A stretch of 64,000 bases of DNA from Sipunculus nudus. Lineage: Eukaryota > Annelida > Sipuncula > Golfingiida > Sipunculidae. Made by a program: the position numbers and the translations under genes. The stretch spans positions 3,227,464 through 3,291,463 of the forward strand of contig CM049320.1 in the NCBI GenBank assembly GCA_026874595.1, read 5' to 3'. The notes beneath the pieces are model-generated. The model was not told the origin of the DNA. It saw nothing but the letters and a program-made list of their open reading frames with translations, and made no database searches. Shown here in pieces: positions 1 through 64,000 of this stretch (position 1 is its first letter; the number at the start of each line of letters is the position of its first letter).

Positions 1-250
1 CCATCTTTTTCCGTTCAAACTTTTACACCTTTATCTCGCCCATCTTTTTCCGCTCAGACTTTTACACATTTATCTCGCCCTTCTTTTTCCACTCGCTCAC
101 ACTTATCTCGCCCATCTTTCTCCGTCACACACCACCTCGCCCATCTTTTGGCGTTCATACCGTGCCGCCTGGCCTCATGCTCGTGGCTCAGGCGATTAAA
201 AACGGAGACGTGAGTTAAAAATAAAAACAAGTGCTTTAATTCAACTCAAA
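1..250. repeat. Left-end minisatellite and conserved left-end block of Dada-like copy A
   Basis: About six degenerate copies of a unit built on CTCGCCCATCTTT plus TTCCGCTCACAC run to about 160. A conserved block follows: GCCGCCTGGCCTCATG at 164, an 'aggcgat' motif, AACGGAGACGTGAGTT and GTGCTTTAATTCA. The same order occurs near 16730-16930, 18700-18858 and 41780-41960, always in the same orientation, so it marks the left end of the element. In copy B the GCCGCCTGG block lies 417 bases inside the left terminus. The true left end of copy A should therefore lie a few hundred bases left of the window. Confidence 0.75.
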
Positions 251-2719
251 TAAATCAAGTGTAACAGAATTCGTGCCGGTAACAAAACAACGTGAACAAA
301 ACCATGTGAAATTAGCAAGAAATCATGTTAAATAAATTAACGAGAGTGCAATCATGTAAAATAAATTACTGTGAGTGAAATCACCAAATAATTAAAGTCA
401 ATTAAAGTATCAAACCTGATACTGTTCATTTTAAATATGAAATCATTCGATTAAAAGAATTATGAATACAATCACAAGAACCCATGCGATTTAAAAATGA
501 TATCACCCGTATACTCCAGTACAATCACATTAATAATCTCATATTCACGATAAACACCCGTATTTTACGTCTGGTATACCCAGATGATATGACAAGTATA
601 TGGAAATATAAAAACCAGTCCAGCTGGCTAGGTATTTATGCGTCTGTGTATATAAATAAATATATAAATGGACAGTGTTTGATGTTTGTGTGCACCTATA
701 TCTGCACATATCCTATATCTGTGACCTGTGTACCATCGGTAAAAAAAACCCTCTTTATAAATGAAAAGAGGGGAAAAATACACCTGTCTTTACATTTTCC
801 CTGAACTGCATACTATTGGTTAAAAAAAACCCTCTTTATTAATTTAAAGAGGGAAAAAAATATGCAGTCTTGTAAAAAAAAAAACCCTGGAAACTGTTTC
901 TTCCAGGGAAAAAAAATCATGGAGTTGAGAGGGAGGGGGGGGGTCACACCTGGCTTGTAACCTGCCCCCCCCCCCCCCCCCCAACTATTGTTTTGGCTTG
1001 TATGCACAGGGGCCACACCTTCGTTATTAAAACCTGTGCAGGCATGTGCTGTTTGCACTTGAGTGACCTTGTTGTTTGATCAATTCCTCAAGTTTTAATC
1101 AAACCTTGAGGTGTTAGTGATGTTAATGTATTAGTGTGTTAGTGTTAGTGTGGTTATTGCATGCACGAGATGCATCTCACATTTCTTGATTTCATACTCT
1201 GTTTCAACCATCACCCAAGTGTAATTTTACACCATTTCAATCTGTACACCATTTCAATCTCTGTACCTTTGTCAAGTGTAAACTTGTCCACCAACCACCC
1301 AAGTTCACACCAGTTTAAATATAAAGTAACTGATACAACCAGTGAAATATCTGTACCCATATTAATATATATCATTTAAACCAATGAAACTTCCAACCAA
1401 TCAATACATGATCATGTGCATCACCTGTGTGCACAAAATCCAATAATAACTATTTCATGAAATAAACACCATATTAACCTGAAACCTCAGGTTTTCATTT
1501 GTATATTTTTGGCACAAGTGTTTGTAACCAGGTACAGGCTATTTTTGGTTTGTTAGCTCATAGAACCCTTTGTGTACCGGTACACAGCCTGTACCTGATT
1601 GTAAACCCAAAATTGTTTAAACCTTTCATGTTTGTCTAGACCAAATGAAAGAAAATTCAGATACCAAATAGGCAATGCCTGCTCATGAGCACAAGTTACC
1701 CTGCATACCAACCCCATTCCCCCCTCCCTCTCCCTGCCCCCCCCCCCAAACAATTTCCTGTTGCATTTTCACCATTTCATATCATGATCAGCAGGAAGAT
1801 CACACTTGTATTTACTGTTCATTGACACCTGGTCATGTATTTGCTGTTTATCAGCTCCTGGTCATGCACAAGTCACAAGCTCTGGTTGCCCGAGATACAG
1901 GCAACCTCTAATCATGATCAGCAGATAATACCATAATGTACATGTATTCATCAACTCAGCAATCCCTGATCACAAAACAGTGTGCTACATATACCAGCAA
2001 CCAAAAGTTTATGTCAGCGCCCTGTACCATAATGGTATTTACTATAAAGTAAATTTTGTGCTCACTGAATGTGATGATCAGGAGAATATACCTTGTCACG
2101 AGCAAGTGTACATCAAAATAACTGCTGCCATTTATGTATACCAAAGAACTGAGTGTACCACAAAACTTATTGTTACCTTAACTGCTGATCATGACCAAAT
2201 ACACTTATTATATATTCTATGACCATAATATCTTTGATCTCCACTGCTGACCATGAGCATAAATTGTCTATACATTATTTGACCATGTATGTACACCAAA
2301 TAACTCTATGTCACAAAGTAGGTGTACATCAAATATCAGCTAGCATAAATGCTCACCATGAACATATACTCTGTACATTATATAACCAAAAGCATCATGT
2401 GTGTGTACTTGTCACCATGCATGTACACCATGAAGGTGTACACCAAATGGCATATACTCGGTATACTGTATCACCAAAAACATCATGTGTGTGTACTTGT
2501 CACCATGTATGTGCACCATGAAGGTGTACACCAAATAGCATATACTCTGTATACTAAATCTCCAAAAACACCGTGTGTGTGTACTCGCCACCATGTATGT
2601 ACACCATTAAGGTGTTAACCAAATAGCATATAATCTGTATACAGTATCACCAATAACACCACATTACACAAAAACTCACACACATGAAACAAAAGTCACA
2701 CACATGAAACACCTAGAGT
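250..2719. other. Non-coding left arm of copy A
   Basis: No gene is supported. From 300 to 480 are short degenerate repeats around 'gaaatcatgt' and 'aataaatta', also present at 16930-17060 and 42000-42080. Three small hairpins lie at 749-908. A C-run of about 16 is at 965-982. From 1660 to 2350 are scattered motifs built on 'gatcatga' and 'tgtacacc'. From 2426 to about 2690 is an 88-bp tandem repeat. The 3' untranslated region of the transposase gene should lie here on the minus strand, but I cannot fix its polyadenylation site. Confidence 0.5.
2426..2690. repeat. 88-bp tandem repeat just downstream of the transposase gene
   Basis: CACCATG(A)AGGTGTACACC recurs at 2426, 2514 and 2602 with an exact 88-base period. 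Each unit continues into 'aaatagcatatactc', 'tgtatac' and a 'gtgtgtgtact' stretch. Copy E keeps a shortened relic near 42430-42545 with the same 'gtacacca' words. Confidence 0.75.
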
Positions 2720-3380
2720 TCACTTCCGCCGCCCATATCCGCGGCTCATTAGGGCGGCCTTCCACTCCTCGAAAGTCGACGTTTCCTTGGCTGGGCAATA
2801 CCAGTTCCCGAAGTACTGTCTGTGGTTGCCATCCTGCCGGGGGAGGCCACACTTCCGGCATCGGATGGCTTCAGTGTGTCTCCGGTAGGTCTTCGTGGGA
2901 AGTCCCTTGGCCTCCTGTTCCTGCTTCCGCTTCAGGTAGTAGAAGCGGGAGCGAGTCATCGACGGGTCGGGTCTGACAGGAGGCTGCGAAGACCCACTTG
3001 CCGCACTTGGTTGTGCCGATGCCATACGAACAGGCTGCTGAGGCTGCGGAGCTGGAGCGGGCTGCTGAGGCAGCGGCGGAGGCAGCACGATCATCGTGTA
3101 TGGCATCGTCGCGGGCTGTGGAGACACCAGTACTGGTCTTGGAGGTGCTGGCGTGAGAACTGGTACCCTGGTTGCAGCTGGTCGACGGTGACGAACCTTG
3201 CTTTGGCCCGTTGTGATGTCCGGGAACGAGAAGGTCATCGGCCGGACATCGAAGCGTGGTAGGGCCACTGGCAAGGTCTGTGCTGGTGGAAGCGGTTCTG
3301 CAGCGGTGGTTGCTGGCGGCGGGAGGGTGATTCCTTGTTCTAGGACCTGTCTCTCCCGCCTCTTTTCACGCTTGTTGTAC
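2720..3380 (-). CDS. Transposase exon 11 (C-terminal zinc finger, stop)
   Basis: 661 bases coding residues 1243-1462 plus TGA. It opens YNKREKRRERQVLEQG, continues through a Pro/Gln-rich linker and ends with SMTRSRFYYLKRKQEQ, then RCRKCGLPRQDGNHRQYFGNW and a final CP. That gives a Cys-x2-Cys...His...Cys pattern likely to bind zinc. The phase closes exactly at the stop, which supports the whole exon model. In copy E this exon is the site of the LINE B insertion. Confidence 0.8.
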
Positions 3381-6300
3381 CTGGAAGTATAAAATAGCAT
3401 ATATTTTACTACAGAGTTGCACAAATACACCAATTTAATATGCATACAAATATATATATATAATACAGTTTGAAATATGGCATACATTTATTAAGTGTAT
3501 GGAGTCTGAAGTGGTTTGACTTAATGCCTCCCCCCCCCCCCCCCCAACACACAACGACTTATTTACAATCATTGATAGCAAAAGGTGATTCACCAGCCAA
3601 ATAAATAACAACAGATTATGACGCACTAATGATACAATGCTGTGTTTATAATGCTGATTTTACTCACCACTGCAGAAGTGTCGTGTTGTTGATGTCCACC
3701 AGCTGGAGTCCCGTCAAAGCTACAACCCTTGCATGAGCTGTCACGAGGTCCTGGATCTTCTTGTAGGCCCGACAAATCAGGGTCCACCGCAGTGTCGTCT
3801 TGCCTTTCACCGTGAGGGGATTCGGGAACAGGCTGCAGAGCTTCGACACCACGGCTTCCACATAGCGATTGCAGTCGGGCCACTGAGCAGGACCGCTCAT
3901 GCTGCCAAGGAAACATCTGAAAAACACAAACAAAAGCAAAGGTAAGCATTTATGTTAAATCTATAAACATGCAAGTCAACCTACAACATGATCTGATAAG
4001 AAACAGAATCCTGATTACCCCCCCCCCCCCCACCATAAACCTTACAGGTGTAGTTGTTTGTAATACATCAATTTTACTTCTAATACACCATTTATGTACA
4101 TAGTAACAAAGTGTATGGATACATCTTCAATATCAACTGCAATTCTCCCTTTTAGGCATTTAACATATACAGTTTAATTAGATATTTACCTTTTGGTGCT
4201 TTCAGCACCGGGATGACTGGGCGCCCCACGGGTCTTGGACGCCTTGAATCTGCCGCTGGCCTTGGTTTTGTGCCGCGGCTTGAATACCGTGGGGCGCTGA
4301 TCATACGGCGTCAGGTCGTTCCACAGCCGTATGATCTCGTCTGCCTGACTGTTGTTCACCGGTCCCTTCTGGTCGTGGAGCGACACCAGGTACGACGCCA
4401 AGGCGACGACCTTCTCGTACCCTGCCACTCCCTCGGGACCAACTGCTCCCTGGAAAACAGAAAAAGACATGATTTTAAGTTCACAGGAAATTAAAGGTAA
4501 GTGCATTGTAACTGCAATGGGAACCTGGTTAGCCCTGGCATTATTGGACACAACAACATTATGACGTATTTTAAATGGACACTTGTATGTTTAAGTCTTG
4601 CTTTACCATTGCTGACATGAAAATCTTTACAGCTAGAATTTTATATTAACTGGTGTTTTATTATAAACCAATAACAGTGAAAAACAAGTTAAACAATAAC
4701 ACTCATACCAATACTTGTTATAACAGGCACACATAAAAAAACACATGAAATATTTACCTCAGGATCAGACGAATCTGAAGATACAGGGGAGGAGGTAGCC
4801 AGAGGTGCAGCTTCACTCTGTTCCACCATAGGCTGGTCAGATGTAGAGGGTCCGGCCACGGGGGGGCTCTGGGCTCTCGTCTGGGGTTCTGACGCTGGCC
4901 TGGCGGGTGGAACCGGAGCTGCTTCTTCCCTCACCTCTTCTGGTTGGACACCAGGAACTGCACTAGGTGAGGGGGCACCAGTAACCGCGGTGGCAGAAAC
5001 TTCCCCGGCAGATGTGGCAGCAGAGACTGCAACACAAAAAGACCACACATATACCACTTGTAAATACTGCCAGAGTATCACGAACCATCTGTGTATGGTA
5101 CACTAACATGGGCAGTAGTAAAGATGCTCTCTGTATAACTGCTTGAAAAACGCTAACAATACATAGATATACTGTAAAGCTTTGTATACTGTGCACTATG
5201 TTTACTGACATTTCAAGTTGAATTGAAGTGATCAATGACCAAACACTATATATTTTACACCAAACACTTGACACTATTCCCTTTTTGTGTGGCAGGTTGT
5301 GCAGTATTGATCCAACTTACCATTTGCGTCGGGGAACACAACTTCTACTGGTGCTACAGTTGGATCCTCTGGCTCCTCGAAACCCTCATCAGACCTGTCG
5401 CCATCGCACAGTGGTGGCTCGTCAGTAGGCTGATCAGGGTCCATGGCCTGGTCCTGGAGCACTTTCCCTGTCTGGCTGAACAGGTACTCCACTCCAATCA
5501 ACTCCCCTGATCAAAGAAAACAACATCTAATTAATACATCTCACATAATAATTGACAAGCGATAACATTTTCATTCAAATAAACGTACCGGCTTTTTATC
5601 TACCGCCCCTCTCCCACCCGTTTTTTTTACTGCAATGTTGGTGTGTATTTTAGTAATCATTTTGTTCCAGTATCAGTCATGTACTTGTGGTGGTGGCATT
5701 TTTATCAGTGCAAATGTATTGATGCAAAGTGAAAGCTGGTTATTATATAATACTTTTCCAACAAACAACACAAACTGTGTCTAAACACACCTGTATACTT
5801 CCCGATCTGGCGAAGGGGCTGGACGAAGTTCTCTCCCATGACCTGGGAGCTCAGCTGGTTCAAGGCCTCGCACAAACTGCGGTGGTACACGTGGTGTTCC
5901 GGCGCGCGGGCTACTGGACCTTGTGAAACAGCTGCTCCGGCTCGGTCTTCGTTCCAGCGCCTCAGTCCTTCCAACAGGTACGCCTGAAAGTGCAGGTCGC
6001 TGGCACTGGTACCTGAAACAAACGAGCAGAAAACATTACAGAATGAATCAAACTACTCCCTTATTCATTTCCAGATTTATCTTCTTGGCTTCCTACTGAA
6101 AGAAAAACAGAAATGCTAAAATTAATCTCCCCGGCAGGCGCTGAAATTCAACCACGCGAGAACATGCATGAGATACTGCAGGCCTTATATATTACAGTCC
6201 CAACACTACCCCATATCTTAACGGGCCGTTCACTGGTATTGGTGACACAGAGCACACATCATTTGTTATAGTGTCTTTAACAAAACTGTTTACTTGTATT

Positions 6301-9300
6301 GCATGAGCCACCCACCTGGTATAAACCTGTTCTGGTGAAGATGGAAGGACTCGAGTGACGATGATCCGCGGGCACACCTGTACACGGGCAGCCTCACTCC
6401 CCCCTTGGTGACGTGGCCAGTCTCCACGTAGAGCTGTACTCCCTCGGGGTCCTGGAGGCAGCGGAGGTGCTTCTTCTGGGCGTTCCAGATGTTCCAGGTG
6501 CGGTCCGCGTCGAGCAACGGCACTCCTAAGGTATCTCTCCCTTGGGGTCCGGAGAAAGTGTTCAGCAGGTCTTCGATCAGAGAGGTTCCGTTGTGTGGAT
6601 CCCGGGTTCGGCGTCGACAGTGGGTGGATAGCTCCTTCCTGGAAATGTGCCTCAGGACGACACTGTCGGACGGGTTGGGGATTCCACTTCTGACCAACTC
6701 TTCTCGCTTGGCCTGCTTCAGCTGCTCCAGATCCTCCTCGCTCCATTCAAAAATACACAGTGACAAGCGGGCCATGAACACACCGTGCAGCTGGTGTGAC
6801 TCGGTGGTGCAGGCGGTGGCGATTCTTCGCATGAAGTGGTAAGCGTCGAGCCTGATCTGAAGGTCGGTCCACTCATGGAACAGGTTCCTCACCTTGGTTT
6901 CGCCTGCACAACAACAGTCCCTGTCAACGTACAGCAGCACTGGCGGGGCCACCCGCGCTTCGCGATAGCGTCTCATCAGTCCGTTGGCCATAGGCGCCAG
7001 GCCAGCGCCTTCGCTCGCTGTGAGCACGCTCATCAGCACTTCGCCGCGTTCGTTGCCGACGTTGGTGGCCCATGCCGCTGTACCCGCGCTGTGACCCGCA
7101 AGTTTGTGCACAATCTGCTTCGTAGAGTCCAACTTGAGAACGCATCCGAAGGTAGACGTAATGGACGCCTTCACCTCTTCCAGCCTCCCTTTTATGTCCT
7201 GGACGTAGACAGTGAGCAGCCACCTGCTTTCCGGGACCGGAACGTACGGTGGTGGCTTTTCGACGCTGCGGGGCAGAACGAGTCTGCGCTCTGCCGCCGA
7301 ACTGAAGGACTTGCAGTCCGTGAAGTACATCAGCGCCTGGTTGAAGTACTGCTCACTGTGCTGCTCGGAAATCTTCTTTTGGAGCTGGGTAGAGCTGTTC
7401 CCAAGGCCTCTCTGCCGAAGTAGACGGATGACCCTGATGTCGCACGCGTAGCGGTACGTGAGGAGCACTGGGAACTGCTGGCGGTGTCCGACGTCGAGTT
7501 GTTGGACGATGGCCGGACTCCAGGCGATCACCTTGCGTTTGCAGTTCTGGCACTCCAGGTACTCAGCCGCGAGGTTGTAGTAGCGGTCGACGTCAAGCAC
7601 TTGCCGGGTGTGTTGGTAGACTCCGGCACTGGTGAGCTCGACGTCCTTACAACCTTCCTGGGGGCAGACCAGCCGGACTTGCCACAGGCGCCGTGGCATC
7701 CACAGCAGGAGGCGCTGCGCGAAGTACAGGTCCGGGCGCGGGGGCTGGCTGCATATAGGTGCGGGCTGAGGAGGGTACCACCACAGCTTGTCGACTCTGA
7801 AACGACAAAGAAGTTCACAGTGATAAGTAATGTGACAAATTGTGTGGCGCTTCTTGTTTTTTAAGTCTTTATGCCCGCTGCCGCAGTGTCTTCATGCTGA
7901 TTACTGTATCGTTACCTAACCACTTTTAACGTTGTAGGCGCATGATAATATACACAAGTTAAAATTAACCCCGAGAACCTGAAACAGAATATTCACAAAA
8001 GATTAAACACAACAGCAATAAATCATTGTACTCCTCTATACTACTGTGTGACTCGTGCTTACCTGGCTGTGTCCAGTGTGGGCTTGCCAGTCTTGGGGTG
8101 GGTCTTGAACAGAGCACGGGAGATCCAACCGTGGTCCGCTTTCGGGAGAGAATCCCGCCATCCATCAGGGAGTGTCTGCGGACCTGGAAAATAAAAGGCG
8201 GAGGAATGCTACATTATCTTGCATAACATATTCCAATTTTAAATCAAAAGTGAGCAGGAGTCTGATGCAATACTGGTGTCTACCATTTAGACCTAAGACT
8301 GTGTAAGCATCATCAGACCTTCAGAACATTAATGTAGACTTTCTGTTATAAAGCACCAGTTTAATAAAACACATTTATTATTTATGAAGGACCCAGATCT
8401 GTAAAACATGTTCAAAGTTTAAAGTATCTTCCTAGCAGACATAAACATTTTGGGAAGGCCATTACAGCCACACCCGCTCAATCAGGTTGTTTGTGTAATT
8501 AAGAAATGTGGACGGAAAACCCACCTGAGGCACTTCCCAGTGGGACTCCTAACACAGGTTGGGAGACGGCAGGTGTCTGTGGAGGACTCAGTGTTGACTC
8601 CGAGACTGGAGTCGCCAGCCCTCGAGACTCTTGTGTAACTGTAACAAAGCAGACATTGTTCATTATGTGCAGTCTTATAACATACCGGTACCAAGTTTTT
8701 TGCACAAGTCTTCTTATTAAAATCATTTATGAGATCTTAATCCCTATGGCACACATATTATATATCACCCACCAAGGACTACGTTATTCACAGCATTTTT
8801 ATTCACCCCATTACTTTCTGCATGTTGGCATGTCATTTTAAATCACTTCTATATATTTTAAAGTAAACATATTCACCTGTTTGCCGTCTCTCAACCGCTT
8901 CGGCTACTGCTACCAGTTCTGCCTCGTCGCCGGAGTCGGACGAGTCCTGGGGTGGCCTGGATACGGTAGCAGTAGGGGATGGCCTGGGCGCTGGTTCCCG
9001 GGGCTGGTGCGGAACTGGTCCCGGGGAGGCCCTGGCCATCGACAGGTTCGGCATGACCGGGGAAGGGCTCCTGGACGTCAGGCTCTCCAACTTCTTCGCC
9101 AACCGGGCTCCGTGGAGATGACTACTCACGAGTGAGGCGATCCCGGTGGGTACAGGTGAGCTGGAGGCTGACCGCTGGCTGGGTGACGTGGTGGCCCTGG
9201 GTGTTGTCGGCCTGGTGACGGTGCTGGAAGGCTGCGTGGAGCTGGACTGGGAAGCCTGGGCTTCCCTCTTGGCAGCCTTCGCCGCGATGGCGTGCCGCGA

Positions 9301-9983
9301 CTCCGGAAAGGACTCGGCGTAGCGGCGTAGCGCATCCTTGTTCTGGCTGAGCGGTGCACCGGTCACCCTCTCGTGTCGCATGCTGTCCACGAGGTATCCC
9401 ACGTACCCAAGGTTGTTCTCCAAGAGCCACTTGAAAGTCTGGCCCCGGTATGCTCCAAACTGCACTCGGTATTCGCCAAGCACCTCGACCCGATCAGCTG
9501 GGTTCCCCCCACGCTTGGCGACATCCCGCAGTGCCAGTTTACGAACCTGAAGGAGTAAAAAAAAAAAGGAAATTTTTAAGTCTGATGGCCACTTATCACT
9601 TGGAGTGCATAATACAAAAAGCGCATTCATCATTTACAATTGGTTTTAATATGCTCTTTGTACAGGAACAATAAATTATTTTTTTTGTCGTTATCGGTTG
9701 TTGGATTATCATTTCAGTATGAATATGGAGTATGCAAACTTATTAATCACTCGACACATCACTTGTTACATTCAAACCAAGCTTCTTTACAACAGAAACA
9801 CTCAGGAATAGCAGCGTAACAACTTACCTGCTCTGAAGACATGGCCATAGGCACAGGCTTGCCCTTGTTAGCTTCGGCGACCCTCGCCGCCGCATTAGAG
9901 CAGCCCAAGGTGGGCTCTCCATCTGGGCGGCGCCGAAACCTGGGCCCGGCCTGTGTCCCCTCTGGCTTGGGTGTCTGGCTCAT
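2720..9983 (-). CDS. Dada-like transposase gene, 11 coding exons, 1462 residues, intact
   Basis: Joined minus-strand exons: 9983-9828, 9546-8877, 8638-8525, 8183-8063, 7796-6316, 6012-5791, 5506-5321, 5026-4758, 4449-4190, 3916-3668, 3380-2720. Every intron is GT-AG. The exons sum to 4389 bases with no internal stop, ending in TGA at 2722-2720. Domains in order: a basic head; an FGAYRGQTFKWLLENN domain (exon 2); a W-rich zinc ribbon CPQEGC...CQNC (about residues 398-439); a presumed RNase-H/DDE core; then conserved exons that I recall from multi-copy animal proteins carrying a DUF6729-type domain (from memory). Candidate catalytic acids are D577 (LKLDSTK), D645 (LYVDRDCC) and E836 (SLESFHLH). 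The expected role is cutting and integrating the element at U6 genes in the nucleus. The U6 junctions support transposase identity, but the biochemistry is inferred. Confidence 0.8.
3530..3545. repeat. C16 homopolymer in transposase intron 10
   Basis: Sixteen C on the plus strand, a G-run on the coding strand. A C12 run lies in the equivalent intron of copy E at 55473-55484. Confidence 0.9.
3668..3916 (-). CDS. Transposase exon 10
   Basis: 249 bases coding residues 1160-1242: CFLGSMSGPAQWPDCNRYVEAVVSKLC, LRWTLICRAYKKIQDLV, LQLVDINNTTLLQW. These are conserved-looking Trp/Arg motifs of the C-terminal region. Copy E has it at about 55616-55840 with a deletion, and copy B keeps a relic near 18404-18470. 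Confidence 0.8.
4018..4031. repeat. C14 homopolymer in transposase intron 9
   Basis: Fourteen C on the plus strand, so a G-run in the sense of the gene. The equivalent intron of copy E holds C17 at 55987-56003. Confidence 0.9.
4190..4449 (-). CDS. Transposase exon 9
   Basis: 260 bases coding residues 1074-1159. The motifs GYEKVVALASYLVSL, RLWNDLTPYDQRP and ASGRFKASK look like a compact helical domain. It is recognisable in copy E at about 56146-56365 (ASYLVSLLD, LRQYDQRPTVF, SSGRFKASK). The intron that follows carries a 14-base G-run on the coding strand. Confidence 0.75.
4758..5026 (-). CDS. Transposase exon 8 (Pro/Ser/Glu-rich linker)
   Basis: 269 bases coding residues 984-1073. VSAATSAGEVSATAV is followed by a long low-complexity linker rich in Ala, Pro, Ser and Glu. 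Copy E keeps it at about 58455-58715 with the same opening 'VSAAT' words and donor context. No domain is recognised. Confidence 0.7.
5321..5506 (-). CDS. Transposase exon 7
   Basis: 186 bases in phase 1, coding residues 922-983. It opens GELIGVEYLFSQTGKVL, which joins 'KYTG' of exon 6, and goes on as an acidic, Pro-rich tail (DPDQPTDEPP...). Copy E has a diverged counterpart near 59090-59260. Confidence 0.75.
5791..6012 (-). CDS. Transposase exon 6
   Basis: 222 bases in phase 1, coding residues 848-921: GTSASDLHFQAYLLEGLRRWNED, then LCEALNQLSSQVMGE and GKYTG. It continues 'RFIPG' of exon 5 without a break. Copy E preserves the exon at about 59546-59750 with a similar ASDLHFQAYLLDGLRRW segment, so it is under family-level conservation. 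Confidence 0.8.
6316..7796 (-). CDS. Transposase exon 5 (zinc ribbon and catalytic core)
   Basis: 1481 bases coding residues 354-847, the longest exon and the functional centre. It starts VDKLWWYPPQPAPIC and has a Cys-x4-Cys...Cys-x2-Cys zinc ribbon (C398, C403, C436, C439). A probable DNA-binding helical stretch follows (RLLRQRGLGNSSTQLQKK), then the RNase-H-like part. That part contains LKLDSTKQIVHKL, NERGEVLMSVL, LLYVDRDCC, RLDAYHFMRR, FMARLSLCIFEWS and SSSLESFHLHQNRFIPG. The spacing and local context of D577, D645 and E836 fit a DDE triad, but this is inference from pattern. Copy E keeps the same motifs at 60108-61635 in broken frames. Confidence 0.8.
8063..8183 (-). CDS. Transposase exon 4 (start of the W-rich domain)
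   Basis: Codes residues 314-354 (GPQTLPDGWRDSLPKADHGWISRALF...). The Leu-Pro...Asp-His-x-Trp-Ile motif followed by the 'DKLWWYPP' that opens exon 5 is the N-terminal signature of the domain I recall as DUF6729. Acceptor TTTTCCAG, donor CCAG|GTAAGC, phase 2 out. Confidence 0.75.
8525..8638 (-). CDS. Transposase exon 3 (linker)
   Basis: 114 bases in phase 1, coding residues 276-313 (VTQESRGLATPVSES...). It is low-complexity Ser/Pro/Thr linker. It is kept as an exon because both splice sites are good (TTACAG acceptor, CTCAG|GTGGGT donor) and the phases join exons 2 and 4 exactly. Confidence 0.65.
8877..9546 (-). CDS. Transposase exon 2 (YRGQTFKWLLEN domain)
   Basis: Codes residues 53-275. It opens VRKLALRDVAKRGG and then has the most conserved stretch of the N-terminal half: FGAYRGQTFKWLLENN, LGYVGYLVDSMRHE, NKDALRRYAESFPE. 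The second half is a Ser/Pro/Thr-rich linker. The acceptor follows a pyrimidine tract ending CTTCAG and the donor is ACAG|GTGAAT. The matching part is deleted from copy E. Confidence 0.8.
9828..9983 (-). CDS. Transposase exon 1
   Basis: Codes residues 1-52, starting MSQTPKPEG. It is rich in basic, Pro and Gly residues and probably disordered. The donor reads CAG|GTAAGTT (phase 0). Just upstream of the ATG the minus strand reads a T-run then CAG followed by AC-ATG. This is a good 3' splice site, implying a non-coding exon further upstream. Confidence 0.75.
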
Positions 9984-10064
9984 GTCTGAAAAAAATGAAG
10001 AAAAAATCTGTTGACATACTGTAAAAATATATATATTTTAATATTAAACTGTCCATAGTCTCCA

Positions 10065-10167
10065 ATACCAATGAATGGCCTTGTGTTTAATCTACATATA
10101 AATAAAAATTAATAGTACATAAATACATACATATATATATACATTATAAACATATATATATATTTAT

Positions 10168-10198
<31 letters not shown>

Positions 10199-10724
10199 TT
10201 TAACTTAATTTATATATATGACATACATTTAAAACATTTTTTGTCACCGATACCAATGAATGGCCCTGCTGGCGCATTAAAAAATGCTTTGTCTAAAATA
10301 CCTCTAACACCAGTAAATGCAGAACAAAAAATTACCCTAATGTTATAGAATATGCAAAAAGATGAGCAGATTATAATATTAAACTTTAAATAAAATACAC
10401 ATTGAAATAATTATGGCCCTAATACCAATGAATGGTCTGAGGGGACAAAAAATGCATTGTTGTTACCAATTATATTCATTTTTGTGCATATCTGTCACAA
10501 TCGCATATTTTCTTTGTTCCTGAATTCATTGGTATTAGTGCCATTCATTGGTATTTTTGACATCAAATTGGCTATAGATGTCAAAAATACCAATGAATGG
10601 CACTAATACCAATGAATTCAGGAACAAAGAAAATAAGCAAATGTGACATATTTATGCACAAAAATGCATAAAATACATACCAATAATGCATCCTGATTTG
10701 TCCCCACAGACCATTCATTGGTAT
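10065..10724. repeat. Cluster of ATACCAATGAATGG motifs
   Basis: Exact or near-exact copies lie at 10065, 10250, 10422, 10587 and 10606 on the plus strand, and at 10525, 10541 and 10711 on the minus strand. They are often preceded by 'cccta'. Copy E has its own set at 61789, 62019, 62120 and 62191, plus one at 59986 in the intron after exon 5. The copy A intron has a diverged relic at about 6228-6240. Confidence 0.85.
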
Positions 10725-10736
10725 TAGGGACACAAT
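10405..10736. repeat. Long palindrome, two ~160-base arms around a 12-base spacer
   Basis: Arms 10405-10564 and 10577-10736 are imperfect inverted copies. The inner 60 bases or so are nearly perfect (GATGTCAAAAATACC pairs with its complement), and the spacer is 'aaattggctata'. Each arm contains three ATACCAATGAATGG-type motifs and a 'ttcaggaacaaag' word. It could be a nested small inverted-repeat element or a regulatory structure. Confidence 0.85.
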
Positions 10737-11374
10737 TACTTAACCGTGTGTCACATTTATAGTTTATGTTAAAAATTATTCTAAATTATATGTATTATTA
10801 AAAATTTATATAGAATTACATCATATATGTATGTTAGAGTCAGTATATATAATATATATGTATAATATATAAATATATATATTATTCATTCAATAATTTA
10901 TTACATATTTATATTATCTATAAACTAATGTTACTGTCCGATAACAAAGGAAAGGGCAATTCGCAGGTATTAGGGACAAAACATGTTAAATTGTTAAATA
11001 TTATATTATATCATCACAATATTACTATAATTATGAAACAAAACAGATACATTCTGTATATATTACATATTTATATTATTTATACACATATGTAACTGCC
11101 CGATAGCAAAGATATGAGCTGTTACCAGGTATAAGGGACAAAACTTGTTAAAATTTACATATTAAAGTGTTTAAATTATTAATATAACATGTTATCTTCT
11201 TAATATATTTTAATAATAGTAATATAATTATAAAACTTCTCATAAAACAATAATCCTCTCGATATTTTATGATACACCATAAAACACATATTTTATATAC
11301 TGAACATGAGAATCAAAGCCAAATCTTCCCTTAAATATAGTGATGTAAACAAATTTATTCTTCAGAGTTTTATT

Positions 11375-12190
11375 TAACCAAAATACATGTATAAATATCA
11401 TTTTAAAATACACTTGAAGGAATTATCATGTTTCACATAATTTAAAGGATTGCGACAAACACCAAAGACATGTATGAATGTCATTTTAAATGCATTTGGA
11501 AGATTTATCATGTTTTACAACCTTTAAGAGCATGCGATAAACATCAAAGACATGTTTGAATGTAATTTTTAATACATTTGGAAGAATTATCATGTATTAC
11601 ATGTTTAAAGGATTGCGACAAGCACCAAAGACATGCATAAATGTCATTATTAATACATTTGAAGGAATAATCATGTTTTACATATTTTTAAGGATTACTA
11701 GAAATACCAAAGACATGTAAGGGAGACACTAAACAGTTTAAAAGAAAGAATAAATATTTAAAGTTGAGTTTTGAACCTGGATTTAATAAACATGGCATGC
11801 GATAAATACCAAAGACATGTATGGGTGACACTAAACAGTTTAAAAGACAAAATAAATATTTAAAGTTGAAATTTGGACCTGGATTTAATAAACATGGCAT
11901 GCGACAAAGACCAGAGACATGCAAGGGTGACACTAAACAGTTTAAAAGACAAAATAAATATTTAAAGTGGGAGTTTTGGACCTGGATTTAATAAGCATGG
12001 CATGCGACAAAGACCTGAGACCTGTATACATCATATTTTATATACATTTGGAAGAATTATGATATTTTACATATTTAAAGGATTGCGATTAAATCCTAAG
12101 ACATGTATTAATGTCATTTTAAATGCATTTAGAAGAATTGTCATGTTTTACACACTTCAAGGGCATGCGTCAAATACCAAAGACAAAGTT
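11375..12190. repeat. Minisatellite with two alternating monomer types
   Basis: Ten or so units start near 'caaagacatgtat'. One type of about 80 bases has 'tgtcattttaaatgcatttggaag', and another of about 100 bases has 'gacactaaacagttt' and 'cctggatttaataa'. 'ggcatgcgac' often closes a unit. Copy E keeps a short relic around 63390-63480. Confidence 0.75.
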
Positions 12191-13999
12191 TAAAGGCCAA
12201 AAAGTGGAACCATGAATCATTCAGATTTAATAGATTTTATAAACATTCCCATATCAATGGTGCATAAACAAATTGTACACCCTGATCACTGTAAACAAGT
12301 TCCATTATATCATAACAATGTCACAAGTGGTTGACCGGTTGGTGGTAAAGTATACAGGGGAAGGGGGGGGGGGAGGCTTATGTAAACAATACTGTGTACA
12401 GCAATTAACTGAAGCAGAAACATCTGGCTATTACATCACAACTGATACTGGATGACCAGAACAAGTGTCCACAGCTACTGAAGGATGCTGGCAGCTGACA
12501 AGGAACCCCCTCCATGAGAACAAGTCACAGGCCATACAGCTAATCAAGGGAACTGACTGCTAACAAGGAAACACCCCCCTCAGGAGTAGGTATAAGGGCT
12601 TGATGATGGGCCCCACTCAACACACAAAGAAGGTGATAAATGGGATTATTACACAGGGCTGAGGACATCATTATCTGATCATATACAATTAATTAATCAC
12701 AATGGGCTTTTCAGTTCCAATCAGACATGTCATCCTACCTATCATTATGTAGATACATCTTTTAAAATGACAACAAGACTGGGATTTCTAAGGGCCCTCC
12801 ATAAAGTAAACACCAAGTTCACTGTCATAATGACCATGAATTACACAAGTTCTTCAGATGTAAATATATTAGGAATTAATTTAATAAAACATGTAAGGTA
12901 CTGTCACATGTGGATGAATAAGAATATAGGCCCAATATGTATATTAAAACAGGACTCCTGTCACTGATATTATCACAAATTTGTAACAGGTCTAACAAAA
13001 ATATACAATTCAATTTATTTTGAATTCATGATTAAATACACAGGTAATGTAAACTGCTAATATATTCATGCCTCATGTTTACACTCATGTCACTGATATT
13101 ATTATTAATCACACATTTGAAGAAAACTAAAAATATTAATTTAGCATGATACAAACGAAGGCTACAAACATAACAACTCCTTGGGGTGATAAAGTATAAA
13201 AAGAAATTTTTTAAACCAGACATGACATGTCAGGATAAATTGAAATGAAATTCAGCTGTCAGAGATGGGAAACAACATATGCATGGCAAAAATGGAATTC
13301 ATGCAATGACAAGGAGAAAAAAATCAAAACAAATACAAGACTGCACATATCGAACTGGACTTCACTTCACCAATTTAAACATAAAATAAAAAAAAAATCC
13401 ATGCTTTTAAAGGCCGTATATGCCATGTTAAGGCTTGACTGTGATAACGAGCAGGGAATATTCGCGGTGCCGAGGTCTGATGTCAGAATTGCTTGCCACG
13501 CGTACGTGCAAAAATAGAAATTTGACATGAGGCCTGGAAGGGAGGGAGGGGGGGGGGGGGGGGGGAGGAAAACTGTGACTTTGTTTACCTGAAACCAGCC
13601 TGTTCCGAAGCAGTAAACGTCCAAAAGTTATGAGAAGGTTGTGGCCGATACATCCTGACTTGTTTACAAGGTAAAATCCATGACAATAAAATCGGTAAAT
13701 CCTAGCACAGACTTGGAGCGAAATGCCCAGACTCAGAACTTGGAACTGAAGTGAACATGGAACAGGGAAGCGTTCTGATTGGTCGAGAGTAGGGTCAGAC
13801 CAGTGCGGCCTGCACAACAATGTCGGATAAATCTTGAAAAACATTGGACTTTCACCGGAAAATACAGAGGTTTGTAAATTTTCCACAGCCCTGAAACTTC
13901 GGAGCAAGGTAGGTGACATTCTATTATAATCTTTGGCGTAAACCGGGGAAGGTAAAATTAGTTTTTAATCATGCACGGAGGACACATGCCTGGGTGAAA

Positions 14000-15050
14000 A
14001 TTGGCATTCCGAGGCGACGCAGTAAATTTGGAAATGTCGGGGGGGGGGGGGGATTTACGCCTGTAAAAACCCTGAGTTATAGCAAATCTCAAACTTTCTA
14101 CTGTCAATAAAGTTAGTTTTCGGTTGTTAAACATCATACTCTTGAAATTGATGCAGCTGAGACATGATATTGCATGGTTTATAGCGAGAATTGTCCTTTT
14201 TTCGAAGCGGGGCTGAGATGTAAACAAAGTGGTAAATTTGGAAATGGCGGGGGAATTTACGCCTGTAAAACCCTGAGTTATAGCAAATCTCAAACTTTCT
14301 ACTGTCAATAAAGTTAATTTTTGGTTGTTAAATATCATACTCTTGAAATTGATGCAGCTGAGACATGATATTGCATGGTTAATAGCGAGAATTGTCCTAT
14401 TTTCGAAGCGGGGCCGAGCCCGGCTGAGATGTAAACAAAGGGGGGGGGGGCAAACAGAGGGAGGGGAAAATGGGGCCGTTGTGACGGTGTTAGAAAAGGC
14501 TGTATTGCAGCCGTTTCAGCACTTGACAATGTCAATAAAGTTGGTTTCGAGACGAAAAACATACTAATAAATATATTTACACCACTGACTACGAGTTGTT
14601 ATTATTTTTTAAGCCATAAATCTGATTTTTCGAAGCGGGGCCGAGTCGAGGTCCAAAGTGACAGAGGGCTCGGCCGAGGTGACTTGGTGTCAGAAAAGGC
14701 TGTATTGCAGCCTTATCAAGCCATAACAATGTCAATAAAGTTGGTTTCGGGATGAAAAACATTCGAATAAATATATTTACACCAATCGCTGTGAGTTGTT
14801 ATCATTTTTATTGCCAGAAAGTCTGATTTTCGAAGCGGGGACCATCGGTCAGAAAGTGGAGGGGGGGGGGGAGGGGGGTGGTGAATTAAACCGATGTTTT
14901 CCTACCTTTGTTCTCAAACAGCTGGTTCCCAGAGAGACCTGTTGGTTGGTAAGGATCTTCTCTTAGCTTTTGATGTGTATTTCTGGGCTGTCAGGGTGCT
15001 GACGTTCAGAAATTAGCGATTGAAGGTCTAGAAGCGAAGCGGGGCCCTAT
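14000..15050. repeat. About 200-bp subterminal tandem repeats
   Basis: TGTCAATAAAGTT recurs at about 14102, 14303, 14528 and 14729. TTCGAAGCGGGG recurs at about 14200, 14402, 14628 and 14830, with a relic at 15034 (spacing 201, 225, 201). The first two units are nearly identical ('gagttatagcaaatctcaaa', 'gatgcagctgagacatgat') and later units are diverged. Confidence 0.8.
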
Positions 15051-15069
15051 GTACCTGAAGCGAGCTAGC

Positions 15070-15300
15070 AGATTTGGAACTCCTCGGCTTGTGATTGGCC
15101 GAGAGCCTGGGTTCCACATTGCTGCTGTTACCTGATTGGCCGGTGAATTTGGCATTGCCAGTTCCAGATTTGTGAGATTTGGAACAACCCCAGGCTCTGA
15201 TTGGTTATGAATCTGGTACTTGTGGAACAAGGCCAGGCTCTCATTGGCTGGCAGTTCCAAATCTAACAAAGGCTTATACTCAAAGATCAGACCGAATTAA
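15070..15300. promoter_or_regulatory. Right terminal region with inverted TTTGGAAC words and ATTGG boxes
   Basis: TTTGGAAC or its complement GTTCCA(A) occurs six times between 15073 and 15262. ATTGG (inverted CCAAT) occurs at 15094, 15135, 15200 and 15243. The terminal 23 bases contain ACTCAAAGAT (15278-15287), the inverted match of ATCTTTGAGT in the left end of copy B. Transposase binding here is inference. Confidence 0.5.
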
Positions 15301-15343
15301 GCGCAAGGATGACACGCAAATTCGTGAAGCGTTCCATATTTTT
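15301..15343 (+). pseudogene. U6: U6 snRNA 3' half, split by copy A
   Basis: GCGCAAGGATGACACG, then the rest of the canonical U6 tail (CAAATTCGTGAAGCG, TTCCATA), ends in a T5 Pol III terminator at 15339-15343. The match to metazoan U6 is essentially exact. The sequence just upstream is unrelated, so the 5' half is missing here. It should lie left of the window on the far side of copy A. The first six bases, GCGCAA, equal the six bases before copy B. Confidence 0.92.
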
Positions 15344-16325
15344 CGCCCCCTCTAAAATTAGAAAGAAAAAAAAAAAAATAATAATCCAAAATCAAAAGTT
15401 GGAAAAAAAAAAAAGTGACTTGTACCCCGCGCAATAAAATTTTGTGTAGGGTCCATCGGGCCAAATGTAAAATCAGGCCCGCAGCCGGACGGATAAATTA
15501 ATTGGCGTGTGGGCGGCCTGGAGGTTTGCTGGTTAAAAACCTTCCTAAATATACCTGACGGGCTGATCTGTTTTTCAGGGCCGGAGGACCTTCGCAACAC
15601 CAGTGCGCCCTCATCGGGGGCGATCCGGGAGCCGGCGACATCTGCTGGAGATAGGTCGTGTCACCGGGTTGCTGTGTGTGCCGCCAGGCAGGCTGTCGTA
15701 TGTGAGTGAGTGTTGCATGTCCGACAGGAAGGGACCCGAAAGGTTGAATTTTTTATTCGCCAACAAAGTTGATGAAAGGACAGTCATATACATTTATCAC
15801 TATTCAGAGACTTTGGACTGTGTAACGGTTTCTTTCGTGTGCGTGCGTGCGTGCGTGCGTGTTTGTCCGTGCGTCTGTTTGTAAATCTCTCTGTCAGCAT
15901 TAACGGGATGATATATATTAAAAAATTTCAAGGACAAGAAACAAAAAAAAAAAAAAAAAAAACCCACAAACTACTTAATTTCTCATGACTAGAGTGTAGA
16001 AGTACCTAAATCTTGATTCTTCAATAACCCGCCAGGCGGCGGCGGAACCTGAACAACGGAAGCAGGACGTAAACAAGGCGTCAGGTGTCCCGTCACGGCT
16101 GGGCACGCAGCTAATCCCCATGAATAACCTGCAGAAAAAAATGCACACAAGCCGACCCGCCTTAAAATAAAAAGCTTCCACCTGGACCCAGTCTCAACTG
16201 CAAAACACAACCACCTTTTTCTTTTGCCACACACAGGTTTGTTAACCGCGGGTTAAGGCCCTTGTCCACGTGGTTGCCGCCACGAAGGCGCCACACCCGA
16301 GATAAAAGATGGCGGCGCTACCCCG
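15344..16325. other. Spacer between two U6 genes
   Basis: About 1 kb without a supported protein gene. It has A-rich runs at 15363-15380 and 15402-15412, a GC-richer stretch around 15560-15700, a short GTGC microsatellite at 15840-15862, and an A-run at 15943-15962. It lies between the U6 terminator and the TATA box of the next U6 gene, so it is probably the native spacer of a U6 tandem array. Confidence 0.55.
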
Positions 16326-16333
16326 TATAAATG
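16326..16333 (+). promoter_or_regulatory. TATA box of U6 gene
   Basis: TATAAATG begins 31 bases before the inferred U6 start at 16357, the usual place for the Pol III type 3 TATA box. A proximal sequence element should lie near 16295-16312, but I have no reliable consensus for this lineage. Confidence 0.75.
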
Positions 16334-16356
16334 GCAGATGTATGCGCTGCCTAACT

Positions 16357-16381
16357 GTACAGCTTCATGCTGTACATATAT

Positions 16382-16413
<32 letters not shown>

Positions 16414-16428
16414 GGCCCCTGCGCGCAA
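16357..16428 (+). pseudogene. U6: U6 snRNA 5' half, cut by copy B
   Basis: The start aligns base for base in length with metazoan U6. A GTAC...GTAC stem (16357-16360 with 16372-16375) replaces the usual GTGC...GCAC. Then come AAAATTGGAACG, the ACAGAGA box (ACAGAGAAG), the catalytic triad (TTAGC) and ATGGCCCCT. After a two-base GC insertion, GCGCAA ends the U6 match at 16428, and the telestem and 3' tail are missing. The core is conserved, but the gene is broken exactly where the copy A target is broken. Confidence 0.88.
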
Positions 16429-18570
16429 GGACAGGCGCGCAATCTTTGAGTGTGGCCACACGCACCGAAAAGCGCCGATTCCGGCCAGAAAGGAGAAATT
16501 CAATGGCACACAAAGCTTTCTTTCAGGTCCAAAAGTCCCCCGGTCCCAGCGTTAATTGTCAGGTCGCTGCGAGCGAGAGAAATCGCCCTTTCTGCGAGAA
16601 CAATGCCTATTCATTACCGGCTCGGTCCGCCATTCACACTCGCCGGAGCATAGAGACCCCTTTCATTCCCGCCTGAGCGCTTTACGCTCAAGCCTCGCTC
16701 TGATACTCGGCACTGTCTAACCCAGCTATCATCTTTTGGCGTTCATCCTACTTTCTCCCTCATCTTTTGGCGTTCATAATACTTTCGCCCCCATCTTTCG
16801 GCCTAGCACACACGTTAGCACTCATCTTTCGGCGTTCCACACTTGCCGCCTGGCCTCATGTACGTGCACAGGCGATGTATAACGGAGACGTGAGTTTAAG
16901 GGAAATTGTGCTTTTAATTCAGTTCAAACAAAAACAAGTGTACATGAAATCATATGAAATGAAACAACGTGAAAGAAATCATAGGAATTACGTGCAGGAA
17001 ATCACTTTAAATTAAATCATGTGCAGGAAATCATACGAAATAATAAACATGCAGAAAATGATACGGATCAAACACGGAAACCAGTTTCTTTTAACGGATA
17101 CTGATCATACGCGTCGTGCACGAAAGTCTGACCTTCCAGGTTTAATCAGAAAGGCCGATCTGTCTGCTCTGATATCACAGTCTCTACAATCAGTTTGATT
17201 TACACTAGTTCTCGATTTATGCATGTGAAATCTTTATTATATATATACATTGATATTTGAAATCCATATTTTGCGTCTGTTCTATACATGCATGAAATAA
17301 TATAAATAAAGACTGGTCTACATTTGTGTTTCTTTGTGCATATATATGTGCTGTGCGGCAGTGTGTTTCACGTGCGTAAATATGCAGGTTTCTATACCAT
17401 TCCAGACTGTCGGTAAGAGGCATATTTTACGAATAATACAAAAGATCTGTACAAAAAGACGCATTGTTCAGTTGCACTGGCTGTATAAACAAACACCAGA
17501 GTTACTGCTCCTTGTAAAAAGCTATCACCTTATCTGGTTCACAATAAACAAACTATACAGAAAATAATGAAATAAACAAACAGAGTATTGACCAAATTCA
17601 CTCTCATTGCCATCTCCTTCATTAAAACCGCTGTGGTTATCTGCTGTTTGTACCCTTTGCGTAGGCCCTCTGTCACTTTTGTTCATCTTCTGTATACAGT
17701 TTTTCAAATCCGGTTAATATGGTTAATGTTAATGTATTAGTGGGTTACAATGTTAACATCTGGTTATGTCATGACGCACAGTATAAACCAGTTCATACAT
17801 CTGTAGTGATGATGTGTATGTTGCATTAACACCAAATAACATCAGAAATATACCTGTTAACAAGTTACAAGTTAGTGTGCACCAAATACCAGATTAATGT
17901 GGACACTAAAGCACATTTACTTTTTGTACAGTCTGTATCCTTGGCTCCACAGGTCCTCAAAGCTGAGTCTCATTGGCAGACTTTCTTTGTTCTCTGAGTA
18001 GATGGAGACACTTTGCGTAGGCCCTCTGTCACCTTGTGTTTATCTTCTGTATACAGATTTCATGTTTTTCAAATCCTGTTAATATGGTTAATATATTAGT
18101 GGGTTACAATGTTAACGTCTGGTTATGTCATGACGCACAAGATACATCAGTTTATACATCTGTTTAATATGAAGTATGTTTCAAGTAAATTTTGTCAAAT
18201 TTATTCCTTTTTGTCCTGTTCTCTATTGGTTTAACCTCAGTATGCCCCCCCCCAAAAAAAAGAACTGTTATCACATTTTAAAAATATCTATTTCTTAGGG
18301 TGTTTACCAGGCAAACAATCAAAAACAATAAGTTACGATGAACAGGTCCACACAATCCTGATTGGCATATATGATCCTGTGATTCAAATACAGATACAGA
18401 TTTTACTCACAACTGCACTGGAGTAGTCTGGTTGTTGTTTATCATATCCATCATTTGGCCATTGGTCATTGCCACAATAACAGCTAGACAGGCTCTGAGA
18501 GTAGCTTGGGAGTATCTGGAGATGTGCTCTGAGTAGCTGGAGAGAATGTGTGAGTAGCTGTAGATGCTTT
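16429..18570 (-). mobile_element. Dada-like element, copy B, internally deleted
   Basis: It begins right after GCGCAA of the U6 5' half. ATCTTTGAGT is at 16442-16451. The left-end minisatellite follows near 16730-16845, then the GCCGCCTGG block at 16846 and the ACGGAGACGTGAGTT block. 16930-17060 matches the left arm of copy A. A relic of transposase exon 10 with its donor side lies at about 18404-18470 (minus strand). Most of the transposase gene is absent. The right boundary is set where a new left-end copy begins at about 18575. Confidence 0.65.
18404..18470 (-). pseudogene. Relic of transposase exon 10 in copy B
   Basis: 'TTTTACTCACAACTGCA' matches the exon 10 donor region of copy A ('ttttactcaccactgca' at 3658). 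'gttgttgtttatcatatcc' corresponds to the INNTTLLQW-coding part. Frame and flanks are otherwise lost. Confidence 0.5.
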
Positions 18571-18574
18571 AGTA

Positions 18575-18858
18575 TATTTAAACTCCTTTCATTCCCTTCT
18601 GACTGCTTTGCGCTCAAGCCTCGCTCTGGGGGTACTGGATGCACTCACTACACGTAGACCTTTGCCATCAAACTCTTGGCATTTTCAGATTCACACTTTT
18701 ATCAGACATATCTTTCGCCGTTCCACACATTTATCTCGCCCATCTTTTTCCGCTCACACATATTTCGCCCTTCTTCTGCCGTCACATACCATCTGGCCCA
18801 TCTTTCTCCGTCACACACCATCTCGCCCATCTTTCGGCGTTCCATACTGTGCCGCCTG
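18575..18858. mobile_element. Left-end fragment C of the Dada-like element
   Basis: 'cctttcattccc...tgctttgcgctcaagcctcgctctg' matches 16657-16700 of copy B. The CTCGCCCATCTTT minisatellite and TTCGGCGTTCCATAC follow. The fragment stops inside the conserved GCCGCCTGG block at 18858, where Gypsy-type sequence begins. Confidence 0.7.
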
Positions 18859-19229
18859 TTTTATATTTAGGTGCTGACATCTAGCGGCAAGTGATGTGAC
18901 GAATGCCGACGAGAAAAAAGGCATTCTGGGATACCAATATGGAGTTGTTGGTTTTGTCTTGTGGAGAGCAAGCCGTTTCGAACCCAAAAATACGACAAGC
19001 GACGAGATACGGACTTCTCTTAGGTTTCCTGCTGGAAAAAGGAGTACACGTATGACGGCCCAGAATCTATCCCTTTTTCTACGTGGATGGCCAGGATTTC
19101 TAACGGATATATGTGGTAGCGGTCTCGCCGGACGGACATTTTGATTTATGAAGCGCTACATGAGCGTGAATTTTGTGACCTGAAACACATTGTTTTGGTG
19201 AGTGACAGTTTACTTGGTGAGCACTTTTA

Positions 19230-19960
19230 GTGATTATGGTTACATGGGGTCGTATTGATGAGTTTCATGAGGGCCAGGACTGGTCAGAATATGTAGAACG
19301 GTTAAATCAGTTTTTCATAGCTAATGATTGCACTGGTGACGACAGCGCCGCCAAGCGGAGGGCGATATTCCTAACTGTGATAGGAAATAAACACTATAGT
19401 CTCCTAAAGTCGCTCATAGCCTCGGCCAAACCAGATACCATGCCGTTTGAGGAGCTGGCTTCAGTGTTACAGAACCACTTTGAGCCTAAACCACTGATTA
19501 TTGATGACATATGTAAGTTTCACCAACGGAGTCAGAAGGACAGTGAAGGTGTATAGCATTTTTTAGCTGAACTCCGTAAGTTGGCAGACACTTATGCTTT
19601 TGGGTCTTTTTTAGATGATGCCATTAGAGATCGGCTCGTATGTGGACTGAGAACTTCTGCCATACACTGAGGAAAACTTGACATTAAAGCGGGCTATAGA
19701 GATAGCTACAGCTATGGAAAGGGCCGAGTTACAGGCCAAGGCTATGGTGCAGGACAGGGAACCTGCTACAGTTGCTCATGTTTCTAGACCTAAATATCGT
19801 GATACCCATAAGAAGAGTAAAAAGAAGTCTGCGTGTTTCTATTGTGGTGGAGACAACCACCGTCCTGATGATTGTTGGTTTAAAGAGAAACATGGTTACG
19901 TCTGCAGTCAACAGGGACATGCAGCTCGTCTGTGCAATAAAAAATTGAACCCACAGCAAC
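19230..19960 (+). pseudogene. Gypsy gag with CCHC zinc knuckle (broken)
   Basis: The first frame starts around the ATG at 19236 (MVTWGRIDEFHEGQDW...) and holds a capsid-like segment with YVERLNQFFIAND and LLKSLIASAKPD. A stop near 19554 and later frame breaks interrupt it. The zinc knuckle CFYCGGDNHRPDDC is followed by a second Cys/His set (CSQQGHAARLC) at about 19837-19940. This is the nucleic-acid-binding coat protein of a Ty3/Gypsy element, no longer translatable in full. Confidence 0.8.
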
Positions 19961-20109
19961 TAGGCAAGCCAAAACAGTCGAAGGCCAAAGAGGGTGGTCG
20001 ACAGTTCAAGGTCAAGACAGTGGCTCCTGCAGAGAATGTGGAGAGTGATGAGGACTTTTTGGACATGCATTATTTAACTGTGTATTCTCTGGACTCTAAA
20101 GTTTATGTT

Positions 20110-20373
20110 GTGGATATGACTGTTAATGGTGTTCAGATTCCTATGGAGCTGGACACAGGTTCTGCTGTTTCCCTAATTTCAGAAGACATGTACATGCATT
20201 TTAATGATTGTGTATTAGCACCAGCAGGGGTGGTTTTGCAAACCTACAGTGGTGAAAAGTTGAATGTTCTTGGTAAATTTGATGCAAATATCATGTATGA
20301 TGATAATATGTACAAATTGCCAATGTATGTTTCTACAGGTGCATCAAGACCCGCATTGCTTGGTAAGAATTAG
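20110..20373 (+). pseudogene. Gypsy aspartic protease
   Basis: MELDTGSAVSLIS (about 20142-20180) is a retropepsin active-site motif, DTG with the following hydrophobic-Ser context. The segment continues through LNVLGKFDANI to ASRPALLGKN and a stop. It is in frame with the preceding zinc knuckle but separated from gag by a stop. Confidence 0.75.
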
Positions 20374-20403
20374 TTGCAGGAAATTGAGGTAAACTAGGAA
20401 ACG

Positions 20404-21700
20404 GTGTTCAGAACTAATTATGTAGAGAAAGGGGAGAGTAATGTAAAGAGGTTTCTAGATAAATTCCCAAATGTTGTAAAGGAAGATATGGGCACCATAA
20501 GAGGCCACAAGACAAGTAAGAAGGTGGATAAGAGCGACCCACCTGGGTTTCATAAGGCTAGGCCAGTGCCCTATGCATTAAAGAGTAAGGTTGAGAAAGA
20601 CCTTGACAGATTAGACAGACATTAGGTGTAATCACACCGGTCACCGCAAGTAAATGGAGCTCGCCTATTGTAGTAGTGCCAAAGACGGATGGTATTAGAA
20701 TTTGTGGCGATTATAAAGCAACGATAAATAAATGCTTGCATGTGGACCAGTTTCCATTACCATCCGCACAGGATTTATTTTCCACGCTAGCAGGTGGACA
20801 GATTTTCTCAAAGATAGACCTTAGAAGTGGTTTTTCAGCCACATACAATCAGATTGAGATGAATCCGACTGACTGCCCCAAGACAGCTTTTACAACTCCG
20901 TTTGGGTTGTAAGAGTATAATCGCATGCCGTTTGGCTTGACCAATGCGCCGGCACATTCCAACAAGGTTATTGCTCAAGTTTTCCGAGATGAATTCTTTC
21001 AGACAATGCTTGTTTATCTCGAAAATATAATTGCACACGGCAATCCTTTTGAGGAACATTTGGGTAGGCTTGATATTGTTTATAAAGCTAGCCATGAATG
21101 GTTTGAAGGTCAAGGCGGAGAAATGTGTGTTTTTTTCAGACTGAAGTTCACTATTTAGGGCACATTGTTTCAGCGAAGGGTGTTAGAACTGACCCTGCCA
21201 AGACTGCCGTTGTGTCAGAGTGGCCTGAACCCAAAACGGTCAAGGATCTGCGTCAGTTCTTGTGGCTTGCTTCCTATTAAAGGTGCTTTCTCAAGGGATT
21301 TGCGGCAGTGGCAGCCCCATTAGACCAGTTGTTTGGGAGTTTGACTAATCATGCCTCAATGCGTAGAACGGAGATGCTAACAGGTCACTGGAAAATGGCT
21401 TATTCTGGGGCATTTAGACAGGTAAAGACGCCTTGTGTAGCTTGCTTATGTTAGCTTGTGCAGACTTCAGACTGCAATTCAATGTAGAGACTGACGCATC
21501 TGGGTCTTTGAGCTGTCCTCGGTCACGAGCAGGACGGAAAAGTAAGGGTAATTGCTTATGCAAGCAGAGGGCTAAAGGTTGGAGAACGAAATGCTGAGAA
21601 CTACAGCTCAAAGAGGTTGGAATTACTCGCTCTCAAATTGGCGGGACAAATTTAGGGACTTCCTATTTGGTTGTAGTTTTACCGTACTAACAGACTAACT
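20404..21700 (+). pseudogene. Gypsy reverse transcriptase and RNase H remnants
   Basis: Recognisable blocks are KARPVPYALKSKVEKDL, WSSPIVVVPKTDGIRICGDYK, FSKIDLRSGF, KTAFTTPFGL and MPFGLTNAPA. The usual YLDDII catalytic motif reads YLENII here, so the enzyme would be inactive even without the stops (TAG after LDRH, TAA after PFGL). RNase H traces (DASGS-like, near 21490) follow. Confidence 0.8.
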
Positions 21701-21859
21701 CCTTAAATTACCTCATGTCAAAGAACAAATTGATAGCAGAAGAGGAGAGAAGGGCATCAGCCCTTGCTAGGTTAAATTGTAACATCAAATATCGCAGTGG
21801 TTGGCAAAATGCTAATGCTGACGTACTCTTGAAGCACGAAGACGACCCTTGGGAAACTT

Positions 21860-22660
21860 TACCAGAAGAGGTCGCCTAGTTGTGTGCCAGTGTGAGTGGT
21901 ACCACGGTTTTGCCAAATAAAATTGGTTTCTATGTACCGTGTGAGGTTGAGTCCGTATCCGCAGACACTCCTGAGGCCAAATTGAATTTAAGTGACACTC
22001 TGTTACCCCAGTTGAGTAGGGCAGACATAAGACAGTTGCGGGAACAAGACTGTAACATAGCCCGGTTGGCTGAGTTATAGGGTAAAGGGATGAAACCCTA
22101 TATCCGAGACAGGAAGCATGAATTTGAGATAGTTAGGCTCCTGCTTAAACGGTGGGATCGTCTTCATCGGTAGATATATCGAAGAGTCAATGATCCGGTA
22201 GATGGGGAAACTTTACAGGTCTTGTTGCCTTAGGTGCTGTGTCTGCTGCTGACGATCATGGACACCAGAGGGTTGAGCGCACGGAGGCTCTCACACGCAG
22301 TTACTGGCCACGGATGGCAAGGAAAATTATGGAACATGTAAAGTCATGTAACCGTTGCGCACCGGCTAAAAGAGAACATTTACGGACGCCTCATGGAACT
22401 ATCAGGGCATCTCAACCTCCTGAGGTTGTTGCCATAGATTTCGCTACTCTTGAGAAATCAACTAGCAGGCATGAAAATGTCCTGGTGATCACAAATGTGT
22501 TTACTAGTACACCGTGGCAGTGGCCCCCAAAGTTCAAACAGTACGAACAGAAGCGAAGGTGCTATAAGACTTCCGGTTCAAACGCTTTGGCCCATCGCTT
22601 CGCATACATTCAGATCAAGGCCGCGACTTTGTATCCCACTTGGTCAAAGAACTATGTAGG
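21860..22660 (+). pseudogene. Gypsy integrase remnant
   Basis: DHGHQRVERTEALTRSYWP, then MEHVKSCNRCAPAKREHL, give the His-His-Cys-Cys zinc-binding head of a Gypsy integrase. VVAIDF marks the start of the catalytic core. The rest is shifted and degraded, and no intact DDE core is visible. Confidence 0.75.
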
Positions 22661-22930
22661 CCATATGGGGTCAACAAATCTAAAACCACATCCAACTTGT
22701 CATCAGACGTCGTGTGCATCGTCTTTCGTCTTTTTAAAGCCTGTGTGTCTGGCATCTGGCCAGTATCAGAGTTCTTTACTAAAGGTCAAAAATATAATTG
22801 CTCTTTTAGCCGGATTTTACAGGTGCCTGGTGTGAACAACTCGACAGTCCCCCTCGGAATGTCCCCCTAATGCTTAATTAAAGGATGGAGAAAGCACACA
22901 AAACGCAGAGAAAGGAAAAAATTAAAGATC

Positions 22931-23129
22931 ACAAAGGCTTCTTTCAGACTCCAGCATTATTTGTCTGGTTACTTTAAGCGAAAGACATCCCCTTTGCTCC
23001 GAGAACAATAGCTATCCAATACCTGTTCGATCACACTATTCAGACGCTCGGCGGCATTCAGACAGGATCATTCCCGTTTGCCCGTTGTGTGCGCTTAAGC
23101 CTCATTCTGGGGCCCTCGGTACATTAACA
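22931..23129. mobile_element. Left-end fragment D of the Dada-like element
   Basis: 'aaaggcttctttcag', 'ccgagaacaatagc', and 'gcgcttaagcctcattctgg' line up in order with 16512-16700 of copy B. The match breaks at about 23129 where a 455-bp repeat starts. It probably continues at 41766 as copy E. Confidence 0.6.
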
Positions 23130-24041
23130 TTGTATTTATTTTTCCTGTATAATATCTATAAAACACCTGAAGTATACCCCTCTTTTGGACAAATTAAAAA
23201 ATAAATTCTGATATTAAACTTTTTTTACCTGAGAGTTTGTTGTTTCTTCAGTCAAACTAGACCAAGAAAATGGGGGCTTGTGTATCTCCTTTTTAACCAT
23301 CCTGGCCCGAATGCAGTGAAGCCCAAAAATCCCTCCAAGCATTTGGACAACATGTCTTTGATTGGCCACAGATTTAAAAACAATTGACCAATACTGTCAA
23401 TTTTATTGGAGATTATGCTTAACATACTTAACAATCAAACAATGGGGTGTTTTTAATGCTCCCTAACATAATGGCAAGAACCAACCAGGGAAAGCCAGAC
23501 CATTCACTTCTCCATTTCAGGTCCAGGGCTTTGTGACCCCGGATCTTGTATATAAATAAGACCATGTGACCTGAAGGACACGTGGCTGTATTTATTTTTC
23601 CCATACAACATCTATGAAACACCTGAAGTCTGGGCCTCTTTTGGACACCTTTAAAATAAATTATGATATTAAACTGTTTTTACCTAAGAGTTTGTTGTTT
23701 CTTCAATCAAATTAGACCAAGAAAATGGGGGATTGTGTATCTCCCTTTTAACCATCTTTGCCCGAATGCAGTTAAGCCCAAAATACCCCTCCAAGCAGCC
23801 CCAAACAAGCATTTGGATAACAGGTCTTTGATTGGCCACAGATTAAAAAACAATTGACCAATACTGTCAATTTTATTGGAGATTATGCTTAACATACCTA
23901 ACAATCAAACAATGGGGATTTTTAATGCTCCATCACATGATGGCTAGAGCCAACCAGGGAAAGCCAGACCATTCACTACTCAGGTTCAGGGCTTTGTGAC
24001 CCCTGGTCATGTGTATAAATAAGACCATGTGACCTGAAGTA
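23130..24041. repeat. Two tandem copies of a ~455-bp dispersed repeat
   Basis: Units at 23130-23577 and 23578-24041 share their whole length. Words include 'tgatattaaac', 'gagagtttgttgtttctt', 'ccaatactgtcaattttatt' and, at the right end, TATAAATAAGACCATG. A third copy is at 41311-41762. The TATA-like box near one end would suit a long terminal repeat, but no retroviral-type genes lie directly inside, so the family is left open. Confidence 0.85.
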
Positions 24042-24957
24042 AAACCCATCACGACAGACCATATTTTTATGAGAGCAGGCTATATTGACACAAGTTGTCA
24101 ATCAGGATGTGAACTTCCGGCACTCTAAATTTTTAAATTTAAAGAAAACGAGACACTGTAAAGAACACACTATTCTTTGAGAAGAACCTTATAGAGACTA
24201 TACAGCTACTTAGCAATGTCGCTGTTGTTTGTCCCATAAAATTCCCCACTTGCCAAAATGCAAAACTCTCAAAATGTTTGTGCTGATAAATGTTGCTTGT
24301 GACATCCCGCTGAGGTCCAAATTAAGTGGGCAATCTATCAGATTTATATTGGCTGCTGTGGAAGAACTGCCAACATTCAATCTCACCAAATTTCCTATTG
24401 TTTGTGCCCCTCCAAGCCCTTCAATAACCTGAATGACTGCATAAAACATCAAGAATACTGCTGAAAGCCACATGTGTTATGTACTTTGTATCTTTGTCTA
24501 GGTGTGGTGTTGGCTGGTTCACTGCCAGGTGAATTCCCTCATGACATGGGAATCAAGCCAGGGCCGTCCTATATGGGCTGGAACAAACCTGCAGTTATGA
24601 CACTCACTGACTTTGTAATCACCTGCAAAGACACACAGCACATTTCTGAGAGAACAGAAATGTAAACGTTCTGTAAAAGGCAATAGTGACTGTCAACCAG
24701 ACACTTCTTCATGATACCTGAGGCTACCAGAAGAAAGATATGATGAGGTTGTCAGTCCCATGGAGCCAGCAGGAACCAGCCATGAAAGGATCCCTCTCCT
24801 GCGGCCAACAAGTGCCCGTCTCTCTAGGCTGCAGCAAGCAGCACAGGTAAGCCATCGCAATGAGCTTGACTCTTACCGCATCTGGCATGCTGGAAAAACT
24901 ATTTGCTATGTTTCAGGATGGTTACCAGCAACACAGACAGCAATTCCCAGATTTTAA
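24042..24957. other. Region between the 455-bp repeat and the Mutator-like relic
   Basis: No gene is supported with confidence. Short open stretches at 24474-24665 and 24760-24957 lead toward the transposase relic and may be its degraded N-terminal part. I cannot show motifs in them. Confidence 0.3.
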
Positions 24958-26700
24958 TGGGGCTTGGATTTTGACATAGCAGCCGAACAGCAGAGGGGTC
25001 TGGAATGGCGGGAGCGGCTGATGTGCAGCGAGTGTGATCATATTTCGGCTTAGCAAAACCTCTCCAACAGCAAAGACAACCTGGACGGAACAGGGCCAAG
25101 AGCTGCGATATAACCCAGTGTCCATGTCGGCCTGTCTCATACTAGTATTTCAGTGACTGGACTGAACCACCTTCTGCTGGCCATGAACATTCCCTGTCCT
25201 GCAGTCCGTCACATGCAGTGTAAAGCAAATTAGGTGATGGAACAGCTGACAGAGGACAGCAAGGATAACATGCAGGCCATCAGGCAGGATCTTAGGGATC
25301 TGAACCATTACTGTGGACTTGCACGAAGCCATCCAATACAGGTTGAGATGGATGCCAGATACAATAACCCTATGTAGTCAGGAGCTGGGAGGACCCCATT
25401 CCAGGCAGCCACACGGATGGTTCGGATCACCTGCGAACAGAGCACGGCCAGGTAAAGGTTATTGCTGTGAATGTCCAAAGTAAGCTCTGCCAGACTGCAC
25501 GGCTACTGGAACCGCGCACCAGAAAGGTTTCCTGTCCACACCACGAGGACCACTGCTCAGCCAACCTTCCTGTGGAGGCTGTGATTGGCGAGTTGGACTC
25601 GGTTGGTTGTTTGTTTGTTGGTTGTTTGTTTGTATGATTGTTTGTATGTCTGTTTGTTTGTATGATTGTTTGTATGTCTGTTTGTTTGTTATTAGATTGT
25701 CAGTTACTTTGTTTGTTGGTTGGTTTCTTTGTTAGTTTGTTTGTTGTATGGTTTGTTTCTTTGTTTTTGTTTGTTTGCTTGTTTGTTTGTATGTTTGTTT
25801 GACTGGCCGATCTGTGGTTAACAGGCAATGAGAGGCAAGCCGCCAGAGAATCACTGACTAACCTCAGGGCCAATGGTATAGCTGTCCAGACCATTATGCC
25901 AGATGCCGACAGCTCAACTTTCTCTTTGGGTGAGAGACCTGTTTGAGTCCGGCTTCTTAGAGATAGAGACAGTTCACCTGCTGGACGCCATCCATGTCAA
26001 CAGGAACCAGTGTTAGTATGTTAAGGCAGCAAAATTTCCTCCAGGTGCTTTTATTACTTGCAGGACAGCAGCCCAGATTAAGAAACCGCAGCAACGACCT
26101 GACCAGGCGATGCCATGGGGAGCATGTGGCTGCCTTCCAAACGCTGGACACTGTCACCAAGAGTGTGGGTAGACAACTCAGCAAAACTGTGGAATGCCTA
26201 CTCCAGTGCTACCAAGGAGACCATAGTCTTTGCACTGGAGAATCTTACCTGTGCCATGGGGAAGGGGAAGATAAATGGTTCACCAGCAACACATACTTTG
26301 ATAACCGCTTCCACATGCACCTTACTGGCAGTGACAGAGACACAATGCTGAGCTCCATACAATACCGACTTGGACCAGGTAAGTACAGAATGTTGAAGTC
26401 TCAGGCAACTACCCAGAAATGCGAGTCTGTTAACCGTTCTATTTCTTCTTCCAGCCCGAGGCATATGACTTTCAGCAGGAACCACACTAGCCGTGTACAC
26501 TCTGCTATGAGGCGAGTCAACTTTTGAATAGGAGAAGCCATGCCTCAGCAGATGACTTACATTGGAAATGACCTCCAGAGCAACACCAGGGTGACTCGCA
26601 GACAGCTCAAGCTGCAGAGAGAAGGGGAGATGGAGAAGCAGCGGCAGAAGTCCAAGGCTGTCAAGAAGATGACTGCTTTATTAAAAGTACAATGATGCCA
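24958..26700 (+). pseudogene. Mutator-like transposase relic
   Basis: Pieces in shifting frames: GLEWRERLMCSECDH, ISVTGLNHLLLAMNIPCP, VEMDARYNNPM, RTPFQAATRM, CPHHEDHCSANLP, then after a (GTTT)n insertion NLRANGIAVQTIMPDADSS. The relic continues with YQGDHSLC, YRLGPGKY and TQKCESVNRSIS...FSRN. This order resembles large proteins in cnidarians and molluscs annotated with a Mutator-like transposase domain (from memory). Many stops and the repeat insertion make it non-functional. Confidence 0.6.
25602..25801. repeat. (GTTT)n-type microsatellite
   Basis: About 200 bases of GTTTG, GGTT and TATG variants. It interrupts the Mutator-like relic between a segment ending EAVIG and one beginning NERQAARES. 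Confidence 0.9.
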
Positions 26701-26907
26701 CAGCTGAGAGCTTTTACAAATCTGGCATGATGCTTGATGGAGAAAGGCAGATTCCGCAGGACAGACCTGGTCACAACTACGCACAACAACCATCCACAAA
26801 ACCAAGCAACAATGAGCAGGGTGGCGACCTGTGATACCCTCTGCGATAGCAGAGTAATACCCTTTGGCTCATTCGGGATGACCTAGGGGGGACTTGGTGC
26901 CATGTGC

Positions 26908-27122
26908 AGCAAACAAACAAACCAACCAACCAACCAAAAAAACAAAACAAGAAACAAACAAACAAACAACAAACAAACCACCTACAAACAAACAAAACAA
27001 ACAAACAAACCAGCAACAAAGAAACCAACCAACCAGCAAGCAAGCAAACGAACAAACAAACCAAGAAACAAACAAACAAAAACAAGCCAATAAAGAAAGA
27101 AACAAACAAACAAACAAACAAA
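26908..27122. repeat. (CAAA)n-type microsatellite
   Basis: About 215 bases of AAAC/AACC variants. This is the reverse complement type of the tract at 25602-25801. The two tracts flank the 3' half of the Mutator-like relic in inverted orientation. Open frames through it (KQTNKQ...) are artefacts of the repeat. Confidence 0.9.
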
Positions 27123-27124
27123 CC

Positions 27125-30100
27125 AGAAACAGGAATTCAAGACAAATGCAAAATAGTTAAATCAAAAGAAAATAAACCTGGTGCTCGAGGTAACAAATCA
27201 TTGTTTACAGTTTATGTTTTGCAGAGGTTCCATGTATCCATGGCAAATATACTGCGACTTCTTTCGCTATGTGCCATATTACGTACATCTTGAATAATGT
27301 TACCAGTGTCACGCCAAAAGGGACTGGGATACCCATATAACGGACATTAAACGGAACCTGTGAAACGCACTTACTGGAGTATTCTAGGCCTGAAGGGTTA
27401 GGGTCTCACATATCACGGACAAATCGTATAATACCTGTGACAACTACTTCCCGGTTTATCCTTGCCCGAAGGGTTAGGGTTACAAATATTACATAAGTAA
27501 AAGGAGACCTGTGAAAGGCACTTACTGGAGTATTCCATGCCGGAAGGGTTAGGGTTACCCATATCACTGACATATCACATGACGCCAGTGACAAGCGCTT
27601 TCTCCAGTTTTAATTGCATGAAGGAATCTGGTTACCCGTATTACGGATTGTCATTTAATTAATATTACACCCACTTTATGGATTATCCTTGCCTTAATGT
27701 CAGGGTTACCCTTTTAACGGAGATAAGCTGAAACTTGTAGCAAGCACTTACTGGAGTTCCGGAGTATTCGGTGCCCGAAGGGTTAGGGTTACCAATTTTA
27801 TGAACAAATCTTATAATACTTGTGACAACTACTTACCTGTTACGCCTTGCCGGAAGGGTTGGCCTACCCATATTCCGGACTTATCGTTACCTGTCACCAG
27901 TGTAAGGCACTTACTCTGGAAATCCATGCCCACAGAGTTGTCCCAATTGGTTTCTCTCAGCAGTACACGACAAATACAAAATAATTACATCAAAAGAGAC
28001 AAACCTGGTTCTTGAGTAACAAATCATTGTTTACAGTTTATCTATTGCAACAGTACAATGTATCCATGGCAAATATGCTGCGACTTGGTTCACTATGTAC
28101 ACTATAACGGACCTCTTGTAACATGTCACCAGTGACACGCGCTCACTTTAATATTCCACGGCCGAAAGAATAGGGATACCCATATCACGGACATTAAACG
28201 GAACTTGGAATAAGCACTTAATACGTATTCTTGCCCAAAGGTTAGGGTTACATATATTATATCACGGACATAAAAGGAGACCTGTGCAACGCACTTACTG
28301 GAGTCTTCCATGCTCGAAGGGTAGAGTTACCCATATTATGGCCAAGTCGTATCATACCTGTGACAACTACTTACCATTTAAGCCTAGCCTTTAAAGTTTG
28401 CTTTACCCATAACACGGAAATTAAATTAAACCTTGGAAAAAACACACTGCAGTACTCCATGTCCGAAAGGTTAGGGTTGACAAATTCACAGACATATAAC
28501 ATGAGACTATTGAAGAGCGCCCACTCGAGCTGTCAGTAGAAGAAGGGCTACAGTTACCCATATTTGGACTTCCCGTATAACACATGTAACAGATACTTGG
28601 TTGATCCCCGTGGGTCCCCCATATCATGGACGAAAATTGAAACTTGTGAGAAGCACTTACTATTTGGCTTATCCTTGCCCGAAGGTATAGGGCTACCAAT
28701 ATTAACTGCATGCAGGGTTTACCATATTTCGGACATATTGTTACATATAACCAGTGCCTGTCGATTACTTCGGTAATCCATGCCCGAGGAGTTGTTCCGG
28801 TTCATTTTTCAGGAATTCAAGGCAAATACAAAATGTTTAAATCAAAAGAAAACAAACCTGGTTCCTGCGGTAAAAAATCATTGTTTACAGTTTATTTTTT
28901 GCAGAGGTCCCATGTATCCATGCTTCGCTATTTGCCATCTTACGTACATCTTGTTACCAGTGTCACGCTTGTTTTAATTATTCCATGCCCGAAGGGATTG
29001 CGATACCCATATTACGGACATTAAACGGAAACTGGGACAAGCACTTAATAATTATCCTTGCCCGAAGGGTTAGGGTTACACATATTACGGACATGAAAAG
29101 AGACTGATGAAACGCACCTACTGGGGTTTTCTAGGCCCGATGGGTTAGGGTTAACACTATCATGGACAAACCGTATAATACCTGTGACAGCTACTTCCCG
29201 GTTTAACCTTCCCCGTAGGCTCCGGGTTACCCATAACACGGACATGAAACGGTATCTGTGACTAACAATTCAAGGAGTATTCTATGCCCCAAGGGTCAGG
29301 GTTACCCATATCACGGACATATTACATGACGCCAGTGATAAGCGCCTTTCACACCGCAGTACTCCATGCCGGTAGAATAAGGGTTGCCAATAACACAGAC
29401 ATACAACATGGGACTATTGAAGAGCGCCTACTTGAGGTGTCAGTACGTGAAGGGTTACAGTAACCCATATTTGGACTTCCCGTATAACACATGTGGCAGA
29501 AACTTGGTGGATCCCCGTAGCCGAACGGTCAGGGGGTCCCCATATCATGGACGAAAATTGAAACTTGTGAGAAACAATTACCTTATTGGCTTATCCTTGT
29601 CCGAAGGTATAGGGCTACCAATATTAACTGCATGCAGGGTTTATCATATTACGAACATATCGTTACATATGCCCAGTGCCTAGCGCTTATTTCGGTAATC
29701 CATGAGGAGTTCTTCCGTTTCATTTTTTCCTCAGGAATTCAAGACAAATACAAAATAGTTACATCAAAAGAAAACAAACCTGGTTCCTGCGGTAAAAAAT
29801 TATTGTTTATAGTATATGTTTTGTAGTGGTCCTATGTATCAATGGCAAATATACTGCGACTTGGTTCAACATATGCCAACATAACGTTCATCTTGTAAAA
29901 TGACACCAGTGTGACGCTCTTACTTTAGTATTCCATGCCCGGAGGGATAGGGATACCCATTTCACGGACATTAAACGGAACCCGGAACAAGCACTTAATA
30001 ATTATCTTGCCCGAAGGGTTAGGGTTAGGGTTACATATATCACAGACATGATAGGAGACCTGTGAAACGCACTTACTGGAGTATTCCATGCCCGCAGAGT

Positions 30101-30614
30101 TAGGGTTACCCATATTATGGACATAATATGGAACCTGAGACAAGCACTTAACAATTATCCTTGCCCGAAGGGTTAAGGTAACACGGACATTATTTGAAAC
30201 CTAAGACAAGCACACACTGGAGTATTCCATGTTCGAAAGGTTCTGGTTACACATAATATAATATAACACCTGTGACAAACGTTAACTTTAGTGTTCAATG
30301 CTTTAAGGATTAGGGTTATCTATATCTCGGACATATAACATGACTCCAGTGACAAGCGCTTACATAAGTTTTCAATGCCTGAAGGATATTGGTTACCCAT
30401 ATTACGAACATGTCATCTAATAAATATTACACCAATTTTATGGATTATCCTTGCCTGAAGTGCCACGATTACCCATTCAACGGAGATAAGATGAAACCTG
30501 TGGCAATCACATACTGGAGTTTCCCTTACCCGAAGGGTTAGGGTTACCCATATCACAAACATATACACTAACACCAGTGACAAGCGCTTACATGAGTTTT
30601 CAATGCATCAAGGG
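27125..30614. repeat. Satellite 1 with TTAGGG core, higher-order organisation
   Basis: Monomers of roughly 75-85 bases are built on 'tgcccgaagggttagggtt', 'acccatatcacggacat' and 'gacaagcgcttactgga'. A second module ('caagacaaatacaaaatag', 'aaacctggttcctg', 'catgtatccatgg') returns at about 27140, 27968, 28808 and 29735. This gives a higher-order unit of about 0.84-0.93 kb. Many monomers carry GGGTTAGGGTTACCC. No genes are seen. Confidence 0.85.
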
Positions 30615-30906
30615 TAGATGGCGCTTCAAGAGTAGGCAGTCAGGTAAGACGGGCTCCGCTTTTATGTTCATTTTTGGGTAGTTATAGTGGTTTATACCTT
30701 ATAATATTTATACAGCTATATTCAGGTAACCTCAGCAATGTGTATACAACTTTTCTAAGTAAACTTTGGAGCATTTCATTAGATATTTTTATAACTCAAT
30801 TTCCTCTGTAATACTGTAGCTAGTTGTAACGGTTCACTGCACTCGCCGATTCGAGCTGATCGCTGTCCAGGGCCCCCCAATTCAATAAAATTCAATAGGT
30901 GACCTA

Positions 30907-31867
30907 ATGGCAGGTAAAAATGACGGCAAAGGTTGGACGAGTGCGTCCGAAGCCAAAACAACTGGTGCCATTCCAAAGAACAGTATCAAAAGGTTCTTGA
31001 GTGACAGCTCATCAAACTCACCCATCCAAACACCAAAAAAACTAAACACAAATGACAGCGTTGAAGATCTGGACCCGCACCCACATTCTCCAAGTACGAT
31101 TCCATCAGATATTGAGGGCCACCGCCTTGAATCCCAAATATTTACTCATTACCTGACCGAGGCACTTGGAACGGACTCTGTGCAAATCGCATTGAAAAAT
31201 ATTATCGATGCAGCTGTAGGTGCCAAAACTAAAGTGCTTGAAGATCGTGTCAGTGTACTGGAAGGCCAGGTTACCTCTTTGAGTAACACAATCGAGTCGC
31301 TCCAAATTCAGATTGACCATCAGCAACAATACTCTCGAAGAACCTCACTTCGAATAATAAACGATTGGCCAGAAGAAAAAAAATGAAAATACAGACCAAA
31401 AGGTTATAGACCTGGCCCAAACATTCTTGAACATTGATATTGACATTAATGACATTGATCGATCATACCGTGTAGGGAAACCACAGGGAAATGAAAACCC
31501 CAGGCCCATCCTGGTTTAATTTGTCTCCTATCGTGCACGATCTAAAATGCTACGAGCACGCACGAAACTCAAGTTTGCGGGTACTGAAACGAAAAATATC
31601 TTCATTAATGAAGACTTAACTCAGACCCGCCAACAAATGTTCAAGGAAGCGAGGTTACTGAAACGGGAAGGACTGATCTCAGACTGCTGGACAACAGACG
31701 GAAATATTACCATACGAGACCATAAAACGAAGGTGTTCTTTTTCACGAATCCTCGAATCCTTAACTCTTGGGCGGACGAGCTACGAGCGAACCCTCCCCA
31801 GCAGTACGCAAGTGCAGCGACACCTGAGTTCTCTACATCTACTCCAGGAGGTAATATTCACAGTTGA
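30907..31867 (+). pseudogene. LINE A ORF1 (RNA-binding coiled-coil protein)
   Basis: It starts MAGKNDGKGWTSASEA. A coiled coil (EDRVSVLEGQVTSLSNTIES) is followed by the conserved QQQYSRRTSLRI of L1-type ORF1 RNA-recognition regions. A frameshift occurs in the A-run at 31377-31385 and a TAA falls at about 31518. After these the C-terminal domain continues (FINEDLTQTRQQMFKEARLL) to the stop at 31867. Its role is RNA binding and chaperoning. This copy is broken in two places. Confidence 0.8.
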
Positions 31868-32341
31868 TAATATTCCAAAAAATGCAGTTGATAATATTCC
31901 AAAAATGCAGTTTTCATCCTTAATAAATATTACTGTTAAGCCACACTCAGACCAAGTCTGGAAATTATATTCTTGATAAATAGCGGAGCCTGTCAAGCCT
32001 GATATCCCAACATAAAATATCTTCCCTAATTCCTTCTCTCCCACAAATTGAGGAGATGATCATTAGCTTTCACACAATCTCCACTTTCTGTCACATACAT
32101 ACGTATTGTATTTATTTAAAATGTGTACGTTTGAAAAACAAATTAATCAAAATCGGACCACTGAAGGATAATGCTTTTGAGGCGCCAACACCTTTATGTA
32201 TATTCATGATTTTGTACACATGCGCTAGATACATTATTCAATATGTTACCATGATACCAGATGTCACTTTAACTTGTCTCACATGTCCTGCATTGAATGT
32301 CACAAAATACTTACTTGTTCAAAACATATTTACACTTAATG

Positions 32342-35300
32342 TCAAATTTCACCATAAATAGTTTCAATGTAAGAGGGCTGCAAAATAAATTGAAAAGAAG
32401 GAAAGCATTCCTTTGGTTAAAACAGTCAAAAAAATCCGTCACATTCCTACAAGAGACTCACAGTCACACAAGTAATGAAAATACATGGACACATGAATGG
32501 GGTTCCGGAATTATTTTTAGCCATGGTGCGAGGAACAGTAGAGGAGTAGCGATGATGTGGTCACAGGATTTAAATATTGTTATATCGAAGAGTGTAAAGG
32601 ATTTAGATGGTCGTCTGTTAATTGTAGAATGTTTGATAGATGATACGCCATAAATTTTATGTAATGTATACTTTCCTACTAAAGATCATCCTGCTGACCA
32701 ACTTGCTTTTATAAAGAGACTCGGGGGAATATCTGGAACCGTACACTGATGAAACAATTATACTTGGAGGTGACTTGAATATAACTCTGAACCCTGAACT
32801 AGATAAAGTAGGAGGTCGAGTTGAATCACCGAGTCAGGCAGCAAAATCATTAATCATTTTAATGGAGAAATATTCTCTTATTGATGCTTGGCGGATGTTA
32901 CATCCTGAAGTACAGGGATACACCAGAGTTCAATTTAATTCAAGAATTTCTTCACAGATAGATCTTTTTTTTAGTTTCAAATAGTATTGTGCCACATATT
33001 TTGACATCGGATATAAAACCTTCTACTTTTTCAGATCATAGCCTTATATACATTACCTTTAAAGGCAAATCAGATGCTCGGAGAGGTAAGGGTTACTATA
33101 AGTTTAACAATGAGCTACTTAAAGACGAAAATTATGTAAAGAACATAAAACAATTTATTCTAGATTTAAGAGAAAAATATAAACATATGGAAAACAAACA
33201 CACTGTCTGGGACACAATAAAATGCGAGATAAGAGGATTTACCATTCATTATTCAAAGAGACAGTCTAGACAAAGAAAGAAGAAAGAAGAAATGCTCACC
33301 AAAAAATTTGAAGAATTTACTGCTAAAGCTAATAAATATCCGGAGAACGAAGAATATCAATTACATGTAACACAACTGAAGTCTGAACTAGATACCTTGT
33401 ACGATTTGAAAACAAAAGGCGCCATTATTAGATCACGGATACGTTGGTATGAACAGGGAGAAAAGAACACCAAATATTTCCTATCACTAGAAAAGAGAAA
33501 TAGTATAAATAAAACAATAACCTTACTTGAAACAGAAAATAAAGACCTGACTGATAATTCACAGATATTAAAAGAGTGTCATAGATACTTTTGTAATATT
33601 TATAAATTACAAAACAAGAATAGCAAACACCAGAGAACCTTGCCATTTTTAATCAGTTTACTACACCCAAACTTGCTGATATTGATTTAAATAAATTATC
33701 CGCCCCAATTACAACTCAAGAATGCTTACATGCTTTAAAACAATTTTAACCAGGGAAAAGTCCCGGAATGGATGGCTTTACTGCCGAATTTTATTTGTGC
33801 TTTTGGGACTTTCTGTCTGAACCATTTATTCAGTGTCTTAATTACTCGCATGATAGGGGTTTTTTGTCTATTGAACAAAGAAGAGGCGTGATATCCTTAA
33901 TTCCCAAAAAGAATAAAAATAAAAAACTATTAAAAAACTGGCGGCCAATCTCTTTGCTCCCTGTGGATTACAAAATCATAGCTAAAACCATATCAAATCG
34001 ACTTAAACCCCTTCTCAAATTACTTATTCACCCAAATCAAACCGGATTCGTCCCTGGCAGGTACATAGGAGAAAACATAAGGATAATTCAAGAAATTTTA
34101 AACCTTTCTGAAGCAGATAACCAGGCTAATATATTATTACTAATTGATTTTGAAACCGCTTTTGATACTTTAAAATGGAACTTTCTGTGGTCAGCATTAA
34201 AAGAGTACAATATTCCAAATCAATTCATCTCATGGGTGAAAACTCTGTACAAGGATGTATACAGTTGTGTACAGAATAATGGATATATGTCACAATTCTT
34301 ACCTATACAAAGGGGGGTGAGACAGGGATGTCCCCTGTCACCCATTTTATTTATACTAGCAGTTGAATTACTGGCAATAAATATCAGAAATAATAAGAAA
34401 ATCAAAGGAATTAAATTGAGCAATGTCGAAATAAAACTCTCACAGAAAGCAGATGACACCACGTGCTTCGTAGAAAATATATCCTCCGCAAAAGTATTAT
34501 TAGATACTTTAAACTTATTTGAACATTGTTCAGGTTTAAAAGCCAATATGGACAAAACAGAAGCAAGATGGGTTGGTTGTAGAGTAGGAAAAGAAGATGG
34601 AGACTTACCTGTGAGATGGTGCACGGGAAAATTTAAGACATTAGGAATTATATTTTGTAGGACAGAGTGTGAGACGATAAAATATAATATAGAGGAGCGG
34701 ATAGGGAAAATGGAAACACTACTCAGTGCCTGGAAAAAACGATCACTCACGCTATATGGAAAAAAAATTCTGGTCAAAACCTTGGGAGTGTCTCAACTCT
34801 TGTATCTCATGTCCATGTTTCACATTCCCAATGACTATATTTTAAAGGCTCAAAAAACAATCAACTGTTTTATTTGGAATAATCAACCGCCAAAAATCAA
34901 ATACAGTGCGATGGTTAAAAAACTTAACGAAGGTGGTATGAAACATATAGATTTAGATACACAAAATCGAGCCTTGAAATTTACCTGGGTAAAACGTACT
35001 CTCAGCGGTTCAGTACCAACTCTTGAATCGCTAATCGATTCGTACTTCAACAATAAATTCATGTTATTCCGAGATATCTTGCGAAGTAGATGCTATTTTA
35101 CCATGCCAGATTCACTTCCAATGTTCTATAAAGATATTCTAAAGTCATTGAAACAATTCAAACAAAACATGTCCCCCACAAACGTGAGAGATGTACGAAC
35201 CGAAATGATTTGGTATAATCCATACGTGTCACTACCAAATAACAAGACTCTGTTTTATTCGCACTGGTATAATGCGGGAATATGTTTCATAGATGATATC

Positions 35301-36057
35301 TACGACAGCAAAGGAAATGTACTGTCGATGGAGCAACTGAGTTTAAAATATAATATGAAAACTAACTTTATAGAATATTACTCCGTAGTACACTCGATAC
35401 CAAAGACATGGAAAACTACGTTACATTCTAGTATAGATGAGTCTAAATAGTGATAATAATAATTATACCAACAATTACACACCAACCAGCCTAAATTATG
35501 TGAGCAAATGGAAAAGTAAACTGTTGTACAATCATTTCATAAAATCAAAATATGAAGAGGCCACATCTCTTTTAACGTGGCAAATACACTATCATATAAC
35601 AGTGGAGGACTTTAACAAAGCTATCAGTTGAGCCAGATATTTTTTAGACAGTATTAAGCTACAAGATTTCCATTTCAAATTTATGCATAGAATTATTCCT
35701 TATAATGAAAGGCTTTATTGTCAAAAACTGATTGAAAAGCCAACGTGTAACATCTGCAAGACCGAGAAAGAATCATTAGAACATAGGTTCTTCAACTGTA
35801 TATTTATGGAAGAATTCTGGAAATCATTTAGTCATCTATGGACAGTCTTTAGTGAACAATGTACTTTCTCAATAACAGTTGATAAAATCTTCTTCGGCTA
35901 CTACGAAGACAAAGACCACGCACGAACTGAGCAACTGAATTATTTAATAATACACGCAAAATACTTTATTCATAGACAGAAATGTCTAGAATTGTCTGTT
36001 AAATTTCATTGTTTTATCAAAAATATTTTGGTTGAATTAAAAATGAAAAAAAAATAA
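32342..36057 (+). pseudogene. LINE A ORF2 (endonuclease and reverse transcriptase)
   Basis: An APE-type endonuclease opens it (TINSFNVRGLQNKLKRRK, FLQETHSH, GDLNITLNPELDK, SDHSLIYI). The reverse transcriptase is mostly open at 33768-35450, with INWRPISLL-like, LLIDFETAFDTL and GVRQGCPLSPILF blocks. The catalytic FADD box reads KADD (near 34450), a substitution at a key motif. The C-terminal Cys-x2-Cys...His-x4-Cys zinc motif (CNICKTEKESLEHRFFNC) is at about 35743-35800. At least four stops or shifts separate the pieces. Confidence 0.85.
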
Positions 36058-36641
36058 CTCTCATGAATAAAGGCTTTGAGAAGAAATATTTTGAAACGTG
36101 GCACAGTTTGGTCCAAAACATTGAAGAGAAATATGATGAAGGGACAATATAAGGAAATGAAATGTGCAATATGCAAGTGCATGTAATATCATACTTCATA
36201 TGTATTCTTTGTTTTGTTCGATTTGGATATGCCCTTTTCATTTATGGTTTGTTCATTTGGTGATGGCATTTTGTGAATAGGTACTAGGTGTAAAACCTAG
36301 GAATATATTGTGTTAATAAACATGCAGGTGTATGTCATAGGTTTGTGTATGTATATAATTAATTTGTTTAAGTATGTATATGCACGGATATGTTCGTAAC
36401 ATGTTGAAACCGGGAGTTAAATGATCAGGGTAGAATTTTAAGTTTCTGTCGAACACTATTCCTTAATTTGTATTGGTGCATGTTTTTTTTTGTTTATTCT
36501 TCTTAATTAATGTAACTCGGACAAGCATGTAATGAGTTACAATAAATATATGTTATGCCAATGATGAAAAGTACAACAGAACAAATGAATTACTGGTGAT
36601 ATATTCTGAGGCATAAAAAAGAAGAAAAAAAAAAAGTAGTA

Positions 36642-37435
36642 AATGCACGAAGGGTTAGGGGTTACCAACCTAACTGTCACAAATGAAACCTGTGCACATA
36701 ACGCCGTTGATAAGCTCTTCCTGCAGTATGATAAGGGTCACCCATATCACGGACATATAAATTGATACCAGTGACAAACGCTTATTTGAGTATTCAGTGC
36801 ACTGACAAGTATAGTAAACACTTATCGGAGTATTCCATGCCCAAAAGATTAGGGTTACCCTTTTCACGGACGGATATAAAGACCATTGTGGCAAGCCGTG
36901 ACCGGAGTTTTCCATGCTCGAGGGCTTAGGGCTACCCTTCTCATGGAAGTATATCATTAAAGCAGTAACGAGCGCTCATTGTAGTAGACATTGCACAAAG
37001 GGGTAGGGCTACCCATATTACGGATAAATAAATTGAAAAGTGTAGAAAGCGCTTAAGGGAGTATTCCATGCCCAAAGGGTTAGGTTTACCCTTTTCACAG
37101 ACACGACATAGAATCTGTGACAAGCAATTACTGGAATATATTCCATTCCGGACATAACATGAATCCGATGAAAATGACCTACTGCATCATCCTTGTCCCA
37201 AGGGTGAGGTTTACTCACAACAAGAACATAGTAAATGACATCAGAGTCAGGCGCTTACTTCAGTATTCACAGCATAGAGGATTAGGGTTAAGCAAGCAAT
37301 GCGATGTGCTTTCTGCAGCATTCCATGCCCGAAGGGTCCTATTAGGTATACCCATATCACGGACATATAATCTGGGACCATTGAAAAGCGCTTACTTGAC
37401 ATATAGGTTGAGAATCGTTGGTTTCATCCATTTAT
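36642..37435. repeat. Satellite 1, right part after LINE A
   Basis: Monomers continue with GAAGGGTTAGGG, 'acccatatcacggac' and 'gacaagcgctt' words, more diverged than on the left side. The phase resumes at the target duplication, so the two blocks were one array. Confidence 0.8.
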
Positions 37436-37439
37436 AGCT

Positions 37440-38300
37440 TGCCTCTGTCGCAAGGTTGCGCGGTGCCCGTCAATTTTCCCAGCAGTCTCGCAAATTGTCA
37501 GCAACTCTTGCAAACTGCCAGCCATCAATCAGCTAACCAGAAATCCTAATGTTCAAATTGCTAGCAATTTAGCAACTTTGAAAGCAACTTTGCCATTCGG
37601 CATGGAAGACCTCTCCGTCTTTCATACACGCGATTTGCTGGGAATTTTTCAACTTTGAAGTTCTCATAATCCTCCTTTAGAGAGAGCCCTAGGCAACAAT
37701 GAAATGAAGGGCCCGCGCAATTCCGCAATTTGCTGGATATTTTGCAATTTTGGAGTTATCATAATCCTCCGGTAAAGGGAGCCCCAGGCGCCAATGAGAT
37801 GAAGGGGCCTGTCTAGCAATTATGCAATTTGATGCAATTTTGCAACATTGAAGTTCTCTTAATACTCTGGTGGAGGGAGCTCAGGCCGCAAACAAATGAA
37901 ACCCCCGTCTAGCAATTCCGCAATTTGCCGGCAATTTAGCAAATTGTTTCTCTGAATCCTCCGGTAGAGTGAGCCCCCGGCGGTCATACACTGAGGGGCC
38001 CCCATCTAGCAAGTCCGCAATATGCTGCAATTTAGCAACTTTGAAATTCTCTGAATCCTCCGATAGGGAAGGCCCAGACGAAAGTTGATCTGAGGGGTCC
38101 CCATCATGCAGTCCCGCAAATTGCCCGCAATTTAGCAACTTTGTACTTCTAGAGTGAGCCCCCGGCGGCGATGAGATGAAGGGGCTTGTCTAGCAATTTC
38201 CTGGCCATTTTGCAACATTGAAGTTCTCTTAATCCTATGGTAGAGCGAGCCCACCGTATAACAAATTGGACAGATACTTACTGGATTTTCCTTGGCCGAA
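37440..38300. repeat. Satellite 2 (~95-bp unit)
   Basis: 'tctagcaattccgcaattt', 'tagcaactttgaagttctc', 'aatcctccggtagag' and 'gagcccccggcgg' recur. TCTAGCAA lies at 37812, 37912, 38004 and 38189 (intervals 100, 92 and 2 x 92). Earlier units from 37560 are diverged. Confidence 0.8.
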
Positions 38301-38349
38301 GGGTTAGGGGGCCCCATATCATGGACGAAAATACGATGCTACAATAATT

Positions 38350-39077
38350 CTTACCCTTCCGATTTTGTTATGGTAGCAAATAGCTGCAATTGCGCGTGCG
38401 ATTCATGGGGACCCTTCTGGCAGCCTGCTCTCATATCAACTCCCCTGGCGGCATCCTTAACACTCAAAGCCATGATACCATAATAACTACCCCATTTCCA
38501 TTTTTTAGGGTAGCAAATAGCACGTCCAATTCATGGGAGCCCCTCTGGCTGGCCGCTCTCATGTCAACTCCCCCTGGCGTCAGTCTTAACATTCATTGCA
38601 ATGCTACCATAATTCCTACCCCCTCTCGAATTTTTAGGGTAGCAGATAGCTTCTATTTTCGCTTGCGACTCATTGGGGCCGCACTGGTTGCCGCAGCGAT
38701 CCCCACTCCCCCTTGCCGCAGTATTAACAATCAATACGATGCTACCATCATTCCTACCCCCTCCCGATTTTTTGGGTAGCAAATAGCTGTTATTTGCGCG
38801 TGCGATTCATAGGGGCCCCTCTGGCAGTCCGCTCTTTTGTCCACTTACCCTGGCGGCAGTCTTAACATTCAATGAGATGCTACCATAATCCCTACTCCCT
38901 CCCAATTTTTTAGGGTAGCAAATAGCTGCTATTTGCGCGTGCGATTCATGGGGGCCCTCTGGCAGGCCGCTGACATCCCTACTTCCCCTGGCGGCAGTCT
39001 TAACACTCAATGCGATGCTTACATAAATCTTCCCCCTCCCATTTTTTTAGGGTAGCAAATAGCTGTCATTTGCGGTT
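38350..39077. repeat. Satellite 3 (~137-bp unit), left part
   Basis: TAGCAAATAGC starts units at about 38374, 38511, 38640, 38778, 38916 and 39053 (intervals 137, 129, 138, 138, 137). Each has 'gcgcgtgcgattcatgggg', 'ctcccctggcggcagtctt' and 'cctaccccctcccgatttt'. Confidence 0.88.
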
Positions 39078-40577
39078 TAAAGAGGCTGTCTTGGCCCCAC
39101 TTTTGAAGAAGCCGGGATTAGATCCAAATGACCTTTAACATTTTAGGCCAGTTTCAAACCTTCCCTTCGTTTCTAAAATCCTAGAGAAAACTGTTTTAAA
39201 GAGGTTACAATGTCATCTTTATGAAAATAGCTTATTAGAAATCCATCAGTCCGCGTATAGAAGGCACCATAGCACACAGACCGCCGTTCTGAGTGTCATG
39301 GATGATCTGCTGATGGCGGCAGACGAGAGACGCGTTAGAATTGTTGGACCTCAGTGCAGCGTTTAACACGCTTGATCATTTCATTTTGTTTAATAGACTG
39401 GAAATTACCTTTGGAATAAACGGCACCGCGCTTTCATGGTTTACTTCATACCTCGCCAATCGTTCCCAAGCTGTTATGGTTGACGGTAGAAAAATCAGAC
39501 CCATGTACTTTGTTGTACGGGGTTCCCCAGGGATCCGTGTTAGGACCTATATTGTTCACTTTATATTCACAACCCCTATCTCGCATAATATCTGCACATG
39601 ATTGTTCTTTTCATAAGTATGCTGATGACACTGAACTGTCAAAAAGTAGTCAAACGGGTGAGTTCAGCTCTGTCCAGTTAAGCATACGAGCTAGTATTGA
39701 GGATATACTATCATGAATGACCAGCAACAAACTTAAATTGAATACTGACAAGACTGAAATTATGCCTGTCGGATCTAAACCCCTTCTAAGGATGACTGAC
39801 AGTGAGTCTATTATCATTGGGGGCTGCACTTTTCCTTCTCAAAATTCAGTGAAGTATCTAGGTGTTAAGATTGATCGTAATCTTTCAATGCATGATTATA
39901 TTAGTAGTATATGTTATAGCTTCAATCCGGCGTTTCCTAAATATTAATGCGTGTTGTAGGCTCATTTTGGCCACAGTAATATCCCGCCTGGATTACTGTA
40001 ATTCAGTTCTTGCTGGGTTACCTGCAGGGCAAGTCTCGCGACTACAGATGGTCCAGAATAATGCTGCGCGTCTTATTCTTAAGGAGCGTAAGACCGACCA
40101 CGTCACCCCGCTGCTCAAACAGCTCCATTGGCTTCCCTTCAAGTACCGCATACAATACAAAATTGCTGTTTTTGTTTACCGCCGTTTTGATGACTCCCTT
40201 CCATCATATTTGACTGAAAAAAATAATAACCTATCGGCCTTTACGTACGCTGCGCTCGGCTGGCAGAAATCTTCTTAAAGTACCAAAGTGTAATATGAAA
40301 ATCGGTGAACGTTCCTTCCGATCATAACCCCAAAAGTTTGGAATTCACTTCCCATTACACCTAGAAAATCTCGAACTCTTTTATCGTTTAAAACTAATTT
40401 AAAAAGGTATCTCTTTCGGCAAGCTTTTGGCAATTAATATGCAACATTTTTTCTCGGTCAGGCACAGTGAGCAGATTTCCATGACATTGTATGTGGGTAT
40501 GTGTGTGTGTGAATTGCGAGTCCGACCAACGGAGAATTGGCGCTATATAAATACTATATATTATTATTATTATTATT
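39078..40577 (+). mobile_element. 5'-truncated L2/CR1-type LINE
   Basis: Reverse transcriptase only, in broken frames: LDLSAAFNTLDHF, ALSWFTSYLANRSQAV, GSVLGPILFTLYSQPLS, HKYADDTELS, NKLKLNTDKTEIM, VKYLGVKIDRNLS, LDYCNSVLAGLP. YADD is intact in its own frame (about 39627), but stops and shifts surround it. The 3' end is the GGCGCTATATAAATACTAT motif plus (ATT)n, typical of L2/CR1-group elements. It lies inside satellite 3, which resumes at 40578. Confidence 0.85.
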
Positions 40578-40925
40578 TCTTTCGCTTACGATTTATGGGG
40601 CCTCTCTGACTGGCCGCCTTCATTTCAACTCCCCCTGGCGGCAGTCTTAACATTCAATGCGATGTTACCGTAATTCCTACCCCCTCCCGATTTTTTTAGG
40701 TACATTTAGCTTCTATGTGCGCGTCCGACTCATAGGGCCCGCTCTGGCAGACCGCTGAGATACTTACTACCCCTGGCGGCAGTTTTAATACTCAATGCGG
40801 TGCTACTATAATTCCTACCTTCTTCCGGTTTTTCGTGGGTAGCAAATAGCTGCTATTTGCGCATGAGATTCACCTGGGCCCCTCTGTCCGGCCGAGTAGA
40901 TCTCCACTCCCCCTGGCGGCACTTA
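40578..40925. repeat. Satellite 3, right part
   Basis: About two and a half further units ('ctccccctggcggcagtctt', 'tgcgatgttaccgtaattcc', 'gtagcaaatagctgctattt'), continuing the array broken by the L2-type insertion. Confidence 0.85.
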
Positions 40926-41310
40926 GGAAAACTGCCTGCGAAAGTTCCATAAGCCGGCAGTTCCCCGCCTATCTCGGAATTTCACGAATAGTTATAAAAT
41001 ATACCAATGTGTGGACATGGAATCTTACCAGTTGGCCAGGGAAGGGGTTTTTGTACGGCCATATGGGTACCCCCCCCCCCCCTTACTGTTGACAGTGCCC
41101 TCCCACAGGGTACAGCCATATGGGCCAACCGGTGCTCAGCTTTTTGAAGCTATTTTTGCATTATGTTCTTCGTAAATCATGACTGATAACTTAAAATGTC
41201 ACCTCAAACAGCTGATCTCGCCAGGCTGATGAGTTCTGGTGCACTTGTCATGTGACAGGTCATGTGGTTGCCAAGCAATAATAAACGTGAATGTTTTTGT
41301 GAATTCAGGA
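40926..41310. other. Unassigned stretch
   Basis: No gene is seen. It contains a C13 run at 41070-41082 between two similar words (TACGGCCATATGGG at 41054 and TACAGCCATATGGG at 41110). Confidence 0.5.
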
Positions 41311-41762
41311 AACGTGGCTGTATTTATTTTTCCTATAAAACACCTGAAGTATAGGCCTCTTTTTGACAACTTAAAAAATAAATTCTGATATTAAACTTTT
41401 TATTTACCTGAGAGTTTGTCGTTTCTTTAAACTGGACCAAAAAATTGGGGGCTTGTGTATCTCCTTTTTAACCATCCTGGCCCCAATACAGTGAAGCCCA
41501 AAATACCCCTCCAAGCAGTCCCTAACAAGCATTTGGACAACATGTCTTTGATTGGGCACAGATTTAAAAATAATTGACCAATATTGTCAATTTTATAGGA
41601 GATAATGCTTAACATACTTAAAAATCAAACAATGAGGTGTTTTAATGCTCTATCACATGATGGCTAGAGCCAACCAGAGAAAGCCAGACCATTCATCACT
41701 GTATTTCAGATTCAGGGCTTTGTGACCCCGGGTCGGGTGTATAAATAAGACCATGTGACCTA
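41311..41762. repeat. Third copy of the ~455-bp repeat
   Basis: Starts AACGTGGCTGTATTTATTT and ends TATAAATAAGACCATGTGAC, in the same order and orientation as the tandem pair at 23130-24041. The left-end minisatellite of copy E follows within about 25 bases. Confidence 0.85.
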
Positions 41763-42575
41763 CACTTGATGTGAGACACGTTTTGCCCACATCTTTCACC
41801 GTTCCACACTCTTATCGCCCTCATCTTTCACCGTTTCACATACTTTCGCCGTCACACACTTTTACTCAACTTTCGGCGTCACATATCTTCTCGCCTTGCC
41901 TCAGGGCTGTGCTCAGACGATGTTTAACGGAGAAGTGAGTTAAAAATAAACGTGCTTTAATTCTTATAAAACATTTCAAGTGTTCAAGAATTCATGCGAG
42001 TAATACAAAACACAATGTGACCACATGAAAAATCATGTGAAATTTATTGTGCGTGAAATCATATAAAGTTAAGTAATGTGCAGGCAAATAATACGGATCA
42101 AACATGCGTGTCCACGTTCTTGATACGTAATCAGTTGATCAAACCTGATACTGATGACAGCAGTTGTTAATATGAAAGAAATCTTTTAAAATAAAAAATA
42201 ATTAATACCATACTTGTCTTGTTTGAACCCCGTATACTCCAATATAATCACAAGAACCTATATGATATCAGAGTCTCGTTTATAACATTTTTAACACTAA
42301 CACTACCAGCTGGTTTAGTTTATCATGAAAGTGTTTATATTTCCATGTACATATATCATCTGGGTATACCAGACGCAAAATACGGAGGTATATTTTTAGT
42401 GTGCGTATAGTGAAAACCAGATAACACAAGTACTTGTACACCAAATATCTTCTACCACCAATGCCCATAAAGAGCATACACTGTAAATGTACACCATATA
42501 ACACAAGTAATTGTACACCAAATGCCCATAAAGAACATACACACACACACATAAAACAATCACAAACAGTCACAG

Positions 42576-42785
42576 TTACTTGCGCCGCCCATATCCTTTG
42601 GCCTGGAGGGCGGCTTTCCAGTCATGGAAGCTCGATGTGTCCTTTGCGGGACAGTACCAGTTGTCATAGTACTGCTAACGGGCGCCATTCTGCCGGGGGA
42701 CCCCACACTTTCGACATCTGAGGTGTCGTGTGCTTTCTGTATGTCTCCACGGGAAGTCCCTTGGCCACCTCTTCCAGGGGCTGAT
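42576..42785 (-). pseudogene. Copy E transposase exon 11, C-terminal piece
   Basis: The TAA stop is followed (reading back) by codons for GYGRRK, as in copy A where the stop is TGA. 'cggcgccattctgccggggg' and 'tccacgggaagtcccttggcc' match copy A 2827-2920. The match ends at about 42785 inside the KRKQEQEAKGLP-coding part, where LINE B begins. Confidence 0.8.
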
Positions 42786-45700
42786 ACATTATATATATTA
42801 CATTGATATATTATATATGGATATAATATCTAGCTTGCAACATACAATAATTAAGTTGTTTTTCGTTAAAATTATATAAGATACCAAATATTTTATCTTT
42901 CACATCAAACCTGTGAGATGTCGAAAATATACCATTCCACCAAGTTGTGAAAACATCCCAGAAAGATTTTACGTCTTTACATGTCATGAATTTATGGATT
43001 GAGTCTCTTCATTCCTATTACAAAATTTACATAAAGATGAATCAGTTATATTCATTGTGTGTAACCATTTCTTGTGAGAAATAATCCTATGAATAAGTTT
43101 ATACTGAAAAACCTGAAGTTTTTTTTTTCCTTTGTGCATGTATATGAACACTGAAATATTTTCCTAAAATCTTCTCTTTGTAAAGGCATTTCTTCAATCC
43201 ATTTATCTATGCGTTTTGGTTGCTGGATTTTAAACTAATAAAGTTATTATATAATATATATTGGAACTTAAAGATATTTCTTTTTCTTGCTCGGTTAGAT
43301 TATTAAGATGTTCGCCTTTCATTATTTTTTTTCCATGAATGTGGCATTGCACACAGCAGTGAGTGGTATTCAAGATAACTAACTTTAATACCATATGTTT
43401 TTTCGAGAACTTCCGTAGGCATGAATCTGCCGTTATCACATATGATATCAGGAATACGTTTTATTCCAGCATTGTACCAAGTACGGTACATCACAGATTT
43501 TCTATTAATGCGTATAAAATTATTAAACCATGATATTTCATGTTTGATTGTTTGCGGAGTAGAAACCAATCTAGTCTGTGTTAGGTGTGTTAGTGCAGTA
43601 ATGACATCCTTGTAGAATAACGGTAGTTTTAGGGATAAATTAAAATCGCATCTGCTGTGTAGGATATCATCCACATTTAAATGCATGCTTTTAAAATAAA
43701 CATCGAGAATAATTTTCCATTGAGCATTATTTTCTTGAAAGTAACATTTTACCCATGCTTTTTTCAGGGAGTGATTTTTAGCATGTAAATCCGGGGCGTT
43801 TTAAACCCCCATTACCAATGAATGATATAAGAATTGTATGTTTTATTTTAGGTGGTTTATTGTTCCAGATAAATTCATTAATTATGTTTTGAGCACATTG
43901 TAAACTTTGTGTTGGTATGTGTATGACTGACATAGGGTAGACAAGTTGCGATATTACTAAAGATTTTATTATTAATATACTACCCTTTAGAGTAAGATTT
44001 CTCCGTCTCCAGAGTTTTAATATGTTTTCAATATTTTTTTAATCTGGTATTAGAGTTAAGTTCCACCATTCTTACACTACTGTCGTCAAATGTAATGCCC
44101 AGCGCTGTGAAAGGCCCGCAACACCATTTTACAGGCAGACCTCCATCTTGTTTTCCAACTGTGTTTCCGATCCACCTGGCTTCCATCTTATCAAGATTCA
44201 CTTTCAGTCCAGAACATGCACCAAACATTTCTAAGCATTTAAAAAGGTGTTTTCCAGATAGTTCATCTTTTAGGAAACATGTTGTGTCGTCTGCAAATTT
44301 AGTTAGTTTTATTTCAGTATCTCCTTTAATTATACCCTGTATATTTCTATTATTTCCTACGTAATTAGAGAAGAGTTCTACGGCCAATACAAATAAAAAT
44401 GGTGAGAGCGGACAACCTTGTCTAACTCCACGTTCTGGTTTGAAAAAAATGTAGACATGTACCCGTTATTTAAGATGCATAACGAAACATCCTCGTAACA
44501 TATTTTTATCCATTTTATATATATTTTTCACCAATATTATATTTTTAAGTGCCTTTTCTATATAAGCCCATCCTAAAGTGTCAAAAGCTTTTTCATAGTC
44601 GATTTGTAATAAGAGTCCAGTAATATTATTAGTATATGAAAGGTGCATCATATCGTTAATAAGCCGGATATTTTCTCCAATATATCTTTCTTTTATAAAG
44701 CAGGTTTGGTTTCCTTGTATCAGTTTCGAGAGAAATGGTTTCAGGCGATTAGCTAATGATTTAGCAATTATTTTGTAATCCGTTGGCAGCAGTGTTATGG
44801 GCCTCCAGTTTTTTATCATGAGTCTGTCTTTGCCTTTTGGAAGTCTGATTACTGCTCTTCTTTGCTAAATAGACACGATTCCCATTTTGAAAGAATATTG
44901 TACTGCTTGAAGAAATGGTTGTTTTATTTTATTTATAAAATTCAACGCTTAAACCAACAAGGCCGGGAGTTTTCTCGTTTTTCATTTCCATTAAAGCTTT
45001 ATATAAATCGTCGTATGTTATTTCAGAATCTAAAATCATATTATTTTCTCTCATGATCTTTGGTAGTCCATCCTGGTTAAATATATATTCAAAATGGTCT
45101 AATTTAGGAGTAATAGATTTATAAAGTTTTTCATAATATTGTAGGCACTCGATAAATATATTTTGGTCTTCCGATATCATGCCATTTCCCCCCTTCAATT
45201 TGCGCATGTATTTATTCATATAATTTCTGTGTTCTGTAAGGAAATATTTGGTATTTTTTTCACCTTCTTCAAACCAGCGTTCTCGTGCTCTGGTGGTGGC
45301 ACCTTTATCTTTTGTTTTATATATGTCTTCCAATTCGCATTTTAAATTTTCTAATTTATTTAGTTTTTTATTATCTGTATTATTTTCAAGATATTCAGTT
45401 AATGATTTCAATTCTGTTTCCATCATAATTAATGTTCGGCGAGTATCTCTAGCTTTGGCCTTCGCATACTGGATAGAGTAGCCTCTAATATCGCATTTCA
45501 AAGTATCCCAAAAATAAATTTTTATTCATTTCGTGTTTGTATTGTCCTTGGTTGTTATTTATAACTGATTTTACGCCCTTTACGTATTTCGGATCTTGTA
45601 GTAACATATTGTTAAATATCCAATATCCGGGTCCCCCTTTCGAGGATGTTACAATTTCTAGGTCAAGAGTTATAATACTGTGGTCTGTGCTTATAGCAGG

Positions 45701-46440
45701 TGAAATCCGTGTACTAGCAACCTGTGTTGAAAGAAAATCGGGAATAATCCAGAAATCAAGTCTACTTAATATCCGTGTAGTTTTTTGTATTCTTGTATAT
45801 GACCGCTTATTCGGATTTAACTTCCTCCATATATCTACAAGATCAAAATTTTCAAGAAATTGACATAGAGTATTTCTATATTGTGACCCCTGCTCAAAGG
45901 TGCCCCCAAATTTATCAAGTTTTGGATTTAAAGTAATGTTGAAATCGCCACCCATTATAATATTTTTATCAAGTTTTGTTTCCAGCTCTGACGAAAAGAT
46001 TCGTTAAAAACGTAAACTGTTCGGCTCGGTGGTCCTTTGTAGGTGCATACACATTTAAAAGAACAAAATCAGCATCTTCCACTGTACAATGAAATATTAT
46101 GTAGCGTCCGTTTGGATCATTCGTGAAGTCTTGAATGATGACGTCAATATTTTTGGGGAAAAGGATGGCAACGCCCCTGCTTAGTTTGCTCCCGTGTGAA
46201 AACATTATTTTTGCGCCCCATTCAGTTTCCCAAGAGCTTTCACATTCCGTAGAACTATGCGTTTCTTGCAAAAATACGAAACCATGTCTTTTGTCTCGAA
46301 GCCATTGAAACATTTTTTCCCTTTTCAATCTATCCCTGAGACCTCTAACGTTAAGTGAATGAAATGTTAAATTGTAAGCCATTGTTTTATAATAATGCAA
46401 GTGGTAATAATAAACCGATACGTTAGCTTCTCCGTTTGTA
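42786..46440 (-). mobile_element. LINE B (L1/Tx1-like), 3' part with ORF2
   Basis: Minus-strand LINE of the same family as LINE A. ORF2 begins at about 46400 and ends near 42880. The AT-rich 3' end joins transposase exon 11 at about 42786. The 5' part (ORF1) lies at 53240-54600, separated by LINE C, so B was one insertion later opened by C. Confidence 0.75.
42880..46400 (-). pseudogene. LINE B ORF2 (endonuclease and reverse transcriptase)
   Basis: Reading down the minus strand: NLTFHSLNVRGLRDRLKREK, FLQETHSST and SRGVAILFPKN (46400-45970); GGDFNITLNPKLDK and STDHSIITL (45955-45485); ERWFEEGEKNTKYFL (near 45270); NWRPITLLPTDYKIIAKSL and LLQIDYEKAFDTL (44819-44466). An intact FADDTTCF lies at about 44292. 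A zinc motif with CKFC and a later His-x4-Cys is near 43030. Several stops and a lost GxPQG-type region break it. Confidence 0.82.
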
Positions 46441-47043
46441 TGAATTAACTTATAAAATTGAAGACCTTATCACTGGTTGTTGAATGTATTTTCACCCATT
46501 CGGCTGCTGAAGAAAACATTCTTTAGGTCCCTGGTGTGCACTCAAAAAGGCAAGAGGTGTGCTCTGAGAGGGGAGAGATTTTTTCATTAATTTGGCAGGT
46601 TAAAGGCAAGTAAACTCCATAAAAACTTACAGAGAAACACTTTAGGTGCTGAAAAAAGAGATTTGTTTATTTTGGCTTCATATGTGAATTATTTGTGTGG
46701 AAAATTAGCAAGTTAAAATTGGGATAGGGTGGAAAATTTCACTTGGTCATTGTGTTATTGGGTTGACAGTTTTCAATAGGTGCTTTCATTCACCATTGAC
46801 TACAAGTGGTCAGCAAGTGCACACCAGGATGGGCTTTGTTATGGTACCTGAACGCTCTGTGTTATAACATGGTGGCCTGAATGTTCATGGTCAGCTTGGG
46901 CCAGTAATATTTTTCACATGATGTTGCATAAAGTGCCAAAATGATCTTTGTAAAATATGCCAAAGGAAGAGTTTTAAAGGACCAGGTCTGATCTTTCCAG
47001 CTCCTCCTCAGATTCATCTGTTGTATCAAAAAAGCATAAACAT

Positions 47044-47776
47044 TTGCCATCACTTAACCTTGATGATAGTGTAATAGAGGACAGTATGGGATCTCTCACA
47101 GAGGAACGTATGTTTCAAATGTTAGAAAGTTTCAAAAAAGAAATCTTGACAGAGATAAGAAAATCCATTGTGACAGAAATAGAGGAAACAATAATGGAAA
47201 AATGTGTAAAGCCTCTTGAAAATAAAATAAGTGAACTGGAGAATGTGGTAGTTAGTTTAAAGCAGGAAAACATTGCACTGAAAAACGAATGTGAACAGAC
47301 AAAAAACATGGCAAGAGAGGCAAAAATTAATGCTGTGAATAATGAGCAATACTCTAGAAGGTGTAATATAAGGATACTTGGGGTCATTGATAAAGATAAA
47401 ACTGAGGATACAAGGAAAGTAGCCATTTCAATTTTTCAAAATAAATTGAATGTAAAGGTAGAAGAAAGATCTATAGATGTGGCACATAGGGTGGGGACAC
47501 ATCGACATGACTCCGACAGGGCTATTATTGTAAAATTTATGTCTAGGGATGAAAGGCTTTCTGTATTGAAAGTGGAATAATAATATAAAATAAAATAGTG
47601 GAATAATCATAGTTGATGATATGTGTGCTGAAATGCAAAAAATGTTTAATAGAGTAAAAAAAGATCAACGTGTCTCTGATGCATGGACGTGGGATGAGAA
47701 GGTGTTTGTCAAAGGGAGGGATAATAAAGTGTTTAGGGTCAAGTGTGGAGATCAGCTGGATGTGGTAATGAAGTAA
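47044..47776 (+). pseudogene. LINE C ORF1
   Basis: 178 residues open to 47580, then a short disruption around 47570-47610 where 'agtggaataat' is repeated, and a continuation to about 47776 (FNRVKKDQRVSDAWTWD). A long coiled coil (ENKISELENVVVSLKQEN) comes first. Then the NNEQYSRRCNIRI motif and VAHRVGTH mark an L1-type RNA-binding ORF1 protein. The start may lie upstream of 47044. Confidence 0.78.
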
Positions 47777-48213
47777 ACTGAAAGGGCGTTGGAATTTTGT
47801 ATTGTTTATACATGAAATGAGAATATATTAGAACGCCTTGAACAGATCATAGCTTTCCCTTTTCGTATTAATATAATTATTATTATCATCATTATCAAAA
47901 TATTATTTTTGGGTGTACTGGTCCAAGCTACCAGGTACCACAGAATGTCTTATGTATATTTATGTCACCTTGTGTTCTGGGTCACTTGTTCGTGTCTTCT
48001 ATGTGTTTATATGATACTTGCGACTCAATGTAAAAGTGGTGAAATGATAAAATACAGTAAATCTAAGCTACATGTTCACCAGTTTGGGAGCATCACATTT
48101 TCCCTTTATATTTGGTTACAAAGATATTTCTGTAGGTTGAAAATAAGATTAAACACAAAGTTAAATATATGTGTGAATAAATTATTCATGAACTTATGGA
48201 TTTATAGAAATAG

Positions 48214-51200
48214 GTGCATGTACCATATTTTATTCCTGTAATAATAGAAGGTTCTACTTCAACAAATGAAATATCAGTGATGAATTTTAAGATTCTGAGT
48301 GTTAATGCTAATGGGATTAGGAATTTTATTAAAAGAAGGAAATTATTTAATTGGTGTCATAAACAAGGATTGGATAAAGGTATATGTTTTATTCAGGAAT
48401 CCCATTCTGATACAAAATGTGAACAAGCATGGAAACACCAATGGAGGGGTCATAGTTTCTTTTCCCATGGTACAAATCAGGCCAGGGGAACATTAACTTT
48501 AATTGGGTCAAAACTAGAATTCACATTGTTGGATAGTAAAGTGGACGATGCAGGAAGATTTGTTATGCTATATTGTATCATTCAAGGGTCACACTTTTTG
48601 CTGATTAACGTTTATGGTCCTAACAGTGAGACTGAGCAATTATTATGTTACGAGAATATTTATAATACAATAAATGATAATTTTCAGCCCGATGAAAATA
48701 CTAAGATAATTTGGGGTGGGGACTTTAATTTTTGTTTTTCTGATCAGGATGCTGATGGAGGTAAATTTACGCTTAAGTCAAAAACAGTCGACATGATTAA
48801 GAGGACTATGGAATTACTAAATATATGTGATATCTGGAGAGTTCGAAACCCAAAAGGTAAAAAATTCACCTGGAGACGATTATGTCCACTTACACAACGG
48901 AGATTAGATTTCTTTTTAGTGTCATCGTCTCTGCAACCCTATATTTCACACTGTGATATTATACCCAGTGTTGGCTCGGATCATTCAGCTGTACATCTGG
49001 CACTTAGGTCATTGAACACTGATAAACGTGGGCCTTCCTTCTGGAAATTTAATTGTTCACTTATCAAAGATATAAATTATATAAACAAGATGAAGGAGTA
49101 TATTGTTACAACAAAGCAGGAGTTAGATCGATCAGAGCTAGATGCACGAGGTAAATGGGAGTATCTAAAATATAGCATTAGGAAGTTTACAATTACTTAT
49201 TCTAAAGAAAAGAATAGAAGATTTAAAGATAAATACCTTTCATTTGAAAAAGAAGTAAAAGAAATGGAATGTGCCATCAGTAGTAATCCGAGTCATGAAA
49301 ACTTAGAAAAATATGAAAAGATCAAGAATGAATTGGAGGAATGCTATAATAAAATAACGGAAGGAATTATAATAAGGTCAAGAGCACAATGGCATGAGCA
49401 AGGTGAAAGAAATAATAAATACTTTGTAAACTTGGAAAGGAGAAATAAGAATAAAACTTGTATTAGAAAATTACTTATCGATGGAAATGAGGTAACAAAT
49501 CAGGAAAATATTATGAAAGAAATATATAATTTTTACTGTACAAGATATGAGAGACATATATAAAGCTTTAATGATTGTGAACATTTTTTAGATAGTTGCT
49601 CTAACTTACCAGTATTAAGTTCAGATGAAGCAGAGTTGTGTGAAGGTATGATTACTATAACTGATGTACACAATGCATTAAAATCTATGGCGAATAACAA
49701 GACTCCTGGAAATGATGGGCTTTGCAAAGAATTTTATTTATGCTTCTTCAGTGAATTAGGAAGTTTTTTGACTACATGTCTTAATGAATGTTATAATTTT
49801 GGTGAACTGACTACAAGTCAAAAACAGTCAGTAATCACTCTTCTTGAGAAACCTGGAAAAGATGTAAGATTCATAAATTCATGGAGACCCATCAGTTTAA
49901 TAAATGTTGACTGTAAAATCCTTTGTAAAATACTTGTAGCACGTTTAAGGAAAGTTCTGAATAAATTGGTTGATATGGATCAAAATGCATTTGTTCCAGG
50001 ACGCTACATAGGGGACTCAGTACGCCTTATATCAGATATGATTGAATATTGTGAAGTAGAAAACAAAACTGGAAAATTGTTTGGTGCTGATTTCGCTGCA
50101 GCTTTTGATTCCGTAGATCATGTGTTTATGCTATCGGTATTGAAACGGTATGGATTTGGACCAATGTTTATCAACTGGATAAAATTAATTCATACAGGTT
50201 CACAAAGTTGTGTTTTAAATAACGGATATTCAACCAGACATTTTCCTGTGTCAAGAGGTACTAAGCAAGGTGATCCAATTGCACCATATTTGTTCATTCT
50301 TGTGATAGAAATCTTAATGCATATGGTTAGATCAGAAAAAAAATGTAAAAGGCATTTATATAGGTAGCAATAAAGTAAAACTAACAATATTTGCTGATGA
50401 TGTTACTTTTTTCCTGTCCAATGTGGAGTCATTTAAATATTTGATATCAATAATTGACACATTTGCTAATTATACTTCATTAAAAGTGAATTATGAAAAA
50501 TCAGATGCAGCTTGGTTAGGAAAATGGAAGAAAAAGGAGGAAACACCAATTTCATGTAAATGGGTTAATTTAACAAAATCTGCTATTAAAATTCTTGGGA
50601 TATGGTACACATACAATGAAGAACTTTGTTATAAGTATAACTTTCAGACAGTGGAGGAAAAACTTAAGTTACTGTTTAACATTTGGTCAACTAGAAACCT
50701 TACAATATTTGGACGTACAGAAATTTGTAGAACTTTAGCCTTACCAAAGATTTTGTATGTTTGTAATATGTGCACCGCACCAACAATATTTATTAATAAT
50801 ATCACATTACTCATGAGACAGTTTCTATGGAAGGGTAAGCGACCTAAAGTCAAATATGAGACAGTCATTGGGTCCTTTGACCGGGGAGGTTTGAGCTTCC
50901 CAGATGTTGGTACAAGATTAAAAAATCAGTATGTAATGTGGATAAAAAAATTAACCACAGGTTCAGATAAAACATGGAAAACAATACCTCAGTACTATTT
51001 GAAAGCAATTGGAGGTAAAGATGCAATTTCAATGAATTTTGATATAAAGAGAATTCCATGTCAAATGTTGCCATTTTATAAGGAATGCCTGAAAGAGTGG
51101 TCATATTTTGTTAATAAATACCCTGAATCAGCCCAGGAAGTTATCTTACAACCTTTGTGGAATAATTATCTGAAGTTCAATAAAAATCTTTTTTTTGTAA

Positions 51201-52051
51201 AATATTTTGATAGTTTAAACACAAGAACGGTGAAAGACCTTTTAACAAATAATGGTTATGTGTGTACTTGGCACGAATTGAGGGTAAGGTACCCACCATT
51301 ATCATTTAGCAAGTATTTGTCATTGAGATCTGTTATAGGTTCAATACCTCAAGACTGGATTAGTTTATGTATATCAGAAGAGTTTGTAGAAACTAGAGGA
51401 CAGCGTGTTGTTACAGATACCGGAATTATTGATTTAGCAGAGATTACATCTAAAAGGGTGTATGATTCACTTATCAAAAAGAAGAGCACTCAGTCAACAA
51501 CATTAAAGAAGTGGGCTGAAAGAGGGGAAATTAGTTGTGAACAATTTACACAATATTATGTTGCAGCCCATCAAATTTCACTTGATATGTATAGCAGGGA
51601 ATTCCAATATAAGATTTTACATAACTATTTACCTGTCAACTCTCTGCTTTACAAGTGGAATCTTTCTGACAGTCCGCGGTGTTCATATTGTTTTCTTGAA
51701 TACGAAACAGTGATTCATTTGTTCTGTGAATGTTTTGTGTCCAAAAATGTATACTTTGAAATTCAGACATGGCTGAAAACAGTAAATATATATTTGCCTT
51801 CTCTTAATGTCACAACTATTTGGTTCGGGGTATTACCTGTTAAGGAAAACGTCTTGCTGAATCAGCTTATCATGACCTACAAAATGGTTATTTATTTAAA
51901 AAGAAATGACCCTGACACTAATTTATTTGCGTGTTTTATTAATAAATTGAAACTATTGCAAAATATTGAATATGAAATAGCTCAGAATAAAGGAAAATTA
52001 AATGTACATCTCCATAAGTGGGGGAAAATATTACCACAGTTGTTTAATTAA
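48214..52051 (+). pseudogene. LINE C ORF2 (endonuclease, reverse transcriptase, CCHC tail)
   Basis: Almost intact: one TAA at 49561-49563 and one frameshift at the A-run near 50335-50342 separate three long frames. The endonuclease part has ILSVNANGIRNFIKRRK, FIQESHSD, WGGDFNFCF, RRLDFFLVS and SDHSAVHLA. The reverse transcriptase has WRPISLINVDCKIL, GADFAAAFDSV, GTKQGDPIAPYLF and, just past the frameshift, FADDVTFF at about 50389-50412. The C-terminal Cys-x2-Cys...His-x4-Cys zinc motif (CSYC...HLFCEC) is near 51680-51735. Confidence 0.85.
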
Positions 52052-52312
52052 TATATTAGACTGTATATAAATGCTATGAATGAGAGGCTTCCTGTCCTCA
52101 TTCAATAAGTCATTATTATATTACAATTTGTTATTGTTTGATAGTATATCGTATGATACTATTTATGAGGAAAAAGTATCACTAAGTATGAAATGTTGTT
52201 AATATGTCTGTAAAGTTCTTGTTATTGTATAATGTCCTGTTTGTATTGTATAATGTTATTATGTTTGTATTTGTAATTGTTTGTAATTGTATGTATATAT
52301 GAATAAAAAAAA

Positions 52313-53240
52313 CACTCTTTTGGCGTGTCTCTGTTTAATTGCATGATTATATATTTATCTCACTCGTGCTCAGACATATTCAACATTAGTGAGATCTAAT
52401 AGCTGATCACGGCAGCGGCAACTGAAAGTAAGAGTTTGTTGGCGGATGTCATTCATAGAATTGCTTTTGAGGGTTTTTTAAAGAATAAGTAAGTTTTGTG
52501 TATGTTGCACAGGTTGTGAAAATATCTTTTTCGGGATAAACTGTATGCGTGATCTATGCCGGTAGCAGAAATGTTTATGAGTAGTGATGTAATGTATATG
52601 TTCAATAAAGTCGGTTTTGACGCATCGCAGAGTTTTAAAGATCTCTGTATTTGTAGAGAATATGACAGGGGAAAAAATAGTTGATAAATATTTATAAAGA
52701 TAAATAAGAAATAAAATATGGATCATGATTCAGTTTATTAAAGTCAGAGTGTCTGTGGATATACTTTTATTGAAAATACGTAAGAATGTTTTGGCAGGAT
52801 GACTTATTTGGTATGGCGCAATACGGTCGGCTCCACTAGTATTTATATTAACAGCAAAGATAAAAAAAAAATCGTCGGCTAAAGACCTATTAGCCAAAAT
52901 ATTAACACATTGTCAATACATTTAGACATTCATCGCTCATGCGCCCCCTGCTGGCGATGCATGGCATTAAGTGGTCTGTCATAATTTAAAAGAAAGGGCT
53001 AAGTGGTTGACTTTCAAATACATGTAATAATTATGCCCACTTCTACTCCACCTTTAGTTGTAATTAGATAAATTTATTAAAAACAAAAACAAACTAAAAA
53101 CTCACAGAGCTGACAGTTAGGAATCGTACTTGCTTAAGATCTCCGAGCGCAAGGCCCGTACACGGTGCAACCGTCTTTTTTTAGGAATAGACCACTATAC
53201 ATTGGTCATGGAGTAGGTGAGTTTTTATTGGTATAGACCT
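52313..53240. other. Sequence between LINE C and LINE B ORF1
   Basis: No protein-coding feature is supported. It should be the inter-ORF part of LINE B on the minus strand, possibly with other small insertions. At 52945-52965 lies 'gcgccccctgctggcgatgc'. Near 53105-53165 is a tRNA-like word set on the minus strand. Confidence 0.35.
53100..53170 (-). repeat. Possible tRNA-derived SINE fragment
   Basis: Read on the minus strand, GGTTGCACCGTGTACGGGCC, then 'ttgcgctcggagatcttaag' and 'gtacgattcc' resemble the head of tRNA-derived SINEs (A-box and B-box positions) seen in molluscs. It is degenerate and has no clear tail, so the call is weak. Confidence 0.3.
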
Positions 53241-53439
53241 AAATGTGTGCAAGTTACAGGGGGTGTATATTATGATATATACTAATGATAAACAAGAGTG
53301 CGAGGATGAAAAAAAAATATTACAATATAAGATTAGGCATCTGTTCTCGGTGCAGAAGTTTCAGGTTGCGAGTTCATGGTTCCGGCGTACGTGGTCGGGG
53401 GATTTTCTCTCAGTGAGGCTTCCCATTGTGATAATGTAC

Positions 53440-54168
53440 CTGACAGGGTGAATGTTCTCACTTTGTCATGGAAATCTCTGATGACTATATATGTTCCCAT
53501 CCTTTGTCCAACAATCCTTAACCAAATTATCTTGTTTTAGCTGCCGAGCCTGCTTGAACATATTCTGCCTTGTTTTAGTAAAGTCCTCATTTATCTATTT
53601 ATATATTTTGCTCGATCATCTGCTAATTTCAGCTTATTTTTGGCATGATATATTTTTGCCTTTGTACGATGGGAAAGGAACTTAACCAAGATTGGCCGTG
53701 GTCTCCCGTTGCTGTCTGGTTTCCCGACATGGTTGGACCTTTCAATATTATTTAGCGGAATGTTAACATCTAGCAGATTTTGTGCCATATCTAAAATCAT
53801 TTTATCGGTGTTTTCCTCTTTTGTTTCAGTCCAGTTATTCAACACACGGAGTGATGTACGTCGTGAATATTGTTCTTGATTATCTAGGCGATCCTCCATT
53901 TGTGAAATGATGGAATTTAGAGACATAATGTGCGTCTCAGGGGGATTTATTTTTTCCTCAAGTTCCCTGTTTTTTCTGAATCAGTCTTGTCTATGATATC
54001 TTTAAGGACAGTGTTTACAATTTCAGATTTTAAAGCTTCTGCAAAGTATTTGGTGAATTGTGAAGCGTCCTCAATAACAAGTTTGTTGTCGTTTGCACAC
54101 GCTCCATTTGTCTGCACTTGTGAAAGCAGTTGTTCGTCAGATTCGTCGAAGGTCTTGCTGTTGCTCAT
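53440..54168 (-). pseudogene. LINE B ORF1
   Basis: The minus-strand ORF begins MSNSKTFDESDEQLL. The DIIDKTDSE region is followed by a frame break, then MEDRLDNQEQYSRRTSLRVL and ERSNHVGKP. A last piece (about 53590-53440) matches LINE A's FINEDLTQTRQQMFKEARLL and SDCWTTDGN segment. It is the same RNA-binding ORF1 type as LINE A. The far 5' end of LINE B is recognised at 54540-54590 by the reversed GTAGATGGCGC motif. Confidence 0.78.
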
Positions 54169-56879
54169 GTACTGTTTCTTTTGTACTTGTATTTTAGTGG
54201 GGGACGAATCATTTTTGAGTCGTTTACCGTTTTCCTTTATGTTTTTACGCGATTCGGCTCGTGTGCCGCTTGACTTGGTTGAGGTTGAATGAGTGGATTT
54301 GTTCCTGTTTTGTTGCTTGTCTTTTTTTGGGTTCAGTGCCGTTGTGTAAAAGCACCGTATGACTTGTATATTTTTGGCGTCAATGGCGACTTCCGGGTGA
54401 ATGAAAAAAATGAGTCCGTGGCTATGTATGACTGTATTTTAACAATTTTCGTGTCTCACTGCATAAACTATTTGTTTATACACTGATCTATCCTAGGTGA
54501 ATGTTTAATTTATTTTTAATACATCATATAAGAAAATAAATAGTGGAGCCGACCTACCTGCGACCTACTCGCGATGCGCCATCTACCGGAGCATTTTAAA
54601 TTTAGGTTGCAATCTGGGATAGGTCAAATGCATTATAAAGCAAGACAAACAATGTAACTGTTTTATACATTTTTTTCCAGATTTTTTGGTTAGGTCGAAA
54701 AAAGGGGTAGTAGAACCTGCTACGGTTCATGCTTGGGTCCAGACATAGAGATGGCTGTGAAGACGTTGCCGCACTTGTTAGTCCCGATGCCCTTGTCACA
54801 GGCTGCGGAGGCCGCACTGAAGACCTGGTACGACATCGTCGCGGGCTGAGAAGGCTCAAGCAGTATTGCCGGCGCCGGCGCGATCACTCTTGGTGGTGCT
54901 GGCGCGATCGGTCGTAGTGGTACCGGCGCGATCACTCTTGGTGGTGCTGGCGCGATCGGTCGTATTGGTGCCGGCGCGATCACTCGTGGTACTGGCAAGA
55001 CAACCGATACCGTCGAGGTTGCAGCAGCTGACGGTGGTTAGGGGTTACCGCGACCCACCTGGCCCTGGCCGGTGGTGTGTGTCCGGGAATGTGAAGGTCA
55101 CTCTCCGGACTTGGACCTACAGTTTCTGTAGGGTTTCTGGCAAGGTCTTCGCTGGTGGAAGAGGCTCTCCAGTGGTGGTTGCTGGTGGCGCGGGGGCTGT
55201 AGAATCATCCTCTCTCGCCTTTTTTCACACTTGTTGTACCTGCAAATATAAAATAAAATTATAATAAACTACATATTTATATGATATTTATACAAATAGT
55301 ATAAAAGATATTTTCTCTGTGGAATATATTTAATATTTGTTCAAAATATGGATAACAATGATATAAGGATAACGCAATGTATCATATGTAATAATTTAAA
55401 AATACATACTGCCAGATTTATCCCTAGATTATTGATGAGTTTGTCTCAGCTCACGTGACATTATTCTTTGTCCCCCCCCCCCCCTCCCCAATATTAAAAA
55501 ATATTACAACCATTCAAAACCACTGATTACATTTGGTGATTAATGACCAACCAAAAACAATAACTTGTGACAAACCACTGATATATTCCTGTGATTATAA
55601 TAATGATTTTACTAACCACTGCAGAAATGTAGTGCGGTTTATTTCCATCGGCTGGATGTTGGTCAGTGCTACGACCATTGCATAAGCCATGACTTGTCCT
55701 TGACGCTTTTGTAAGCCCGACCATCCAGGGCCCACCGCAGTGTCGTGGTTGTAGGTCACACAGCTTCGAAACCACGGATTCCACGTATCGGTTGCACTCG
55801 GGCCAATGAGCAGGACCGCTCATGATGCCAAGGAAACATTTGAAAAACAAGCAAAAGGCAACGTTAGTATTTATTTTCAGGTAATAAACAAGCAAGTAAC
55901 CTACACCATGATAACAAACAATACAGGTTCAGAACATGCAACAAGTAAGTCTAAACACTTTACAATGAAACATACATTGTATTGTTCCCCCCCCCCCCCC
56001 CCCATCATACATAAAAGTAAAGCTGTAGTTGTGCGTTTAATGATAATAATTTTATTTGTAATGCGCCGTTTAAAATCATAAACATAGAAATAAAATGTGT
56101 GGAAAACATGTATGGTAAAGAGAATAATTTAATGAAAGTTACCTTTTGATGCTTTCAACACCAGGAAGACCAGGCGGCCCACAAGACTTGGAGGCCTTGA
56201 ATCTGCCGCTAGACTTGGTCTGGTGACGCGGCGCGAAGACTGTGGGTCGCTGATCATACTGGCGGAGGTTGTTCGAGAGTTGGACGATATGGTCAGTCTG
56301 TCCGTTGATCAGTGGTGTATCCGTGTCAAGGAGAGACACGAGGTAGGACGCAAAGGCATCCTGATTAGACCTGATTAACACTTGACATGAAAATGATGGT
56401 AAGTGCATTATTAACCTGTAAGCCCAGTAATGTTAAGCCCAGAAATGTGTATTTTAGGTTTCTCAGGTCGGCTGACTGTAAGTCAACTGAGGTATAGGAA
56501 TGGCGCTTTGTCCGTTGTCCGTCCGGCCGTTTGTTAGCAGGGCACAAATAGTAACTGCTGGACATAGAAACTGTAAGTGAATATCAAGGGAGGTCAATAA
56601 ATAATCTTCTTGGAAACCTGAAATTAGGTCACTGCGAAATATATCCTCAGAGCTATGGGGCTTGAAACTACCCCAAAGAATAAAAAAAAATGATACAAAA
56701 CCTCCAATATCTTTCTAATAAATACATGGATTGTCTTGAATCTTGCCTTGAATATTGAATATTTTTTTGTTATTTTAACGAATATTTTTTTCTATTTTTT
56801 TACTATAAAATGACTACAATCATGTCACTTTCTCAGCTATGATTACTTCTATTGTCCCAAAACCTGGTGTGTTTATTGA

Positions 56880-58190
56880 TCATAAGTAGATGTCCTATAG
56901 CAAAAACCCTGTCTGTCTGTCCATCCGTCCATCCACATAAATTTGTTTCCAGATGATGACTCCAGGTTGGATTGACACATGAGTTTCGGGTTATTAGGTC
57001 AAAGATCAAGATCAAGGTCACAGGATTCACTTATTTAAAACGATTATTGCTGCATGTAAAGCCAAGTTTTCCATCCTAAAATTTCCATCTTGTGCATTTA
57101 GCTGATTTGCCAGTCTGGGCAGAGCATAAATTAATTTGGGGTCACAAGGTCAAAGGGCAAGGGGCCATATAGCAAAAACCCTGTCTGTCTGTCCATCCGT
57201 CCATCCACATAAATTTGTTTCCAGATGATGACTCCAGGTTGGATTGACACATGAGTTTCGGGTTATTAGGTCAAAGATCAAGATCAAGGTCACAGGATTC
57301 ACTTATTTAAAACGATTATTGCTGCATGTAAAGCCAAGTTTTCCATCCTAAAATTTCCATCTTGTGCATTTAGCTGATTTGCCAGTCTGGGCAGAGCATA
57401 AATTAATTTGGGGTCACAAGGTCAAAGGGCAAGGGGCCATCTGTTCACAAATTAGTTTCCAGATGATAACACCAGTTTAGTTTGATATATTGGTTTCAAA
57501 CTTAACATATATGGCTCACCACTAAAGTAAGAACCATGTCGATTTTGGTCCCAACGGTCAAAGGTCCAGGTCACAGGACCCATTTCTTTAAAAAGAATTT
57601 GTATGCATTTCAAGCCAAACTTTTTATCACAAACCTTCCATCTTCAAGATATTGCTATCCTGCCAATACGGGTAGATTCTGTTCGATTTTAGGGTCATAG
57701 CGTCAAATTTCAAGGTCACAGGGTCCATCCATTCACAAATTAGTTTATGGATGATAATTCTGCTTTGGATAGACAGATTGGCTTCAAACTTGATTTATTA
57801 AAGACCCACCACTTAAGTAAATTCATTTTAATTTTCAGGGTCCAGAGATCAAAGTGGAAGGTCACAGGAGTCACTTCTTTAAAAAGATTGTGGATGCACT
57901 GTAGATCAAACTTTTCATCCCAAACTTTCCATCTTTCACAGATGACTTACTTACCCAAAGTGAGGAAATCTGTAGATTTTGACGTTACCTGGTCAGAGGT
58001 CAAGGTCACTTTTTAAAAGATTGTTACAATAATCTAAATGCTGAAAGTTCAAGAATACTAACTTCTAAGATTTTTTGGTCACAAGGTTATTGGTTAAGGT
58101 CACAGGACTGTCATTCTAAAAAAATTCTTTAATAATATTCTTATAGACAAATTCAGCTTCGAGCGTCGAGACCCATGGGTCCCTAGTTAA
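56880..58190. repeat. 'AAGGTCAAGGTCAC' dispersed repeat with an exact 272-bp duplication
   Basis: Units begin at 56896 and 57168 and look identical over 272 bases (TATAGCAAAAACCCTG to AAGGGCAAGGGGCCA). Further diverged units continue to about 58190 with 'aggtcacagg', 'ttcaaacttga' and 'gatgataa' words. This type of repeat is, from memory, common in bivalve genomes. Confidence 0.85.
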
Positions 58191-61061
58191 TTTAATCATG
58201 ATGAAAAATACAAAGTTATATATTTTGAATTGACAGGTTTATATATTTTGAATCGATAGTATTTAGGTGTTACTTTACCATGACTGAAATGCACTTCTTT
58301 GCGGTCAGTATTTTATACTGGTCTGTTATCATAAACCAACAATGTTAAAACAATGACCCAAAGACCCAAAATAAGTTATATAATAATAAAAATAATACAT
58401 ACATAAGAGTCAGTTCAAATTAATAAACGGATGAAATATATATCTCAGAACCAGGACCTTCTTATAAAGAATGAGAGGATGATCGTGGAGTCGCAGCAGT
58501 GCTTGGTTCCACCTCAGGCTCGTCTGAAACTGACGGTGCAGCCACAGGAGAGCTCTTGGTTCTCGGCTGGGGTCGAGACTCCGCCATGGGTGTGATGGAA
58601 CCGGAGCTGTTTCGTCTATCACCTCTTCTGATACGAAAACAGCGACTGCAGTAGGTGAGACAGCACACGGAACTGTGGTGGCAGGAAGTTCCCCAGAAAC
58701 TGTGGCAGCAGAGACTGCAAATAAAGCATATAGCACTTTGGCAGAGTAACCGATTCTTTGCAAATAGTAGACATACATAAACAGTAGTAAAAACACTTAC
58801 AATAACCGATTTAACAATACTAACAACAAATATTTATATATATATACTACTTTTTTTCTCAATATACACTATGTATTATGTTCATTTACAGTTTATAATA
58901 GTTCAAAATTGGAATTAAACTGAAAAATGTCATTTTGTACTCTTAATAGAAAGGGTTGAACCATACACTTAATAAAAATGTTTGAACTATACACTTTGAA
59001 CTATACAGTTAAAAAAGATTAACAAAGCTGTCAGCTGCTTTTGTGTTGCAATTCAGGCAGTATTTAAATATTGCTTCACTTTCCAGTTGCAACTAGGTAT
59101 ACAGCTTCTACTGGTGCTACACTCCGATCATCCTCACCGGACCTGTCGTGATCACACAGAGGTGGCTCATTGGAGGGCTGATCAGGGTCCAGGGTTTCGT
59201 CTAGGTCCACTTTTAGCGTTTTACTTAACAAGTACATCACTTCAATCAACTTTCCTGATCAAATTAAATGACACCAAATTAGTTCGTCTGACTTTTCAGG
59301 AAATTTTACATGAGATAACATTAACATTAAAAAATAAATATAGGGCCTTGTTATGCCCCCCCCCCCCCCTTAACTTAAAGTTGGTATAGACTATCTAATA
59401 TGTTTCAAGGTTCAAGCTTATAGATGTGACAATGCAGTTGTTTCAATGCAAATGTATTAATGCAAAGTTAATGCAATCTACTGGTAATAATATTTTTGTC
59501 TACTTTTAAGATTCAACCAAAATGATGTAAACTTAAACACACCTGTAAACTTGCCAATCTGGCGGACCGGCTGGACTTGGGGTTTGCCGAAGACCTTAAT
59601 GCTGAGCTGGTTCAAGGCCTCGCATAACCAGCGTACGCACAGGAGGTGGTGTCCGCCCGATCGGGTGACAGCAGCTGGGTCTTCTTTCCAGCGTCGGAGT
59701 CCATCCAAAAGGTACGCCTGAAAGTGCAGGTCACTGGCACTGTTACCTGTAACAAACAATTAGAAAGCATTACAGTATCAATCAAAGGATATTCTTATAA
59801 TTTATCTTCTTCATTACTGACTAAAAGAAATAATTATGCCATTTTCCCAGGGCAACCTCATGTTCTAGGTGTTCACCGGAAAGTTATCATGAGAACATAA
59901 ATGAGATACTACATTTTTATTTGTATTAAGTTACAGTCAATACTTGCAGTTATGTAACTCCTTTATTTCTACACTTTGTCTACTACCATTCATTGGTATT
60001 GGCGACAAGACTTCTCAGTATTATGGGATAAAGTGCAATTAATGTGAAAAAAATTCATCCACAAATTAACTGGCCAGCAAGATTACAAATTATAAAGTTA
60101 CACCTACTTGGAATGAACCTTTTCAGATGCAAATGAAAGGACTCGAGTGAATTTGTGCCGCGGGCACAGCGGAACACGGGCAGCCTCATTGTGACTGAGC
60201 CAGACTCTACGTTGAGTTTGACGTTCTCGGGGTCCTGGAGAAAGGCGATGTGTTTCTTCTGTGTCCTCCAGATGTCCCACACGCGTTCCGCGTCGAGCAA
60301 TGACATTCTTTCCCTTGAGGACCGGAGAGTGTGTGCAGCAGGTCCCGCATTGTGTGGATCCCGGGTTCGGCGTCGACAGTGGATGGAGAGCTCCTTCGTG
60401 GAAATGTGCTTCACGACGTCACTATCGGACGGGTTTGGGATACCACTTCTCATTCTGCTTGGCCTGCTTCAGTCGCTCCAAGTCCTCTTCGCTCCAATCG
60501 AAGATGCACAGGGACAGGCGGGCCATGAACTCACCGTACAGATGGATGGTGACTCCACGGTGGAGGCTGCGACGATCCTCCTCGTGAGGTGCCAGGCATC
60601 CGCACACTCGTCCACTTACGGAAGAGAGTCTGGACTTGTGACTGACCGACGCCGCAACAGTCCCGATCTATGTACAGCAGGACTGGGGGGGGCCATCTGC
60701 GCTTCTCTGTAGCATCGAATGAGTCCGTTGGCAATAGGCGCCAGGCCGGCACCTTCCCTGGCCGTGAGGACGCTCATTGACACCACGCTACGCTCGTTGC
60801 CCACATTGGTGACCAACGCCGCTTTACCTGCTTCGTGAACCGCGAGTTTATGAACGATCTGTATGATGGAATCCAACTTGAGAACAACACCGAAGGTAGA
60901 CGTAATAAACGCCTTGGCCTCTTCTAATCTCCCTTTTATGTTCTGGGCGTACGCAGCGAGCACCCACTTGTGTTCCGGCACTGGAATGTATGGTAGACCC
61001 AGTTGTGGCTCTATGCGCCCAGTGTAAGTATATGTTGGCCAATCTTATCTTAGTGAACCAA

Positions 61062-61300
61062 GGCGATTGTTTCAGCCAGCGATGTGCAGTGCACATGTTA
61101 TATCATCACTGCTGTGAGTGTCCTTGTATACTGGACCACCGGCTACACAAGATCACTGGCTACACTTGTTGTTACCAGGGTTACGCAGTGGATTGTTTCA
61201 GCCGGCCAGGTGCATGAGTCACATTTCGGCTGGGTGGGTAAGGCAGTAAGCACTGATGATGTAACACGTGCACTGTACACTGCTGGCTGAAACAATCACC
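61062..61300. mobile_element. MITE-like element in copy E exon 5
   Basis: Terminal inverted repeats of about 52 bases: GGCGATTGTTTCAGCCAGCG at the left and its near complement ending GGCTGAAACAATCACC at the right. The inner parts 'tgtgcagtgcacatgttata' and 'gatgtaacacgtgcactgta' also pair. The length is 239 bases with no coding capacity. An internal third GATTGTTTCAGCC is at about 61192. It sits in a larger block (about 61002-61427) absent from copy A. Confidence 0.75.
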
Positions 61301-61639
61301 CAAGCTCACCATCGTCTAGCAGTGCATGCGTTCCCGTCCGCTAGATAAATGAAGGCAGGGGCCTGTGGCACTGTGTCTACAACAGAGCCACGACTGGGTC
61401 TAGAACAAACGGCGCTGGCTCTTCGAAGCTGAGGGGCAGCATATGTCCGCGAGCTGCCGCAGACTGGAAGAAATGACAGTCCATGAAGTGGGGCATCGAT
61501 CTTGCGAGCCAACGCTGTGTTGCTCCAATAACTTCTTCTGGAGCTGGGTGGCACTGTTCCCAAGACCTCTCTGCCTAAGCAGACTAATGCCTCAGACGTC
61601 GCAAGCGTAGTGGTAAGTCAGGAGCACCGGGAACTAGAA

Positions 61640-61760
61640 CTAGAATCATGGTTAAAATATAACATACACACACATTCACACTTATTAATTATATATTATA
61701 TTTTTATCATATATACGTGTGTGTGTGCGCATGTTACATTTTAACCATGATTCTAGAAAA
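61640..61760. repeat. Inverted repeat at the copy E deletion junction
   Basis: TAGAATCATGGTTAAAAT (61643) and ATTTTAACCATGATTCTA (61738) are inverted partners around a CA/TA-rich centre. They sit just where the homology to exon 5 stops and before the ATACCAATGAATGG cluster resumes. Confidence 0.75.
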
Positions 61761-63652
61761 TACCAAAAAAATATATTTATACACAGAACATTCATTGGTA
61801 TTGGGGACACAATGAATAAAATGTGTCTGTGTGATATATTTAATATTAAAATATATATTATACTATATATATATATATATATATATTCATTAATAAAAAA
61901 TACGACACTCATAAAACAAAAAATATAACACTTAAATATTTGTGTCCAGAGTACCAAAGAAAGGCCATGCTAGGACATGAAAAATGCACGATGTCAAAAA
62001 TACAACTGAATGACCCTAATACCAATGAATGCAGAACAAACAAAATACCCGATGTGACTAAATTGCACAAATAGGCTTATAATTTACACCAAAAATGAAT
62101 GTTCTTTGTCCTGGCAGGACCATTCATTGGTATTGGGGACAAATTTAACCAGTATGAAATCAATAATGCAATATCTGTGGCCGAGCAGGACCATTGATTG
62201 GTATTGGGCCATAACTATTTAACAGTAGACAATATCAAGGAAGTATGCTTTGATCGGCTAAGGAAATGCAAGGTCTTTCAATGGATAAAATATTTATTAA
62301 AATCTTTTCAATTAGGATTTTAACTTTACAATTAGTCATGATACAATACTTATATTGATGCTATGCTCATGATATAATACCCTTTACAATAATTCATTAA
62401 TCTTTTTAAAATCCTTTAATTTATGGTTTTAATGATACCGTAACTCAAGATACGATATATATATATATGGATACTTTACTCACGATACTTTGCCCTATGC
62501 AGTAGGCCTAACTAATTAATCTTTTAAATTAAAATAAATTTCAATTTTGGGTATTAATGATTTAGTAACTCTGGATACAATACGTATATTGATGTTTTTC
62601 TCACGATATGATACCTGATATAGTAATCAATTAATCTTTAAAGAGATACTCATGACACGATACCCTTTACAGTAGACACGATACCCTATACAGTAGGCCT
62701 AACAAATTAATCTTTAAAAATCTTTTTCGATTTTGGGTATGATTTTGGGTAATAATATACAGTAACCCAATACGTATACGCAGCCTTTTTTAAAGGGTTT
62801 CAGACCAATTTTTGTAGGCTGGACCCCCCCCCCTTTTCCCTGACCCGGGACCTTTTTTTTAGGTTTGTCATTAGTCCTCCAATGTTTGACCCCTCCGCCC
62901 CTGCTATTAAGTATTTAAAATCTTTTCACCCTCAGGTATTTTCAATAGAGTAAGTCACAAAAAAAAGTAACTCACGATATGATACTAAGGCAGACATTAA
63001 GGCAGATCATTTTATTATTATTTGTCCACCGGGTGACTAAATTTGATCAACCTTAAAAGGATAAGCTACATTTAAAATATTATTAACATGTTTAAATCGC
63101 CAATAACCATCCATGCAGCCTGGTATAGTACAGAACACACCGGCTAAAGGTGTTGTGTTGAATAAAATGATCCCTCCCCATTATTTCTTACATATCGGTC
63201 ATGACACAGAAGACTATTTAAACTAAGCTTATCTAATTTATATATTTGGCTTAAGTCCTCTTTAACAATCATTATCAAAATAATACTGAACACTTTCTCG
63301 ACATGATGAAACTAAGCAGTTTAAAGAACAATAATTTATATTGTGGAATTTTAGACTAACATTTAATAAATTAAATAAAGATTTTATTCCATGAACACCA
63401 AAGATATAATCATGATATTTAAGTATACATTTTAAGGATGTTCATGATATTTAAGTATTCATTTTAAGTGGCTAAATTTATTTAAAACACAATAAGTGGT
63501 GTATACAGAATGATAATCTGCCAAGCATTCAACAGTGATCCCTTGATTGATGGTTTATCATCTATCATGTACACACTGATCACTGTAAAGAGGGTCCATT
63601 ATATAAAAGACTAACTGCATGGTGACTGCATGACCAGTTGGTGGTTAAGTGT

Positions 63653-63691
<39 letters not shown>

Positions 63692-64000
63692 GCTTGCTAA
63701 AGTAAACAACACTGGATAGAACAATTAACCGAGGGTCCATTATATAATAACAGTATCAGTGGTGATTGACCGGTTAGTGGTTAAGTAATAAGTATGCAGG
63801 GGGGGGGGTGCGCACACATAAGCATCAATGGAGACAATAATTAATTGTACCATAAACATCTGGTTAATACAGTCAGACAAGAACACGTCCCTGAGCCACA
63901 CAGCAAAACCAGGATGCTGGCAGCTAACAAGGAACAACTTCAGAAGCACAAGTCACTGTGCCATGCAGCTAATCCATGACGCTGACATATGGTTTCCCCC
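61760..64000. other. Upstream region and right arm of copy E
   Basis: No gene is supported. It carries the ATACCAATGAATGG cluster (61789-62204), a TA microsatellite (61863-61888), and four diverged units around 'gataccctttacagtag' and 'ttttgggtattaatga' (62380-62780). A GA microsatellite (63655-63687) and a G-run (63800-63808) follow. 63560-63990 matches copy A 12260-12560. Confidence 0.6.
63655..63687. repeat. (GA)n microsatellite
   Basis: About sixteen GA units ending in a short G-run. It sits at a place that in copy A holds a poly-G tract (12364-12373). Confidence 0.9.

Follow-up and report, generated by a model that had tools for sequence, protein, structure and literature searches.

Why are two neighboring U6 snRNA genes of Sipunculus nudus broken at the same base, and does the transposon lineage found at the breaks choose U6 only? 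The window, the whole stretch of 64,000 nucleotides analysed here, corresponds to positions 3227464-3291463 of contig C15 in a genome of 1,426,538,692 bases in 153 contigs. It contains a U6 3′ half and a U6 5′ half with GCGCAA at each break (Table 1), as the initial annotation had noticed; Rfam matches and the letters bear this out. The 5′ half matches RF00026 with 63.1 bits (16357-16424, + strand, model positions 1-66, E = 1.4e-13; gathering threshold 44). The 3′ half (15300-15343, + strand) scores 34.4 bits (E = 7.8e-5), which is under the gathering threshold of 44, as expected for half a gene. An intact U6 carried by contig C16 of this genome agrees with the window at each of the 43 bases starting at 15301. 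The idea that GCGCAA joins the halves exactly as in intact U6 needs a correction: the hexamer is present at both junctions, but the 5′ half carries an extra GC ahead of it, so that 16420-16428 reads TGCGCGCAA instead of TGCGCAA. The intact U6 on C16 reads CCCCTGCGCAAGG across this region. The 5′ stem of the 5′ half differs in letters from the C16 U6, yet forms a 7-bp stem on folding, and apart from this stem and the extra GC the match to the Rfam model is intact. The 7-bp stem and the TATAAA upstream indicate that this U6 was a gene-like copy.

Table 1 Features of the window, in window coordinates
Feature	Position	Strand	Remark
Dada A (strand of the transposase)	1..15300	-	left end beyond the window, past the N run
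Transposase gene of A, eight exon cores	2720..9549	-	catalytic exon 6290-7699; C-terminal CCHC exon 2720-3487
Sub-terminal inverted repeat of A	15278..15287	-	13 bp from GCGCAA
U6 snRNA 3′ half, begins GCGCAAGGATGACACG	15301..15343	+	after right end of Dada A; Rfam
GCGCAA target hexamer, A right junction	15301..15306	+	letters
U6 spacer with TATAAA at 16326-16331 (26-31 bp upstream of U6 start)	15344..16356	+	letters
U6 snRNA 5′ half, ends CCCCTGCGCGCAA	16357..16428	+	precedes left end of Dada B; Rfam
GCGCAA target hexamer, B left junction	16423..16428	+	letters
Left end region of Dada B	16429..17043	+	sequence comparison
Sub-terminal inverted repeat of B	16442..16451	+	13 bp from GCGCAA
Decayed left region of a Dada copy	41843..42775	+	matches A
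Decayed Dada copy E, stops in catalytic exon (strand of the transposase)	54753..63974	-	matches A

The window contains two exact copies of the motif GCGCAAGGA, one at 15301 and the other at 16423. When one mismatch is allowed, the motif has 9 matches against a shuffle mean of 6.5, and 19 of 100 shuffles reach 9; therefore, the short motif alone is no proof. A 9-bp duplication of GCGCAAGGA was considered and dropped. A 6-bp duplication is preferred: it makes the sub-terminal repeats symmetric, and the letters after GCGCAA differ on the two sides of the copy on C16 described below. The sub-terminal inverted repeats ACTCAAAGAT/ATCTTTGAGT are found at the right end of A and the left end of B, and exact ATCTTTGAGTNT occurs in the window at 15276-15287 (- strand) and 16442-16453 (+ strand) only. 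With up to one mismatch, ATCTTTGAGTNT has 2 matches against a shuffle mean of 1.99, and 61 of 100 shuffles reach 2. Since this mismatch-tolerant count equals that of shuffles, the evidential weight lies in the exact, inverted copies at an equal spacing of 13 bp. The junctions and the repeats in register agree with the earlier reading that the right end of A and the left end of B sit at one target base in neighboring U6 genes, in the same orientation. The U6 junctions are thus confirmed as real, not chance.

The passages of the Dada literature on which we draw describe Dada-U6 elements in Chordata, Arthropoda, Mollusca, and Annelida (PMC3706591, PMC8869645), inserted at U6 positions 65-70, GCGCAA, with a 6-bp duplication (PMC3706591). 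Here, the right end of A, the left end of B, and the right end of a further copy, Z, lie at U6 positions 65-70. A and B resemble Dada-U6 (Dada-U6_DR and others; Kojima and Jurka 2013, PMC3706591) in using the same U6 base and GCGCAA, in lacking a terminal inverted repeat, and in having sub-terminal inverted repeats in the U6 AAGA register. They depart from it, as far as that description goes, in the two extra bases of the U6 5′ half at B and in the letters of the repeats. TCTTCTCTG/CAGAGAAGA are said to be common to all Dada-U6 elements, with the spacing seen in U6 itself (PMC3706591), whereas the repeats of A and B are TCTTTGAGT/ACTCAAAGA, which keep the register and have TCTT/AAGA alone in common with the published letters. 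Comparison of the ends with published Dada-U6 thus retains the AAGA/TCTT register, but most of the shared 9-bp repeat is lost at A and B. The distance from the end of AAGA to the junction is 14 bp at the right ends of A, Z, and the C16 copy, at the left end of B, and in intact U6, and 13 bp at copy F beyond the window. By eye, it is 14 at the left end of a copy on contig C11 and 20 at the left end of the C16 copy, which has an extra GGGCAA. The right end of the C16 copy carries CAAAGAAGA, one letter different from the published Dada-U6 repeat.

The coding sequence of A identifies the element. The catalytic exon (- strand) matches Pfam DUF6729 (3e-66) and retains the DDE triad D191, D259, and E450 and a DxxH motif at 285-288. 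By eye, it also contains an N-terminal CCCC finger (C12, C17, C50, and C53), and the C-terminal exon contains a CCHC finger (C-x2-C...H...C) whose spacings to H and to the last C are each 1 residue shorter than published. Eight separated exon cores of the gene were found between 9549 and 2723, so that it has introns, as in the Dada superfamily. Comparison with homologues by tblastn and frame reading finds 0 stops in the eight cores, and a script finds an AG acceptor ahead of five of them. The catalytic exon protein has 760 matches among 8,000 scored candidates; fish, molluscs, shrimp, anemone, sea urchin, and amphioxus are named among the 120 matches listed. In trees, A groups with 14 (of 85 rows) or 13 (of 43 rows) metagenome rows and Actinostola with a support of 99, and these rows carry no target label. 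The predicted structure of A has a mean pLDDT of 82.6 and a pTM of 0.58. Its best PDB match, and the only one of 495 structure matches at E ≤ 0.001, is the ISCth4 transposase, presumably of the IS256 family (E = 4.4e-5, TM 0.31, rmsd 18.4; the superposition is weak). Searching the sequences of the PDB with the Dada alignment gives 0 matches. The IS256 family has been named as a relative of Dada (PMC3706591). DUF6729, the catalytic residues, and the structural match to ISCth4 therefore indicate that A is a Dada element, coding opposite to U6, and the proposed Dada identity of the U6-inserted element holds. A has the marks of the superfamily: the transposase motifs, the CCCC and CCHC fingers, and the introns. 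It also resembles Dada-U6 in its DDE, DxxH, CCCC, and CCHC motifs and in coding opposite to U6, as the zebrafish Dada-U6 transposase does (PMC3706591). Provided that 101-15300 belongs to a single element, A measures at least about 15.2 kb, unlike the complete Dada elements of 4,666-10,979 bp given in that source. Dada superfamily DNA transposons have thus very probably inserted into a small tandem U6 locus, at the site known from published Dada-U6 elements.

To the left of the window, 12,500 N extend up to window base 1, and a further 500 N lie 2,500 bases before them. Copy Z lies between the two N runs, and the U6 3′ half that follows it is broken at the same base (C15:3214752). N runs of this size near Z and up to the window itself could point to assembly or haplotype artefacts as the makers of the junctions. 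The junctions at the right of A and the left of B, however, stand in N-free sequence of the window, where both base and register agree with those published, and an artefact is hardly credible.

The first 167 bases of the spacer after A also follow Z, with 98.8% identity over 169 columns. Z and A have 0 substitutions over 15100-15510 (two gap columns), against 44-86% identity upstream in well-aligned 100-bp bins. Judged from this contrast, the Z and A junctions are probably copied from each other or homogenized by conversion. A single old U6 insertion, with the U6-Dada unit then duplicated or converted along the locus, would make all junctions copies of one event. For Z and A specifically, this may well be the case. 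For the locus as a whole it is distinctly unlikely, given that the left regions of A and B are only 71% alike (101-364 against 16781-17043, 271 columns) while the U6 half of A is unchanged over its 43 bases and the Rfam match of the U6 at B has its two departures only. Diverged elements next to these U6 parts fit separate insertions, unless conversion kept U6 alike. By the usual rule, members of one transposon family are at least 80% identical. The 71% identity falls below this rule, indicating that A and B are related lineages and not, as first proposed, one recent family. From their sequences, A and B would be related yet separate lineages using the same base pair.

Other Dada pieces at this locus are decayed. 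Outside rows of inverted repeats, those at 41.8-42.8 and 54.7-64.0 kb show 66-76% identity to A. The second of them, copy E, ends in a cut about 7.1 kb past the window (window coordinate about 71119) and joined directly to the left end of copy F; the joint has neither U6 nor GCGCAA. The + strand of C15 has further decayed Dada copies at 3.347-3.401 Mb. The copies A-E of the initial annotation do not amount to five complete elements: one copy in the window has a catalytic exon free of stops, and several pieces are decayed. Among all copies read, none has U6 on both sides, and the left flank of A is N. Long inverted repeats are present at 10380-10766 in Dada A, at 61640-62147 in copy E, and in the C16 copy. 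Rfam miRNA rows at 10.5 and 61.7 kb, under the gathering threshold, were rejected as inverted repeats instead of genes. Copy E also contains two identical 272-bp tandem units (56896-57439). Gag-protease/integrase and LINE-type frames lie between the Dada pieces (19678-22835, 33768-35450, 44929-45501, and 48214-49563), some of them with reverse transcriptase or endonuclease Pfam matches. Right-end pieces of A stand in tandem on the minus strand at C15 3.42-3.43 Mb with a spacing of about 275 bp.

To place the locus in the genome, we consider all U6 and Dada matches. A U6 query over the readable part of C15:3191304-3441463 finds three pieces only (Z, A, and B), and all three are broken by Dada. 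Rfam at gathering level on 19 neighboring and C16 loci adds one borderline tRNA. A U6 core pattern (23 bases, ≤2 mismatches) is found at 4 places including the half at B, and a U6 3′ pattern (24 bases, ≤2 mismatches) at 22 places, 6 of them exact. All of the 3′-pattern places except Z and A sit within U6 matches that extend further 5′; therefore, U6 3′ pieces starting at GCGCAA were found at the C15 locus only. Away from this locus, the two patterns at ≤2 mismatches, which older decayed halves escape, find no U6 half broken at GCGCAA. A truncated U6 on contig C2 was rejected as a same-site break, since it breaks at a different base. Only two near-consensus U6 genes were found elsewhere in the assembly, both on C16. 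With 91 of 110 candidates scored, the catalytic exon has at least 72 matching stretches in the genome, and among these only A has the full 469 residues free of stops. Outside the C15 cluster, a U6 match above 60 bits is found less than 100 kb away for two of 16 Dada places (on C14 and C16; binomial P = 6.7e-5), which is a lead only, because the distance, threshold, and grouping were picked by hand post hoc. Dada at C16:54.31-54.32 Mb is 63-74 kb, and Dada at C14:46.53 Mb about 31 kb, away from U6 matches. Viral contigs, in a set that may omit close relatives of this genome, give nothing usable when scanned with the two U6 patterns and the transposase.

Several other repeats were seen in this survey. 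A different Dada lineage, 39% identical to A and with equal scores, is found at C6:50288264, 50301473, 50314681, 88351581, and 88364651, at intervals of about 13.1-13.2 kb that suggest a tandem arrangement. Three U6-like copies with common flanks and AAGGTTAGC lie at C4:55507109, 55575156, and 55777078; they have GGGGCAA at 55575156 and GGCGCAA in the other two, and the hairpin at 55507109 is similar to that of the U6 5′ half at B. A dispersed U6-like family with identical GCGCAAGGAAGACACGCAGATTCG occupies 13 places.

The ends of A and B lead to relatives outside U6. The right-end DNA of A has 13 matches (A, Z, ten at C15:3.41-3.43 Mb, and C16:214154), and the left-end DNA of B has 6 (B, C11, C16, two at F, and a short one at window 18.6 kb). 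The C16 copy has its left end at 207821 and its right end at 214384 in one orientation (6,564 bp), with GCGCAA on both sides. It shows the 6-bp target site duplication in full, in keeping with the 6-7 bp of the Dada superfamily, where A and B are readable at one end each. No transposase match is found inside 207821-214384. With both end regions and no transposase match, this copy resembles Dada-U6N1_DR, an internally deleted Dada-U6 (PMC3706591), and differs from it in lying outside U6. The C11 copy, from 68346902 onward, has its left end at GCGCAA, likewise in non-U6 sequence. These relatives are 87-88% identical to the U6-inserting lineage at the left end and 80% at the right end. The left flank of the C16 copy (TATAAAAG ... 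GAGGGGTTGAGGATCTGACAT) equals the C11 flank in 25 of the last 26 bases, and a TATA box lies upstream of both sites. The right flank of the C16 copy forms a 5-bp stem closed by a loop of 7 nt, resembling the T arm of a tRNA, and ends in a short T run; the folding of the whole stretch does not exceed that of shuffles, 124 of 200 of which do equally well. Rfam finds no family and no tRNA-Ala on the C16 and C11 flanks. The joined C16 flanks were rejected as a protein-coding start, having no long frame.

Thus, six GCGCAA junctions were read: three in U6, all at the C15 locus, and three, on C16 and C11, in other sequence. The junctions read support the U6-specific family that the initial annotation proposed only in part. 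That the lineage targets GCGCAA in U6 and in at least one other gene is nearly an even prospect: the C16 copy with GCGCAA on both sides and the C11 left end argue for it. Against it, the C11 and C16 junctions could be copies of one event, and the joined C16 site is not found intact elsewhere in the genome at ≤3 mismatches, so GCGCAA may be carried along, or the flanks may come from different places, as is published for Dada-tA and Dada-tL (PMC3706591). Two readings result: a second gene containing GCGCAA serves this lineage as a target, or the element takes the hexamer along, as in Dada-tA. Like Dada-tA (PMC3706591; Kojima 2022, PMC8869645), a lineage close to Dada-U6 has GCGCAA in a non-U6 place; unlike Dada-tA as these sources describe it, the flanks are not recognised as tRNA-Ala or as any Rfam family.

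Insertion of Dada at the U6 site remains the preferred reading of the C15 junctions. The DDE transposase would cut the U6 strands 6 bp apart around GCGCAA, the element would be joined at the cut site, and repair would double GCGCAA. AAGA, at an equal distance in the element ends and in U6, may help to choose the site, a role on which the describers of Dada have speculated (PMC3706591).

Dada at the U6 site is known; the departures seen here are the altered sub-terminal repeats in register, the length, and the GCGCAA relatives outside U6. We may have a Dada group in the course of changing its target, with a U6-inserting lineage and relatives at GCGCAA in a second TATA-box gene, and Dada may drive turnover of snRNA loci and not hide harmlessly in them, although we hold this picture to be rather doubtful. 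Since A and B have lost most of the sub-terminal repeat but retain AAGA in register, the question of which bases of end and target set the site becomes narrower. Animals have few site-specific DNA transposons, and Dada is among the candidates for a targeted insertion tool. A, whose examined exons are stop-free, and its diverged, differently placed relatives in one genome offer material for questions of site choice, on the side of both the ends and the target.
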